A DNA stretch of 49,898 nt from a virus, in the IMG/VR virus record IMGVR_UViG_3300006030_000034, positions 1 through 49,898 of that record. One strand, written 5' to 3'. Both the position numbers and the translations under genes were made by a program. This document shows positions 1 to 49,898 of the stretch, piece by piece. The first letter of the stretch is position 1, and the number at the start of each line of letters is the position of its first letter. The notes below the pieces were generated by a model that did no database searches, was not told the DNA's origin, and saw only the letters and a program-made list of their open reading frames with translations.

Positions 1-2
1 AC

Positions 3-446
3 CTTGAGGGTGCTTACCTTCGGGGTGCTAACCTTCGGGGTGCTGACTTTTATGGTGCTAATCTTGAGGGTGCTAACCTTATGGGTGCTGAACTTGAGGG
101 TGCTAACCTTAGGGGTGCTATCCTTGATGGTGCTGACCTTAGGTATGCTATCCTTGATGGTGCTGACCTTAGGTATGCTATCCTTGATGGTGCTGACCTT
201 AGGTATGCTATCCTTTGGAATGCTAACCTTCAGGGTGCTAACCTTCAGGGTGCTAACCTTTATTGTGCTAACCTTCGGGATGCTAACCTTGAGGGTGCTA
301 ACGTAACTGGAACCATTCTTGAGAAGAAAGAAGAACCTCAAGATGATACTTCACTTTCTCAAAAGGTCAAAGAACTTGAAGAAGAACTGAAGAAATATAA
401 GAACAAATTCAATCAACTCAAAGAACTCTTAAATGAAACTCACTGA
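3..446 (+). CDS. pentapeptide-repeat protein, 5' end outside window
   Basis: The frame is open from the first bases and reads as consecutive A(N/D/I)Lxx-type pentapeptides (LEGAN, LRGAN, LDGAD), the pattern that folds into a right-handed quadrilateral beta-helix. After about 100 visible residues the repeats stop and a charged coiled-coil tail (VKELEEELKKYKNKF) follows. The start codon lies upstream of the window; an internal Met at base 81 is in frame but sits inside the repeats. The DNA contains three exact 30-bp copies (121-210), a sign of recent expansion. The partner is unknown; such helices often act as scaffolds or protein mimics. Its stop overlaps the next gene. Confidence 0.85.
   Translation, partial: LEGAYLRGANLRGADFYGANLEGANLMGAELEGANLRGAILDGADLRYAILDGADLRYAILDGADLRYAILWNANLQGANLQGANLYCANLRDANLEGANVTGTILEKKEEPQDDTSLSQKVKELEEELKKYKNKFNQLKELLNETH
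121..210 (+). repeat. three exact 30-bp tandem copies inside the pentapeptide gene
   Basis: The unit beginning TCCTTGATGG and ending AGGTATGCTA occurs three times without a change (121-150, 151-180, 181-210). Each unit encodes two pentapeptides, so copy number can change without breaking the frame. Confidence 0.9.
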
Positions 447-618
447 AAAAGCACAAATCTATCGTAATGTATGGTGCTGTGCTTATCAACGAAGGTTTCT
501 ATATAAAGGAACTCCAAGAGAACGAAGAGAACACGAAACCATACTAATGTGTCTTAAAATGAAGAATGCAAAATGGTGGGAGTTTGATACAGAAAAACCG
601 CATTTTATAGAACAATGA
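433..618 (+). CDS. hypothetical small protein
   Basis: 61-residue basic, aromatic protein (WCC near residue 14, several Arg/Lys runs). It starts inside the end of the pentapeptide gene (14-nt overlap) and its stop overlaps the next start as ATGA, so it is probably translationally coupled. I do not recognise the family. Confidence 0.6.
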   Translation: MKLTEKAQIYRNVWCCAYQRRFLYKGTPRERREHETILMCLKMKNAKWWEFDTEKPHFIEQ

Positions 619-1007
619 ACTTCTCAAGACCACTACTGGGAACTGATAAAAATAAGGTGAAGATGTCCTGGTTGGAATATATTCTCTTTTCTTGTATTCA
701 GCAAGGATGGATGAATTGTTGGTATGCCTTTCAACACTGGGGAGACCTGATGGGTAATAACTATCAGGATTATGCACTTCTAAAAACTGATGACCCACTA
801 GAGCAGTGTATCTTATACTTTTGGGATAGTTTGGAAGAGGACATTTATCCCAAAGAGTTTATTGAGAGTTTGATGCAGATGAGTGAAGATGTAAGAACTG
901 GTAAGGTAGAAACGGTTCCATTCACTAAAGATATGTTTGATAAACTTGATGACCTTGTGGGCGATATGATTGATGTTGATTTGAATGAGGAACTTAAAGA
1001 TGAATGA
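615..1007 (+). CDS. hypothetical protein, acidic C-terminus
   Basis: 130 residues. The N-terminal half is rich in Trp/Cys (WLEYILFSCIQQGWMNCW, around residues 19-36); the C-terminal third is acidic (DDLVGDMIDVDLNEELKDE). The start overlaps the preceding stop by 4 nt. An internal Met before SWLEY is an alternative start. No family recognised. Confidence 0.6.
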   Translation: MNFSRPLLGTDKNKVKMSWLEYILFSCIQQGWMNCWYAFQHWGDLMGNNYQDYALLKTDDPLEQCILYFWDSLEEDIYPKEFIESLMQMSEDVRTGKVETVPFTKDMFDKLDDLVGDMIDVDLNEELKDE

Positions 1008-1170
1008 CGCTCATTATGGTCAAATAATCAATCATCATTATGATTGGATCAATATGCTTTCACGAATGAAAGATAAGAATCCAGAACGATTTAATAGTTT
1101 TAAATATTCCAACGAAACAATCTATCATTACATTGATAAACTTCAACACGAGCAGAATGTTTATGACTGA
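1000..1170 (+). CDS. hypothetical small protein
   Basis: 56 residues from the ATG at 1000 (MNDAHYGQIINHHYDW). This start is preferred over an in-frame ATG at 985 because GAGG lies at a suitable distance and it gives a short overlap with the preceding stop. Polar, rich in His/Asn/Tyr. Function unknown. Confidence 0.55.
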   Translation: MNDAHYGQIINHHYDWINMLSRMKDKNPERFNSFKYSNETIYHYIDKLQHEQNVYD

Positions 1171-1327
1171 TTTTGACGATTGGTTCTATGAAGTTATAGG
1201 TTATCATCTTCGTGCCGAAGAATTTTGGGATGATTTTGATTCCAAAAACCGTGATCGTATGATAGAATGGATGAAAGAAAGTTTTGATGCAGGGAGGATG
1301 TCTAATGGGACGACCAAAGAAAACTGA
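1163..1327 (+). CDS. hypothetical acidic small protein
   Basis: 54 residues from ATG 1163 (MTDFDDWFYEVIGYHL), overlapping the preceding stop by 8 nt. Rich in Asp/Glu/Trp. An upstream in-frame ATG (1133) would overlap the previous gene much more. Its end overlaps the following gene. Function unknown. Confidence 0.6.
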   Translation: MTDFDDWFYEVIGYHLRAEEFWDDFDSKNRDRMIEWMKESFDAGRMSNGTTKEN

Positions 1328-1511
1328 AAAAGTAGCACAAAAAGATCCTGCAGAAGAGTTTCCGTTTGATTTATTCCCTTGGAAATTGGTTTATAAGGAC
1401 GGAAATGAACTGAAGAAGTGTTATTTTGATACTGAACACAATCGTCAAAAGCACATTGACCGATACAAACTCAAAAAAAGTGAAATCAAACTCTCATACA
1501 AATATGAGTGA
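1305..1511 (+). CDS. hypothetical basic small protein
   Basis: 68 residues starting MGRPKKTEKVAQ. The ATG at 1305 has a strong Shine-Dalgarno (GGGAGG at 1292-1297), which decides the start over the upstream ATGs. The Lys-rich N-terminus resembles an AT-hook-like GRPKK motif, so nucleic-acid binding is possible but unproven. It overlaps both neighbours. Confidence 0.6.
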   Translation: MGRPKKTEKVAQKDPAEEFPFDLFPWKLVYKDGNELKKCYFDTEHNRQKHIDRYKLKKSEIKLSYKYE

Positions 1512-1626
1512 TAAAAAGGCAATTGTTATTTTTCTGATTGGTCTTGTAATACTTGACTTTATTATAATCGGTGGTATACTATGGAAGGGACACGCAAATT
1601 TTATTGAGGTTTATAAACATCTATGA
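1504..1626 (+). CDS. single-pass membrane peptide
   Basis: 40 residues: a short cationic N-terminus (MSDKKA), one hydrophobic segment of about 20 residues (residues 7-27) and a polar tail. The ATG at 1504 overlaps the end of the previous gene. Probably an inner-membrane peptide; function unknown. Confidence 0.55.
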   Translation: MSDKKAIVIFLIGLVILDFIIIGGILWKGHANFIEVYKHL

Positions 1627-1757
1627 CTGAACGAACTTTTGTTGATAAGAATGGAAACTCCTGGAGTTTTGAAGAAACTCCCGAAACCATTCAGGCACTT
1701 AAGGAACTACATCAAACTGTAAAGGAAGTAAATGAACGAAAAGAAACTAATCGATGA
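1623..1757 (+). CDS. hypothetical 44-residue protein
   Basis: Short gene coupled to the preceding stop (ATGA at 1623). Reads MTERTFVDKNGNSWSFEET and then a helical charged tail (TIQALKELHQTVKEVNERKE). It overlaps the next gene by 26 nt. The overlap pattern matches its neighbours, which supports it being real. Confidence 0.5.
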   Translation: MTERTFVDKNGNSWSFEETPETIQALKELHQTVKEVNERKETNR

Positions 1758-1941
1758 CTGCTTCTACATTCAAGAGAAAAAGTATGGACTCTGGGACTCA
1801 ACCGACCTTGAAGGCAATGGATTGGTCACATCTCTCACTGAAGACCAATGTATCGCAGCGACGAGATTTTATCTTAAAGGACGGCAGGAGGGTTTCCCTG
1901 AATCCCAAACTTATGAAGGGCAAGTAGGAGGTAAATTATGA
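1732..1941 (+). CDS. hypothetical small protein
   Basis: 69 residues (MNEKKLIDDCFYIQEKKYGLW) with AAGGAAG just before the ATG. Includes LTEDQCIAATRFYLKGRQEGF, typical of small soluble phage proteins. Function unknown; part of the overlapping gene string. Confidence 0.6.
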   Translation: MNEKKLIDDCFYIQEKKYGLWDSTDLEGNGLVTSLTEDQCIAATRFYLKGRQEGFPESQTYEGQVGGKL

Positions 1942-2075
1942 GTGATACTGACCCAACAGCACCCTGGTACGAATTTATCTCATACATTAGGTCTTGTGAA
2001 AGTCTTGATATCGCACCATCTCTTCAAAGATATATGGCATATAGACGATATCTTAAATCTGTAGGTGTATTATGA
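1938..2075 (+). CDS. hypothetical 45-residue protein
   Basis: Starts at ATG 1938 with TAGGAGG immediately upstream and overlaps the previous stop (ATGA). Sequence begins MSDTDPTAPWYEFISYIRS and ends in a basic helix (YMAYRRYLKSVGVL). The next gene begins in its stop codon. Confidence 0.55.
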   Translation: MSDTDPTAPWYEFISYIRSCESLDIAPSLQRYMAYRRYLKSVGVL

Positions 2076-2290
2076 TTGCAACAAACTGGTTTCAAAAGAA
2101 ATGGGGATTTGACGAACCTCTTATAATGGATGAACTCTACAAAAGAGTTTATGAGTTAGAAAAAGAAGTCATCACTCTCAAAGAGGAAAACATTGAGACC
2201 ACGAATGTTCTTTATGAGATTATGGAAAACATTCGTGCTCTTGATGCTCGCATAGATATTGTTGCGAATACTGATAGTAAAGATGTATAG
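2072..2290 (+). CDS. coiled-coil small protein
   Basis: 72 residues; after MIATNWFQKKWGFDEPL the rest is a heptad-rich helix (YELEKEVITLKEENIE), so probably an oligomeric coiled coil. Overlaps the previous gene by 4 nt and the next by 8 nt. Confidence 0.6.
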   Translation: MIATNWFQKKWGFDEPLIMDELYKRVYELEKEVITLKEENIETTNVLYEIMENIRALDARIDIVANTDSKDV

Positions 2291-2459
2291 TGACCTCAAT
2301 GACTTTGAAAAAGCACTTTCACACTTTGGTACAAGAGTTGATATCATCATTGCCCTTGAAATGGGTGGAAAAATTGACTCCTTATCTGCCTATAAAGAAA
2401 TCAAGGCAGAACTCAAAGAACTCAAAAAGGCAAAGAAGCAATACGGAAAGGACATGTAG
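2283..2459 (+). CDS. hypothetical small Lys-rich protein
   Basis: 58 residues from ATG 2283 (MYSDLNDFEKALSHFGTRVD). Ends with a highly basic helix (IKAELKELKKAKKQYGKDM). A zinc-ribbon coding segment follows directly in the +1 frame, so the two may once have been, or still be, one product (see findings). Confidence 0.6.
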   Translation: MYSDLNDFEKALSHFGTRVDIIIALEMGGKIDSLSAYKEIKAELKELKKAKKQYGKDM

Positions 2460-2574
2460 TAAATGTGGTGGGACAAAACCATTAGATTTGAATAATTTTC
2501 AAAAAGTTAAGATCTTTAAAGAAGGATTTAGTTTTTATTGTAATGACTGTGCAAAACCAAAACCAAGAGATTGA
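2299..2574 (+). CDS. zinc-ribbon protein, start unclear
   Basis: The C-terminal ~40 residues carry two CxxC pairs (CSKCGG ... CNDC) about 30 residues apart, a small zinc ribbon common in phage proteins. Homologous ribbons usually begin just before the first Cys pair, but no ATG exists there; the first in-frame ATG (2299) would make most of the protein overlap the 2283-2459 gene in another frame, with no sign of coding bias. Either a non-ATG start is used, a +1 frameshift fuses it to the preceding gene, or it is a remnant. Confidence 0.4.
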   Translation: MTLKKHFHTLVQELISSLPLKWVEKLTPYLPIKKSRQNSKNSKRQRSNTERTCSKCGGTKPLDLNNFQKVKIFKEGFSFYCNDCAKPKPRD

Positions 2575-2722
2575 TTCTCTCAAAATTTCACAAAACGAAG
2601 ATGGGTCTTATACAATGGATTGGGACTCACAAGACCCAAATTGGAAGTGGTTGAACGGGTTGACCTCAAAGGAAATCCAGGTTATTATGGAGCAAGCAAT
2701 CAAGGACTATCACAATGAATGA
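2543..2722 (+). CDS. conserved small phage protein
   Basis: 59 residues from ATG 2543 (MTVQNQNQEIDSLKISQNE), followed by a Trp-rich core DWDSQDPNWKWLNGLT and a helix (KEIQVIMEQAIKDYHNE). From memory this core resembles small proteins common in T4-like cyanophages. It overlaps the zinc-ribbon end and, by 8 nt, the next gene. Confidence 0.7.
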   Translation: MTVQNQNQEIDSLKISQNEDGSYTMDWDSQDPNWKWLNGLTSKEIQVIMEQAIKDYHNE

Positions 2723-3383
2723 TTACAAAAAGTATTCTCTTTCCCAACTTGAAAACTGGGTTTATGATGCACTCTCTGCGGCAGAGGCAACACCACATGA
2801 AATTTATGATGTAATTAAAGGAGTAGTTGAAGAAACTTATTATCATCATAAGCATCATGCTAGCATTTCATATGAACTTCTTGCACTATTGAATGGTAAT
2901 GGAAAAGGACACATCAGTTCTTATGAGAAACCTTTTGTATGTGATAAGGATGACCCATCACCAGAATGTAAAGGTGCCTGGAATGATTTTTGGGAAAACA
3001 AATCCTCTCAAGACGAATATAAAGGTTCAACTGTAAGTAGTGTTCAAAATATAGAAGAAAAATGTCGTGAGTATAACCTGAGTGAGGCAGAGTATTATGA
3101 TAAGCAAGCAAAACTTTATATGAATTATCAAGAGGCAATTTCCTCTGGTTGGAAAATGACTGATGATGGTTTTTGGACTCCACCAGAGAAAAAAAATAAG
3201 GTAATGAAATGGCAACTTCCTGTTGAAATGGATCCAAGTGGTGAATATTATGTTCTATTCCCAGATGATCTTCTAGAAGCAGCAAATCTCACTGAAGGTG
3301 ATAAAGTAGAATGGATTTCTAATGATGACGGGTCTTATACTCTTCGTAAGATTACAGAACCAATTTCAATGGATGAGTGTTGA
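2715..3383 (+). CDS. protein with AbrB/SpoVT-like C-terminal domain
   Basis: 222 residues. The N-terminal part is helical and of unknown function; the last ~50 residues (WQLPVEMDPSGEYYVLFPDD, then LTEGDKVEWI and GSYTLRKI) look like a swapped-hairpin AbrB/MazE-type fold, usually a dimeric DNA-binding domain. A shorter protein with a related domain lies at 31129-31302. Last gene of the first overlapping string; followed by a hairpin terminator. Confidence 0.7.
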   Translation: MNDYKKYSLSQLENWVYDALSAAEATPHEIYDVIKGVVEETYYHHKHHASISYELLALLNGNGKGHISSYEKPFVCDKDDPSPECKGAWNDFWENKSSQDEYKGSTVSSVQNIEEKCREYNLSEAEYYDKQAKLYMNYQEAISSGWKMTDDGFWTPPEKKNKVMKWQLPVEMDPSGEYYVLFPDDLLEAANLTEGDKVEWISNDDGSYTLRKITEPISMDEC

Positions 3384-3395
3384 TGATAGAGTTTT

Positions 3396-3419
3396 TACTC
3401 TGTTGGAGTAACATTTTTT
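3396..3419 (+). terminator. weak intrinsic terminator
   Basis: TACTC (3396-3400), 5-nt loop, GAGTA (3406-3410), then ACATTTTTT. A short stem with a T-run placed just after the stop at 3383. Confidence 0.5.
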
Positions 3420-3536
3420 GTCATATAAAAAATGTTAATACCCAATCCCAGACGAACCAATCTGTGATAAAATACTATGAGGCAGGTAAGTCCTGTTATG
3501 TAAACGGAATCTTTTATACAAAATGTGAGGAATCAA

Positions 3537-3764
3537 ATGGCACTAAGTGAATCAGTTACAGAAAGTTTGAAAGATGCAGAGCAATCTCTGCGAAATTCTC
3601 TTGCTTATGCTGCAAGGCAAGAACGACCTATGGTATGTTTTGTGATTGCTGACTTGATTAGTCGCATTGAATCTCTTCAGGCAACTGATTCTTTGCTTGA
3701 TAAATTAGAAACTCGCAGACCAGGGGATTCGGGATTTTTTGGTACATTTTTTAATAAGGAATGA
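3537..3764 (+). CDS. conserved cyanophage protein
   Basis: 75 residues (MALSESVTESLKDAEQSLRN). The start is set by GAGGAA six bases before ATG 3537. Mostly helical; the form (MALS.SV.ESL..A...LRN) is one I associate with cyanomyovirus genomes, function unknown. Preceded by ~150 bases without a gene containing an AT-rich -10-like box (TAAAATACT). Confidence 0.65.
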   Translation: MALSESVTESLKDAEQSLRNSLAYAARQERPMVCFVIADLISRIESLQATDSLLDKLETRRPGDSGFFGTFFNKE

Positions 3765-3765
3765 A

Positions 3766-4026
3766 ATGAAAACTAATTTATTTGATAAAATTTTTGAGAT
3801 TCAAAAAAAGATTGATGCGGTTACTCTCTCAAAATATGAGGGTGTAGATCAGGGAATGTTTGTTCCTCAAGAAGACCAAAATACTTATTGGAGAGACAAT
3901 TCTTATTGGAATGATGAAGAGACTGTATATTCTTTTCGTTTTTCAACAAATGGTGATTATGAGGGAGATCTACCACCTGATTGTGCATTAGATATCATGA
4001 TGATTTTGGAGTCTTATAAGAAATGA
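3766..4026 (+). CDS. hypothetical acidic protein
   Basis: 86 residues from ATG 3766, with AAGGA upstream. Rich in Tyr/Trp/Asp (TYWRDNSYWNDEE). An earlier in-frame start would overlap the previous gene. Stop overlaps the next start. Function unknown. Confidence 0.6.
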   Translation: MKTNLFDKIFEIQKKIDAVTLSKYEGVDQGMFVPQEDQNTYWRDNSYWNDEETVYSFRFSTNGDYEGDLPPDCALDIMMILESYKK

Positions 4027-4385
4027 CAGAACCTAATCAATTTGGAAAGGCACTTCAAGAATGGTGGGACAGTGATGCCTTCAAACAACTTCAAAAAGAA
4101 AATGAGGAAGCAAAGCAACGTGCTGTAGGAAAGTATTTTATGCTTCCTGAGCAAGATAAACTTGATATGGTTCAGGCAATCTGTTTGATTATGTGTAATG
4201 CCGAAAAGGAAGGTTGTAGTCACAGAGGTCTAATGGATAAACTTGGAATTTATCCTAGCGGTTTTTTTGTTTCTGAATTAATGACAGTACACAACTCACT
4301 CTGGGGATATTATCACGATAAGAAAGTAGAAAAAGAACTCAAAGATGATCTTGATGCTCTTGAAGATTTTGTAAAGAAAGATTAA
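4023..4385 (+). CDS. conserved cyanophage protein
   Basis: 120 residues. Helical N-terminus (QFGKALQEWWDSDAFKQL), a central segment with HRGLMDKLGIYPSGFF and a charged coiled-coil tail. Starts in the previous stop (ATGA). No enzymatic motif seen. Confidence 0.65.
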   Translation: MTEPNQFGKALQEWWDSDAFKQLQKENEEAKQRAVGKYFMLPEQDKLDMVQAICLIMCNAEKEGCSHRGLMDKLGIYPSGFFVSELMTVHNSLWGYYHDKKVEKELKDDLDALEDFVKKD

Positions 4386-4463
4386 GCAATCCCAAAGAAA
4401 GTGTTAAAATAATACATAATTATATGCTTAAATGCTAACATTGGGACACATCGCAAAAACACT

Positions 4464-4670
4464 ATGACGCTCTCAAAAACAGGAACTGCCGAACTGACGA
4501 AGGAAGAATGGGACGAACTTGTAGCACTTAAAGATGCTATAACTTACCGTCCACAGTCAGTTTCTGCTGAAAAAATGGAAAAATTCACTGAACTAATGGT
4601 TCGATCTCTTGAGGGTAAATGCGATCCACCTGCACCAAAAAACTGGAGAGGATCTTCTCTGAGTGAATAA
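4464..4670 (+). CDS. small conserved phage protein
   Basis: 68 residues (MTLSKTGTAELTKEEWDELV). An AT-rich -10-like sequence (TAAAATAATAC) lies ~50 bases upstream. Ends just before a late-promoter box, so it closes a transcription unit. Function unknown. Confidence 0.6.
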   Translation: MTLSKTGTAELTKEEWDELVALKDAITYRPQSVSAEKMEKFTELMVRSLEGKCDPPAPKNWRGSSLSE

Positions 4671-4672
4671 AA

Positions 4673-4680
4673 AATAAATA
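4673..4680 (+). promoter_or_regulatory. T4-type late promoter
   Basis: AATAAATA, one base from the T4 gp55 late consensus TATAAATA, 20 bases before the cp12 start and without a -35 box. Late expression of cp12 is an inference. Confidence 0.5.
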
Positions 4681-4699
4681 GATTATACGCAATAAAACT

Positions 4700-4912
4700 A
4701 TGGAAAACATCGACCAACACATTCAAAAAGACAAAGACATTCTTAATGACCCCACAATTTCACCACAAGCAAGAAGACATACAGAAGAAGAACTTGAGGC
4801 ATTGAAGATTTATAAAGAGAATCATCCTGGTGATGACCATGATCCCACTGCACTTGAACTCTATTGTGACACACATCCTGATGCTTCTGAATGTAGAGTA
4901 TATAACGACTGA
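4700..4912 (+). CDS. cp12: CP12, Calvin-cycle inhibitor (auxiliary metabolic gene)
   Basis: 70 residues. The C-terminus has the CP12 signature LELYCDTHPDASECRVYND: two cysteines nine residues apart followed by an acidic Tyr-Asp tail, which in CP12 docks GAPDH and phosphoribulokinase into an inactive complex. The N-terminal half (DILNDPTISPQARRHTEEEL) is helical, and the N-terminal Cys pair of host CP12 is absent, as in phage versions. In infected cells it is expected to slow CO2 fixation and favour the pentose phosphate route. Preceded by a late-promoter box and followed by a terminator/promoter module. Confidence 0.85.
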   Translation: MENIDQHIQKDKDILNDPTISPQARRHTEEELEALKIYKENHPGDDHDPTALELYCDTHPDASECRVYND

Positions 4913-4927
4913 GCGGGACACTTTAAC

Positions 4928-4973
4928 AACTGGCACACGGAGGGTTCTCAGGTCACTGGGAACCCTTTATAAT
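4928..4973 (+). promoter_or_regulatory. terminator/promoter module 1
   Basis: AACTGGCACA (4928-4937), then hairpin AGGGTT (4941-4946)/AACCCT (4961-4966), then TATAAT (4968-4973). TTCTCA (4945-4950) lies 17 bases before TATAAT, so the hairpin fills the -35/-10 spacer. Sits between cp12 and the next gene. Confidence 0.65.
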
Positions 4974-4995
4974 ATGAGCAGTTCACAAGGAACCA

Positions 4996-5349
4996 ATGAC
5001 CACCACCTTCGCTGATTACTCCGCTTCTGCCGAGGCACGGAACACCATCCATCTTAATATTGTTAAGTATGGTCTGATGCTGTGTGATGCTCTCCAGCAA
5101 GATGCTCCTGATGGTTATCATTACTCTCTGGACTCTTCTGGTCGTAAATATCATAAAATCTTTATGCATATTGGTAATCGTCGTGATAGTATTCATGCCT
5201 TCATTGACAAGAAAACTGGTTCTGTATACAAACCTGCAAGCATTAAGGCACCTGTTAAGGATGAGCGTTACAATGTATTGATTATCAACTCCCGTGAACA
5301 AATGCTTGAGAATGCAACATGGCACGGATCCTACCTTTACAAGCGATGA
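4996..5349 (+). CDS. conserved cyanophage protein
   Basis: 117 residues (MTTTFADYSASAEARNTIHL). Mixed alpha/beta; the middle (GRKYHKIFMHIGNRRDSIHA) and end (MLENATWHGSYLYKR) look like well-conserved blocks. Transcribed from module 1. Overlaps the next start by 4 nt. Function unknown. Confidence 0.65.
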   Translation: MTTTFADYSASAEARNTIHLNIVKYGLMLCDALQQDAPDGYHYSLDSSGRKYHKIFMHIGNRRDSIHAFIDKKTGSVYKPASIKAPVKDERYNVLIINSREQMLENATWHGSYLYKR

Positions 5350-5573
5350 AAACTTTACTTCTTCTTTCTCTTACACTCCTCCCATTACCTGCATCCGCAA
5401 TCACATGGGGAGAGTTCTGGGCACCATTTACCTATGATCGTGTTCCCACAAGGTATTATGAACCCATGTGTCGGCGTCGTATCTATCATGAAGAGTACAT
5501 TCCTGGTGATCGATGGAATCCAGGATATGTGAGATCGTGGTCTGAATGGATTTTTGTTCCTTGTGATTATTGA
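5346..5573 (+). CDS. secreted/periplasmic small protein
   Basis: 75 residues with a clear signal peptide (MKTLLLLSLTLLPLPASA, cleavage after ASA). The mature part is aromatic and has three Cys (EPMCRRRIYHEEY ... FVPCDY). ATG 5346 is chosen because it overlaps the previous stop and starts the signal peptide directly; an upstream in-frame ATG (5319) adds residues lacking signal character. Exported envelope protein of unknown role. Confidence 0.65.
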   Translation: MKTLLLLSLTLLPLPASAITWGEFWAPFTYDRVPTRYYEPMCRRRIYHEEYIPGDRWNPGYVRSWSEWIFVPCDY

Positions 5574-5634
5574 TGACTACATTTGATAAGATTATTTTTC
5601 TTTCTTCATTCATTTTATTTTTGCATTGGAGTTC

Positions 5635-6111
5635 ATGTCTAACATCATTCATTATGGATACGGTTATTCTAAACGCCTCTGTGAGGATGTTGCCTGTTGG
5701 TTTTTCAATCAATTTCTAACAGAATCAAATGTGATTGTAGATATTCAACATCGTGGCATGAAGCGTGAGAGTGCTTATGGATATTGCAGTTATGATGGTG
5801 AAATAGGCATCTTTTCACAATACTCAATTGAACTTGATACTCATATGAATAAGGAGTTGTATATAAAATCTCTTTTTCATGAACTAACGCATATGAAGCA
5901 ATGGGAGGATGGTTCTCTGCAGATGTGTGATGGAAAAATGTGTTATTATAAAGAACCAGTGGATAATTACCGATATGATCATCAACCTCATGAAATTGAG
6001 GCACGGGAACAAGAAGAAACCTTATATCTGGAGTACATGAAGTATAAAAACCTTGTGCCAGTTGGAAAAGTGGTACAGTTCTTCCCCAACCGCCTGATGC
6101 AGGCAGTATAA
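5635..6111 (+). CDS. zinc metallopeptidase-like protein (HExxH)
   Basis: 158 residues from ATG 5635 (TTGGAG upstream). Contains SLFHELTHMKQWEDG, an HExxH zinc motif (about residues 83-97), and a downstream acidic helix HEIEAREQEETLY that can supply the third ligand, as in SprT/ImmA-type gluzincins. A short cytosolic protease-like fold; substrate unknown. Lies in a group of envelope-related genes. Confidence 0.7.
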   Translation: MSNIIHYGYGYSKRLCEDVACWFFNQFLTESNVIVDIQHRGMKRESAYGYCSYDGEIGIFSQYSIELDTHMNKELYIKSLFHELTHMKQWEDGSLQMCDGKMCYYKEPVDNYRYDHQPHEIEAREQEETLYLEYMKYKNLVPVGKVVQFFPNRLMQAV

Positions 6112-6135
6112 TTACAAGGTAATCAAGAGAACTCA

Positions 6136-6357
6136 ATGAAACCCATTTCATTCACCTCTGGGCAACTTCTGGATATTATCGCCATTCTTGAAGAGAAAGA
6201 GAATGATCTCTTTGATAATGGTGATAAGGCACTCTCCATCTACTATATGCAGATGGGTATGCAATTTCAGCGTATGTACGATCGTCTGCAGAGTCTTCCT
6301 GGCGAACATCGTGTTGCCGAACTGGTGATGCCTACTTCCGAAAACACATCCAACTGA
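6136..6357 (+). CDS. hypothetical helical protein
   Basis: 73 residues (MKPISFTSGQLLDIIAILEE), predominantly helical with Met/Gln-rich middle (YYMQMGMQFQRMYDRLQ). Small intergenic gaps on both sides suggest one operon with its neighbours. Confidence 0.6.
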   Translation: MKPISFTSGQLLDIIAILEEKENDLFDNGDKALSIYYMQMGMQFQRMYDRLQSLPGEHRVAELVMPTSENTSN

Positions 6358-6360
6358 ATT

Positions 6361-6570
6361 ATGTCACTCTCCAATCAAACTATTAACAATCTTGCATCCG
6401 CTCTGACTTCTGAAGTGATTGATTATATCTATCAGGATGATCGGTGGTGTGATTTTATGCATGAGATTATTCCTGATGCTCTGGATGACAAACTGGGACC
6501 AATTGATGAGGACTTGAAATATGAACTTGCTGTGTGTATAATGGATCGTATCTGTTTCAAAAAAGTTTGA
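6361..6570 (+). CDS. hypothetical acidic protein
   Basis: 69 residues (MSLSNQTINNLASALTSEVI), acidic and helical, 3 nt after the previous stop. Function unknown. Confidence 0.6.
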   Translation: MSLSNQTINNLASALTSEVIDYIYQDDRWCDFMHEIIPDALDDKLGPIDEDLKYELAVCIMDRICFKKV

Positions 6571-6572
6571 TC

Positions 6573-6887
6573 ATGATTGAAACTTTGATTGCTGGACTGA
6601 CCTGCGGAATCACCACATTCTATGGATTGGGTGATGGTTTTCATGGACAGCGTACTGCAAATGGTGAAACCTTTAATGCTTATAATTGGACTGCTGCTCA
6701 TCCTTACCTTCCTATGGGAACTAAGATTAGAGTTACAAACCAAGACAACGGAAAACAAGTCATTGTAAGAATCAATGACCGTGGACCATATTCTCATGCT
6801 GATCTGGATCTGTCTTATGCTGCTTTTGCTCACATTGAATCAACCCGAAAAGGAAATGCTACTGTTTGTTGGAGAGTGATTGGATGA
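6573..6887 (+). CDS. RlpA-like double-psi beta-barrel protein
   Basis: 104 residues. After a short hydrophobic N-terminus (IETLIAGLTCG) comes a compact RlpA-type domain: YGLGDGFHGQRTANGETFN, then AAHPYLPMGTKIRVTN and VIVRINDRGPY with the catalytic-type Asp/Arg of lytic RlpA. RlpA domains cleave or bind denuded peptidoglycan, so a cell-wall role at lysis or entry is likely. The N-terminus is too short for a standard signal peptide, though a Cys follows it. Overlaps the next gene by 4 nt. Confidence 0.75.
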   Translation: MIETLIAGLTCGITTFYGLGDGFHGQRTANGETFNAYNWTAAHPYLPMGTKIRVTNQDNGKQVIVRINDRGPYSHADLDLSYAAFAHIESTRKGNATVCWRVIG

Positions 6888-7255
6888 AAAAACTACTTCT
6901 TGCTGCTACAATTCTTATTGCGAATCCTGCATTTGCAACACCAGAACAAACATATCGACCATTCACTTATGAGACTCCATGTGCTCTGGAAAATAAAGAT
7001 GAGTTTGTGATGGACATTTGTAAGGTTGTTGAAACTCGTGAAAAAGGTGGAGCACTTCGGACTCGTAATATTTTCAGCAATCGGTTTGCACTAACTATCA
7101 AAGGACGATTTGATAAAGAAAAAGGGTATATGACTTGGGATTCTCATAACAAGTTTGAATACAAATGGGAATATAAAGTCGGTGGAGTTGACGGTATTGG
7201 TGCCTGGACAATGGTAATGCCTGGGGTTCTTGTGCAGAATGTGAGTTGGGATTGA
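6884..7255 (+). CDS. exported hypothetical protein
   Basis: 123 residues with signal peptide MKKLLLAATILIANPAFA (cleavage after AFA). The mature domain has two Cys and many beta-type segments (NRFALTIKGRF, FEYKWEYKVGG). Coupled by ATGA to the RlpA-like gene, which suggests a shared envelope function. Confidence 0.65.
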   Translation: MKKLLLAATILIANPAFATPEQTYRPFTYETPCALENKDEFVMDICKVVETREKGGALRTRNIFSNRFALTIKGRFDKEKGYMTWDSHNKFEYKWEYKVGGVDGIGAWTMVMPGVLVQNVSWD

Positions 7256-7267
7256 AGACACTTAAAG

Positions 7268-7313
7268 AACTGTCACACTACCTCTTCACAGGGGTGGTGT
7301 TTTGCCTTATAAT
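7268..7313 (+). promoter_or_regulatory. terminator/promoter module 2
   Basis: AACTGTCACA (7268-7277), TTCACA, 17-base spacer, TATAAT (7308-7313). Here the hairpin is weak. Drives the RNA ligase gene. Confidence 0.6.
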
Positions 7314-7334
7314 ACTCTCATACACACAAAGGAA

Positions 7335-8444
7335 ATGACTATCCGCAAACTCGCCAGCATCGCTGAAATCACTTACATCAAACCTATCGAAGGTGCTGAT
7401 GCTATTGAATGTGCCATCGTGAATGGTGGATGGCCCGTAGTGGTCAAGAAAGGTGAGTATCAAGTTGGTGATGTTGCCATCTATCTTGAGATTGATAGTT
7501 GGGTGCCTCACGAACTTGCTCCTTTCCTGAGTAAGGATAAAGAACCCCGTGAATATAACGGTGTGAAGGGTGAGCGTCTGAAAACTGTAAAACTCCGTGG
7601 TCAAATCAGTCAGGGTCTTCTGCTTCCTCTTACGATACCTTCCAACTATGATGAAGAACCTGCTTACGTCCACGAACCTGTTGGAGACCAAAGTAGGTGT
7701 TATATTCTTTATAACAATCTTGGTGATGATGTAACAGAAGAACTGGGTATTCAGAAGTGGGAACCACCTATCCCTGCTCAACTTCAAGGCACGATGAAGG
7801 GTAACTTCCCTCACTTCATTCCTAAAACTGACCAAGAACGTTGTCAGAATCTTCGTAAGGAAATCTTTGAGGAACACAAAGGTGAAACTTATGAAGTAAC
7901 TACCAAACTTGATGGTAGTAGTATGACTGTGTATGTCAAGAATGGTGAGATTGGTGTCTGTTCGAGGAATATTGACCTGATTGAAACTGAGGGTAATAGT
8001 TTCTGGAAGGCAGCACGGGAACAGAATATCGTTGATGCTTTGCTGGAAATCAGTAAGGATAAAGGGGAAGAGTATGCCATTCAAGGTGAACTAATTGGTG
8101 AGGGTATTCAGGGTAATCCTGAGAAACTCAAAGGTCAACGTTTCTACCTGTTTGACATCTACAGTATCACTGAGAGTCGTTATCTGAAACCTCAAGAACG
8201 ATACAGCATTATGGATAAGATGTATCTCAACTATGATGCTGATGTTGAACATGTCCCCTTTATTGACACTGTTTGTGGTGTCACTAACGAATTCAGCACG
8301 ATTGATGATCTTCTGGCATTTGCCGAAGGTCCATCGCTGAACCCTCAAACTAAGCGTGAGGGTCTGGTATTCAAGTCGTATGATAGTGATTTCACTTTCA
8401 AGGCAATTTCTAACTCGTATCTTCTGAAGCACAAGGATCGCTGA
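7335..8444 (+). CDS. RNA ligase, DraRnl (Rnl5)-like
   Basis: 369 residues; ATG 7335 has AAAGGA before it. The N-terminal ~150 residues (RKLASIAEITYIKPIEGADA ... VAIYLEIDSWVP) match the OB-like leader domain of DRB0094-type ligases. Motif I is TKLDGSS with the nucleotidyl-accepting Lys at residue 191; later EGLVFKS (motif IV) and FKAISNSYLLKHK (motif V) follow. The family seals 3'-OH/5'-phosphate RNA nicks using ATP; in phage it could repair host-cleaved RNA. Flanked by terminator/promoter modules, so a single-gene unit. Confidence 0.85.
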   Translation: MTIRKLASIAEITYIKPIEGADAIECAIVNGGWPVVVKKGEYQVGDVAIYLEIDSWVPHELAPFLSKDKEPREYNGVKGERLKTVKLRGQISQGLLLPLTIPSNYDEEPAYVHEPVGDQSRCYILYNNLGDDVTEELGIQKWEPPIPAQLQGTMKGNFPHFIPKTDQERCQNLRKEIFEEHKGETYEVTTKLDGSSMTVYVKNGEIGVCSRNIDLIETEGNSFWKAAREQNIVDALLEISKDKGEEYAIQGELIGEGIQGNPEKLKGQRFYLFDIYSITESRYLKPQERYSIMDKMYLNYDADVEHVPFIDTVCGVTNEFSTIDDLLAFAEGPSLNPQTKREGLVFKSYDSDFTFKAISNSYLLKHKDR

Positions 8445-8456
8445 GGACACTCAGAG

Positions 8457-8502
8457 AACTGGCACACTGAGGCACTCACGGGTGCCTCTTGTGGTCTATA
8501 AT
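8457..8502 (+). promoter_or_regulatory. terminator/promoter module 3
   Basis: AACTGGCACA (8457-8466), hairpin GAGGCAC/GTGCCTC, TATAAT (8497-8502). Separates the RNA ligase gene from the next unit. Confidence 0.65.
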
Positions 8503-8525
8503 ACATTCGTACACACAAAGGACTG

Positions 8526-8750
8526 ATGACTGACCCTACCCCACTCTCCCCCGCCGCCCAGGCGGTGCTGGATGCTGCCCATGATGTCATCCCTGACACT
8601 TCCGCTGGCGAAGTGCGTGCCATCGCCGCCGCCCTGCGTGCTGTTGCCATGGAAGTCGTACTTAACAAGTATCAATACGCCGATTGGCAGATGGCGGAAA
8701 TGATTATGCAAGAAATTCAAGCCATCGCTGACGAACTGGAATCTCAATGA
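8526..8750 (+). CDS. small conserved phage protein, GC-rich start
   Basis: 74 residues, Ala-rich and helical (AAQAVLDAAHDVI, VRAIAAALRAVAMEVV). Its 5' half is markedly more GC-rich than the neighbours. The type (P.AQAVL.A...V, RAIAAALRA) occurs widely in phages and cyanobacteria; function unknown. Confidence 0.65.
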   Translation: MTDPTPLSPAAQAVLDAAHDVIPDTSAGEVRAIAAALRAVAMEVVLNKYQYADWQMAEMIMQEIQAIADELESQ

Positions 8751-8920
8751 ATCCTAAGTATCTAATCTTTACCATTTCCGCTCTCATTGTAGTATTTGGA
8801 TTTAATGCCTTTCTGATTCAAAGAGACAAAAAACTCTTTGAATCTTACTACAACGGACAATCAGAGTATTGTAAAACGATTGGTTGCGAAAACGAAAAAC
8901 TTTACTCCCCTGCAAAATGA
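8747..8920 (+). CDS. membrane-anchored small protein
   Basis: 57 residues: one N-terminal transmembrane segment (YLIFTISALIVVFGFNAFLI) followed by a charged tail with two Cys (EYCKTIGCENE). Starts in the previous stop (ATGA) and ends in the next start. Function unknown. Confidence 0.6.
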   Translation: MNPKYLIFTISALIVVFGFNAFLIQRDKKLFESYYNGQSEYCKTIGCENEKLYSPAK

Positions 8921-9114
8921 GTTCTAACGACATTCAACAGTTTTTTAATGCACTCAAAGACTTCCTCCAACATGCTGAAACTGAATTGAATGCTTATGAG
9001 AAGCGTCAAGAGGCATGTAAGTATTCTGAAGAAGTCTGGGATAAAGAAATTGAATATCTTGCCGCAAAGTATGAGGTAACAGCGGACTACATCATTGAGG
9101 AGTTTATGATTTGA
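8917..9114 (+). CDS. hypothetical helical protein
   Basis: 65 residues from ATG 8917 (MSSNDIQQFFNALKDFLQHA), overlapping the previous stop by 4 nt. All-helical, acidic. Upstream in-frame codons belong to the previous gene. Confidence 0.6.
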   Translation: MSSNDIQQFFNALKDFLQHAETELNAYEKRQEACKYSEEVWDKEIEYLAAKYEVTADYIIEEFMI

Positions 9115-9281
9115 CAGAAAAATCAAAACTTCTTCTTGCCCTTCAGCAGATTGAAAGTCTTTTGACTCTTTTGGAAGGCAATGAGTATCAGCGTCATCTT
9201 TATTCGCATCTTATTTCAGTTCAGGTTGAATTGAATCGACAGTTGACAAATCAATCACATTCATCTAAAATCAAGGAGTAA
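9111..9281 (+). CDS. small conserved phage protein, TTG start
   Basis: 56 residues beginning with TTG at 9111, placed 9 bases after GAGGAG and overlapping the previous stop. Core LQQIESLLTLLEGNEYQRHL and SHLISVQVELNRQLTN match, from memory, a small protein common in cyanomyoviruses, which supports the gene despite its non-ATG start. Confidence 0.6.
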   Translation: MTEKSKLLLALQQIESLLTLLEGNEYQRHLYSHLISVQVELNRQLTNQSHSSKIKE

Positions 9282-9294
9282 TTTACACAAACCA

Positions 9295-9522
9295 ATGAAG
9301 TATCTTTACATTGTTGACCTCTGGATTCCATATCCTGCTGCTGATACTGGACTTGTAACTCTAATTGCAGAATCTGATACAGAGGCATTTGAGATTCTGG
9401 CAAATTCAGAAGAATTCGACTCAACTTATACGAATTTGATTATGCCAAAGATTATGACATCTCAAAAGTTTGCGCTGGTTGATGATTATCAATCCGGCAT
9501 TGTGGAGGCACTAGTTGTATGA
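9295..9522 (+). CDS. hypothetical protein
   Basis: 75 residues (MKYLYIVDLWIPYPAADTGL). Looks like a small alpha/beta domain with an acidic helix (ESDTEAFEILANSEEF). Overlaps the next gene by 4 nt. Confidence 0.65.
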   Translation: MKYLYIVDLWIPYPAADTGLVTLIAESDTEAFEILANSEEFDSTYTNLIMPKIMTSQKFALVDDYQSGIVEALVV

Positions 9523-9695
9523 ATCAACTGTATCGTATTGAAGAACTGTTCACGAATGGTTGGGAACTCATTGATGAATCCGCTCAGAAACTGACAAAAG
9601 AACAGTGTGATCTCAGACTTCGTGATTATTTGAATCAGGGATATAATCCAAACTATCTTCGGGCAGTGATCGATGTACATTCCGAAGATCAATGA
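9519..9695 (+). CDS. conserved cyanophage protein
   Basis: 58 residues (MNQLYRIEELFTNGWELIDE). The pattern YRIEEL..TGWELID.SA..LTKE.C...L is a widespread short cyanophage protein. Overlaps both neighbours. Function unknown. Confidence 0.7.
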   Translation: MNQLYRIEELFTNGWELIDESAQKLTKEQCDLRLRDYLNQGYNPNYLRAVIDVHSEDQ

Positions 9696-9906
9696 TTATG
9701 TAAAATGGTCTAAGGGTGTTGAAGGTTGGATTTATTTCAAGGATTCTGACTACATTACGATCGAAGTTCTTGTCAAACCAAAAGATGAGATTAACTACAA
9801 AGCCTCACCGATTCATGCAAACAATCGTCTTTTGGTTCTTTGTTATTCAAATCAGTGGCACGAACTTCATTATATAAAATCCAGAGAATCAATTTATGAA
9901 GACTAA
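9673..9906 (+). CDS. conserved cyanophage protein
   Basis: 77 residues (MYIPKINDYVKWSKGVEGWI); beta-rich, SH3/chromo-like in appearance, ending LVLCYSNQWHELHYIKSRES. Overlaps the previous gene by 23 nt, unusually long for this region, in another frame. Frequently adjacent to the two flanking families in cyanophages (from memory). Confidence 0.7.
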   Translation: MYIPKINDYVKWSKGVEGWIYFKDSDYITIEVLVKPKDEINYKASPIHANNRLLVLCYSNQWHELHYIKSRESIYED

Positions 9907-10135
9907 AAATGCCTGGAGATGGTGGGCAAAGGCAATTGGTGAAAAGGCATCAAAGAATGATAAGGAATCCGATATTGTTGCAATCATTCGTACAGTCATC
10001 TTTGCCACCTATTTTATTACAAACTCCTTCATTGTTGCAGGTGTGATTCGACATTGGAACGATTCTAAAGTTATTGAAATTCATTATGAAATACCAGGTT
10101 ACTTACAACAAAATCAAGAAAAAGGGACAATCTAA
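9896..10135 (+). CDS. conserved cyanophage membrane protein
   Basis: 79 residues: basic amphipathic N-terminus (NAWRWWAKAIGEKASKND), then a hydrophobic span IVAIIRTVIFATYFITNSF and a short tail. One transmembrane segment likely. Overlaps the previous gene by 11 nt. Confidence 0.7.
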   Translation: MKTKNAWRWWAKAIGEKASKNDKESDIVAIIRTVIFATYFITNSFIVAGVIRHWNDSKVIEIHYEIPGYLQQNQEKGTI

Positions 10136-10235
10136 ACAGAGTGCGGTCTTTTATAAAATTGAAGATGCCTCCATGTGGGAAAAACATGTCATTCAACAGG
10201 GTTGTATTAATGTCGAAATTGTTCCAATCTTCTGA
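10086..10235 (+). CDS. small conserved protein
   Basis: 49 residues (MKYQVTYNKIKKKGQSKQSA) followed by VFYKIEDASMWEKHVIQQGC and a VEIVPIF end. A small beta-alpha-beta fold typical of phage proteins of this class. Overlaps the previous gene by 50 nt in another frame; the clean coding pattern supports it. Confidence 0.55.
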   Translation: MKYQVTYNKIKKKGQSKQSAVFYKIEDASMWEKHVIQQGCINVEIVPIF

Positions 10236-10293
10236 TTTCAAACTTCTCATTATCTGTTTCATGGTCGGTATTGTTCTTGCATTTATTTTTTGA
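10210..10293 (+). CDS. 27-residue membrane peptide
   Basis: MSKLFQSSDFK then a hydrophobic segment LLIICFMVGIVLAFIF to the stop. Single transmembrane peptide overlapping the previous gene; reported with caution because of its size. Confidence 0.4.
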   Translation: MSKLFQSSDFKLLIICFMVGIVLAFIF

Positions 10294-10298
10294 TTCTT

Positions 10299-10589
10299 AT
10301 GGAAACTCCAATGATTGAACTGAATGAAAACAATTATTGTGATCAAAAACCCATCATAATGTCGTTTTCATTTGAGGAGCACGATCTTCTCAATAGTATG
10401 CTGAATCACTTTCTTGACATTTATGATTTTGTCGGATATGGGGAGATTTATGATCTGCCAGAGAATTCAGAACTCAAGAAGCGTTATAATATGATTCTGG
10501 AAATGAAAGAACGCTCTCATGTTCTGTGGGCACATCGTTTTGATCATCCTCCTTATGACAATGGCAACCAAATCTCCTCTAAAAACTGA
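10299..10589 (+). CDS. hypothetical protein
   Basis: 96 residues from ATG 10299 (METPMIELNENNYCDQKPII). Helical and acidic (FSFEEHDLLNSMLNHFLDIY). No clear ribosome-binding site. Its end overlaps the deaminase-like gene. Confidence 0.6.
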   Translation: METPMIELNENNYCDQKPIIMSFSFEEHDLLNSMLNHFLDIYDFVGYGEIYDLPENSELKKRYNMILEMKERSHVLWAHRFDHPPYDNGNQISSKN

Positions 10590-10989
10590 AATTCTACAAC
10601 AGGCGATTGCGGTTGCCATGTCTTCTGATGCTCCAAAGAAAATTGGTGCGATTCTTCTCAAAAGAAATCGCACCATTTCATGTGCCGTCAATGATTATAA
10701 AAGAACTCATCCGGTTCAGTACTGGGCGGCACAAAGCGCGGCAAAGATCTGGAATAATCCACATCTTGAAAAGAAGGTATATCTTCATGCCGAAATTCTA
10801 AGTTTAATCAAGGCAAAGGAAGATGCCGATACGATTATTGTTTGTAGAGTTGGTGGACATCACGGAAATGAACTTCGTATGAGTCGTCCATGTGTGATTT
10901 GTTCTGAATATATTCGAAATTGTAGTCATATTGTTCATGTTCATTATTCCACCGAGAACGGATTCATGTATGAGTACTGGGGATCATAA
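10555..10989 (+). CDS. cytidine/deoxycytidylate deaminase-fold protein
   Basis: 144 residues. Zinc ligands are in the expected order: HAE (His at residue 78) and PCVIC (Cys 113 and 116). The N-terminal region (KKIGAILLKRNRTISCAVND) matches the beta-hairpin of deaminases. Substrate could be a nucleotide, nucleic acid or modified base; the sequence does not decide. The start could be either of two close ATGs (10555, 10561). Last gene before a late-promoter box. Confidence 0.7.
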   Translation: MTMATKSPLKTEILQQAIAVAMSSDAPKKIGAILLKRNRTISCAVNDYKRTHPVQYWAAQSAAKIWNNPHLEKKVYLHAEILSLIKAKEDADTIIVCRVGGHHGNELRMSRPCVICSEYIRNCSHIVHVHYSTENGFMYEYWGS

Positions 10990-10992
10990 ATA
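10985..10992 (+). promoter_or_regulatory. T4-type late promoter
   Basis: CATAAATA at the end of the deaminase gene, 11 bases before the first MKTFS gene. Matches the late consensus at seven of eight positions. Confidence 0.55.
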
Positions 10993-11002
10993 TCAATAAA
11001 AA

Positions 11003-11185
11003 ATGAAAACATTTTCACAGTTTCTTGAGGATACTGGTACTGGTAACTATGGTTCTTATGTGGATGAAAGAAAAAGACGAATAACAAATAAACCCTCTCC
11101 AACACAAGAATATAAGGAAAGAAGATTGGCATATATGCTTCAAAAAGACCTACCTCCACCAGAGTATAGGTCATCTGCAACATAA
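11003..11185 (+). CDS. small protein with capsid-targeting-like N-terminus
   Basis: 60 residues beginning MKTFSQFLEDTGTG, similar to the T4 capsid-targeting sequence MKTYQEFIAEA that directs internal proteins into the prohead. The rest is basic (ERKRRITNKP, KERRLAYMLQK). Preceded by a late promoter and followed by another. Capsid packaging is inferred from the N-terminus. Confidence 0.6.
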   Translation: MKTFSQFLEDTGTGNYGSYVDERKRRITNKPSPTQEYKERRLAYMLQKDLPPPEYRSSAT

Positions 11186-11188
11186 ATA
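11181..11188 (+). promoter_or_regulatory. T4-type late promoter
   Basis: CATAAATA overlapping the stop of the preceding small gene and 24 bases before ATG 11212. Confidence 0.55.
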
Positions 11189-11211
11189 TCTAAAAAGTAT
11201 TTGTGTAAAAG

Positions 11212-12198
11212 ATGTTAAACGAAGGAAACAAGCGTGACGAATACCTAGAAAAGAAAGGTGAAAGCACTAAAACCACTGCGATGAGAAAGTCCAGTGAAAG
11301 AAGAGGGCGTTTTAGTTCTGGTGACACTCATCAAAGCGCAAAAAGAGAAAATATCACCTGGACAAGACCTGGAACAAGAGGTTATGATGATTCATTAAAT
11401 CGTCAGAGAAAAAGTGCTCATCGTTCAGGAAGAGGCAGAACAAAACCTCAGGCAGGTACATCATCAGAACAAAGAAGGACCGATGCAATTTGGCAAAGTA
11501 GATTTCCAGAGGATCGTCCAAAAGGGAAATATGAAATACTTCAAGATAAAAAACAAAAAGGTCAACCAACTGGTATTGAAGCACAAAAACAAGGAATAAT
11601 AAGAAAAGGTGAAAGAAGAAGAGAACTTCGCACTCAGGCAGTGAATGCAATTCGCAGAGCAGTTGGTGGTGGATATGTGAATGAAACAAAGACCTTTGAA
11701 GAGTTTATGGTCGAAGCACATATGATTATGGAAAGACCCTATCAAATCTATGGACCTGATCCTCATGGACCTAGTGATTCTGAACCACAACCACTTGGTA
11801 AACCTTATAAAAACAAAAAGAGAGCAAAGACAAGAGCAGATAAGTTAGATCAGGAAATCGGTGGTTATCGCCATTTTGTTCGTAAAGTGGATGAAGAATT
11901 TAAAGACCTAACGCCAGAAAAGGAAGAAAGAGTTATGAATAGAGTCGGTGAACTCGCAAGAGATCTTCAAGTTCAATCCGGAAGAATGAAACAATTAAAT
12001 AAAAAACCATTTGGTAAGTACAGACCCAAAGTAAAGAAAGAAAAAGAGGCAATTATAAAATCTGCAAAAAAGAAACAAAATTTGGTTCAAAATGCTTCTG
12101 ATGCATTGATTCGAACCGGTGTGAGTCGTCAAGCAAAAATAGTGAAAAGAATTCATGATATCAATCAAAAATTAAGAGATCTTGGGGAAGAACCATGA
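11212..12198 (+). CDS. basic putative internal (capsid) protein with internal targeting motif
   Basis: 328 residues, very rich in Lys/Arg. The first ~155 residues are low-complexity basic (SERRGRFSSGDTHQSAKREN). At residues ~157-168 comes ETKTFEEFMVEA, a second copy of the capsid-targeting-like motif with a possible prohead-protease site after MVE. The C-terminal half is a charged helical domain. This suggests two fused internal proteins, or a precursor cleaved into a DNA-condensing and a second part. Coupled to the next gene by 4 nt. Confidence 0.6.
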   Translation: MLNEGNKRDEYLEKKGESTKTTAMRKSSERRGRFSSGDTHQSAKRENITWTRPGTRGYDDSLNRQRKSAHRSGRGRTKPQAGTSSEQRRTDAIWQSRFPEDRPKGKYEILQDKKQKGQPTGIEAQKQGIIRKGERRRELRTQAVNAIRRAVGGGYVNETKTFEEFMVEAHMIMERPYQIYGPDPHGPSDSEPQPLGKPYKNKKRAKTRADKLDQEIGGYRHFVRKVDEEFKDLTPEKEERVMNRVGELARDLQVQSGRMKQLNKKPFGKYRPKVKKEKEAIIKSAKKKQNLVQNASDALIRTGVSRQAKIVKRIHDINQKLRDLGEEP

Positions 12199-12821
12199 AA
12201 ACATTTTCAGCGTTCATTACAGAAGCAAATCGCAGAGCGCAAAGAGCATCCAAAGCAGGAAGAAAACCCAAGGAAGGTGAAAAATCAACATCCACCGAAA
12301 AACCATCTGCAGTTGTAACAGTTGGTCTTCCTGGTTCTGGAAAGTCAACCATCGCCAAACACATGGTATCGAAGGGTAATACTGATCAACATGAATTAGA
12401 TAAATCAAGGCAGGCACTTGGAAAAGGTCCTGCCTATTTTGGTTCTGATATTGTTCAACATACTTATTCGGGTGCAAAGAAGAGTGCGGCGCAGGGTAAA
12501 AACACTGTTCTTTCTAATACATCAATTCCAAGACAACATCGCCAGGATGCCATTAATAAACTTAAGGACTCTGGATATGATAAGGTGACTCCAGTTCTGT
12601 CACCAGGGTCAACAAAAGCGGCGATGAGACGCAATCGTAAAAGAACCGGATCCAAACCAGGTGAGGGTGCTGTTCCTCAATTTGTGATGAATCGTATGGC
12701 GCAGGGTATGCAACAAATGAGTCGTGATGAAAGAAGAGAGTTGAGATCAAATTATAAGAAACTTCATAAAAAAGAACGATTCACTAAACCTGCAATGAGA
12801 AGATCTGGAGCAATTCGATGA
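12195..12821 (+). CDS. P-loop kinase-like protein with capsid-targeting-like N-terminus
   Basis: 208 residues. MKTFSAFITEA matches the targeting motif, with a cleavage-type site ITE|A. After a basic linker comes Walker A GLPGSGKST (Lys 50), then a mid-domain NTSIPRQHRQD and a basic C-terminus, the layout of AAA_33/zeta-toxin/polynucleotide-kinase-type P-loops. It may phosphorylate a small molecule, RNA end or protein after injection. Substrate not decidable. Overlaps both neighbours by 4 nt. Confidence 0.65.
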   Translation: MKTFSAFITEANRRAQRASKAGRKPKEGEKSTSTEKPSAVVTVGLPGSGKSTIAKHMVSKGNTDQHELDKSRQALGKGPAYFGSDIVQHTYSGAKKSAAQGKNTVLSNTSIPRQHRQDAINKLKDSGYDKVTPVLSPGSTKAAMRRNRKRTGSKPGEGAVPQFVMNRMAQGMQQMSRDERRELRSNYKKLHKKERFTKPAMRRSGAIR

Positions 12822-13855
12822 AAACATTCTCAGAGTTTATTGAAGAAAGTTCAACTCCAGAAAGAGGGAGAAGAAGATTATCATCACGCGGACCTAAGAA
12901 AGATAGTTATCAAAGAGGAAAAGACAGAGAAGAGACTTCGAATAAAATAGCGGTCAAAAAAGCAGGATTTAAAACCAAATCACAAGATGGTCCACATGGT
13001 TCTTCTGACCATTATCATAGTAGTTCTAGGCATCATTCCACAAATATCGCATCTCATAAAACTCAGGCAGATTATGCACTTAGCACAGTAGATAGAAAAT
13101 ACGATAGATTTTCTTCTAGCAGAAGAGTTGAACCAACATCATCCAGAGTTTCTGGATTAAAAAAAATTCGTAGATTATTAAAAACAACAAGAACTGCTAA
13201 ACCAGTGCATGATATTTCAATTCACTCTGATGAGAGTGGTATTTCTAAAAATGATAGCAAAAGATTGATTTCAAGAGGAAAAAGTTTTAAGAAAGAAAGA
13301 AGAGGAGTTTCTGATGCTCTTAAGAATGCTGGTGCAAAAACAGGTGATTTTGCGGTAGGTGAACCTTATGGATCAATGCCACATGAAAATCCAGAAAAAG
13401 GTAAAAAAGTAAGAGCAAAATTATATGGTAAAGATTATGGTGTAAATCTTGATAAAAGAACTGGTAAAATGGTTGGTAGAGTAGGCACTTTTGAAGAGTT
13501 TATGGTAGAATCACAACAAGTTCTGAATAAAATCTCCAGAAATTACGGAAAAAGATATCGTGGTGTGAATGTGAATATCACTCATGATCCAAAGACAGAT
13601 AGTATTCGAGTCAATCAACTTTTTGTTCCACCAGAACTTCGAGGACAAGGAATTGGAACCAGAGTGATGAAGGGTCTTGGTAAGTATGCTGATAAAATAA
13701 ATAATCGAATTACATTGACACAAGATCCTGATAAGGGAAAGAAAGCAAAATTAACAAAGTTTTATAAGTCTCATGGATTTGAACCAAATAAGGGTAAAAA
13801 AAGAGACTTTACCACCAGAGACACTCATATTCGTCAACCCAAGAAAGACACCTGA
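12818..13855 (+). CDS. basic protein with GNAT acetyltransferase domain and two targeting-like motifs
   Basis: 345 residues. Begins MKTFSEFIEES; a Ser/Arg/Lys-rich region follows to residue ~220; then GTFEEFMVESQQ (about 223-234) and a C-terminal GNAT domain with VNQLFVPPELRGQGIGTRVM (acetyl-CoA binding Q/RxxGxG) and FYKSHGFEPNK (GNAT motif B). A packaged acetyltransferase could modify host proteins at entry, as T4 Alt ADP-ribosylates polymerase; that comparison is an inference. Ends in a terminator/promoter module. Confidence 0.65.
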   Translation: MKTFSEFIEESSTPERGRRRLSSRGPKKDSYQRGKDREETSNKIAVKKAGFKTKSQDGPHGSSDHYHSSSRHHSTNIASHKTQADYALSTVDRKYDRFSSSRRVEPTSSRVSGLKKIRRLLKTTRTAKPVHDISIHSDESGISKNDSKRLISRGKSFKKERRGVSDALKNAGAKTGDFAVGEPYGSMPHENPEKGKKVRAKLYGKDYGVNLDKRTGKMVGRVGTFEEFMVESQQVLNKISRNYGKRYRGVNVNITHDPKTDSIRVNQLFVPPELRGQGIGTRVMKGLGKYADKINNRITLTQDPDKGKKAKLTKFYKSHGFEPNKGKKRDFTTRDTHIRQPKKDT

Positions 13856-13857
13856 AG

Positions 13858-13903
13858 AACTGTCACAACACCCCTCCTCCTGCCCCTACAACACCCTTAT
13901 AAT
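13858..13903 (+). promoter_or_regulatory. terminator/promoter module 4
   Basis: AACTGTCACA (13858-13867), C-rich spacer, TATAAT (13898-13903). No clear hairpin in this copy. Confidence 0.55.
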
Positions 13904-13928
13904 ATGGAGGTAGTCAAGCACACCTCTC

Positions 13929-14093
13929 ATGATCACCGACACCACCACAGACGCTCAGATCCGTCGTACAATTCAAAAAACCATTGAAACCGAGATGCCT
14001 CTGCGTCTTCTGAAGCGTATTGTGTATGAAGTACGCTGTGAAGAACTTGGTATTCTGCCCGATTCCTGGAAACTGTACTCTGAGGAGAACTGA
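13929..14093 (+). CDS. small conserved protein
   Basis: 54 residues (MITDTTTDAQIRRTIQKTIE), helical, ending LPDSWKLYSEEN. The leader lacks a Shine-Dalgarno. Function unknown. Confidence 0.55.
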   Translation: MITDTTTDAQIRRTIQKTIETEMPLRLLKRIVYEVRCEELGILPDSWKLYSEEN

Positions 14094-14141
14094 AAAGAGT
14101 ATGAAGGCATGGTTCAAACATCAAATTGCACAAAAAAACAA

Positions 14142-14315
14142 ATGACTGACAAAGAAAAACTTTTTGCTCTCACTGAGATCATGGGTGATGTGATACATAC
14201 TCTGGAAATGAAACAGTATGACATTGAAAATCCTCACCTATCTTATGAATGTGTGATTGAGGCAGATAAGTTTCATCAACGAATGCTAGACATTCTTCAC
14301 TCTGAGGACAGTTGA
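14142..14315 (+). CDS. hypothetical small protein
   Basis: 57 residues from ATG 14142 (MTDKEKLFALTEIMGDVIHT). An in-frame ATG at 14109 would add 11 residues. Helical with HLSYECVIEADKFHQRM. Ends at the next module. Function unknown. Confidence 0.5.
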   Translation: MTDKEKLFALTEIMGDVIHTLEMKQYDIENPHLSYECVIEADKFHQRMLDILHSEDS

Positions 14316-14317
14316 GG

Positions 14318-14363
14318 CACTGGCACAAGAGAACCCACAAAGTTCCTGAAAGTGCCCTATAAT
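14318..14363 (+). promoter_or_regulatory. terminator/promoter module 5
   Basis: CACTGGCACA (14318-14327) and TATAAT (14358-14363); GGCACT and AGTGCC flank the region and can pair. Confidence 0.6.
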
Positions 14364-14386
14364 ACTCTCATACACAAACAACTACC

Positions 14387-14755
14387 ATGAACGAAGAACT
14401 CCAAAAACAACTTGCTCAGGTCATTAGTTCTATTGTGACTTCTGTTGGAGAAGTCAAAGACTTTTCAGTTTCTCAACTTCCTGACATTGCTCAACAGTAC
14501 ATCAATTATGGTATTGTGAGCAGTGCCGTTTGGGTTGTGCTATGTACCATTATTGCAGCAGTTTCCATTAAGGTTCTGTTTTTTTCATTCAAAAAATTGA
14601 ATGAACCTTATGACAATGGTGCGTACATTGCAGTCGCAATTTTTTCATTCTTTGTTTCCACTATCTTCTTCTTAGTCAACCTTCACGACCTTATTCTGGT
14701 CCTAACTGCACCTAAGGTTTGGTTTATTCTGAAAATCAAAGAACTTCTTGCTTGA
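14387..14755 (+). CDS. membrane protein with three predicted TM segments
   Basis: 122 residues. Soluble helical N-terminus (VGEVKDFSVSQLPDIAQQYI) then three hydrophobic spans (AVWVVLCTIIAAVSIKVLF; YIAVAIFSFFVSTIFFLV; LILVLTAPKVWFILKI). Size and topology would fit a holin, but the gene is not beside lysis genes. Function unknown. Confidence 0.6.
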   Translation: MNEELQKQLAQVISSIVTSVGEVKDFSVSQLPDIAQQYINYGIVSSAVWVVLCTIIAAVSIKVLFFSFKKLNEPYDNGAYIAVAIFSFFVSTIFFLVNLHDLILVLTAPKVWFILKIKELLA

Positions 14756-14759
14756 AACT

Positions 14760-15167
14760 ATGACTTACACACCCGAACAAATCCCTCAAATTGCCCTCAA
14801 AGAACTTAAAGAAATTGAAGAACCAAACATTATGGACCTATCTCCAATAGAAAAACGTGATTTAGCAAAGAGCACATCTTCAGCAAATATTCTAAGGTCT
14901 CTGGCGACTGATGAGGATTTTTGGGTTCGATACTGGGTCACATATAACTCCAACACTCCAGAAGATGTTATAAGAACTCTAGCAAAAGAAGAACTCAAAA
15001 AAACACTTGCTAAGGAAATCGAAGAAGATGCAATTAGATATCCTTTCAGTCATGGTTACAAACCAGAACCATACAAAACACTGGAACTCACTAAGATACA
15101 ATACGATGCGATTAAGCAATTGATTGACTCTTGCAAAAACTCTGACCTTCTGAACATTAACCTTTGA
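14760..15167 (+). CDS. protein with leucine-rich-variant-like repeats
   Basis: 135 residues. Contains the pattern SANILRSLATDEDFWVRYWV then TYNSNTPEDVIRTLAKEE, like LRV/HEAT-type repeats (ANP.TP.EVL..LA.D....VR..VA). Such solenoids bind proteins. ATG 14760 lies 3 nt after the previous stop. A charged C-terminal helix follows. Confidence 0.6.
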   Translation: MTYTPEQIPQIALKELKEIEEPNIMDLSPIEKRDLAKSTSSANILRSLATDEDFWVRYWVTYNSNTPEDVIRTLAKEELKKTLAKEIEEDAIRYPFSHGYKPEPYKTLELTKIQYDAIKQLIDSCKNSDLLNINL

Positions 15168-15520
15168 TGACTACCAAATCTCAACTCCAGTCTAAAATCG
15201 AAGAACTTGAGAACGAACTCAAAATGAACAAAATCACTGCATCAGAAGCAAAACAAGTTTCAATTCAAATGAGGAAAGAACTAGAAGTCAAGTTCTTCTC
15301 AAATCAACTGAGTCTTGTGTATGACAAAATCAATCAGAGTAGTCATGAAGGTTATCTACGTTGTGAGTATTCTATTCCCAGTGGAAATGTAAACACTGAG
15401 GGTGTTCTTGTCAAAATTGAATCTATTTTAAAGGATGATGGATTTATCGTCAGTCATAGGGATTCCACATCTCATCATCATGACTATGTGCTTTCTATTA
15501 GTTGGTCAGAAGACACTTAA
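15167..15520 (+). CDS. hypothetical coiled-coil protein
   Basis: 117 residues: N-terminal coiled coil (LQSKIEELENELKMNKITAS) and a beta-rich C-terminus with His cluster (STSHHHDYVLSISW). Overlaps the previous stop by one base. Function unknown. Confidence 0.6.
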   Translation: MTTKSQLQSKIEELENELKMNKITASEAKQVSIQMRKELEVKFFSNQLSLVYDKINQSSHEGYLRCEYSIPSGNVNTEGVLVKIESILKDDGFIVSHRDSTSHHHDYVLSISWSEDT

Positions 15521-15522
15521 AG

Positions 15523-15568
15523 AACTGACATAAGACCCCTTGCGGTCCAATGGCATCTGTGACATACT
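15523..15568 (+). promoter_or_regulatory. terminator/promoter module 6
   Basis: AACTGACATA (15523-15532), ACCCC...GGT-type arms, and CATACT (15563-15568). The leader then holds the palindrome TGAGGTACCTCA (15581-15592) directly before ATG 15600. Confidence 0.55.
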
Positions 15569-15599
15569 ACTTACATACATGCATGAGGTACCTCATCAA

Positions 15600-15950
15600 A
15601 TGTCTCTTGATTTTTACTTGACTATTAAAGTTGATACTGGAGCACCTGAACTTCATACAGTTGAATTGTATTCTGGGAATATTACTCATAATCTGAATAC
15701 AATGGCAGAATCGGCAGGAATCTACAAGTGCCTTTGGCGCCCTAATGAACTTTGGGATAATCCAACCGCCGACAAACTTATTCCACATCTTGAGGCAGGA
15801 CTTCTAAAACTGAAATCCAATCCAGAATATTTCAAGCAGTTCAATGCTTCTAATGGTTGGGGGACTTATGATGACTTTGTACCTTTTGTGGAGGAAGTAT
15901 TGAATGCTTGTAAGGAACATCCAAAAGCAAGTGTTGATACTTGGATTTGA
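15600..15950 (+). CDS. conserved phage protein
   Basis: 116 residues. Conserved-looking core YSGNITHNLNTMAESAGIYK, LWRPNEL, and a C-terminal GWGTYDDFVPFVEEVLNACK. From memory this family is widespread in bacteriophages; function unknown. ATG 15600 is preferred over ATG 15579, which lies in the leader palindrome. Confidence 0.7.
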   Translation: MSLDFYLTIKVDTGAPELHTVELYSGNITHNLNTMAESAGIYKCLWRPNELWDNPTADKLIPHLEAGLLKLKSNPEYFKQFNASNGWGTYDDFVPFVEEVLNACKEHPKASVDTWI

Positions 15951-16013
15951 TTGACTGACACACTGAGACCTCTTCTACTCTATTGTACCTTTAAACATTA
16001 ACAACAAACTCTT

Positions 16014-16412
16014 ATGACACAAACCATTTACGTTCTGACTGAAGGTAGTTACTCTGATTATCATATCATTGGAGTTTATTCCACTGAAAAACTTGCAAAA
16101 GAAGCAAAAGAATTCGCATATCCTTATGCCAATGTTGAAGAATACGCATTGAATCAAATTCCAGACCATCCTCCAGGTATGAAAGCATGGTATGTAAGGT
16201 TTTGCAATGGGACACTTAACTCCGCTATTCAAGCATCAAGTAATTATTTTGATGTACGAGAAAATGAATATATTCAAGAAGTATCAAAATATAATCCAGA
16301 GAGAAAGGTATTTTTTGATGTCTATTGCTGGGCAGTAGATAAAGAACACGCAGAAAAGATTGCGCTGGATAAGTATTATCAACATCAAGCACAAAAGTCA
16401 GGTATTGCCTAA
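16014..16412 (+). CDS. DUF7336-like conserved protein
   Basis: 132 residues. Begins TIYVLTEGSYSDYHIIGVYS, the beta-turn-beta pattern of small DUF7336-type proteins, then a helix (KLAKEAKEF) and a second repeat-like half near YCWAVDKEHAEKIALDK. Preceded by 63 bases without a strong module. Function unknown. Confidence 0.65.
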   Translation: MTQTIYVLTEGSYSDYHIIGVYSTEKLAKEAKEFAYPYANVEEYALNQIPDHPPGMKAWYVRFCNGTLNSAIQASSNYFDVRENEYIQEVSKYNPERKVFFDVYCWAVDKEHAEKIALDKYYQHQAQKSGIA

Positions 16413-16432
16413 GGTACCTGTGACACCCTAAG

Positions 16433-16478
16433 AACTGGCACACCAAGTCCCCACAGACCCCACCTGACCCCTTATCAT
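16433..16478 (+). promoter_or_regulatory. terminator/promoter module 7
   Basis: AACTGGCACA (16433-16442) and TATCAT (16473-16478), with C-rich sequence between. Confidence 0.5.
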
Positions 16479-16501
16479 AGTCCTATACGCAAACAACTCT
16501 T

Positions 16502-16705
16502 ATGAACCAAGAAGATTATCTCAACTCTCTAAAAACTTGGGTCAAATACTCTCCTTGGGAATGGGTGAGTGATTATTGCGATGAACAAGGTCGTTGTTGG
16601 TTTGAAATTATGGAAGAGTGGAAACTCATCAAACCTCAAGATGCATACAACACTGTTACTTGTCTTCCTTATTCTATGAAGAAGAATTCTGTATCTGAAA
16701 CATAA
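16502..16705 (+). CDS. hypothetical small protein, 3' end altered by HNH gene
   Basis: 67 residues (MNQEDYLNSLKTWVKYSPWE), Trp-rich. The last ten codons overlap, on the opposite strand, the end of the HNH endonuclease gene, so its natural C-terminus may have been replaced when that gene arrived. Function unknown. Confidence 0.55.
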   Translation: MNQEDYLNSLKTWVKYSPWEWVSDYCDEQGRCWFEIMEEWKLIKPQDAYNTVTCLPYSMKKNSVSET

Positions 16706-17240
16706 TCTTCTTCAGACCAAATCTATTCACATACTCATCTAGAGATTCATTCAAAATCTTATGAAAGAACTCATAAGTATCACCTACAGGAATGTTCTTC
16801 TCTAATGCAGAAAGATGAACTAATTTAATATAATCACTCATCTCTTTACTTAAAACCAATCGGTCAGTATCCAGTTCAATCGTACCATTGATTTCTCTTT
16901 TTCTACCAATCCACTCAAGATTAGATAAGGCATTATTGGATACATCACCATCCTTATGTCTTACTTTTTTTGAGTTGGTATGATTGGGAGTAAATGACTC
17001 ACATACTAATCTATGGACATAATAAGACCTATGCTTACCCTTACCGTTTGATAATTGAACAACTTTATAGGATGGTCGATGCTTACAGTTTGACCAGTAT
17101 TGTTTTAGTTTTTTTATTTTTTTGTATTTGTTTGAATAGACTTCACCTTCACTTGTGACATAATAAAATTTGTAATCTTCCATTCCTGGTAGTTTGCAAA
17201 TCTCTTTGGTGAGGACTTTCATTCTATTGGTGTTTCTCAT
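16674..17240 (-). CDS. HNH homing endonuclease (NUMOD4-type)
   Basis: 188 residues; the only minus-strand gene. N-terminal NUMOD4-like region (WSNCKHRPSYKVVQLSNGKG, YYVHRLVCESF) and HNH motif HRLVCESFTP..., RHKDGDVSNNALSNLEW. Typical of free-standing homing endonucleases in T4-like phages, which cut related genomes lacking the gene. Convergent with, and overlapping by 32 nt, the gene at 16502-16705. Confidence 0.85.
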   Translation of the reverse strand: MRNTNRMKVLTKEICKLPGMEDYKFYYVTSEGEVYSNKYKKIKKLKQYWSNCKHRPSYKVVQLSNGKGKHRSYYVHRLVCESFTPNHTNSKKVRHKDGDVSNNALSNLEWIGRKREINGTIELDTDRLVLSKEMSDYIKLVHLSALEKNIPVGDTYEFFHKILNESLDEYVNRFGLKKIMFQIQNSSS

Positions 17241-17340
17241 AGAAAGTATGTATGAGATTTTTTACCAAAGTTTTGTGTTCAAATCCACATTAATTTATGT
17301 TAATATGATATAACGATTGTGTTATGTTGTTCTAAACTTT

Positions 17341-17382
17341 ATGGAATACCATTAGAACCTTATGGAATACCATTAGAACCTT
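17341..17382 (+). repeat. 21-bp tandem repeat with internal palindrome
   Basis: ATGGAATACCATTAGAACCTT occurs at 17341-17361 and 17362-17382. Each copy contains ATGG-AATA-CCAT, a 4-bp stem. Confidence 0.8.
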
Positions 17383-17544
17383 ATTAAATGTGTCTGGAAC
17401 TTCTTTGAGTCTTATGAAATGTGTTGGGGTCTTGTGAGTTTTGCCTGCGACTCATAAGACTCACACCCCTCACAGGACACTTCGAGAACCGGCACAAGAC
17501 TCCAACATCACTATATAACCATATAACACTATCGTTATACAAAA

Positions 17545-17580
17545 AATCTCGACGGACCCCCTTGCGCTTTCGTCGAGATT
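17545..17580. repeat. 10-bp inverted repeat
   Basis: AATCTCGACG (17545-17554) and its exact complement CGTCGAGATT (17571-17580), loop 16 bases. No T-run follows, so probably a binding site or RNA structure rather than a terminator. Confidence 0.7.
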
Positions 17581-17621
17581 ATGCTACGATACCTATGTCC
17601 CTTCAGGAATCTCGACGAGTT

Positions 17622-17774
17622 ATGTACGACGACTACGATTTCGACTATTCTTATAGCAACGACTCTAATCTCGACGAGGACACATATGCCGATCATGGCA
17701 CATCAGATCTCGACGAAGATTATGCACGAGACACACAAGACTACGAAGGTCTTGCATATCGCCACTACGCATGA
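17622..17774 (+). CDS. very acidic Tyr/Asp-rich small protein
   Basis: 50 residues (MYDDYDFDYSYSNDSNLDED), almost all Asp/Tyr/Ser/Glu; the words NLDE and DLDE are encoded by CTCGACGA repeats. ATG 17622 follows ATCTCGACGAGTT, whose GAG can serve as ribosome-binding site. Could be a DNA mimic; unproven. Confidence 0.55.
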   Translation: MYDDYDFDYSYSNDSNLDEDTYADHGTSDLDEDYARDTQDYEGLAYRHYA

Positions 17775-17779
17775 GGATT

Positions 17780-17941
17780 ATGACAATCGCACAAAAACGA
17801 GTAGTTCAGGTCACACTAGACATCGAGTGTTATGATGACCTTGACATTGAGAATATGGACTGGAAAGAACTTCTAGAACTTGAAGGTGACGAGAAGATTA
17901 TCTCTACAACAATTAAAGACCTAGACCCATTCCTCTATTGA
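17780..17941 (+). CDS. hypothetical acidic protein
   Basis: 53 residues from ATG 17780 (MTIAQKRVVQVTLDIECYDD), with GAGG three bases upstream; ATG 17771, overlapping the previous stop, is the alternative. Ends LDPFLY. Function unknown. Confidence 0.5.
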   Translation: MTIAQKRVVQVTLDIECYDDLDIENMDWKELLELEGDEKIISTTIKDLDPFLY

Positions 17942-18412
17942 CCCATAAGACCCCTCTACGTCTCATAAGGTGTCTACCCCTATGCCAGTTCATAAGGCGG
18001 CACACAGAGGCACACAGAGGGGTCTCAGAGTCTTAAGGTATTTGGAGTCAAATATTTGTTTCTTATAAATAATAACAAGAAGAACATTTGAATTATAAGT
18101 TTTTGAGTCTTCGCACAATACCTTCCCAGAAGCATCGACAGGCGGTTCACCCGATGAGTATAAGACTTCGCCAGTGGATTAAAGGCATTCCCTGCATCTA
18201 AGACTCGAAGAGTATAAGACAAATTGAATTCTTAAACCAAACTCAAACTTAATAAAAAGCAGGACGATTCCTGACAGATTTTTTATGTTAAAAATTTGTC
18301 ACTTAGGAGTCATATTTTAGTGTTTATGTGACAGTGGATGAAGTGGCACATAAGGTATTGCAGAAGACCCTGAGACCCTGTTACATTACATTCGTACCTG
18401 AGACACCACCTC
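17942..18412. other. 470-base gene-free stretch, possibly structured RNA
   Basis: No convincing gene on either strand. Contains several TCATAAG words, complementary arms CTTATAA/TTATAAG (18062-18068, 18093-18099), GAGTCTT (18105-18111) with AAGACTC (18200-18206), CATCG/CGATG (18133-18156), and the 11-bp direct repeat GAGTATAAGAC (18156 and 18210). Ends with a module-like AAGTGGCACA (18341) and a no-Shine-Dalgarno leader. Confidence 0.5.
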
Positions 18413-18673
18413 ATGACCACTGCATCCAAATCTCTTCGCATTGCGGATTCAATTTCCAGCGAACCCTATGCTTTTCCTGGTGGGTATCCTCGGTTCGCTA
18501 TTCTTTCTGATGGAGAGTGTCTCTGTCATAAGTGTTGTGAAACTGAACGCAAATGGATTGGTACGACGACTGGTTCCGATGGATGGACCGTTGTATCTGA
18601 TGCCATCAACTGGGAAGATTCAGACCTCTACTGTGGGCATTGTGGTGCTCAAATTGAATCTGCCTATGCTTGA
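18413..18673 (+). CDS. zinc-binding conserved phage protein
   Basis: 86 residues with two metal-binding pairs: CLCHKCC (around residue 36) and CGHCG (around residue 73). Flanking words FPGGYPRFAILSDGECL and NWEDSDLYCGHC match, from memory, a common phage family. The ATG overlaps a leader TGAG-ACACCAC-CTCA. Function unknown. Confidence 0.7.
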   Translation: MTTASKSLRIADSISSEPYAFPGGYPRFAILSDGECLCHKCCETERKWIGTTTGSDGWTVVSDAINWEDSDLYCGHCGAQIESAYA

Positions 18674-18684
18674 GACACCCTAAG

Positions 18685-18730
18685 AACCGTCACAAGGGGT
18701 CTTGATTCCGCTCAAGACTCCTGCCATACT
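18685..18730 (+). promoter_or_regulatory. terminator/promoter module 8
   Basis: AACCGTCACA (18685-18694), hairpin GTCTTGA/TCAAGAC with 6-base loop, and CATACT (18725-18730). TTGATT lies 17 bases before CATACT. Confidence 0.7.
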
Positions 18731-18757
18731 ACCTTTGTTCCTGAGACACCACCTCAA

Positions 18758-18976
18758 ATGCTCATTACTGGTGATGACATGATTCATTTCATTAGATACG
18801 TTCATGATTTCTATGGACCCAATGGAATCTATGATATGAATGTCACAAAGGACATGATTATGAATGCAACCATGAAGTATCTGACTACATCAGGTACTAG
18901 ATTTAATGGTGATAGTTATGACCGTGAGATGGTACGTGATATTATGATTGAAACCTATAATCTGGTAGCAGTCTAA
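18758..18976 (+). CDS. hypothetical protein
   Basis: 72 residues (MLITGDDMIHFIRYVHDFYG), with a leader TGAGACACCACCTCA right before the start and no Shine-Dalgarno. Helical. Function unknown. Confidence 0.6.
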   Translation: MLITGDDMIHFIRYVHDFYGPNGIYDMNVTKDMIMNATMKYLTTSGTRFNGDSYDREMVRDIMIETYNLVAV

Positions 18977-19016
18977 GAACTAATCCAACAAATCTTTATC
19001 ATTTTCTTCAATCATC

Positions 19017-19184
19017 ATGAGCATCTACACTGACAATGGTTACGCAAACCGCGAAGAGTATCTGAATGAACTCCGTGAAGAGTATGGTGCTGATCTGGTC
19101 AACACCCTGATCACGGTTCTGCCTGCAAGTGAGGACTTTGACGGTCTTATCACTTCGCTGGAAGATGCAATGGACGGTTTCTAA
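19017..19184 (+). CDS. small conserved protein
   Basis: 55 residues (MSIYTDNGYANREEYLNELR), acidic; the pattern YTDNGY.NR.EYL..L.E.YG and SEDFDGLITSLEDA is one I associate with phage/cyanobacterial small proteins. Followed by a strong terminator. Confidence 0.6.
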   Translation: MSIYTDNGYANREEYLNELREEYGADLVNTLITVLPASEDFDGLITSLEDAMDGF

Positions 19185-19220
19185 ATAATAGTGCTTATGT
19201 GTCGCAACTAAAGCAACATT

Positions 19221-19244
19221 GAGGGGCAAAAATGCCCCTCTTTT
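19221..19244 (+). terminator. intrinsic terminator
   Basis: GAGGGGCA (19221-19228), loop AAAA, TGCCCCTC (19233-19240), then TTTT. Confidence 0.85.
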
Positions 19245-19246
19245 AG

Positions 19247-19254
19247 CATAAATA
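19247..19254 (+). promoter_or_regulatory. T4-type late promoter-like box
   Basis: CATAAATA directly after the terminator and 26 bases before the GIY-YIG gene, suggesting late expression of the endonuclease. Confidence 0.45.
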
Positions 19255-19279
19255 ACTATGCGACACATAAAGTAGAACT

Positions 19280-19900
19280 ATGGTAAATCCTAATAGGTAT
19301 TATACTTACGCATATTTGCGGGAAGATAGAACTCCTTATTACATTGGTAAAGGATCAGGAAAACGATTATTTTATAAGTATGGAAAAAATTGCAAACCAC
19401 CAAAAGATAGAAGTAGAATAATTAAACTCAAACAAAATTTAACTGAAGCAGAAGCATTTAAGCACGAGAAATATATGATTGCAGTTTTTGGTAAAAAATA
19501 TGATGGAACTGGTATTTTGATGAACATTTCTGATGGTGGTAATGCTCCACCTATTATTTGTGGAAACAATCATCATATGAAAACTGAAGAATATAAAAAA
19601 AGAGTCAGTGAAAAACTTACTGGAAGAAAAGGACATCCTGCTTGGAATAAAGGTATTTCCATTAAAGAAGAAATGAGACAAAAAATTACAGGAGAAGGTA
19701 ATGGTGTTGCTCAGTGGTGGAAACTTACATTCTTTGATGGTAGAGAACTTATAATGTGTGGATTATCTAATTGGTGTAAAGAAAATGGATATGATAAATC
19801 AAAAATTTCTGAGGTATATTATAAAAAAAATGGAAGAACTAAACATAAGGACATTGTGACAGTTGAGAAACTGGCACACCCACCAAACCATACCATTTGA
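19280..19900 (+). CDS. GIY-YIG homing endonuclease
   Basis: 206 residues. N-terminal GIY-YIG-type domain (YYTYAYLREDRTPYYIGKGS, then catalytic-type Arg and Glu in LTEAEAFKHEKYMI), a NUMOD3 DNA-binding motif (HPAWNKGIS) and a C-terminal helical NUMOD-like part (LSNWCKENGYDKSKISEVY). Its last codons run through a module motif (AACTGGCACA, 19869-19878), as if the gene had inserted into an intergenic module. No intron boundaries seen; probably free-standing. Confidence 0.85.
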   Translation: MVNPNRYYTYAYLREDRTPYYIGKGSGKRLFYKYGKNCKPPKDRSRIIKLKQNLTEAEAFKHEKYMIAVFGKKYDGTGILMNISDGGNAPPIICGNNHHMKTEEYKKRVSEKLTGRKGHPAWNKGISIKEEMRQKITGEGNGVAQWWKLTFFDGRELIMCGLSNWCKENGYDKSKISEVYYKKNGRTKHKDIVTVEKLAHPPNHTI

Positions 19901-19970
19901 ATCCCTGTTACATTGCATTTGTTGATTTGAGGAACCTCCCATCGGTACTCGTTCACGCATCGGCATCGAA

Positions 19971-20405
19971 ATGCCTGACCACACCATTGTTTCAGTGTAT
20001 TGCCACTGGGATGGTTATGTTGAGCACAATGGTAAGATTCTGGTGGAGCACTATCAGAACCGTGAAGATGTACAAGAACTGATTGATGGTGGCAGTATGT
20101 CATCACTTCGTACAACTCATCTATGGGAAACTGCAGCAGTTCGGGATGAGAATGGTGAAATTGTTCGGGATGAGAATGATAACTGGTTGTATTCTCCAAC
20201 TCGTGATCCTCAACCACTCTATCATTCCGAACGGGGTGAGGTGAATGAACCTTATCACACCAGTTTTGATGAGTTTGTTTCTGGCGATTGTGGAGAGGAG
20301 TTTGCTTATCTGTACGATCTGAATGGTAACTGGAAAGCATGGAAAATCGGTTGGGGTGAAACTAACACTCAAAGTGTTGAGATTCCTGGGTATGTGACAG
20401 CATAA
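19971..20405 (+). CDS. conserved phage protein (YCHWDGY family)
   Basis: 144 residues from the first ATG. Core SVYCHWDGYVEHNGKILVEH is widespread in phages and bacteria; C-terminus EFAYLYDLNGNWKAWKIGW. Upstream, in frame, ten more codons (19941-19970) encode IGTRSRIGIE, which matches the family's usual start (M.TRSRIGIE) but begins with ATC instead of ATG, six bases after GAGGAA. A direct repeat encodes VRDENG twice (about residues 57-68). Function unknown. Confidence 0.7.
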   Translation: MPDHTIVSVYCHWDGYVEHNGKILVEHYQNREDVQELIDGGSMSSLRTTHLWETAAVRDENGEIVRDENDNWLYSPTRDPQPLYHSERGEVNEPYHTSFDEFVSGDCGEEFAYLYDLNGNWKAWKIGWGETNTQSVEIPGYVTA

Positions 20406-20406
20406 G

Positions 20407-20451
20407 AACTGTCACAGGGGCATCTAGGATCGCCTGGAATGCCCCTATACT
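20407..20451 (+). promoter_or_regulatory. terminator/promoter module 9
   Basis: AACTGTCACA (20407-20416), perfect hairpin GGGGCAT (20417-20423)/ATGCCCC (20439-20445) ending directly at TATACT (20446-20451). Confidence 0.75.
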
Positions 20452-20479
20452 ATGAGAGTCAACCAACCCACCTAATCAC

Positions 20480-20611
20480 ATGGAAGACACCTTCTGGGCG
20501 GAAATACAGGATGCTCCTGGCGAGATTTGGGATCTCGACATTCCAGAACTTCGTGAAGACGAAGATGAGCAGACCTGGAATGATTTTGTCAACAGCAATG
20601 TGACACTCTGA
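20480..20611 (+). CDS. acidic 43-residue protein
   Basis: MEDTFWAEIQDAPGEIWDLD, then a Glu/Asp-rich helix. Its stop shares a base with the next ATG. The last codons (NVTL) use the GTGACACTCTGA word that precedes many modules here. Function unknown. Confidence 0.5.
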   Translation: MEDTFWAEIQDAPGEIWDLDIPELREDEDEQTWNDFVNSNVTL

Positions 20612-20793
20612 TGACATACAAAGAACTTCTGTCTCACATTCAGAATCTCACTGAAGAACAACTGAATCGTGAGGTGATTCTCTATAACTTTGAGGAGGAT
20701 CTTCTTCTTGATAATGAAGTGACTGCACTTCGTTCGGCACAGTGTGATGTTCCTGGGTTGATCTCCAAGGATACACCTTATCTGGTGATGTGA
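20611..20793 (+). CDS. small conserved protein (MTYKELL family, copy 1)
   Basis: 60 residues: MTYKELLSHIQNLTEEQLNR then a beta-hairpin and GLISKDTPYLVM. Related to the protein at 24736-24888 (same ELL..LQ.L.EEQL...VIV layout). The family is common in cyanophages; function unknown. Confidence 0.65.
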   Translation: MTYKELLSHIQNLTEEQLNREVILYNFEEDLLLDNEVTALRSAQCDVPGLISKDTPYLVM

Positions 20794-20802
20794 CACTCTG
20801 AC

Positions 20803-20849
20803 AACTGGCACATCAGGGGTTGCAGAGTCCTGTGACCCCATGCCATACT
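20803..20849 (+). promoter_or_regulatory. terminator/promoter module 10
   Basis: AACTGGCACA (20803-20812), GGGGT (20816-20820)/ACCCC (20835-20839), CATACT (20844-20849). TTGCAG lies 18 bases upstream of CATACT. Confidence 0.7.
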
Positions 20850-20874
20850 ACCTTTGTTCCTGAGACATCACCTC

Positions 20875-21060
20875 ATGTCCCTCCTGTTCGATAAGTACAA
20901 CCTGTTCAATCAGACTTCCGAGCATGATTGGAAGATGAGTGAATGTGCTGAATGGGTAAAGCACTACAACAACTTTCTGTCTTGGACTGCAATTACAACT
21001 GAGGAACAACGTTCTTTCTTTGAGGAAGAACTCCAAGAATACCTTTGTTATGATGTTTGA
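20875..21060 (+). CDS. hypothetical acidic protein
   Basis: 61 residues (MSLLFDKYNLFNQTSEHDWK) ending FFEEELQEYLCYDV. Leader TGAGACATCACCTCA overlaps the start; no Shine-Dalgarno. Function unknown. Confidence 0.6.
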   Translation: MSLLFDKYNLFNQTSEHDWKMSECAEWVKHYNNFLSWTAITTEEQRSFFEEELQEYLCYDV

Positions 21061-21074
21061 TGTGACACTCTGAC

Positions 21075-21084
21075 AACTGGCACA
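21075..21084 (+). promoter_or_regulatory. module motif without clear -10
   Basis: AACTGGCACA after GTGACACTCTGAC, followed by ~105 bases before the next gene with no good TATAAT-like box; a diverged module. Confidence 0.4.
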
Positions 21085-21190
21085 AGTCACTTGACTTCTC
21101 CTCACTGACCACTTAAACTCTTAACAGTTCACTTGGAATGGCAGCGCCTTAAAGACTCTTAATCAACTTACGTTTCTCTAGAATCTCATT

Positions 21191-21520
21191 ATGACGACTA
21201 CCACTGCTTCTCTTTCGACCATTGAAATCAACGGTGTTACTTATGCACCCATTGGTTCTACTCCTACTGGCAACCGTCACGTTGTTGTAATTGACCGTGG
21301 ATGGATTGTTGCCGGTGACGTGAGCACCGATGAAGTTACCAAGGAACTTGTTGTTTCCAATGCTATTCATGTGTTCCGTTGGGAATCCATTGGATTCGAT
21401 GGTGTTCTCAAAGACCCCAAGAGTTCCAAATTGACTCTTAAGACTCTCCCGTATCCGGTGAAAGTTCCTCAATGTTCCGTTATCTTCACTGTACCTGTTC
21501 CTGAAACCTGGGGCGTTTGA
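21191..21520 (+). CDS. DUF6948-like conserved protein
   Basis: 109 residues. Contains HVVVIDRGWIVAGDVSTDEV and AIHVFRWESIGFDGVLKDP, the pattern of the DUF6948 family found in phages and bacteria. Beta-rich; function unknown. Followed by a terminator. Confidence 0.7.
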   Translation: MTTTTASLSTIEINGVTYAPIGSTPTGNRHVVVIDRGWIVAGDVSTDEVTKELVVSNAIHVFRWESIGFDGVLKDPKSSKLTLKTLPYPVKVPQCSVIFTVPVPETWGV

Positions 21521-21535
21521 TTGTTTGTTTATGGG

Positions 21536-21564
21536 GGGTGGGTAATCATTGCCTCCCTTTTTTT
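21536..21564 (+). terminator. intrinsic terminator
   Basis: G-rich arm (GGGTGGGTAA) pairs with TTGCCTCCC with one bulge, then seven T. It separates the DUF6948-like gene from the Gly/Tyr-rich genes. Confidence 0.65.
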
Positions 21565-21580
21565 ATTCAGAGGTTTTAAG

Positions 21581-21880
21581 ATGACTGAATACTTTTATCC
21601 CGTAGGTTCCGGTTACGGTAACGGTGACGGTGACGGTTACGGTAACGGTTCCGGTGACGGTTACGGTGACGGTTACGGTGACGGTTACGGTTTCGGTTCC
21701 GGTTACGGTAACGATGACGGTTACGGTTACGGTGACGGTTACGGTTACGGTTACGGTAACGGTTACGGTTACGGTGACGGTTACGGTTACGGTTACGGTA
21801 ACGGTTCCGGTTCCGGTGAAGGTTACGGTTACGGTTACGGTGAGGGTACAATCACCACAAGAACTCGTCGGAGGTCTTAA
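21581..21880 (+). CDS. Gly/Tyr-rich low-complexity protein 1
   Basis: 99 residues: MTEYFYPVG, then ~75 residues composed only of Gly with Tyr, Asn, Asp, Ser, Phe in a two-residue rhythm (GYGDGYGNGSG), then a basic end TITTRTRRRS. The coding DNA is a near-perfect GGTTAC/GGTAAC/GGTGAC hexamer array. Such G/Y chains are typical of sticky, phase-separating or surface-adhesive proteins. First of three tandem paralogs; start has AGAGGTTTTAAG upstream. Confidence 0.7.
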   Translation: MTEYFYPVGSGYGNGDGDGYGNGSGDGYGDGYGDGYGFGSGYGNDDGYGYGDGYGYGYGNGYGYGDGYGYGYGNGSGSGEGYGYGYGEGTITTRTRRRS

Positions 21881-22295
21881 GATGACTGATTACTTTTATC
21901 CCGTAGGTTACGGTAACGGTGACGGTTACGGTAACGGTTACGGTGACGGTTACGGTGACGGTTACGGTTACGGTTCCGGTTTCGGTTACGGTAACAGTAA
22001 CGGTAACGGTTCCGGTTTCGGTTACGGTTACGGTAACAGTAACGGTAACGGTTCCGGTTTCGGTTACGGTTACGGTGACGGTGACGGTTACGGTTACGGT
22101 GACGGTTACGGTACAATTTCCACAAGAACTCGTCGGAGGTCTTAAGATGACTGAATACTTTTATCCCGTAGGTTACGGTAACAGTTACGGTGACGGTAAC
22201 GGTAACGGTTACGGTTACGGTTACGGTTACGGTAACGGTAACGGTAACGGTGACGGTGACGGTGACGGTTCCGGTTTCGGTTACGGTAACGGCAC
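21605..22295 (+). repeat. GGTNAC/GGTTCC hexamer arrays
   Basis: Three arrays of the hexamer GGTTAC and one-base variants (GGTAAC, GGTGAC, GGTTCC, GGTTTC), interrupted only by the conserved gene ends and starts. The reverse strand is therefore also open (Asn/Arg repeats), but that is a shadow. Confidence 0.9.
21882..22145 (+). CDS. Gly/Tyr-rich low-complexity protein 2
   Basis: 87 residues, MTDYFYPVG start, G[YDNSF] repeat with a duplicated NSNGNGSGFGYGYG block, end TISTRTRRRS. The gene begins one base after the previous stop; the codons for the end RRRS of protein 1 (CGTCGGAGGTCT) also form its Shine-Dalgarno. Confidence 0.7.
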   Translation: MTDYFYPVGYGNGDGYGNGYGDGYGDGYGYGSGFGYGNSNGNGSGFGYGYGNSNGNGSGFGYGYGDGDGYGYGDGYGTISTRTRRRS

Positions 22296-22326
22296 AATTT
22301 CCACAAGAACTCGTCGGAGGTCTTGA
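22147..22326 (+). CDS. Gly/Tyr-rich low-complexity protein 3
   Basis: 59 residues, MTEYFYPVG start, shorter repeat, identical end TISTRTRRRS. Same start signal as protein 2. The three copies differ in repeat length, as expected for slippage or recombination. Confidence 0.7.
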   Translation: MTEYFYPVGYGNSYGDGNGNGYGYGYGYGNGNGNGDGDGDGSGFGYGNGTISTRTRRRS

Positions 22327-22331
22327 AACTC

Positions 22332-22478
22332 ATGAACATTCTAATTACATCAATGCCCGACACCTATCAATTTTTTGGCAATGCTAATACCTACGTTGGC
22401 GCTGTTGCCCTTTTTGCGACTCCTGTGCTTCTTTATTGGATTTTCCGTTCTTACTGGCGGAGTCCTTATCGTCGCTAA
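22332..22478 (+). CDS. small membrane protein
   Basis: 48 residues: MNILITSMPDTYQFFGN, then a hydrophobic span YVGAVALFATPVLLYWIF and a basic tail RSYWRSPYRR. Its ribosome-binding site again falls in the GGAGGTCTT end of the preceding Gly/Tyr gene, so it is likely co-translated with the triplet and could anchor it at the membrane (inference). Confidence 0.55.
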   Translation: MNILITSMPDTYQFFGNANTYVGAVALFATPVLLYWIFRSYWRSPYRR

Positions 22479-22489
22479 GACACTTTGAC

Positions 22490-22535
22490 AACTGGCACAA
22501 GGGCACTGGACTTCTCTCTGGTACCCTGTCATACT
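22490..22535 (+). promoter_or_regulatory. terminator/promoter module 11
   Basis: AACTGGCACA (22490-22499), arms GGGCAC.../...GTACCC, CATACT (22530-22535). Confidence 0.65.
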
Positions 22536-22557
22536 ACATTCGTACCTGAGACTCCCA

Positions 22558-22722
22558 ATGGAAACTGTAATTGCGTTTTCTGATGAGTTTGAGATTGTTC
22601 AAGATTCATCAGACTTTGTTCACATCATGGATGGTGAACAAACTGTCCGTCTTTCCATGCCTCGGAAGATTCTGGATGACATTGTGAGTCAAATCCACAG
22701 CAGGGTAGATTTCCACTTCTGA
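22558..22722 (+). CDS. small hypothetical protein
   Basis: 54 residues (METVIAFSDEFEIVQDSSDF), beta-rich then a helix (PRKILDDIVSQIHSRVDFHF). The stop overlaps the next module motif. Function unknown. Confidence 0.55.
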   Translation: METVIAFSDEFEIVQDSSDFVHIMDGEQTVRLSMPRKILDDIVSQIHSRVDFHF

Positions 22723-22768
22723 AACTGGCACAAGGGGGCACCACCTGCCCCCAATCATCCACTAGACT
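22723..22768 (+). promoter_or_regulatory. terminator/promoter module 12
   Basis: AACTGGCACA (22723-22732), perfect hairpin GGGGGCA (22734-22740)/TGCCCCC (22746-22752), TAGACT (22763-22768). Confidence 0.7.
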
Positions 22769-22792
22769 ACATTCGTACCTGAGGCACTTCTG

Positions 22793-22972
22793 ATGTATCA
22801 CATCGCCATTGTTCATTCGGAAGAAGACTACTTTGAGTCTGTGGCATCATTTAAGTCTTATGATGCTGCTGATGCAGAGTTTGATGACTGGAGTGAGAAA
22901 CTGCCTCATGCCTGGTTGGAGATTGTGACACCAGATAAAGTGGCACAAGGTACCGTGACAGTTCCTGATTGA
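22793..22972 (+). CDS. small conserved protein
   Basis: 59 residues (MYHIAIVHSEEDYFESVASF ... DDWSEKLPHAWLEIV), a beta-alpha-beta-alpha layout common in small phage proteins. No Shine-Dalgarno; leader CTGAGGCACTTCTG. Function unknown. Confidence 0.6.
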   Translation: MYHIAIVHSEEDYFESVASFKSYDAADAEFDDWSEKLPHAWLEIVTPDKVAQGTVTVPD

Positions 22973-23045
22973 TGAACTAAGATAATTATGGGAATGTGGG
23001 TGCCCTAAAAGACCGCATTGTTAACAATTACTTTTTTTGATTATT

Positions 23046-23258
23046 ATGTTCAAGTTTACTTCTTCTGCCATTGAGAACATCACTGAAGTTCAAGATGGTC
23101 AGGTTACGATCACCTTTAGTGGTGGTCGGGATTATACTTACAAGGTTGCAGAACCTGAGAACTTTGTTTCTCAACTGAATGAAGTGATTCAACAGGAACA
23201 GTCTGTTGGTCGTTTTGTCAATTCTGCAATTCGCGGTGAACAACTTGTGACACTCTGA
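23046..23258 (+). CDS. KTSC-like domain protein
   Basis: 70 residues: SSAIENITEVQDGQVTITFS, DYTYKVAEPENF, VGRFVNSAIRGEQL. This matches the KTSC-type domain (extended sheet plus a S(P/V)GR.(F/V)N..IR end) found next to nucleic-acid enzymes. ATG 23046 rather than the in-frame TTG 23037. Function unknown. Confidence 0.65.
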   Translation: MFKFTSSAIENITEVQDGQVTITFSGGRDYTYKVAEPENFVSQLNEVIQQEQSVGRFVNSAIRGEQLVTL

Positions 23259-23260
23259 TC

Positions 23261-23305
23261 ACTGTCACATCAGGGGTTGCGGTTCTCGTGACCCCATGTC
23301 ATACT
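23261..23305 (+). promoter_or_regulatory. terminator/promoter module 13
   Basis: ACTGTCACA (23261-23269), GGGGT (23273-23277)/ACCCC (23291-23295), CATACT (23300-23305); TTGCGG is 17 bases before CATACT. Confidence 0.7.
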
Positions 23306-23333
23306 TAAATCGTTCAAGACATTTCTACTTCTT

Positions 23334-23480
23334 ATGGACAAAGAAATCATGACCACACTTCTCGATCAAGCAGCGGATGGCAACGGCATTCTTCAGATTC
23401 TTGATGCACTGTATGATGGGATGGACAGTGGTGAATCTAGTCAAGATTTTTGCCCAACACTAGACGAGATTCAGTTCTAA
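23334..23480 (+). CDS. small acidic protein
   Basis: 48 residues (MDKEIMTTLLDQAADGNGIL ... DFCPTLDEIQF), helical. Leader without Shine-Dalgarno. Function unknown. Confidence 0.5.
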   Translation: MDKEIMTTLLDQAADGNGILQILDALYDGMDSGESSQDFCPTLDEIQF

Positions 23481-23569
23481 AACTCGACGAGGTGTGCCAC
23501 ATCATCTAGTGGTACACCTCTCTCGACGAGTTCAGGTACATCAACTAGATTACACACATCTCGACGAGG
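23481..23569. repeat. CTCGACGAG cluster with hairpin
   Basis: CTCGACGAG at 23483-23491, 23522-23530 and 23560-23568. Between the first two, GTGTGCCAC and GTGGTACAC can form a hairpin. The third copy directly precedes ATG 23575 and provides GAGG. Confidence 0.75.
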
Positions 23570-23574
23570 TTATC

Positions 23575-23763
23575 ATGCAAACAGCATTTATCACACCAAT
23601 CTCGAACAAGGCAAAGAATCGCTTTGCCAATCTCATGGATCACAATGATGAATGTATCATTGAGCAACACAAAGGTAACAAAGTGTTTCTTACATCCATG
23701 AACAAACGCAATCATTTCTGGGTACATCTTGACAATGACCCAGACTGGATGATAGACTTTTAA
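23575..23763 (+). CDS. conserved cyanophage protein
   Basis: 62 residues (MQTAFITPISNKAKNRFANL), core HNDECIIEQHKGNKVFLTSM and HFWVHLDNDPDWMI. ATG 23575 is chosen because a GAGG lies 6 bases upstream. I recognise the family as common in cyanophages; function unknown. Confidence 0.7.
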   Translation: MQTAFITPISNKAKNRFANLMDHNDECIIEQHKGNKVFLTSMNKRNHFWVHLDNDPDWMIDF

Positions 23764-23866
23764 AATAAGGGAGGAAGGGGTTTGCCTCCCAGACGATTCA
23801 GAAAAGTCACCCTGCGCGTAAGAAAACAGATAATCATAGCATGGTTAAAGGTGATGTGGGTTCTTG

Positions 23867-23897
23867 AGGATCGGGGTGGTGCCTGATCCTTTTTTTC
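23867..23897 (+). terminator. intrinsic terminator
   Basis: AGGATC (23867-23872) / GATCCT (23885-23890) with G/C pairs inside, followed by eight T. Lies immediately before repeat element A. Confidence 0.75.
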
Positions 23898-23982
23898 TTG
23901 TCTTATTGTATTATTTTATGGTAGGATCAGTGACGATGTATTGTTCAGTAGGGATACCCTTCCCCCGTTGGTGCTGGTTGTT
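23892..23982 (+). repeat. conserved non-coding element, copy A
   Basis: TATTGTATTATTTTAT, then GTGACGATGTATTG, a variable hairpin part and GTTGGTGCTGGTTGTTC. The least conserved of three copies (see B and C). Confidence 0.65.
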
Positions 23983-24125
23983 CATTTAAGATACAGCATC
24001 ACAGACCCTAGAATGACCCTGATGGACAGTTTTGATGGTGGCACAAGATCGCTGGTACTGGTCGGTTCTGGGGTGCCATACTTCCACCAACGGCGCACCA
24101 CTGACGCCGCCTCGCCTCTCTAATC

Positions 24126-24653
24126 ATGAGCACCACCACCTTTGACTTCTCTGGTTTCTCTGATGATCAAGTGCGGGCGCTGATGCTTCTGGCACAGCAA
24201 CAGATCGAATCCCGTAAGGTATCCTTCGACGATCAAGTTTCTGTTGTTCAGCAACAGCGTATGAATGATCGTATGAAAGAGATCGAGCGCAATGTTGCTC
24301 AGATCGAAACAGTCAACGCTGCATTTGAGGTCTGCCTGAATGAGATTCTGGGTGACATCAATGAGTCGCGTTGGATTGTATCTCAACTCGACAAGTGCCG
24401 CCGTGAGAATGACTTTCGGCGCATGAATACGGTTTACTTTAAGTATCGCGGAAAGGATCTTAAAGTGGAAGAGATGCTGAAGACTCTCTCTGCAGTGTAT
24501 CGTCTGAAGTGCAAAAATTACAAGAATCCTTCTGATAAGTCTTGGGATCGTGGTATTGTTCGCCATGAGATTCGCTGCCCTCATTGTGGAGAATACGCCA
24601 AAAAGTTGGTAGAGTTTCTTGACATTAAAGGGATTCGCTGGGCGGATCTGTGA
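24126..24653 (+). CDS. hypothetical protein with C-terminal CPHCG motif
   Basis: 175 residues. A long helical/coiled-coil N-terminal part (LMLLAQQQIESRKVSFDDQV; MNDRMKEIERNVAQIETVNA) and one CPHCG pair near residue 156 with no second pair in the chain, so zinc binding would need dimerisation. Longest non-enzyme gene of this region. Function unknown. Confidence 0.65.
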   Translation: MSTTTFDFSGFSDDQVRALMLLAQQQIESRKVSFDDQVSVVQQQRMNDRMKEIERNVAQIETVNAAFEVCLNEILGDINESRWIVSQLDKCRRENDFRRMNTVYFKYRGKDLKVEEMLKTLSAVYRLKCKNYKNPSDKSWDRGIVRHEIRCPHCGEYAKKLVEFLDIKGIRWADL

Positions 24654-24664
24654 CAATCTACTAA

Positions 24665-24709
24665 GTGTCACAAAAGGGGTTGTGGTTTATCCCAACCCCA
24701 TGCAATACT
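24665..24709 (+). promoter_or_regulatory. terminator/promoter module 14
   Basis: GTGTCACA (24665-24672), hairpin GGGGTTG (24676-24682)/CAACCCC (24693-24699), AATACT (24704-24709). Confidence 0.65.
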
Positions 24710-24735
24710 TACATTGTTTATCACCTGAACTTCTC

Positions 24736-24888
24736 ATGAATTACTCTGAACTTCTTGCTAAACTTCAACAACTCAATGAAGAACAATTGCAAGAACCTGT
24801 GATTGTTATGGATCTTTTCAAGGGTTATGGGTATGATGATGTTCAGTTTGATTCTGAGAATCTTTGTTTCACGTTTGGCGAAGACTGA
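24736..24888 (+). CDS. small conserved protein (MTYKELL family, copy 2)
   Basis: 50 residues: MNYSELLAKLQQLNEEQLQE then PVIVMDLFKGYGYDDVQF. Paralog of the protein at 20611-20793. Function unknown. Confidence 0.65.
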   Translation: MNYSELLAKLQQLNEEQLQEPVIVMDLFKGYGYDDVQFDSENLCFTFGED

Positions 24889-24909
24889 ATCCTAATCATC
24901 ACCTGAACC

Positions 24910-25077
24910 ATGATCACAATTCAATCCAACAGCATTAAAGAGTTCTTCACCGATTCTGAATGGGATTTGATTTTTAATCTCTTGAATGAGAATCGTATGG
25001 TTATTGATGAAGACCATCCTTATCTGGAGGAGAATTATACTGCTCTGGATAAGATCCGCAAACTGTTTCAGGACTGA
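24910..25077 (+). CDS. small hypothetical protein
   Basis: 55 residues (MITIQSNSIKEFFTDSEWDL ... YLEENYTALDKIRKLFQD), helical and acidic. Leader CACCTGAACC, no Shine-Dalgarno. Function unknown. Confidence 0.55.
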   Translation: MITIQSNSIKEFFTDSEWDLIFNLLNENRMVIDEDHPYLEENYTALDKIRKLFQD

Positions 25078-25090
25078 TAGGACACTTCTC

Positions 25091-25137
25091 TAACTGTCCA
25101 CTGGGGCATCGGATCCTGCCTCTGATGCCCCTATACT
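25091..25137 (+). promoter_or_regulatory. terminator/promoter module 15
   Basis: AACTGTCCAC, then perfect hairpin GGGGCATC (25103-25110)/GATGCCCC (25124-25131), then TATACT (25132-25137). Confidence 0.7.
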
Positions 25138-25164
25138 GATCTCAGTTCACCACTGAACCACACC

Positions 25165-25905
25165 ATGCTGAACTTCTCCAAGGGTAACGCCAAACTGGGC
25201 AAGCACACTCTGATCTTTAGTCTTCCCGCTGGTAAGACTTGTCCCGGTGCAATGTTCTGCAAATCGTTTGCTGTTGTTGATGAGAACGGCAACCGTAAGA
25301 TTCAAGATGGTCCGCACACTGAATTCCGTTGTTTCGCTGCATCTTCTGAAGTCTTTTATACTACCGTATATGAAAGTCGTGCTCAGAATCTTCAACTGAT
25401 TGTTGATGCTCTTCAGAATGGATCTGCTGCTGATTTGATTCACAATTCCATTCAACATCACCGCACTAAAAAGACTCAACTGGTCCGTATTCATGAATCG
25501 GGCGATTTCTTCTCTGGTGCTTATCTTGATGCTTGGATTGAAGTTGCACACCGAAATCCCGATCTTAAGTTTTATTGCTATTCCAAGAGTCTGCAACTGT
25601 TTCTCAACTTCAAATTGCCCAATAATTTTTATATGACGGCATCATATGGTGGCAAGTTTGACTATTTAATTGATGAAGGATACTTCACTCGTTATAGCAA
25701 AGTTGTACTGAATCAGGAGGATGCTGATAGGTTGGGTCTGGAAGTTGATCACGATGATTCACACTGTCTAAAAGATAAACCTTTCGCCCTTTTGGTTCAT
25801 TCAACCCAACCTAAAGGTTCTATCTATGGGAAGGCAATTTATGCACGAAGGAAGAACAATGAGTTTTCTGGTTACAGTAAGAAACCAGTAACTGTGACGG
25901 TCTGA
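25165..25905 (+). CDS. GP88-like conserved phage protein
   Basis: 246 residues. N-terminus LNFSKGNAKLGKHTLIFSLP followed by a Cys-rich turn TCPGAMFCKSF, then TQLVRIHESGDFFSGAYLDA and FYCYSKS. These are the hallmarks of the phage 'gene product 88' family (often sharing HxSGDF). The fold and role are not established; Cys and His placement suggests metal binding. The longest gene between the RNA ligase and the baseplate apart from the HNH, glycosyltransferase and internal-protein genes. Confidence 0.7.
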   Translation: MLNFSKGNAKLGKHTLIFSLPAGKTCPGAMFCKSFAVVDENGNRKIQDGPHTEFRCFAASSEVFYTTVYESRAQNLQLIVDALQNGSAADLIHNSIQHHRTKKTQLVRIHESGDFFSGAYLDAWIEVAHRNPDLKFYCYSKSLQLFLNFKLPNNFYMTASYGGKFDYLIDEGYFTRYSKVVLNQEDADRLGLEVDHDDSHCLKDKPFALLVHSTQPKGSIYGKAIYARRKNNEFSGYSKKPVTVTV

Positions 25906-25906
25906 C

Positions 25907-25952
25907 AACTGTCACAAGGGGTCTTGATTAGGTTCAGGATCCCTGCAATACT
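25907..25952 (+). promoter_or_regulatory. terminator/promoter module 16
   Basis: AACTGTCACA (25907-25916), GGGGTCTTG...CAGGATCCC, AATACT (25947-25952); TTGATT lies 17 bases before AATACT. Confidence 0.65.
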
Positions 25953-25979
25953 ACCTTTGTTCCTGAGGGATTCCCCACC

Positions 25980-26189
25980 ATGGCATACATCGACAATCCA
26001 GTTGATTCTAACAACTGCTGGGATGATTCTGATTTTGTATCCTACTGGAATGAGATTGAACATTTCAATGAGAATCAAGGTTGGGATCATGGTGAAATGC
26101 TTGAAATGATCATTGATAAGTATAACGATGGTTGGTCCACTGATGAGGCAATGAATCAAATTGAAGCATACTTGAAGGATAACGATTGA
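25980..26189 (+). CDS. hypothetical acidic protein
   Basis: 69 residues (MAYIDNPVDSNNCWDDSDFV), Trp/Asp/Asn-rich. ATG preceded by CCCCACC without Shine-Dalgarno. Function unknown. Confidence 0.6.
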   Translation: MAYIDNPVDSNNCWDDSDFVSYWNEIEHFNENQGWDHGEMLEMIIDKYNDGWSTDEAMNQIEAYLKDND

Positions 26190-26213
26190 TTCTTAAGGTC
26201 TCATCTCTTCACC

Positions 26214-26360
26214 ATGAAACTCTTTCCATTCTTCTTCTGTCTCTTTTCTGTTTGGACTGGTCTACAGGTTCTGAATGCACAAGCAACAGTGAATCAAAAT
26301 CAGGAGAATCGCGCCGAGATTCATTGTAATGAAAACCCTTCACTCTGCGGTCTGAAATGA
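26214..26360 (+). CDS. signal-peptide or membrane-anchored small protein
   Basis: 48 residues: hydrophobic N-terminus LFPFFFCLFSVWTGLQVLNA followed by a polar tail with two Cys (IHCNENPSLCGLK). A signal peptide ending NAQA is plausible. Overlaps the next start (ATGA). Confidence 0.55.
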   Translation: MKLFPFFFCLFSVWTGLQVLNAQATVNQNQENRAEIHCNENPSLCGLK

Positions 26361-26524
26361 TCAATTTTCTTACCAAATCTCGATCACCTCAACTGTATCA
26401 TGCCATGATGATTCGCATTCTGTTAATCTCGACGATACTGTGGATTTCATGGGATCACATCAAACCAGCAAGAAATCTAGTTTCTGATGCAATGATTCAA
26501 ATCTCGAACATCATTCGAGACTAA
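26357..26524 (+). CDS. small membrane protein
   Basis: 55 residues with one hydrophobic span (YHAMMIRILLISTILWISW). Coupled to the previous gene. Its DNA is rich in the words ATCTCGA and CTCGACGA. Function unknown. Confidence 0.5.
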   Translation: MINFLTKSRSPQLYHAMMIRILLISTILWISWDHIKPARNLVSDAMIQISNIIRD

Positions 26525-26538
26525 ATCTCGATCAAATC

Positions 26539-26685
26539 ATGAATCCTTTTCTCGACAACATTCAAATCGAAGAAACATTCTTTGATGATGATCTCGAACA
26601 ACAATGTTTCATTGATGATTATAGTGATGATGGCGAAGCATTAGCATCAGCAGGATTTGGAACTGATGAAGATTATGGTGGATAA
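26539..26685 (+). CDS. acidic small protein
   Basis: 48 residues (MNPFLDNIQIEETFFDDDLE ... GTDEDYGG), very acidic. Preceded by AATCTCGATCAAATC and followed by a strong terminator. Resembles in composition the acidic protein at 17622. Confidence 0.5.
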   Translation: MNPFLDNIQIEETFFDDDLEQQCFIDDYSDDGEALASAGFGTDEDYGG

Positions 26686-26697
26686 AGTATAATGATC

Positions 26698-26722
26698 AAG
26701 GTGGAATCATTCCACCTTTTTT
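26698..26722 (+). terminator. intrinsic terminator
   Basis: AAGGTGGA / TCCACCTT (8-bp stem, loop ATCAT) followed by T6. Immediately precedes repeat element B. Confidence 0.85.
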
Positions 26723-26819
26723 ATAGTTTATTGTGTATTATTTTATTGCGGGTTCGGTGACGATGTATTGATCAAGCAGTTACCCTACTGCTGTTGGTGC
26801 CGATTGTTCCTAGAGTCTA
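26716..26819 (+). repeat. conserved non-coding element, copy B
   Basis: Runs from the T-run through GTGACGATGTATTGATCA, hairpin AGCAGT (26775-26780)/ACTGCT (26787-26792) with loop TACCCT, then GTTGGTGCCGATTGTTCC and TAGAGTCTA. Nearly identical to copy C (27747-27852). Confidence 0.8.
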
Positions 26820-26934
26820 CAAACCCTTAAGACCCTTTTGACCCTGCCAGTGTGCCAGTTTGCCAACTGTCCACGATCGGTGGACACTGCCCCGGATCTG
26901 CCTGTATTGTGATCTCAGTTCACACCACTGAACC

Positions 26935-27102
26935 ATGTTCCGAACCTTCCGCCCCGTTTGTGACACTGAAACCCGTCAGATTCAGTGGGCAGTGTTTAAG
27001 AATGGTGTTCCACAGAATCAGACTCTAACTGCGGTGCAAATCTCAGGGCATTATGCTGAGAAGTATCGTGGTGACGCTAAACCGCTGCGCTGCGCTGATT
27101 AA
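26935..27102 (+). CDS. small hypothetical protein
   Basis: 55 residues (MFRTFRPVCDTETRQIQWAV), basic. Leader CAGTTCACACCACTGAACC: a GTTCA/TGAAC hairpin directly before the ATG, no Shine-Dalgarno. Function unknown. Confidence 0.5.
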   Translation: MFRTFRPVCDTETRQIQWAVFKNGVPQNQTLTAVQISGHYAEKYRGDAKPLRCAD

Positions 27103-27177
27103 CAATTGTAACGGGGGATCCCCAGCGGTCCCCTCCATGCTGTAGGATTCTCTCAGTTCACACCACACCACTGAACC
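27103..27177 (+). promoter_or_regulatory. GGGGAYCCCC hairpin spacer with leader, copy 1
   Basis: CAATTGTAACGGGGGATCCCC, AGCGGTCCCC, then CATGCTGTAGGATTCT (TAGGAT as -10) and the CAGTTCAC leader. Copies at 27382-27460 and 28179-28230. Confidence 0.55.
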
Positions 27178-27381
27178 ATGATCACGCCATTCGATTACCT
27201 GTCTGTTCTGAATAGTTACGTTGATCCTGAGAACGGAACCGTAAGTTTCTGGCACGCAAGAACGTGTGCCAAACTTATGGGAGTTCTTGATAGTTTCTCT
27301 GCAACTTATGATTGCATGATTGGTCAAAGGGTTGATCTTGGAGAGTATAGGGCATGGGCGTTTAATGCTCTCTATGGTTGA
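27178..27381 (+). CDS. hypothetical protein
   Basis: 67 residues (MITPFDYLSVLNSYVDPENG ... EYRAWAFNALYG). Leader with TGAACC before the ATG. Function unknown. Confidence 0.55.
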   Translation: MITPFDYLSVLNSYVDPENGTVSFWHARTCAKLMGVLDSFSATYDCMIGQRVDLGEYRAWAFNALYG

Positions 27382-27460
27382 TTGTTAATGATTGTTACAG
27401 GGGACCCCTCAACGGTCCCCACCATGCTGTAGGATTCTCTCAGTTCACCACACCACTCCG
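27382..27460 (+). promoter_or_regulatory. GGGGAYCCCC hairpin spacer with leader, copy 2
   Basis: GGGGACCCCTCAACGGTCCCC (GGGGAC can pair with GGTCCCC), CATGCTGTAGGATTCTC and CAGTTCACCACACC. Matches copy 1 except for small indels. Confidence 0.55.
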
Positions 27461-27718
27461 ATGAACCTCGCCACCCTGATCAAAACCGCCGTTCGCGCCA
27501 CCCTGATCCAGAACGGACCGCAAACATGCTCGGATATTGTTCGCGGTATGGGTCTGGATCCTTCCCGCCATAAGGGTACTGTTCATGCCGTTATGGTTGA
27601 TCTTGAAAAATCGGGTATTCTTGGCGCTACGATGAAAGGTAGCCGCCGTGATCTGTGGTTCATTTATACCGATAAAATCCGCAAGCGTGACCGTATCATC
27701 GCTGCAATGATCGGTTAA
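27461..27718 (+). CDS. winged-helix-like DNA-binding protein
   Basis: 85 residues: helix (LATLIKTAVRATLIQNGP), then CSDIVRGMGLDPSRHKGTVH (helix-turn-helix) and VMVDLEKSGILGATM with a basic wing (KGSRRDLWFIY). The layout is that of a small winged helix; a role as regulator of the neighbouring early genes is possible. ATG 27461 follows the CACACC leader. Confidence 0.65.
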   Translation: MNLATLIKTAVRATLIQNGPQTCSDIVRGMGLDPSRHKGTVHAVMVDLEKSGILGATMKGSRRDLWFIYTDKIRKRDRIIAAMIG

Positions 27719-27727
27719 TTTAATCGG

Positions 27728-27755
27728 GGGGAGGTTAAATCTCCTCCTCTTTTTT
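27728..27755 (+). terminator. intrinsic terminator
   Basis: GGGGAGG pairs with CCTCCTC (one wobble), loop TTAAATCT, then T6. Precedes repeat element C. Confidence 0.75.
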
Positions 27756-27852
27756 ATAGTTTATTGTGTATTATTTTATTGCAGGTTTGGTGACGATGTA
27801 TTGATCAAGCAGTTACCCTACTGCTGTTGGTGCCGATTGTCCCTAGAGTCTA
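27747..27852 (+). repeat. conserved non-coding element, copy C
   Basis: Same as copy B apart from a few substitutions (GCAGGTTTGG for GCGGGTTCGG; TTGTCCC for TTGTTCC). The AGCAGT/ACTGCT hairpin and flanks are unchanged although the preceding terminators differ. Confidence 0.8.
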
Positions 27853-27965
27853 ATCACGCCGGAGACCCTTCCGTGGATTGTGACAGATCAGCAACCCTTA
27901 TCAGTCAAAGGGTTGACGTTGGCACCGATTCCGGCAATACTGGTCTCAGTTCACACCACTGAACC

Positions 27966-28178
27966 ATGATCCGCCGCCACGCAACCGCCGCAGACTTCAC
28001 CCGATGGGAGCAGTCTGCCGCAGTCATGACCGATGCTGAACTGATCTATGCTGCTGCAGACTGCCGTAAGGTTGAGGCGCTCTGGCGGGGCGTAGACGGC
28101 ATGGTAGAGGGGTTTTACAGTGATCAGGCGGCAACCTATGGCACCGAACTGTACCGTCGCCGCCAGAACCACCGCTGA
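27966..28178 (+). CDS. hypothetical protein
   Basis: 70 residues (MIRRHATAADFTRWEQSAAV), Ala/Arg-rich and clearly more GC-rich than the window average. Leader CAGTTCACACCACTGAACC. Function unknown. Confidence 0.55.
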   Translation: MIRRHATAADFTRWEQSAAVMTDAELIYAAADCRKVEALWRGVDGMVEGFYSDQAATYGTELYRRRQNHR

Positions 28179-28274
28179 TTAACAATTGTAACGGGGGACC
28201 CCTCAACGGTCCCCACCATGCTCTAAGATTCTTTCAAGCGGGACGGACCCGCACCATCCACACCCTGAGGCATC
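28179..28274 (+). promoter_or_regulatory. GGGGAYCCCC hairpin spacer, copy 3
   Basis: CAATTGTAACGGGGGACCCC, TCAACGGTCCCC and CATGCTCTAAGATTCT (TAAGAT), then a different leader (CACCCTGAGGCATC) before ATG 28275. Confidence 0.55.
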
Positions 28275-28592
28275 ATGCGTAAGATTGAAACCGCCATGAA
28301 TCGCGCCATCACTGATGGTATCGACTGGAAGCAAGACAATACAGAGGTCGTCTATTCTCCCGAGCGTGACGCTTCCTATGTTCACCTTCACGGCAATCAT
28401 ATTGCCACGATCGGTGAGGGATTCATCGAACTTTATACTTGTGGGTATAAGACAAACACCACAAAATCGCGCCTCAACGCTATTCTGAGAGAGCACGGCA
28501 ATGGCGACGGCATCTTTCAGAAAAACTATGAATGGTTTGTAGAAACCAACGGTGAGATTGTTCCATTCTCGGAGGGTATGATTCTCCGCTGA
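28275..28592 (+). CDS. conserved phage protein
   Basis: 105 residues. VYSPERDASYVHLHGNHIAT and TKSRLNAILREHGNGDGIFQ plus KNYEWFV form a pattern common in phages and their hosts (beta-sheet with a helix TRSRLNA.L...G). Function unknown. Followed by a strong terminator. Confidence 0.65.
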   Translation: MRKIETAMNRAITDGIDWKQDNTEVVYSPERDASYVHLHGNHIATIGEGFIELYTCGYKTNTTKSRLNAILREHGNGDGIFQKNYEWFVETNGEIVPFSEGMILR

Positions 28593-28603
28593 TTCTTACA
28601 ATC

Positions 28604-28630
28604 GGGGAGGTTAAATCTCCTCCCCTTTTT
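28604..28630 (+). terminator. intrinsic terminator
   Basis: GGGGAGG (28604-28610) / CCTCCCC (28619-28625), loop TTAAATCT, then T5. Same loop as the 27728 terminator; not followed by the repeat element. Confidence 0.85.
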
Positions 28631-28633
28631 CTT

Positions 28634-28762
28634 ATGTTCTTTCTCACTGAATCAGAGCAAACTCTTCTAGATTCCGTTGGATTCTTAGAGGTTACTGATG
28701 ATCTACTAGATCGCATGTTCCCCGAAAATCTCGACGAGAATACACACAAGAATCTAGACTAG
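28634..28762 (+). CDS. small acidic protein ending in a DNA repeat
   Basis: 42 residues (MFFLTESEQTLLDSVGFLEV ... ENLDENTHKNLD). Starts right after the terminator T-run. The end NLDE is coded by AATCTCGACGAG and the stop TAG lies in the first copy of a 24-bp tandem repeat. Confidence 0.45.
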   Translation: MFFLTESEQTLLDSVGFLEVTDDLLDRMFPENLDENTHKNLD

Positions 28763-28797
28763 ATCACACACAAGAATCTAGACTAGATCACACACAA
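28742..28797 (+). repeat. 24-bp tandem repeat
   Basis: ACACACAAGAATCTAGACTAGATC-type unit, exact at 28742-28765 and 28766-28789, with an 8-base partial third copy. Contains TCTAGA and CTAGATC. Confidence 0.85.
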
Positions 28798-28819
28798 ACA
28801 ATCTCGATCATTATCTGAA

Positions 28820-28948
28820 ATGTTCACGATTCGCTACTTCCGTCCTTACAAACAAGAATGGAAATTTCAGTCTTTTAATACAATTGAAGAGGCAGAAAGA
28901 ATGATCAGATTCTATCAGTCTTGTGGTAGTCCTGCTGGGATGGTATAA
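28820..28948 (+). CDS. small hypothetical protein
   Basis: 42 residues (MFTIRYFRPYKQEWKFQSFN ... ERMIRFYQSCGSPAGMV): beta-beta-alpha layout. Followed by a large hairpin terminator. Function unknown. Confidence 0.5.
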   Translation: MFTIRYFRPYKQEWKFQSFNTIEEAERMIRFYQSCGSPAGMV

Positions 28949-28967
28949 AGAAAGACTGAGACTTAAT

Positions 28968-29020
28968 GTATAAAGAATAGAGAATGAATCTGAAGTAGTT
29001 TTCTATTCTTTATACTTTTT
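28968..29020 (+). terminator. terminator with 14-bp stem
   Basis: GTATAAAGAATAGA (28968-28981) and TCTATTCTTTATAC (29002-29015) are exact complements, 20-base loop, followed by T5. AT-rich for a terminator. Confidence 0.7.
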
Positions 29021-29052
29021 AATTCTTATTTGATTCTTTATTCTAATACTCT

Positions 29053-29125
29053 CCATTCAGAAGTGCATTGTGATTCTTATAGTCAGTGGTGTGGTTAATT
29101 CTAATCACAATGCACTTCTCAATGG
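29053..29125. repeat. long inverted repeat, 23-bp arms
   Basis: Arm 29053-29075 (CCATTCAGAAGTGCATTG, then TGATT) is the complement of arm 29103-29125 with one mismatch; 17 bp are perfect. Loop of 27 bases (29076-29102). No T-run follows. Confidence 0.85.
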
Positions 29126-29213
29126 ACAGTTATTCTTTATACTTTGCACTGTTTTAGTTTTTTATGCTAACTGCCCCTTGTGCCAATCCCGAAACCGTCA
29201 CAATCCCCCGTTG

Positions 29214-29285
29214 CTAGGTGCGCTCTGCCCGTGGTATTGTTGTTTCAACGGATCGGAAACGACCTTTCACCCGATCCGCACCTAG
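29214..29285 (+). promoter_or_regulatory. structured 5' leader
   Basis: Outer arms CTAGGTGC (29214-29221)/GCACCTAG (29278-29285) and inner arms CGGATCGG (29249-29256)/CCGATCCG (29271-29278) stack into one helix with a 27-base side loop, six bases before ATG 29291. It would hide or present the start region. Confidence 0.6.
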
Positions 29286-29290
29286 GACCC

Positions 29291-29602
29291 ATGGAGACCC
29301 TCATTTCCGGTCAAGTTGAGACAATGCTTCCCGAACTGTTGGAGGCAATGGCGCAAGCGGAATCAGCAAAACAGCGGGTTGATTCTCTCAAAGCGCAGTT
29401 AGTTTTGGTCATTGAACAACCCCAAACGGTTAAGACTTGCTGGGGTTCGGTTACATTGAATAAAGGAAGGCGCACCGTTAAGGTTACAGATCGTGCGCTA
29501 AATGCACAGATCACACTACTTAAAGAGCAGGGAATCGCTCAGGGTAAGTGTGAAGAATCGGTGGGAGATCCGTTTATCACTGTTCGCAAGACTGATCGCT
29601 GA
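29291..29602 (+). CDS. hypothetical helical protein
   Basis: 103 residues. N-terminal coiled coil (LLEAMAQAESAKQRVDSLKA), then beta (WGSVTLNKGRRTVKVTD) and a short helix. Start at ATG 29291 beneath the structured leader; no Shine-Dalgarno. Function unknown. Confidence 0.6.
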   Translation: METLISGQVETMLPELLEAMAQAESAKQRVDSLKAQLVLVIEQPQTVKTCWGSVTLNKGRRTVKVTDRALNAQITLLKEQGIAQGKCEESVGDPFITVRKTDR

Positions 29603-29611
29603 TTAACATTT

Positions 29612-29640
29612 AGGGGCAGTCAATTCTGCCCCTTTCTTTC
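29612..29640 (+). terminator. intrinsic terminator
   Basis: AGGGGCAG / CTGCCCCT (8-bp stem, loop TCAATT) followed by TTCTTTC. Confidence 0.8.
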
Positions 29641-29663
29641 CACCTTCACCCCCTAAACTTATT

Positions 29664-29993
29664 ATGACCGTTCTTGATTTGCAACCCTACGTGATCCCTT
29701 CTCACTGGATCTGCGCTCTAGTTAATGATGATTTCACTGGTTTAGATGATAAAGAGGACGCGATTGTTCGGCAATTTATAGCAGATTTGGGCAAACGTTA
29801 CCTGTTCACTGTACCCGATGATGAGGATTCCTATTTCACACGCTGCCATGATGCACGACAGTATGGTATTCTTGCCTGCGATTGTATGGCAGTTCAAATG
29901 GCGTTTTCTCCAGAACCTGAACCTGATTATGATGCAGATGATGCCATTTGTAACCGTTACAACATCATGGTACTAGAGCAGTTTATGGATTAA
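29664..29993 (+). CDS. DUF6926-like conserved protein
   Basis: 109 residues. PSHWICALVNDDFTGLDDKE, YFTRCHDARQYGILACDCM: matches, from memory, a short family (DUF6926-like) in phages and bacteria with a CDC pair. Beta-rich; function unknown. Confidence 0.6.
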   Translation: MTVLDLQPYVIPSHWICALVNDDFTGLDDKEDAIVRQFIADLGKRYLFTVPDDEDSYFTRCHDARQYGILACDCMAVQMAFSPEPEPDYDADDAICNRYNIMVLEQFMD

Positions 29994-30005
29994 GGGTTAG
30001 TTAGT

Positions 30006-30071
30006 GGGCGGCAGTTCTTTATACTCTGCCGCCCCTAATCACGAACGATTAGAATACCTTATTCGTTCGTG
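30006..30071. terminator. two strong hairpins in tandem
   Basis: GGGCGGCAG (30006-30014)/CTGCCGCCC (30026-30034) and CACGAACGA (30040-30048)/TCGTTCGTG (30063-30071), both perfect 9-bp stems. They close the early-type mosaic; the remaining bases to 30240 show no gene. The loop of the first contains TTCTTTATACT. Confidence 0.7.
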
Positions 30072-30240
30072 TTTGACAGTTAAGCGATCCTGATGGGTGG
30101 CGCGGTTCGGGGTCATGGGGGATGCGATATAAAAATCAATGGGTCCCTGTAAACTATAAAGTGTTACGGAAGGCAACTAAATTGTATGCTAAAATGAACT
30201 TACAAAAACTCTGAAAACAAAAAAAATTCCGAAAAAAATA

Positions 30241-31104
30241 ATGACCTATAAAGATCCGCAAAAAAGAAAAGAATATAAGAGAGAATGGGCAAAAAAGAAA
30301 GCACTAAAAAATTCAAGTCCTTTAAATTTTCCTCCCATAAAAATCCCAGAGAATATGAAAGAAACCCAGTATTCTGGATATTATATTACAGAAGATGGAA
30401 AAGCCTATCGAGTACCTGGCAAATATGACAGATATGGTCAGCACGGCAAGATTAATGAATATGGATTAATACATTTAAATCCAGGATTCAGAGGTCATCC
30501 AGGTCGTCCAGAGTATCAATATGAATGCATTAATATTTCAATACGGGATGAAAATGGAAAATTTCTGAAACAAATAAAAAAAAGTATTCATCAATTAGTT
30601 GCAGAAGTATTTGTTCCTAATTTTGAGGGACATAATGAGATATTGCATATTGATGGGAATAATAGAAATAATCATTATAAAAATTTAAAATGGGGAACAC
30701 ATGAAGAAAACATGAAGATGGTTGGTTTGCCAGAAGGTACAATTAAAGAGCATAAAAGATATGGTAATTCCCAAAACCCAACAAGGTATATCAAGAAAGA
30801 TGGTGAATGGATTTTAATTCCGAATAATAGACCTCCTTGGAATAAAGGATTAAAAGGAAGTTCTTGGAACACATTACCTGATGGAACTATTACGACAAGG
30901 AAGGTAAATGGTTTTCCTGCAAAGTTTATTAAACAAAATGGTGAATGGATTTATCAAAGAAAAACACCCAAAAGAAAGACACCTAAAAGAAAGAGTCCAA
31001 AAAAAGAACCATTACCTGATGGAACTATTAGTATCCGTGCTGATGGTACTACATGGATAAAGGAAAATGGTAAATGGATTTATCAAAAAAAATCCCCTAT
31101 ATAA
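30241..31104 (+). CDS. HNH endonuclease with NUMOD repeats
   Basis: 287 residues. Basic N-terminus (KDPQKRKEYKREWAKKKA), HNH_3-type core (SIHQLVAEVFVPNFEGHNE, HIDGNNRNNHYKNLKWGTHE), then NUMOD3 (PPWNKGLKG) and a C-terminal tail of three LP(E/D)GTI...R...(K)xxGEWIYQ modules with TPKRK linkers. Probably a free-standing homing endonuclease; the modules are likely DNA-binding. AT-rich upstream, no module. Confidence 0.8.
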   Translation: MTYKDPQKRKEYKREWAKKKALKNSSPLNFPPIKIPENMKETQYSGYYITEDGKAYRVPGKYDRYGQHGKINEYGLIHLNPGFRGHPGRPEYQYECINISIRDENGKFLKQIKKSIHQLVAEVFVPNFEGHNEILHIDGNNRNNHYKNLKWGTHEENMKMVGLPEGTIKEHKRYGNSQNPTRYIKKDGEWILIPNNRPPWNKGLKGSSWNTLPDGTITTRKVNGFPAKFIKQNGEWIYQRKTPKRKTPKRKSPKKEPLPDGTISIRADGTTWIKENGKWIYQKKSPI

Positions 31105-31128
31105 AAATCGAAACTTTATATACACCAA

Positions 31129-31302
31129 ATGAAAAAAAATTTTTCAGAAAATTTTCAACTTCTACAGGTTGATCCAATTACTGGGGACTACTATATCATC
31201 ATTCCAGAAGAATTTGTAAACGAACTCTCATGGTATGAAGACACAGAAATTCTAATGAAACTCGAAGGTTCCGATCTAATTCTTTCGGAGAACTCTCATT
31301 GA
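31129..31302 (+). CDS. short AbrB/MazE-like protein
   Basis: 57 residues: VDPITGDYYIIIPEEFVNEL, WYEDTEILMKLEGSDLILSE. Same swapped-hairpin-type fold as the C-terminus of 2715-3383, here alone. Such short forms are common in cyanophages and may be DNA-binding dimers. Confidence 0.65.
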   Translation: MKKNFSENFQLLQVDPITGDYYIIIPEEFVNELSWYEDTEILMKLEGSDLILSENSH

Positions 31303-31327
31303 CAATCCCTAGATAATACTGTATGAT
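31299..31327 (+). promoter_or_regulatory. sigma70-type promoter
   Basis: TTGACA (31299-31304), 17-base spacer, TATGAT (31322-31327). The -35 box overlaps the preceding stop codon. Lies 24 bases before the glycosyltransferase-like gene. Confidence 0.65.
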
Positions 31328-31350
31328 ATTATCGTAGATTTATTAATTTT

Positions 31351-32109
31351 ATGGCGCGTGGTTTTACCGTAAAAGCAAAGGCACCCATTTCACAATCTCA
31401 AGAACAAGAATGGGACTATAATTTAGCAAGACAAATGGTGAATGGAAAATCCATCGTATTCTGTCTTCCAGGACGAGGAGTTTCTTATACCTATCTCAAG
31501 AGTTTTGTACAACTCTGTTTTGATCTTGTTCAGTCCGGAGCAAGTATTCAAATTTCACAAGACTATTCAAGCATGGTGAATTTTGCCAGATGCAAATGTC
31601 TGGGTGCAAATGTTCTTCGTGGTCCAGATCAAATTCCCTGGGACGGAAAACTTAAATATGATTGGCAACTCTGGATTGATTCCGACATTGTTTTCAACAC
31701 CGAAAAGTTCTGGCAACTGATTCTGATGGACAAGGATATTGCCGCAGGATGGTATGCAACAGAAGACGGACATACAACCTCGGTGGCACACTGGTTGGAT
31801 GAGGAAGACTTCCGTGGTAATGGTGGTGTCATGAATCACGAAACCGTCGAAAGTATCTCAAAGCGTCGTAAACCATTTACCGTTGATTATACCGGGTTTG
31901 GTTGGGTTCTGATTAAAAACGGTGTTTTTGAACATCCAGAAATGAAGTACCCCTGGTTTGCACCAAAAATGCAGGTCTTTGAATCTGGAGAGGTTCAGGA
32001 CATGTGTGGAGAAGATGTATCATTCTGTTTGGATGCAAAGGAAGCAGGATTTGAGATTTGGTGCGATCCTCGTATTAGAGTTGGTCACGAAAAAACCCGG
32101 ACAATTTAA
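31351..32109 (+). CDS. GT-A glycosyltransferase-like protein
   Basis: 252 residues. KSIVFCLPGRGVSYTYLKSF (nucleotide-sugar fold start), a DxD motif in WQLWIDSDIVF (around residue 110), GGVMNHETV and an acidic GEDVSFCLDAKEAGF near the C-terminus, the usual GT-A order. May glycosylate virion proteins or modified bases; conserved in cyanomyoviruses near baseplate genes. The acceptor cannot be read. Confidence 0.7.
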   Translation: MARGFTVKAKAPISQSQEQEWDYNLARQMVNGKSIVFCLPGRGVSYTYLKSFVQLCFDLVQSGASIQISQDYSSMVNFARCKCLGANVLRGPDQIPWDGKLKYDWQLWIDSDIVFNTEKFWQLILMDKDIAAGWYATEDGHTTSVAHWLDEEDFRGNGGVMNHETVESISKRRKPFTVDYTGFGWVLIKNGVFEHPEMKYPWFAPKMQVFESGEVQDMCGEDVSFCLDAKEAGFEIWCDPRIRVGHEKTRTI

Positions 32110-32115
32110 TAGAAT

Positions 32116-32304
32116 ATGAAAGAACGATATAATATTCTTTGTAAGGGTCGCAGAATTTATACAGGACTCTCAGAAGAAGAATATTTTGATATTATGGAAG
32201 ACCTGTCGATCGAATATTATCAGACAGGTTCTCCGAATCCCTCGGATTTAGAAACAGAAATTTTAATGGAGAATCAATTATGGCAAAAGCAAAAGGTGGA
32301 TTAA
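32116..32304 (+). CDS. hypothetical small protein
   Basis: 62 residues (MKERYNILCKGRRIYTGLSE), acidic helix after a small beta unit. Overlaps the next gene by 25 nt. Function unknown. Confidence 0.65.
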   Translation: MKERYNILCKGRRIYTGLSEEEYFDIMEDLSIEYYQTGSPNPSDLETEILMENQLWQKQKVD

Positions 32305-32432
32305 ATAATAAAAGTTCTTATATTCCAGGTCCCCCGAAGAAAACTCGGCAGGGTGACGGTGACGGAACAAAATATGCATCTAGTTCTCGCAATGGCGCAC
32401 GAAAAAAATATAGAGGGCAGGGTAAAGGATAA
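32280..32432 (+). CDS. small basic protein
   Basis: 50 residues (MAKAKGGLNNKSSYIPGPPK, then KTRQGDGDGTKYASSSRNGA and a KKYRGQGKG end). Disordered and cationic; conserved beside structural genes in cyanophages (from memory), so possibly a DNA- or virion-associated peptide. Overlaps both neighbours. Confidence 0.65.
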   Translation: MAKAKGGLNNKSSYIPGPPKKTRQGDGDGTKYASSSRNGARKKYRGQGKG

Positions 32433-33022
32433 TGTATCACCTAGATGGAAATGATGAATGGGCAAATATACATCCATCAGACCTCTGGGTTTATAATAAA
32501 CTATTTTTAAGTCGGGTTTTGGGTTATACATGTGGTCCTATTGGGACTACTGTTCCCAAACCCGACTTTTATATTGTTCGACCATCCTTTAATTTACTTG
32601 GGATGGGGAGGTTTGCTCGTAAAGAATGGATATATAAGTACACTGATCACATTCACCCAGCAGAATTTTGGTGTGAAATCTTTCAGGGAGATCATTTAAG
32701 TGTAGATTTTAAAAATAAGAAATCAGAATTGGTTGTTCTTGGAACTCGTGATGAAGATGATCCTTACTATAAATGGAAAAAATGGGAAAAAATTGACTTG
32801 AATGTGCAATTTCCACAAATTTTGGATGATTTAAAGGGTGACTATGAGTACATTAATTGCGAATTTATCGATGGAAGACTAATTGAAGTTCATTTTCGTC
32901 AAAATCCTGACTTTAGATACAACAACACCATGGCAATACCAGTTTGGAATGACGAAAAAGTAGACAATATGACCTTTATTGAAGATGTTGACTACTATCG
33001 AAAGGGTTTTTACATCAAATAA
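32432..33022 (+). CDS. conserved cyanophage protein
   Basis: 196 residues. YHLDGNDEWANIHPSDLWVY, then KPDFYIVRPSFNLLGMGRFA and FWCEIFQGDHLSVDF; the ATP-grasp-like spacing is suggestive but no catalytic set is clear. Common upstream of speD and baseplate genes in this phage type. Function unknown. Confidence 0.65.
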   Translation: MYHLDGNDEWANIHPSDLWVYNKLFLSRVLGYTCGPIGTTVPKPDFYIVRPSFNLLGMGRFARKEWIYKYTDHIHPAEFWCEIFQGDHLSVDFKNKKSELVVLGTRDEDDPYYKWKKWEKIDLNVQFPQILDDLKGDYEYINCEFIDGRLIEVHFRQNPDFRYNNTMAIPVWNDEKVDNMTFIEDVDYYRKGFYIK

Positions 33023-33025
33023 ATA
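33018..33025 (+). promoter_or_regulatory. T4-type late promoter
   Basis: AATAAATA overlapping the previous stop and 36 bases before speD. Confidence 0.55.
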
Positions 33026-33061
33026 AATTTTTTGCATAAAACTGAATTGGAACAGTATTCA

Positions 33062-33388
33062 ATGGGCAAACACCTGCTTCTAGAAGTGTATGATGTTGAT
33101 TTTGAAGCGATTAATGATGTGGAATCGCTTCAAAATGCAATGATTAGAGGTATAAATCGTGCAAAAATGACGATTTTAAACACTTTTTCCCATTGTTTTG
33201 TCCCTCAAGGATGTACAGTAGTCATTGCATTAGCGGAAAGTCATGTTTCGTGTCATACATGGCCTGAAAATGGATGTTTAGCAGTTGATGTCTATACTTG
33301 TGGAGAGGGGAATCCAAAATTAATTGCACTAGAACTATTAAAATATTTAAATTCCGACAATTATAATCTCAGAGAACTAAATCGTTAA
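33062..33388 (+). CDS. speD: S-adenosylmethionine decarboxylase proenzyme
   Basis: 108 residues from ATG 33062 (MGKHLLLEVYDVDFEAINDV), the usual start of the prokaryotic class; an in-frame TTG at 33032 is less likely. ESHVSCHTWPENG contains the Ser that self-cleaves to form the pyruvoyl group, and DVYTCGEGNP the proton-donor Cys. Makes decarboxylated AdoMet for spermidine; a known cyanophage auxiliary gene. Late promoter upstream. Confidence 0.9.
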   Translation: MGKHLLLEVYDVDFEAINDVESLQNAMIRGINRAKMTILNTFSHCFVPQGCTVVIALAESHVSCHTWPENGCLAVDVYTCGEGNPKLIALELLKYLNSDNYNLRELNR

Positions 33389-33455
33389 ATACTGTTAGGG
33401 AGATAGCAACCTCCTTTATAAAAGTTCTGTTTTATTCACTAAAACAGGAGCTAAA

Positions 33456-33695
33456 ATGTCTAATTTACCAGTAGATAGAAGTAAAAATTACATGTACGAA
33501 ATGTGGGGAACCACAAAATTGATTACGGATTATCAACCAGTTCAAACAAATCGCATCATTCAAGAGGTTATACACGATCTTGCACCCAGACATGATCTCA
33601 AAAAACAAACCGATTTGCATGAAAAAATTCGTAATGATAATGATTATGATGACTGGGAATATGGAACAGAACCTGGATACGGAATTTCCTGGTAA
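33456..33695 (+). CDS. conserved small protein near baseplate genes
   Basis: 79 residues (MSNLPVDRSKNYMYEMWGTT), ends DWEYGTEPGYGISW. Strong ribosome-binding site AGGAG. Syntenic position just before gp25; possibly a minor virion or assembly protein, unproven. Confidence 0.65.
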   Translation: MSNLPVDRSKNYMYEMWGTTKLITDYQPVQTNRIIQEVIHDLAPRHDLKKQTDLHEKIRNDNDYDDWEYGTEPGYGISW

Positions 33696-33698
33696 TGG

Positions 33699-33706
33699 AA
33701 TAAATA
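33699..33706 (+). promoter_or_regulatory. T4-type late promoter
   Basis: AATAAATA 24 bases before gp25; likely drives the whole baseplate block. Confidence 0.65.
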
Positions 33707-33729
33707 ATCATTAATCCATATATGGGTTC

Positions 33730-34137
33730 ATGGCATCAGAAATTACTCGAATTTCAAGATCATTCAGAGATATTAGTCTTTCATTTGAACCTCATCCGAT
33801 TACAAAAGATTTGCCGATTCTTCAAAATCAAAACTCGATTAATCGATCAATTCGTAATCTAGTAGAAACCATTCCCACAGAAAGATTCTTTAACTCAACA
33901 ATTGGATCAAATATTCGAGGTAGTATATTTGATATCATTGACTTTGCATCATCATCGATTGTTGAAGATCAAATTCGAATTTTAATTTCTAACTATGAAC
34001 CCAGAGTGAAAGACACAAAAGTTCAGGTGGAACCTCGTCCTGATTTAAATGAATATGAAGTCACAATTACCTATACCATTGTTGGTCAAGAAATACCATC
34101 TCAAGAATACTCCTTCATACTAGAGGCAACAAGATAA
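33730..34137 (+). CDS. gp25: baseplate wedge protein gp25
   Basis: 135 residues (T4 gp25 is 132). Contains ISLSFEPHPITKDLPILQNQ, SIRNLVETIPTERFFNSTIG and a C-terminal VEPRPDLNEYEVTITYT: the gp25/GPW (LysM-like-fold) pattern EPHP.T.D, IRNL..T..GERP/F....G. Sits first in the conserved order 25-6-7-8. One base separates it from gp6. Confidence 0.9.
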   Translation: MASEITRISRSFRDISLSFEPHPITKDLPILQNQNSINRSIRNLVETIPTERFFNSTIGSNIRGSIFDIIDFASSSIVEDQIRILISNYEPRVKDTKVQVEPRPDLNEYEVTITYTIVGQEIPSQEYSFILEATR

Positions 34138-34138
34138 A

Positions 34139-36052
34139 ATGCCGTTCACAAAATTTTCAAACCTGGATTTTGATCAGATTAAGACATCGATTAAAAGTTA
34201 TCTGAGAGCAAATTCAAATTTTACGGATTTTGATTTTGAGGGATCCAACTTTTCAATTCTGATTGATATGTTGGCATATAATACCTATATCACGGCATTT
34301 AATGGAAATATGAGTGCCAATGAGGTCTTTCTTGATTCTGCGGTTCTTCGTGAAAATGTCATTGCCAGAGCACGAGAGATTGGATATGTACCCGACTCCA
34401 AAACGGCATCAAATGCCGTGATATCCTTTGCGGTACAACCAAAAAGTACAACCAAAACTCTAACTCTACAGGCGGGATTGGTATGTACTGGAAATGCAAA
34501 TGGCACAAATTATGTCTTTTCAATTCCCGATGATACAACGGCAACAGTAATTAATGGTACGGCAACATTTAGTAATCTAATTATCAGAGAAGGTACTCTT
34601 CTCAAAAAACAATTTGTTGTGAACGGATCACTGGATCAAAAATTTGTTCTGAATAATTCATATATCGATACAAGTACGATTAGAGTTCATGTAAAAGGAT
34701 CCAGTGATAATGGCATTGGAAAACTCTATAATCAGGTGGACAATATTTTTGAAATTGATTCAACATCTGAAATTTATTTAATTCAAGAAATCTTAGATGA
34801 AAAATATGAGATTCTTTTTGGAGATGGGAGATTTGGGAAAAAACTTGAAAATGGAGCAATCATTACAGTTTATTATATGATTACCGATGGTAAATCGGGA
34901 AATGGCGCCTCCGAGTTTTCATTTGCAGGAACATTTAAAAATGAAAATGATGTTTTAGAAATTCCAAACAATACAATTACCATTCAGACTCTACAATCAT
35001 CTCGAAATGGTTCTGATATTGAAAGTATTGATTCCATTCGAAATTATGCTCCCAGACTTTATGCATCTCAATATCGTGCCGTAACATCCAGAGATTATGA
35101 ATCCATTATTAAATCAAAAATTTATAAGAATGCCGAATCAATTTCTGTTGTGGGTGGAGAAGAACTCGTTCCCCCTCAATATGGAAATGTTCTGATTAGC
35201 ATCAAACCTAAAAATGGAACATATATTTCTGATTTTGATAAACAATATATCAAAAATAAACTCAAACAGTATTCGGTTTCTGGAATTAATCCTCAGATTA
35301 TAGATCTGAAAATTCTTTATGTTGAAATCGATTCATCAATTTATTATAATGATTCCATGACTTCAAGTTCGAATGATCTCAAAACTCGAATTATTTCAAA
35401 TCTAAATGAATATTCACAGACAACTGATCTGAATTCATTTGGAGGAAGATTTAAATACAGTAAAGTTCTTCGTGTCATTGACAATACGGATACGGCTATT
35501 ACTTCAAATATCACGAAAGTCAGAATTCGTAGAGATTTGAAGGCATTAATCAATACTCGTACACAATATGAAATTTGTTTTGGGAATAAATTTCATGTGA
35601 ACCCCAACGGAAAAAATATCAAATCAACAGGATTCAAGATTCAGGGCGAAAACGACCTTGTATATTTTACGGATACTCCAAATTCGGATCTTAAAAAAGG
35701 TATCATATCTATTGTAAAGGAGATACCCGTAAGTAAATCAGGAGAACTTAAAACTCCAGTTATTGTACAATCTGCAGGAATCGTAAATTATGAGACAGGA
35801 GAGATTTCTCTGAGTCCAATGATCATTACATCCACTGTTTTATCTGATGATATAGTTGAAATTCAGGCATATCCAGAATCAAACGATATTATTGGACTTC
35901 GTGATCTCTATCTTTCTTTTGACATTTCAAAAAGTACAATAAATATGATTAAAGATGTGATAGCATCCGGGGACGATGTTTCCGGAACAGTATTTTCAAG
36001 TTCGGACTATTATAGATCGAGTTATTCAAACGGAGAACTAAAGAGGTTGTAA
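34139..36052 (+). CDS. gp6: baseplate wedge protein gp6
   Basis: 637 residues (T4 gp6: 660). Starts MPFTKFSNLDFDQIKTSIKS; MLAYNTYITAFNGNMSANEV and AVLRENVIARAREIGYVPDS are the classic gp6/baseplate-J-like words. gp6 forms the iris-like dimer ring around the hub. C-terminal half contains GDGRFGKKLENGAIITVYYM and the J-domain (NYAPRLYASQYRAVTSRDYE). Confidence 0.95.
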   Translation: MPFTKFSNLDFDQIKTSIKSYLRANSNFTDFDFEGSNFSILIDMLAYNTYITAFNGNMSANEVFLDSAVLRENVIARAREIGYVPDSKTASNAVISFAVQPKSTTKTLTLQAGLVCTGNANGTNYVFSIPDDTTATVINGTATFSNLIIREGTLLKKQFVVNGSLDQKFVLNNSYIDTSTIRVHVKGSSDNGIGKLYNQVDNIFEIDSTSEIYLIQEILDEKYEILFGDGRFGKKLENGAIITVYYMITDGKSGNGASEFSFAGTFKNENDVLEIPNNTITIQTLQSSRNGSDIESIDSIRNYAPRLYASQYRAVTSRDYESIIKSKIYKNAESISVVGGEELVPPQYGNVLISIKPKNGTYISDFDKQYIKNKLKQYSVSGINPQIIDLKILYVEIDSSIYYNDSMTSSSNDLKTRIISNLNEYSQTTDLNSFGGRFKYSKVLRVIDNTDTAITSNITKVRIRRDLKALINTRTQYEICFGNKFHVNPNGKNIKSTGFKIQGENDLVYFTDTPNSDLKKGIISIVKEIPVSKSGELKTPVIVQSAGIVNYETGEISLSPMIITSTVLSDDIVEIQAYPESNDIIGLRDLYLSFDISKSTINMIKDVIASGDDVSGTVFSSSDYYRSSYSNGELKRL

Positions 36053-36053
36053 T

Positions 36054-39000
36054 ATGAGTCAAGCCGATTTTGAGGCAAGAGTAAAGATTCAACAAATTAT
36101 TGAGAATCAACTTCCTGAATTTATACTGGATGAAAGTCCTCTTACATCAGAATTTTTAAAACAGTATTATATTTCACAAGAATATCAAGGAGGTCCAGTT
36201 GATATCCTTGAAAATATAGATCAATACATCAAACTCGATAACTTGACACCAGAAGTTATTGTAGGTTCAGTTGATCTGGCATCTAATATTTCTTCATCAT
36301 CTGGAATTATTACTGTTACTTCAACCAAAGGTTTTCCTCAAAATTATGGATTACTAAAAATTGATGATGAAATTATCACCTATACTGGTATCACAACAAA
36401 TACCTTTACAGGTTGTATTCGTGGATTTTCTGGTGTTAGTAATTATCATCAAAATTTAAATTCATCTGAACTTGTATTTTCCGAGTCTTCTGCAACATCT
36501 CATCAAAAAAATGCAGAAGTTCAGAATTTAAGTTCATTATTTTTAAAAGAATTCTATAAAAAAATTAAATATTCCCTGACTCCTGGGCTTGAAAATATAG
36601 ATTTTGTTTCCGATTTGAATGTTGGGAATTTCATAAAAGAAGCGAGAACTCTTTATGAGTCCAAAGGTACAGACGAATCATTCAGAATTCTTTTCAATAT
36701 TCTTTTTGGAGAAAACCCCAGAGTCATTGATCTCGAACAATTTTTAATCAAACCATCAGGAGCAACATATCTAAGAAGAGATGTTGTTGTTGTTGATGCA
36801 ATTTCTGGTAATCCATTAAATCTTGAGGGTCAAACTATTACCAAAAATGGTGATCCAAAAACTACAGCATCTGTTTCCGAAGTTGAAACAATTGGTCGTA
36901 ATGGAAAAACATATTATAAACTCCTTCTTTTTGTTGGTTATGATGAGGCATTTCCATCAATTACTGGAAATTTTGATATTACTGGAAGTACTAAAAACAC
37001 CAAAGAAGTTTTTACCAGTGATACAGTAATCACAGTTGATTCTACCATAGGATTTCCGGAATCTGGTAAGATTTATTCTGGAAATAATACCATAACATAC
37101 ACGAATAAAAGCATTAATCAATTTTTTGGATGCTCGGGTATTATTGAAACTATATCCCCCTCATCTTTAATTCGTTCGGATGAAACATATTATGGATATG
37201 AGAATGGAGATTTAACCAAGAAAGTAGAATTTAGAATCACGGGAGTTCTTTCTGATTATAAAACTCTCACCGAAAATTCTATCTTAGAAGAGGGTGAGTA
37301 TATTGGAATTAAAAATATTGGCGAAAGTATTGAAAATCCAATTACATCTAAAACATATAAACAAGTATTTGCAAATAGTTGGATTTATAATACACAATCG
37401 GAATATACCAATTCAACGAATATTGCTTTAGAGTACAATAAGATTACATCAAATGTTCAGAATGTGTATAATGAAAATGATGAATACATGTATGTTGCAT
37501 CAAATTCACTACCTTCATATAATATAACAAACAAACTTTTTTCATATAATGCAAGTGGTGTAAACGGATATGATGTTGAATCTGATTCATATACAATTAT
37601 TACATTTAATGAAAAAATTTCTTTTATTACGGGAAATGAAGTTTACTATAAATCATCATCATCTTCAATAAAAAATCTAGAAGAAGGATATTATTTTGTA
37701 GAGGTCATTTCAGATACCGAAATTAAATTATATTATTCAAGATCCGTAATTGAATCATCCGATTATATTAAATTTGGTTCTTTATCTGAAGGAATTCATA
37801 CATTTACACTCAGATCACAAAAAGAAAAAGTATTATCACCTCAAAAAATTCTTCGGAAGTTTCCTCTATCTGTTAATATTGGAAATGATGAATCAGAAGA
37901 GACTCTGAGTGGTTCTACTGGAATACTAATCAATGGAGTTGAAATATTAAATTATAAATCAGAAGATAAGATCTATTATGGTCCACTTGAAAAAATTAAT
38001 GTTCTTAATGGAGGAAGTGACTATGATGTAATTAATCCACCTTCTCTTGTCCCATCTACTGGTAATGCAAAAATTCAACCTGTTGTAAAGGGATCAGTTA
38101 AAAAAGTTTATGTAGATCCACAAGAATTTGATATTGATGTAATCGTATCGATTGCGCTCACAGGTGGTAATGGTAAAGGTGCATCATTTAAACCTGTAAT
38201 TCAAAAAAGAAGAAGAGAAATTCAATTTGATGCAAGACAAATTGAATTTGGGGGTGGAATTGATGTAACTAATGAAACTATATCCTTTAATGTGCCACAC
38301 GGATTAATTAGAGGTGAAACTATAGTATATCGCCCTGATAATAATCCTCTATTAGGAATTGGCACATATAAAGGAAGCAATCTCAATACAGGAAATACTC
38401 TTAAAAAAGATAGCATTTATTATGTAGGTTTTATCAATGACAAGACAATTCAACTTTATAATTCTCTTTCAGATTGCAATTCTGGGATTAATACCGTAGG
38501 TTTTACGACAATTGGCACTTCTGGAATTCAAAAATTTGCAACAGATCCTAAAAACACATTAACTGGGATTGAAGTATTAAATGGTGGGGAAAATTATACA
38601 AGTAAAGAAATTAAAGTATCTCCAGTAGGAATATCTACAATTAATGATACAATTACATTTAAAAATCATGGACTTGAATCTGGTGAAATTATTACATATA
38701 CATATCAAACAACATCAGTTTCAGGATTATCTTCAACCAATCAATACTATGTTATCAAATTAAATTCAAATCAATTTAGACTTTCCGATGCAGGAATAGG
38801 TGCAACTATAAGATCAAATTATGAAAGAGGTAAATATGTCTCATTCAGTTCAACTGGATCTGGATATCAAATCTTTAATTACCCTCAAATAAATTTGAGT
38901 GTAGAGTATTGTGCAGTAGGACTTGGTAGTACTCAATTCAAAGGTACAATAAATGCTGTTCCTGTGATTAGAGGTGAGATTAGTGCGGTTAATGTATATG

Positions 39001-42000
39001 AATACGGATCAGATTATGGATCAACAATTTTAAATTTACACAAAAAACCAACAATTCAAGTCAAAACTGGAAAAAATGCTCAATTGTTTCCCATCATTAT
39101 TGATGGGAAAATTACAAAAGTTTCTGTCCAGTATAGTGGAACTGAATATTACTCAATGCCAGATATTGAAGTCATTGGTTCAGGTAAAGGTGCCATACTC
39201 AGACCCGTAATTCAAAATCAAAAGATAACAGAAGTTATCATTGAGAATGGTGGTTCAGGATATTCATCTGATGATACAATACTTAAAGTGAATCCAACGG
39301 GAAAAAATGCAATTTTTGACCCCCAGGTAAGATCATTGGTGGTTAATAACAATATTCTTTATAATGATAAAAACGATTCAACTAAATTCGCAAACGAAAT
39401 AATTAGTCAATCTTATAATAATTTACAATATAGAATTTGTGGATATTCTAAATTAGTTCAAAATGCTTTTAATGATGATGGATCCAAACACTCTCCAATT
39501 ATAGGTTGGGCTTATGATGGAAATCCAATTTATGGTGCATATGGATATTCGGATCCAGATAATATAAACTCAGATTTAAAGGCGTTAACACCTGGTTACA
39601 CATTAAATACTGAAAATATTGAGAACAGACCATCAGGATTTGTAAGTGGTTTTTTTGTAAATGATTATAAATTTACGAATTCTGGAGATTTAGATTATTA
39701 TAACGGTAGATACTGCATTACACCAGAATTTCCAAATGGAGTCTATGCCTATTTTTCTACAATAACAACTGATAGTAATTCAAATGTTGTTGGTCAATTT
39801 CCATATTTCATAGGAAATGAATATAGATCCAGATTTATTACCGACAATAAAACTTTAAATCAATCATTTAATTTTAACAATTCCAATCTTACTAGAAATG
39901 TCTATCCTTATATTTCAGATTCAAATTACATAGCAAATAACTTTGTAAGTAATTCAGATAATTATGTGTCATCTGTCGAGTCGGTTTTTTCTGGATCTAT
40001 AGATGACCTTGAAATCATAAACTCTGGAGACAATTACAAAGTTGGAGATACTCTTGAATTCGATGAATCGCAAACAAATGGTAGTGGATTAAATGCAATT
40101 GTTTCTGAAGTTAATGGAAAAGAAATTATAAAAATTGAAACTTCTAATGAATTTTATGATAACGCAATATTTACATGGAAAAATGGAAATGAAATTGAAG
40201 TTAAAGTAGAACCAAAACATGATTTAAAAAACTTAGACTTTGTAACCACTTCAGGATTTACAACATCTCTATCTCAATTAAATGAAACAAATCAGATTAA
40301 TGTTACTTCATATTTCAGTATATTAACTTCGGATTTACCTTCTTCTGGAATTGTAACTGATATATATGTATCAAATATACCAGAAAGTATTTCAATTGGA
40401 AGTTCAATTGGTATTGGAACAGAGACTTTAAAAGTACTTAATGTATATAATGGAATTATAAGAGTTATTCGTGGAAATACTGGAATTTCTCATACTGCAA
40501 CAACGACAATTAGTTTTATTCCAGATACATTTACAATTGGAAAATCATTAGATTATTTTGAGTCTGAAGTCAATGATTTAATATATTTTAATCCAACTCA
40601 ATCTGTTGGTGTTGGCACAACCTCTGGTATTGGAATTGCAGTTACCAATAACATTGGCATTCAAACTAATAATGTCATTTCAATTCCAACTCAATCAATT
40701 TATCTACCAAATCATCCTTTCAAAACAAATCAAGAAGTAATTTTTACAAAACCTTCAAGTGCATCCGCAATTTCTGTCGCAAATACATCAGGAAGCACGG
40801 CATTTAATCTACCTTCAAGTGGAAATAGTCAAACTGTTTATATTATTAAAAAGTCTGTAGATCATATTGGAATTGTCACTCAGATTGGATTAACTACAAC
40901 AACAAGTGGTTTATTCTTTATAAACAATGGTTCTAATGATTATCAGTATTCATTACAGTCAAACTTCACCCAAGTAAAAGGTGATGTTGAAAAAATTGTA
41001 ACTCAGGTTTCAGTTTCTACATCACATGAACTCACTTCTGGTGATACAATTAATCTTTCAGTAAAACCAAATCTCTCTGTTGGTATTGGCACTTCTACTG
41101 CAGTTAGAATAAACTACAACCAAACATATAACAAATTATTGGTTAATCCACTATCACTTACTGGGAATAATGTATCTGGTGTTGGCATCTCCTCACAATT
41201 TAGTTATACACTCCCAACTAGAGTTGCAACTTTAAATACTGCAGTTGGAATAGCTTGGACTGCTGGTGCAATTTCCCCTACAGCAACTAGAAATACCCAA
41301 CAAGTTTATGATTATATTTGGGATAATTATAACCAATTTGATATTGATGGGGATGGGGTGGTAAGTTATAATGATGGATTTATGATTATATCTTATCTTT
41401 TTGGACAACCAAATATTACAACTGGAATTACATTTCCACAAAATGCAATTAGAACAACAAATGCAACATGCTACGCAAGATGTGGTATAGTTAGTTCTTA
41501 TTTTGATGTTGATGGTAATGGATTAACACAACCTCTTGCAGATGGTCTTTTACTTGCAAGATTTGCCTCTGCACCAGGAGACGATTCTCCAAGTTCTCAA
41601 GGATATAATGTGGCTCCAGCAGTAAAAAATTCTGGTAATGTTTTATATATTCCAAGTCATGGATTTAAAACAGGTGATAAAATTTTCTTAGATTATTTTA
41701 TAAACAATAAAAAAGAATATTTTGTTTATAAAATTGATAAAGATACTATTAATATTTGTGAGACATATAACGATTGTATTTCAAGTCCCCCAATTACAGT
41801 CAATAATTTTTCTTTTACAACCGCAACTATTGCTCCAATCAATCCAGAAATTACTTCAGTCAAAAATAATAATCTTGTATTTGATTTAACTGATTCATCT
41901 CTATCCGGATATAATTTCAAAATATTCTATGATCAAGACTTTAAAGATGAATTTGTTTCTACGGGGTCTACATCTACTTTTTCCGTAAGTGGTGTAGGAA

Positions 42001-45000
42001 CAGTTGGGGTATCAACCAATGCTTCTTTAACAATTAATTATAGTGAAGGTTTACCATCTCAACTATTCTATACCTTAGAGAAATCTGGTTACATCAGCAC
42101 TGCTGATAAAGAAGTTCAAAATTATTCTCAAATTAACTTTATTGATAGTTATTATAATGGTTCTTACAAAATCTCTGGAGTTGGGACAACAACATTTAGT
42201 ATTTCATTAACAAAATCACCTGAAAAAAATTCATACATTCAATCTGAATGCGATGTGTTAAGTTATACCACAAACTCAACAACTGTATCTGGTGGAGTAT
42301 CCAAGATTAAAACAATTTCATCTGGATATAATTATAAAAAATTACCAATTTTCACCAAAGTAGTTTCTGATAACGGTAGTGGTGCTTACATTAAACCTAT
42401 ATCGAATAAGATAGGTAAAATTAATAGTGTAAAAATCTTAGATGAAGGTTATGAATATTCTTCAGATAAGACATTAAAACCGGATTCATATATTTCTGAT
42501 TTTGTCTCTATTAAAAACTCAAATTATATAAAAACAATCAATATTGAAAATGGTGGTAATAACTATATTACTGAACCCAAATTAGTTATTATTGATTCTA
42601 TAACAAAGGAAACAATAAATTCAGGATCTCTAAATCCTATTCTTCAAAACGGATCAATTTTTTCTGTAGATATTTTAGACTCACCTAAAGGACTTTCTGA
42701 AACTCCTGTTACAATTAAAGCAATCAATAATACAAATGGAGTATCAATTCAATCCATAAAATATTCTTCTTCTGGAATTGTAACTTGTTACTTATCCACA
42801 CCATTAAATGGATTCTCTATTGAACCATTTTCTAATGGCGATAAAATTTTTGTTGAAGGAATACAAAAAGATTCTAGTGAGGGTACTGGATTTAATTCAG
42901 AAGATTATGGTTATGAGTTCTTTGAAGTTAAAAATTATCAGGGATCCGGTGGAAATCAAAGAAGATTTGAATATGATTTATCTAAATTGACCATAAATGC
43001 TGGAATTTTGAAAACTTCAGATAATATTTACGGAACAGTTATAAATTATAAAAACTATCCAACATTTATTCCAATTCAAGATTCATCTGATTTTATATTA
43101 AACGAAAAATTACTTTTAAGCACTGCATTCGGATATCAAGAAATTGATTTAAAAGTTGTAAAATCAAATAAAAACTATATTAAAGTGCTGGGGAGTTATA
43201 ATCTTCAAGTAAATGACATAATAAAAGGATCTAGATCGGGATCAATTGCAACCATAAATGAAATAAAAGTATCTTCTGGGCATTTTATTGTTGAGTTTTC
43301 ATCAAGAAAAAATATTGGTTGGTTAGATAATACAGGTAAACTAAATGAAGATACTCAGGTAATACCAGATAACAATTATTATCAAAATTTATCATATACA
43401 ATAAAAAGCAATCAAGATTGGAGTACAATAGTAAGTCCAGTAAATGGAATTCTTCATACCAGTGGACTGAAGAATTTTGCTGATACTCAAATTATGAATT
43501 CAACTTCAATTGAAATTAATTCAAATGATTTTAGTGATTATCTTTATAATATTATAGATGAATTTAGAGTAGATTCAATTAATAATTTTGATTTAAGTCG
43601 TGATGTTGATAATTTTAATAGCACTTCTAAATTATTAGAATTTAGCAATCATAAATTTACGGATTATATTGAATGTATTACAAATAGAGTCCTTGACCTT
43701 GATGATATTAGTTTTGAATTTTCAACTTCAGATTCAAAATTAGATCCATTTTTAGTCTTAGATGAAATTATACCGTCTAAAAAATATAACAAGTATCTTG
43801 TTCAAGTTACAAATAATGATTCTTCACAAATTCAATTTACTGAACTTGTGGTTTTAAGTAATGGTAAAAATATCTATACTTTAGAAAAAGGGAGTTTAGA
43901 TAATATAACTTCTGCAAGTATTGGGTATAATTCAAATCAAATAGCGAACATATATGGATACGTTGATGAATTAGAACAAGCATATTTAAGATTTGATGCA
44001 ATAAAAGATCCTTATGATACTTCTTACAATATTAAATATTTAAATACATCATTTGAAAACTATTCAAGTGGAATTGGAACGACTTCTATTGGTTTTATTG
44101 ACTTAATTTCATCAACAAACACAGTTTCATCTGGACTGTCTACTGTAATTACATCTAAACATACAGGGAAAATTAAATCAATCTACTCTGAGATTAATTT
44201 AATAGACAATATTACAAATGAAATGAATTATGTTGAATTATACATCGATCATGACGGAACAAATACAAACATTTCAGAATTCTATTTTGATACAAATGAT
44301 GGTTCAAGTTCTAATTTCATAGGATCTTTTGGTGCCTCTATATCTCCTGGAGGTATATTATCATTAAATTATACGAATACTTCAACCAATTCTGTAACAG
44401 TAAGATCTAAAAATGTTGGTTTTGGTACTACTGCGATTGGAATTGGAACTTACAGATTCAAATTTAGTGCTCAACCAGATGATACTGAAAAAACAGTAAA
44501 GTATGATGCACTGTATTCGAATGTTTCTTCTGCATCTACAATTATTTCCTTTGATAAAGCAAAAATTTCATCCATAAAGTCAATAGTAAGAATTGGAATT
44601 GGTAGTACCAGTTCACTTCATCAAGTTATGATGATTTGTGATTCTACCAATACTCAAACTCTACAGTATCCATTCCTTTCTATTGGAAGTACGACAGGAA
44701 TTGGTACATTTGGCGGTGAAATAAATGGTGGAACTGCATCATTAAAATTCTATCCTGATAATAACATATCTGGAAATTTTGAGATTCTAAGTTTTAATCA
44801 AAGTTTTTATTCTGAAAACGATTATAATCCAATAAATCAACCTCCGAATTTAATTTATAACAACATAAATGAATCTTTTGGAATTAAAAAATATTTTGCT
44901 ATCAATGATGAAGATACGAATAAACTAAATTTTGATTTAACATATAATAATCAGTATATCTTTAAAAAAGTTTTTGACCCTTCAGATACAAAAATACTAA

Positions 45001-48000
45001 CTCCTAGCACCGGAGAATTTAATATTGATCATTTCTTCAGTACAGGTGAAGAAATAATTTACAGACCAAAATCTACTTTTGTTGGTGTGGCAACTCAATC
45101 AATGGTATTTGGTTCTTCAACTGATTTGGATACAATAAATCCAGTTTATGCGATAAAAATATCATCGAATAAATTTAAAGTTGCAAGTACAAAAAATAAT
45201 GCTCTTTCTGGAATAGCTTTAACATTTACTTCTATTGGATCTGGTAATGCTCATGAATTTGAAATGGTTAAAAAGAATGAAAAATCTATTATTACTATCA
45301 ATAATGTTATTCAATCTCCAATTTCATATTCTCTATTAAGTTATAATGTAAATAACGGGACAAACATTGGAGTAGAAAATACAATTTTTGGATTGAGTGG
45401 TATATCATCTATAATTATTGGGGATATTCTCAAAATTGATGATGAATACATGAAGATTACAAATGTTGGATTAGGTACAACATACTCTGGTCCAATTTCT
45501 TTTGGAGGAACATTTCCTCTAGTAGAAGTCAAAAGAGCATTTGTTGGATCAGCATCTTCAATTCATACAAATGGATCAGGTGCCACAATTTATAGAGGAT
45601 CATACAATATTGTAGGTAATGAAATATATTTCACAGAAGCGCCTGATGGAAATGTTCAAGATCAATTAAATGTTGATTTAGATAATCTTACAGAATCTAG
45701 AGCAACATTTAATGGAAGAATTTTCCTTAAAAAGGATTACACTGAAAATCAAATTTATGATAATATAACAGAACGATTTACTGGTATTGGACAAACTTAT
45801 ACTCTAACAGTTGGTGGAGCAAATACAGTCGGTCTTGGTACATCTGGTGGTAGTGGTATTGTGTTAATTAATGGAATATTCCAGGCACCAACAACAGATA
45901 ATAACATAGATAATAATTTTAGAATAATAGAAAATACTGGAATTAGTAGTATAGTTTTTTCCGGTATTAGATCTGAAACTGGAAGTGGTTCTTTTATATC
46001 ACAGAGTGATGTGAATATGAATCAACTACCTAAAGGTGGATTGATTGTATCTCTTGGTTCAACTCCAGGTCTTGGATATGCGCCATTGGTTGGCGCATCG
46101 GTTACGGCAATAGTTTCAGGAGGAGTGATCACATCAATTGGAATTGGTACAACAGGCAATTGGGGTTCTGGATATAAATCCCCAGTATCAATTGCTGTCA
46201 CAGAAAGTGGTGGTTCAGGTGCAGTTATTAATGCTATTGTAGGAACTGGAGGTACACTTTCATTTAATATTGTTGATGGTGGAACTGGATACAACAATCC
46301 TTCTATCATTATACCCTCTCCAAGTTATCAAAATCTTTCTGTTACAGGTGTATCCAGAATAGGAATTGGTTCTACAACAGATACAGGAGTTGGACTATTA
46401 ATCAATGTTGAAGTAGGTTCAAGTTCTACAACTGGAATAGGATCCACCTTATTCGAAGTTAAAAATTTCAAAGTTGTTCGTTCTGGATATGGTTTCAAAA
46501 AAGGGGATGTTATAAAACCTGTTGGACTTGTTACGGCATATGGTTTACAATCTCCATTATCAGAATTTGAATTGACTGTTCTTGAAGTATTCAATGATTC
46601 TTTTTCTGCATGGCAGTTTGGTAAACTTGATTATATAGATTCTATAAAAAATCTTCAAAATGGAACTAGAACTCGTTTCCCATTATATTATAATTCACAA
46701 TTATTAAGTTTTGAAAAAGGTTCTGGATCTGAATCAGAACTTATTGATATGGATTCACTATTAATTATTTTCATAAATGGAATTCTTCAAAATCCTAAAA
46801 CAGCATATGAATTTAATGGTGGTACAACATTCAATTTTGTATACCCTCCAAAGAAAGAAGATAATATTTCAATTTTCTTCTATAGAGGTAGTTCATCTGA
46901 TAGTCAAATAGTAAATTCAACCGAATCTCTAAAAGTTGGAGATTCAGTACAACTGATTAGTTCAAATTCAAATCTTAAAAATACAATAACACAGAACTCT
47001 CGAATTGTATCTGGAATAGTCACATCAGATACAATTCAAACAGAACTTTATAATTTACAGGGCATAGATACTCAGAATTATAAACCTGTAATTTGGACAA
47101 AACAAAAAGTAGATAAAGTCATTAATGGTGAATTTGTTTCAAAATCTAGAGATTCTATAGAATCTCAAATTTATCCAACTGCGAAAATAATTAAAAATAT
47201 AACAAGTACTGATTCTGAAATTTTTGTCGATAACGCACAATTCTTCAATTATGAAAATGTTGGAAGTCCTAGTTTTGATGGTTTAATTATTTCTGGTTCT
47301 GTGGACGCTGTTTCTGCCGCTGTAACAGCAGTTGTTTCAACATCTGGTACGATACAGTCATTAGTTATTGGAACGCCAGGAAGCGGTTATACTGGGTCTT
47401 TTGTCGATGTAAAAATATCCGCTCCAATTAAGATTGGAGTTGGAATTGGAACAACCGCAACAGCTCTTGCAACAGTAGGTGTTGGTGGAACAATATCCTC
47501 CATTTCAATTGTTAATCCTGGATTTGGATATACCACTTCAATTGTCCCTCAGGTAATTATTCCATTACCCAAAGCAATTTATGAAAATATAACTAATGTA
47601 AATTCAGTTTTGGGTAATACTGGAACAATTACTGGAATTGGTAGCACTGTTGGTATTGGAACAGATTTAGCAATCAAATTCACCCTTTCATCTACTACAA
47701 ATCTTGTTGTAGGAAATCCAATTTATATTTTTGATACTAAGGTCGGAAATTCAGTAACTTCAATTTACACAAATGATTCAAGTATAGTGGGATCTGGAAC
47801 AACATTCCTTGATAATATCTACAATATAAGTGGAATAGATGTATCTACAGGAATTATAACATGTAATGTTCATTCCAATTCAGCATTGGTTGGTATTGCA
47901 ACTACTGGAAATGTAGGTAAGTTTTCTTGGGGTAAATTATCTGGATTTACCAGATCATCATCTCCTGTTTCGATTGCAGTTTCTGGATTTAATGTTGATT

Positions 48001-48083
48001 CAGGGTTATCAACATTCCCGACAATTCAAAGAAGAGGATTTGGATTAAGAGATATTGGCGCTCTTAAAAAAATTATTCCATAA
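36054..48083 (+). CDS. gp7: giant gp7-like baseplate wedge protein with YHYH and dockerin-like parts
   Basis: 4,009 residues, four times T4 gp7 (1,032), in gp7's syntenic place. N-terminal ~250 residues (IENQLPEFILDESPLTSEFL) link it to the wedge. Then many ~40-residue modules of the form NGGSGYxxxP...GKGAxxxPVI. A YHYH domain (IIGWAYDGNPIYGAYGYSD) lies near residues 1145-1260. At ~1735-1845 two EF-hand-like loops (FDIDGDGVVSYNDG and FDVDGNGLTQPLADG) resemble a type I dockerin. The remaining part is Gly/Ser/Thr-rich beta (SIGIGTTG, GVGTTSGIG). AT-rich but intact. Confidence 0.85.
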   Translation: MSQADFEARVKIQQIIENQLPEFILDESPLTSEFLKQYYISQEYQGGPVDILENIDQYIKLDNLTPEVIVGSVDLASNISSSSGIITVTSTKGFPQNYGLLKIDDEIITYTGITTNTFTGCIRGFSGVSNYHQNLNSSELVFSESSATSHQKNAEVQNLSSLFLKEFYKKIKYSLTPGLENIDFVSDLNVGNFIKEARTLYESKGTDESFRILFNILFGENPRVIDLEQFLIKPSGATYLRRDVVVVDAISGNPLNLEGQTITKNGDPKTTASVSEVETIGRNGKTYYKLLLFVGYDEAFPSITGNFDITGSTKNTKEVFTSDTVITVDSTIGFPESGKIYSGNNTITYTNKSINQFFGCSGIIETISPSSLIRSDETYYGYENGDLTKKVEFRITGVLSDYKTLTENSILEEGEYIGIKNIGESIENPITSKTYKQVFANSWIYNTQSEYTNSTNIALEYNKITSNVQNVYNENDEYMYVASNSLPSYNITNKLFSYNASGVNGYDVESDSYTIITFNEKISFITGNEVYYKSSSSSIKNLEEGYYFVEVISDTEIKLYYSRSVIESSDYIKFGSLSEGIHTFTLRSQKEKVLSPQKILRKFPLSVNIGNDESEETLSGSTGILINGVEILNYKSEDKIYYGPLEKINVLNGGSDYDVINPPSLVPSTGNAKIQPVVKGSVKKVYVDPQEFDIDVIVSIALTGGNGKGASFKPVIQKRRREIQFDARQIEFGGGIDVTNETISFNVPHGLIRGETIVYRPDNNPLLGIGTYKGSNLNTGNTLKKDSIYYVGFINDKTIQLYNSLSDCNSGINTVGFTTIGTSGIQKFATDPKNTLTGIEVLNGGENYTSKEIKVSPVGISTINDTITFKNHGLESGEIITYTYQTTSVSGLSSTNQYYVIKLNSNQFRLSDAGIGATIRSNYERGKYVSFSSTGSGYQIFNYPQINLSVEYCAVGLGSTQFKGTINAVPVIRGEISAVNVYEYGSDYGSTILNLHKKPTIQVKTGKNAQLFPIIIDGKITKVSVQYSGTEYYSMPDIEVIGSGKGAILRPVIQNQKITEVIIENGGSGYSSDDTILKVNPTGKNAIFDPQVRSLVVNNNILYNDKNDSTKFANEIISQSYNNLQYRICGYSKLVQNAFNDDGSKHSPIIGWAYDGNPIYGAYGYSDPDNINSDLKALTPGYTLNTENIENRPSGFVSGFFVNDYKFTNSGDLDYYNGRYCITPEFPNGVYAYFSTITTDSNSNVVGQFPYFIGNEYRSRFITDNKTLNQSFNFNNSNLTRNVYPYISDSNYIANNFVSNSDNYVSSVESVFSGSIDDLEIINSGDNYKVGDTLEFDESQTNGSGLNAIVSEVNGKEIIKIETSNEFYDNAIFTWKNGNEIEVKVEPKHDLKNLDFVTTSGFTTSLSQLNETNQINVTSYFSILTSDLPSSGIVTDIYVSNIPESISIGSSIGIGTETLKVLNVYNGIIRVIRGNTGISHTATTTISFIPDTFTIGKSLDYFESEVNDLIYFNPTQSVGVGTTSGIGIAVTNNIGIQTNNVISIPTQSIYLPNHPFKTNQEVIFTKPSSASAISVANTSGSTAFNLPSSGNSQTVYIIKKSVDHIGIVTQIGLTTTTSGLFFINNGSNDYQYSLQSNFTQVKGDVEKIVTQVSVSTSHELTSGDTINLSVKPNLSVGIGTSTAVRINYNQTYNKLLVNPLSLTGNNVSGVGISSQFSYTLPTRVATLNTAVGIAWTAGAISPTATRNTQQVYDYIWDNYNQFDIDGDGVVSYNDGFMIISYLFGQPNITTGITFPQNAIRTTNATCYARCGIVSSYFDVDGNGLTQPLADGLLLARFASAPGDDSPSSQGYNVAPAVKNSGNVLYIPSHGFKTGDKIFLDYFINNKKEYFVYKIDKDTINICETYNDCISSPPITVNNFSFTTATIAPINPEITSVKNNNLVFDLTDSSLSGYNFKIFYDQDFKDEFVSTGSTSTFSVSGVGTVGVSTNASLTINYSEGLPSQLFYTLEKSGYISTADKEVQNYSQINFIDSYYNGSYKISGVGTTTFSISLTKSPEKNSYIQSECDVLSYTTNSTTVSGGVSKIKTISSGYNYKKLPIFTKVVSDNGSGAYIKPISNKIGKINSVKILDEGYEYSSDKTLKPDSYISDFVSIKNSNYIKTINIENGGNNYITEPKLVIIDSITKETINSGSLNPILQNGSIFSVDILDSPKGLSETPVTIKAINNTNGVSIQSIKYSSSGIVTCYLSTPLNGFSIEPFSNGDKIFVEGIQKDSSEGTGFNSEDYGYEFFEVKNYQGSGGNQRRFEYDLSKLTINAGILKTSDNIYGTVINYKNYPTFIPIQDSSDFILNEKLLLSTAFGYQEIDLKVVKSNKNYIKVLGSYNLQVNDIIKGSRSGSIATINEIKVSSGHFIVEFSSRKNIGWLDNTGKLNEDTQVIPDNNYYQNLSYTIKSNQDWSTIVSPVNGILHTSGLKNFADTQIMNSTSIEINSNDFSDYLYNIIDEFRVDSINNFDLSRDVDNFNSTSKLLEFSNHKFTDYIECITNRVLDLDDISFEFSTSDSKLDPFLVLDEIIPSKKYNKYLVQVTNNDSSQIQFTELVVLSNGKNIYTLEKGSLDNITSASIGYNSNQIANIYGYVDELEQAYLRFDAIKDPYDTSYNIKYLNTSFENYSSGIGTTSIGFIDLISSTNTVSSGLSTVITSKHTGKIKSIYSEINLIDNITNEMNYVELYIDHDGTNTNISEFYFDTNDGSSSNFIGSFGASISPGGILSLNYTNTSTNSVTVRSKNVGFGTTAIGIGTYRFKFSAQPDDTEKTVKYDALYSNVSSASTIISFDKAKISSIKSIVRIGIGSTSSLHQVMMICDSTNTQTLQYPFLSIGSTTGIGTFGGEINGGTASLKFYPDNNISGNFEILSFNQSFYSENDYNPINQPPNLIYNNINESFGIKKYFAINDEDTNKLNFDLTYNNQYIFKKVFDPSDTKILTPSTGEFNIDHFFSTGEEIIYRPKSTFVGVATQSMVFGSSTDLDTINPVYAIKISSNKFKVASTKNNALSGIALTFTSIGSGNAHEFEMVKKNEKSIITINNVIQSPISYSLLSYNVNNGTNIGVENTIFGLSGISSIIIGDILKIDDEYMKITNVGLGTTYSGPISFGGTFPLVEVKRAFVGSASSIHTNGSGATIYRGSYNIVGNEIYFTEAPDGNVQDQLNVDLDNLTESRATFNGRIFLKKDYTENQIYDNITERFTGIGQTYTLTVGGANTVGLGTSGGSGIVLINGIFQAPTTDNNIDNNFRIIENTGISSIVFSGIRSETGSGSFISQSDVNMNQLPKGGLIVSLGSTPGLGYAPLVGASVTAIVSGGVITSIGIGTTGNWGSGYKSPVSIAVTESGGSGAVINAIVGTGGTLSFNIVDGGTGYNNPSIIIPSPSYQNLSVTGVSRIGIGSTTDTGVGLLINVEVGSSSTTGIGSTLFEVKNFKVVRSGYGFKKGDVIKPVGLVTAYGLQSPLSEFELTVLEVFNDSFSAWQFGKLDYIDSIKNLQNGTRTRFPLYYNSQLLSFEKGSGSESELIDMDSLLIIFINGILQNPKTAYEFNGGTTFNFVYPPKKEDNISIFFYRGSSSDSQIVNSTESLKVGDSVQLISSNSNLKNTITQNSRIVSGIVTSDTIQTELYNLQGIDTQNYKPVIWTKQKVDKVINGEFVSKSRDSIESQIYPTAKIIKNITSTDSEIFVDNAQFFNYENVGSPSFDGLIISGSVDAVSAAVTAVVSTSGTIQSLVIGTPGSGYTGSFVDVKISAPIKIGVGIGTTATALATVGVGGTISSISIVNPGFGYTTSIVPQVIIPLPKAIYENITNVNSVLGNTGTITGIGSTVGIGTDLAIKFTLSSTTNLVVGNPIYIFDTKVGNSVTSIYTNDSSIVGSGTTFLDNIYNISGIDVSTGIITCNVHSNSALVGIATTGNVGKFSWGKLSGFTRSSSPVSIAVSGFNVDSGLSTFPTIQRRGFGLRDIGALKKIIP

Positions 48084-48090
48084 TAAATGC

Positions 48091-48098
48091 TAAATATA
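48091..48098 (+). promoter_or_regulatory. late promoter-like box
   Basis: TAAATATA, close to the late consensus TATAAATA, 18 bases before gp8. Confidence 0.35.
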
Positions 48099-48115
48099 TA
48101 AAAAACTATATTCAA

Positions 48116-49681
48116 ATGTCTGCACTTGTAACAGATCAATTTAGAGTACTAAATGCGACTAATTTTATAGAATCTGTAAAGAATTCATCTAATTCATATT
48201 ATGTTTTTGTTGGACTATCAAATCCAACATCTGCAGGTTATGGTAGGACTACAACCTGGGATTCAAACCCACCTAATCCAACAGATAATGTGGATTATTT
48301 AAATCATTATGAATCTACTATTTTATTTGGGAAAAAAATAACAAGTGCAAATGTTAAAAGAGTAATTCGAAGAATTAATTGGGTTTCTGGTCAAAAATAT
48401 GAAATGTATAGACCAGATTATAGTGTAATAAATCCGTCTCCTATTACAAATTCTTTAAGATTATACGATGCCAATTATTATGTTATAAATTCGGATTATA
48501 AAGTTTATATTTGTATTTCTAATGGTTCAACTGGATCTAATCCAAAAGGAAATGCATCACAATTTGAACCAACATTTACTGACCTAGAACCATCTACATT
48601 TTCTGATGGGTACACATGGAAATATCTTTATACAGTTTCTCCTAGTGATATTATTAAATTTGATTCTACAGAATATATTACTGTTCCAAACGATTGGGAT
48701 ACAACAACAGATTCTCAAATTTCTGCAATCAGAGATAATGGAAATTCAATTTTAAATCAAAATCAAATTAAAAAGGTTTATATTGAAAATCCTGGATTAG
48801 GATATCCATCTGGAACGGATTCATATAATTTAGTTGGAGATGGTGTTGGTGGTACAGTTTCAGTTACAGTAGATTCAAATACAAAAATTACTGATGTTAC
48901 AGTAACATCTGGTGGTAAAAATTATACATTTGCTCTTGTTAATCTTAAAACAACATCAAATCCAGGAACTTATGCGGAATTAATTCCAATTATCCCACCT
49001 TCAAAGGGACATGGATTTGATATCTATAAAGAACTAGGCGCAGATAAAATTTTAATTTATGCTCGTTTTGATGATTCAACAAAAGATTTCCCAATTGATA
49101 CAAAGTTTTCACAAGTTGGAATTATAAAAAATCCAACAATTTATGATTCAACCGGAATAACTACAACCGTTTATACTCAAAATGAATTTTCCTCAGTTTC
49201 TGCAATGAAATTTGATGGAACAGTTTCTGGTACTCCATCAATTGGTCATATAATTAAACAATCTGATTCGGGAACAACTGCATATGGTTATGTGGTATCT
49301 TATGATGCCGAAACAAAAGTTTTAAAATATTATCAAGATAGATCTTTGTATTATGGTGGTGGAGGATACTCTGACCATACAGATTTCAATAATATGTCCT
49401 CATATTTTTTAGAAGGCAATTCAATAAGTGGAATAGCGACTTTTAAGTCAGGTGTTCAAGTTACAACTGATTATGGTTTCTCGGCAACAATAGGATCCTT
49501 TACTGGAATTACAACAACAATTTCAAATAAAATTATAAATCTTGGTGTTCAATTTAATAATGGTCTTGCAACTCCAGAAATAAATAATAAGTCTGGAGAT
49601 ATAATTTATATTGATAACAGACCTCTTGTAGAGAGAAATTCTAGACAAAAAGAAGACATTAAAATTATCCTGGAATTTTAA
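48116..49681 (+). CDS. gp8: baseplate wedge protein gp8
   Basis: 521 residues (T4 gp8: 334). N-terminus ALVTDQFRVLNATNFIESVK, YYVFVGLSNPT, then INWVSGQKYEMYRPDYS and DGYTWKYLYTVSPSDIIKF are the gp8 hallmarks. The extra length includes a GLGYPSG...GGKNY module like those of the giant gp7. Four bases before the next start. Confidence 0.9.
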   Translation: MSALVTDQFRVLNATNFIESVKNSSNSYYVFVGLSNPTSAGYGRTTTWDSNPPNPTDNVDYLNHYESTILFGKKITSANVKRVIRRINWVSGQKYEMYRPDYSVINPSPITNSLRLYDANYYVINSDYKVYICISNGSTGSNPKGNASQFEPTFTDLEPSTFSDGYTWKYLYTVSPSDIIKFDSTEYITVPNDWDTTTDSQISAIRDNGNSILNQNQIKKVYIENPGLGYPSGTDSYNLVGDGVGGTVSVTVDSNTKITDVTVTSGGKNYTFALVNLKTTSNPGTYAELIPIIPPSKGHGFDIYKELGADKILIYARFDDSTKDFPIDTKFSQVGIIKNPTIYDSTGITTTVYTQNEFSSVSAMKFDGTVSGTPSIGHIIKQSDSGTTAYGYVVSYDAETKVLKYYQDRSLYYGGGGYSDHTDFNNMSSYFLEGNSISGIATFKSGVQVTTDYGFSATIGSFTGITTTISNKIINLGVQFNNGLATPEINNKSGDIIYIDNRPLVERNSRQKEDIKIILEF

Positions 49682-49684
49682 AAA

Positions 49685-49898
49685 ATGGCTCAAAAAACTA
49701 ATCTCAATGTAAGTCCATATTTTGATGATTTCTCACAAGAGGATAATGGTGGACACGATAAAAATTATTATAAAGTACTGTTTAAACCCGGATCTGCAAT
49801 ACAGGCAAGGGAAATAAATACACTACAATCAATTTTACAAGATCAAATTGAGTCTTTTGGTAGCCATATTTTTAAAGAAGGGTCTGTAGTAATTCCAG
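49685..49898 (+). CDS. DUF4815-type baseplate/tail-fibre protein, 3' end outside window
   Basis: 71 visible residues (MAQKTNLNVSPYFDDFSQED, YYKVLFKPGSAIQAREINTL, QSILQDQIESFGSHIFKEG). This start (NVSPYFDDF...NFHRVLFKPG.AVQARELTQLQ) identifies the DUF4815 family that attaches to T4-like cyanophage baseplates. The rest lies beyond the window. Confidence 0.85.
   Translation, partial: MAQKTNLNVSPYFDDFSQEDNGGHDKNYYKVLFKPGSAIQAREINTLQSILQDQIESFGSHIFKEGSVVIP

What the first reader, a model, noticed from the sequence alone, without database searches (positions are those of the whole stretch)
11003..13855. Cassette of candidate injected proteins with capsid-targeting motifs, including a kinase-like and an acetyltransferase protein
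Seen: four consecutive genes; three begin MKTFSQFLED, MKTFSAFITEA or MKTFSEFIEES, and two carry an internal copy (KTFEEFMVEA, GTFEEFMVES). Known: T4 internal proteins and Alt use MKTYQEFIAEA, cleaved by the prohead protease at (L/I)xE|(A/G/S), to enter the capsid. ITE|A fits this; MVE|A and MVE|S are near. Inferred: these are packaged and injected; the P-loop (GLPGSGKST) and GNAT (RGQGIGTRVM) parts would be host-modifying effectors, with the basic stretches binding DNA. The internal motifs suggest processing into several proteins.
Basis: partly seen in the sequence, partly recalled or inferred. Interest (0 to 1): 0.75.

Follow-up and report, generated by a model that had tools for sequence, protein, structure and literature searches.

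The report
Head-packaged effector gene cassette
This T4-like virus, a relative of freshwater Synechococcus phages, carries a row of genes whose proteins begin with a T4-style 'pack me into the head' tag and include enzyme-like parts; in a related phage every protein with that kind of tag had already been found in purified virus particles, so these are probably injected into the host with the DNA.

Summary
Four ORFs (11003-13855, +) carry three N-terminal MKTFSxF[I/L] tags and two internal copies; the DNA pattern is expected 0.03 times by chance and occurs three times. All four proteins are basic. ORF3 is a polynucleotide-kinase-like P-loop protein; ORF4 ends in a GNAT acetyltransferase. The tag fits the mutational rules of the T4 capsid targeting sequence (residues 4/7 target, 8/10 process). 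The four largest related genomes with long records encode gp21 prohead protease, and gp23 of two has a matching FLxE|A site. In IMG/VR relatives the tag sits on 35 unrelated protein families. Independent check: in S-CREM2 all 5 CDS with a tag-like N-terminus were detected by published virion mass spectrometry (52 of 219 overall; p = 0.0006, regex partly post hoc), and the virion NMNAT of S-SCSM1 is tagged. The internal copies lie at gene-fusion joints: the GNAT is a separate tagged gene in relatives. Best reading: a modular cassette of head-packaged, probably injected effectors in the style of T4 internal proteins, with fused modules possibly cut apart by the prohead protease. Packaging is supported through relatives; injection, cutting at internal joints and host targets are inferred. 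New variant of a known kind.

The parts
10986..10992 (+). ATAAATA, late-promoter-like box just upstream of ORF1 (four of five relatives have CTAAATAACAATAAAAA-ATG here)
   Evidence: all 11 ATAAATA in the window are on the + strand, but the number is not above chance
11003..11185 (+). ORF1, 60 aa, basic, tagged protein of unknown function
   Evidence: homologues in S-SRM01, L008, L014, L016, L210
11003..11035 (+). N-terminal tag MKTFSQFLED-T: F4 and F7 present, Asp at position 10 (predicted targeted but not cut)
   Evidence: D10 also in the S-SRM01, L008 and L016 homologues
11184..11202 (+). short AT-rich inverted repeat (AAATA...TATTT) directly before ORF2, kept in relatives and also before the L018 cassette gene
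11212..12198 (+). ORF2, 328 aa, pI 10.2, multi-module protein without an N-terminal tag
11689..11718 (+). internal tag copy KTFEEFMVE|A of ORF2, at the joint to the 'PYQIYGPDPHG' module
   Evidence: the same joint in L008, L014 and L210
12195..12821 (+). ORF3, 208 aa, polynucleotide-kinase-like P-loop protein
   Evidence: AAA_33 1.6e-10, phrog_505 polynucleotide kinase 6e-14, mammalian PNKP in PDB, alignment with T4 Pnkp
12195..12227 (+). N-terminal tag MKTFSAFITE|A (full match to the T4 CTS and cut rules)
12324..12350 (+). Walker A, GLPGSGKST
12818..13855 (+). ORF4, 345 aa, two fused modules: basic module of unknown function plus GNAT
12818..12850 (+). N-terminal tag MKTFSEFIEE|S (full match)
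13484..13513 (+). internal tag copy GTFEEFMVE|S at the fusion joint; the start Met of the stand-alone gene is replaced by Val
13511..13852 (+). GNAT module (ORF4 residues 232-345), a separate tagged gene in relatives
   Evidence: Acetyltransf_7 4.3e-8; stand-alone in L012-L016, L019-L021, S-CRM01 and B23

Best explanation
The cassette encodes head-packaged cargo of a T4-like virus related to freshwater Synechococcus phages. The N-terminal MKTFxxF[I/L]xE[A/S] works like the T4 capsid targeting sequence. Phe4 and Phe7 bring the proteins into the prohead core; the gp21-type prohead protease then cuts after Glu10 (ORF3, ORF4), while ORF1 (Asp10) is packaged uncut. The internal copies mark where separate tagged genes were fused; the protease probably cuts there too, so ORF4 would give a basic protein (residues 11-231) and a GNAT acetyltransferase (232-345), and ORF2 would give two basic pieces. 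On infection the proteins pass into the cell with the DNA and act before any phage gene is expressed. Most likely jobs: the PNK-like protein heals cut nucleic-acid ends (the window also encodes an Rnl1-type RNA ligase), and the GNAT acetylates a host protein; both fit counter-defence or take-over. Shown: the sequence features, homologies and fusion anatomy. Shown in relatives by others: virion presence of tagged proteins. Inferred: packaging in this virus, cutting at the internal sites, injection, substrates.
For: Tag statistics. Positional fit: among 21 non-redundant N-termini from the window and related loci, selected on MK[TS][FY]..[FY] only, position 10 is E in 15 and D in 4, position 8 is I/L/M in 18, position 11 is A/S/G in 17; in T4 IPIII residues 4 and 7 target, 8 and 10 process, and D10 blocks processing but not targeting (PMC9026906). 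Relatives encode Peptidase_S77 gp21, and gp23 of S-SRM01 and S-CRM01 has FLSE|A or FLAE|A near the expected maturation site. Virion proteomics: S-CREM2 Table 3; all five CDS matching M.{0,2}[FYL]..F..E were detected (52/219 overall, p = 6.5e-4; p = 4.4e-5 without annotated structural proteins): SAM hydrolase, APH/ChoK-like kinase, cytidylyltransferase, gp13, gp136. The NMNAT found in S-SCSM1 virions starts MKSFLQFLKEA. T4 control: the tag pattern finds only ipII, ipIII and 61.1. Tag on 35 unrelated families in IMG/VR loci. In 11 divergent ART-like proteins the tag residues M1 K2 F4 F7 I8 E10 A11 are invariant. Fusion joints.
Against: No virion data exist for this virus. The S-CREM2 regex was fixed after seeing the N-termini of its virion proteins; the narrower pattern set before, M[KRN]?[KRN][TSNR][FYLI]..[FYL] with a 35-aa minimum, matched the starts of only two annotated CDS (both detected), alongside an internal start within gp122 and ORFs that are not annotated genes. 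Virion lists can contain co-purified proteins, as the S-CREM2 authors say. In S-SCSM1 the other tagged gene (gp30) is not labelled a virion protein, and two further regex hits there look like ordinary structural proteins by sequence. The 35-family count comes from a scan that selected on the tag itself. ORF2 lacks an N-terminal tag, so its packaging is the least certain. Internal sites have Met at position 8, not Ile/Leu. Retention of the motif at joints could be inertia of recent fusions. gp21 is not in the window or in the 61-kb near-identical contig; both are fragments.
Confidence: 0.75

Rival explanations
1. Core or scaffold role: the tagged proteins are prohead-core components, needed for head assembly or DNA condensation, not effectors; the kinase and GNAT folds are incidental.
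For: Strongly basic proteins; in T4 the IPs co-assemble with the core.
Against: Content changes from phage to phage and includes enzyme families (GNAT, PNK-like, ART-like, cytidylyltransferase, glucosaminidase, RlpA-like), as expected of cargo. T4 IPs are reported as not essential for assembly and as counter-restriction proteins.
Confidence: 0.1
2. The tag is packaged and processed, but the proteins act late in the producing cell or are passive passengers; nothing is injected.
For: No injection data for cyanophages were found; the S-CREM2 authors note that some detected proteins may be highly expressed proteins not separated from virions.
Against: T4 proteins carrying this tag are injected and act in the host.
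Confidence: 0.1
3. MKTF..F is only a favourable translation start or the shared start of duplicated genes, without a sorting role.
For: The cassette contains tandem, partly related genes (S-SRM01 QPX48132/48133), and the start codons are similar.
Against: The same residues sit on 35 unrelated families, at internal positions without a start codon, and correlate with virion presence.
Confidence: 0.05
4. Internal copies are not cut: they are remnants of gene fusion, and ORF2 and ORF4 stay single chains (this rival concerns only the processing part and can hold together with the best explanation).
For: Position 8 is Met; the fusions may be recent; no cleavage data.
Against: At several joints the tag's targeting half has decayed while a hydrophobic-x-E|A remains (L211 'SIEE|AKYEK', L008/L210 'YVSE|AKV'), as expected if only the cut site is needed. 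Not tested for selection.
Confidence: 0.4

Closest known systems
T4 internal proteins IPI/IPII/IPIII with the capsid targeting sequence MKTYQEFIAE|A
   Same: Tag length, F/Y4 and F7, I8, E10|A11; basic, variable proteins behind a constant tag; gp21 protease and a matching gp23 site in relatives.
   Different: Cargo here includes recognisable enzyme families (PNK-like, GNAT; in relatives ART-like and others); internal tag copies at module joints; ORF1 has D10; ORF2 has no N-terminal tag.
Virion-associated enzymes of cyanophages (NMNAT/cytidylyltransferase, APH/ChoK-like kinase, SAM hydrolase in S-CREM2 and S-SCSM1; PMC10665884, PMC9602691)
   Same: Tag-like N-termini; detected in virions by mass spectrometry; proposed by their authors to act on host entry.
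   Different: The passages read in those papers name no packaging signal; different enzymes, not one cassette of the present composition.
Polyvalent proteins (Iyer et al. 2017, PMC5512222; e.g. phage P1 DarA/DarB)
   Same: GNAT modules, often beside ART domains, predicted to be delivered from the head; annotated phage hits of our GNAT include DarB-like proteins.
   Different: There the modules sit in one large polypeptide; here they are mostly short separate genes, each with its own tag.
T4 Pnkp (PseT)
   Same: P-loop kinase domain, Walker A, residues aligning with D35, R122 and R126; an RNA ligase in the same genome fragment.
   Different: No 3'-phosphatase domain; R38 and D85 not kept in this alignment; ORF3 carries the head tag, T4 Pnkp does not.

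Membership tests
T4-type internal (head-packaged) proteins | N-terminal CTS with aromatic residues at 4 and 7 | tested here: met
   ORF1, ORF3, ORF4; not met by ORF2, whose copy is internal
T4-type internal (head-packaged) proteins | gp21 site: I/L at 8, E at 10, A/S/G at 11 | tested here: met
   ORF3 ITE|A and ORF4 IEE|S met; ORF1 (LED|T) not met; internal sites have M at 8
T4-type internal (head-packaged) proteins | gp21 prohead protease in the same genome | tested here: inconclusive
   Absent from the window and the 61-kb near-identical contig (both fragments); present in S-SRM01, S-CRM01, B23, G004 and 5 of 10 larger tagged contigs
T4-type internal (head-packaged) proteins | Protein present in the mature head | not testable with these tools
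   No virion data for this virus; in S-CREM2 5 of 5 tag-like CDS were detected in virions
T4-type internal (head-packaged) proteins | Injected into the host and active there | not testable with these tools
   Known for T4 IPs, no data here
GNAT acetyltransferase (ORF4 C-terminal part) | Pfam GNAT profile over its cut-off, including the acetyl-CoA loop | tested here: met
   Acetyltransf_7 33.8 bits (cut-off 27); RGQGIG loop
5'-polynucleotide kinase (ORF3) | P-loop kinase domain related to PNK | tested here: met
   AAA_33 41.9 bits (cut-off 27), phrog_505 6e-14, PDB PNKP hits
5'-polynucleotide kinase (ORF3) | Full set of catalytic residues of T4 Pnkp | tested here: inconclusive
   K15/S16, D35, R122, R126 equivalents kept; R38 and D85 not, in one alignment; residue roles from own knowledge
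Polyvalent proteins | Several effector domains in one delivered polypeptide | tested here: inconclusive
   ORF4 has two modules, one of unknown fold; only weak fold matches for the first (pLDDT 69, Z below 8)

The most novel reading that the evidence does not exclude
T4-like phages of cyanobacteria run a general, plug-in protein delivery system: a constant 11-residue tag is shuffled among dozens of unrelated effector modules, fused modules keep the cut site at each joint, and the prohead protease turns tagged polyproteins into sets of effectors inside the head before injection.
Probability: 0.4. Interest if true: 0.8.

Novelty: new variant of a known kind. Interest (0 to 1): 0.62.

Why it matters
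Cyanophage virion proteomes repeatedly contain kinases and NAD-related enzymes, and the passages read do not explain how these enter the head. A T4-type tag offers a simple explanation and a way to list likely head-packaged, injected proteins from sequence alone. Proteins that act before any phage gene is read are good candidates for counter-defence. If the fusion joints are cut, the head protease would also be a processing enzyme for effector polyproteins.

Tried and rejected
Chance occurrence: rejected. Late-promoter enrichment: ATAAATA lies upstream of ORF1 and ORF2, but its total number is not above chance; kept only as a lead. PADLOC: no useful hit (mad8 at 4e-4 is probably a generic P-loop match). 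Pfam and PHROGs: nothing convincing for ORF1 and ORF2. Fold of the ORF4 N-terminal module: model pLDDT 69; Foldseek best E 0.28; VIA-align rows, all below Z 8, mix GNATs (AcrVA5, TacT, AAC(6')-Ib) with nucleases and sphingomyelinases, so undecided. ART-like neighbour gene of relatives (L012): Foldseek weak (best E 0.03), but the 50 VIA-align rows shown are ADP-ribosyltransferase-like structures (toxin, ParT/RES and Tpt1/KptA types), best Z 8.3, rmsd 3.3, 107 aligned: likely ART fold, function untested. Joint analysis: many listed rows are long linkers of one cytidylyltransferase family, not fusions, and were not counted. Literature search found no description of this tag in cyanophages in the open library; most subscription papers are not held.

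Full report
WHAT IS THERE. The window is a 49,898-base fragment of a T4-like virus: gp25-, gp6-, gp7- (4009 aa) and gp8-like genes lie at 33730-49681. By the cassette, its nearest named relatives are freshwater Synechococcus phages (S-SRM01, S-CRM01) and B23. The four reported ORFs are present as described. Three start MKTFSxF; the DNA pattern occurs three times against 0.03 expected. ORF2 carries only an internal copy. ORF2/ORF3 and ORF3/ORF4 overlap by 4 nt. All four proteins are basic (pI 9.4-11.0).

THE TAG. In T4 IPIII, residues 4 and 7 of the 10-residue capsid targeting sequence direct targeting, residues 8 and 10 direct cleavage, and Asp at 10 stops cleavage but not targeting (PMC9026906). 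ORF3 (F4, F7, I8, E10|A11) and ORF4 (F4, F7, I8, E10|S11) satisfy all of this. ORF1 has L8 and D10, and D10 recurs in its S-SRM01, L008 and L016 homologues, so ORF1 is predicted to be packaged uncut. Among 21 non-redundant tags from the window and related loci, chosen on MK[TS][FY]..[FY], the free positions follow the T4 rule: E or D at 10 in 19, I/L/M at 8 in 18, A/S/G at 11 in 17. gp21 is found in S-SRM01, S-CRM01, B23, G004 and in 5 of 10 larger tagged contigs, and gp23 of S-SRM01 and S-CRM01 has FLSE|A and FLAE|A near the expected maturation site. The window itself is too short to test for gp21.

INDEPENDENT TEST IN VIRIONS. The published virion proteome of S-CREM2 lists 52 of 219 proteins (PMC10665884). 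All five CDS matching M.{0,2}[FYL]..F..E are on it: SAM hydrolase MKDFDSFLEE, APH/ChoK-like kinase MKRFDAFLTEE (GTG start), cytidylyltransferase MKNFSSFLTEA, gp13 MKDLHSFLTEQ and gp136 MQTFSMFFSED (Fisher p = 6.5e-4; 4.4e-5 when the 24 annotated structural proteins are left out). This regex was chosen after looking at that list; the pattern used before it, M[KRN]?[KRN][TSNR][FYLI]..[FYL] with a 35-aa minimum, matched the starts of two annotated CDS, both detected. Of the detected proteins without this N-terminus, gp12 (Cas9-like) has LRFASFMAEA near its start and gp15 starts MNFSEFNES. In S-SCSM1 the virion NMNAT begins MKSFLQFLKEA, while the small tagged gp30 is not labelled a virion protein. 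In T4 the pattern picks only ipII, ipIII and gene 61.1.

BREADTH. Pfam names some: cytidylyltransferase, glucosaminidase, RlpA-like double-psi barrel, DUF5661, DUF6267 and GNAT. A further family next to the GNAT gene in relatives (L012-L014, L095, L211) has the pattern of ADP-ribosyltransferases; its tag is the best conserved part of the alignment, and its model (pLDDT 77) matches ADP-ribosyltransferase-like structures throughout the 50 VIA-align rows shown, best Z 8.3.

FUSION JOINTS. ORF4 is a fusion: its last 122 residues match a separate gene starting MKTFSQF or similar in L012-L016 and, more distantly, L019-L021, S-CRM01 and B23, while its first 222 residues match a separate gene in L017/L018. 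The internal GTFEEFMVES lines up with the start of the separate GNAT gene, its Met replaced by Val. ORF2 has the same kind of joint before the PYQIYGPDPHG module (window, L008, L014, L210). At other joints the Phe residues are gone but a hydrophobic-x-E|A remains (L211, L008, L210). This is what separable targeting and cutting would predict, but the sample is small and selection was not tested.

FUNCTION. ORF3 is related to polynucleotide kinases (AAA_33 1.6e-10; phrog_505 6e-14; PNKP chains in the PDB); against T4 Pnkp it keeps the P-loop and residues aligning with D35, R122 and R126 but not R38 or D85 (residue roles from own knowledge). The window also encodes an Rnl1-type RNA ligase at 7302-8444 (phrog_968, 2.8e-89), so nucleic-acid end repair is a plausible job. 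The GNAT resembles those of polyvalent proteins, which often sit beside ART domains and are thought to modify proteins (PMC5512222). T4 internal proteins block restriction enzymes after injection, which makes counter-defence the leading guess.

VERDICT. Packaging in this virus is inferred from relatives; cutting at internal sites, injection and targets are inferred and untested.

Noticed in passing
window 7302-8444 (+): Rnl1-type RNA ligase (phrog_968, 2.8e-89), a possible partner of the PNK-like ORF3.
   Followed up: partly
window 36054-48083 (+): A single 4009-aa gp7-like baseplate wedge protein between gp6 and gp8; only its first 1333 residues were scanned.
   Followed up: partly
L004 6347-7231, L008 856-1749, L014 1678-2556, L016, L017: DUF6267-like proteins lie just upstream of the cassette in relatives (Pfam 8.8e-68 for L014); they contain a K-x-D-G motif like nucleotidyltransferase ligases, and in L102 a DUF6267 protein carries the tag. 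The window has no DUF6267.
   Followed up: partly
S-CREM2 OR473000 7704-10313 (-): The protein annotated as Cas9 and found in virions has a tag-like LRFASFMAEA near residues 17-26.
   Followed up: partly
T4 AF158101 18966-19130 (-): T4 gene 61.1 starts MKTFKEFIKE, so it may be an unrecognised head-targeted protein.
   Followed up: no
window 11184-11202 and G003 145802: A short AT-rich inverted repeat AAATA(C/T)...AGTATTT stands directly before cassette genes in several relatives.
   Followed up: partly
window 10519-10989 (+): dCMP-deaminase-like gene directly upstream of the cassette (phrog_174, 3.3e-15).
   Followed up: no
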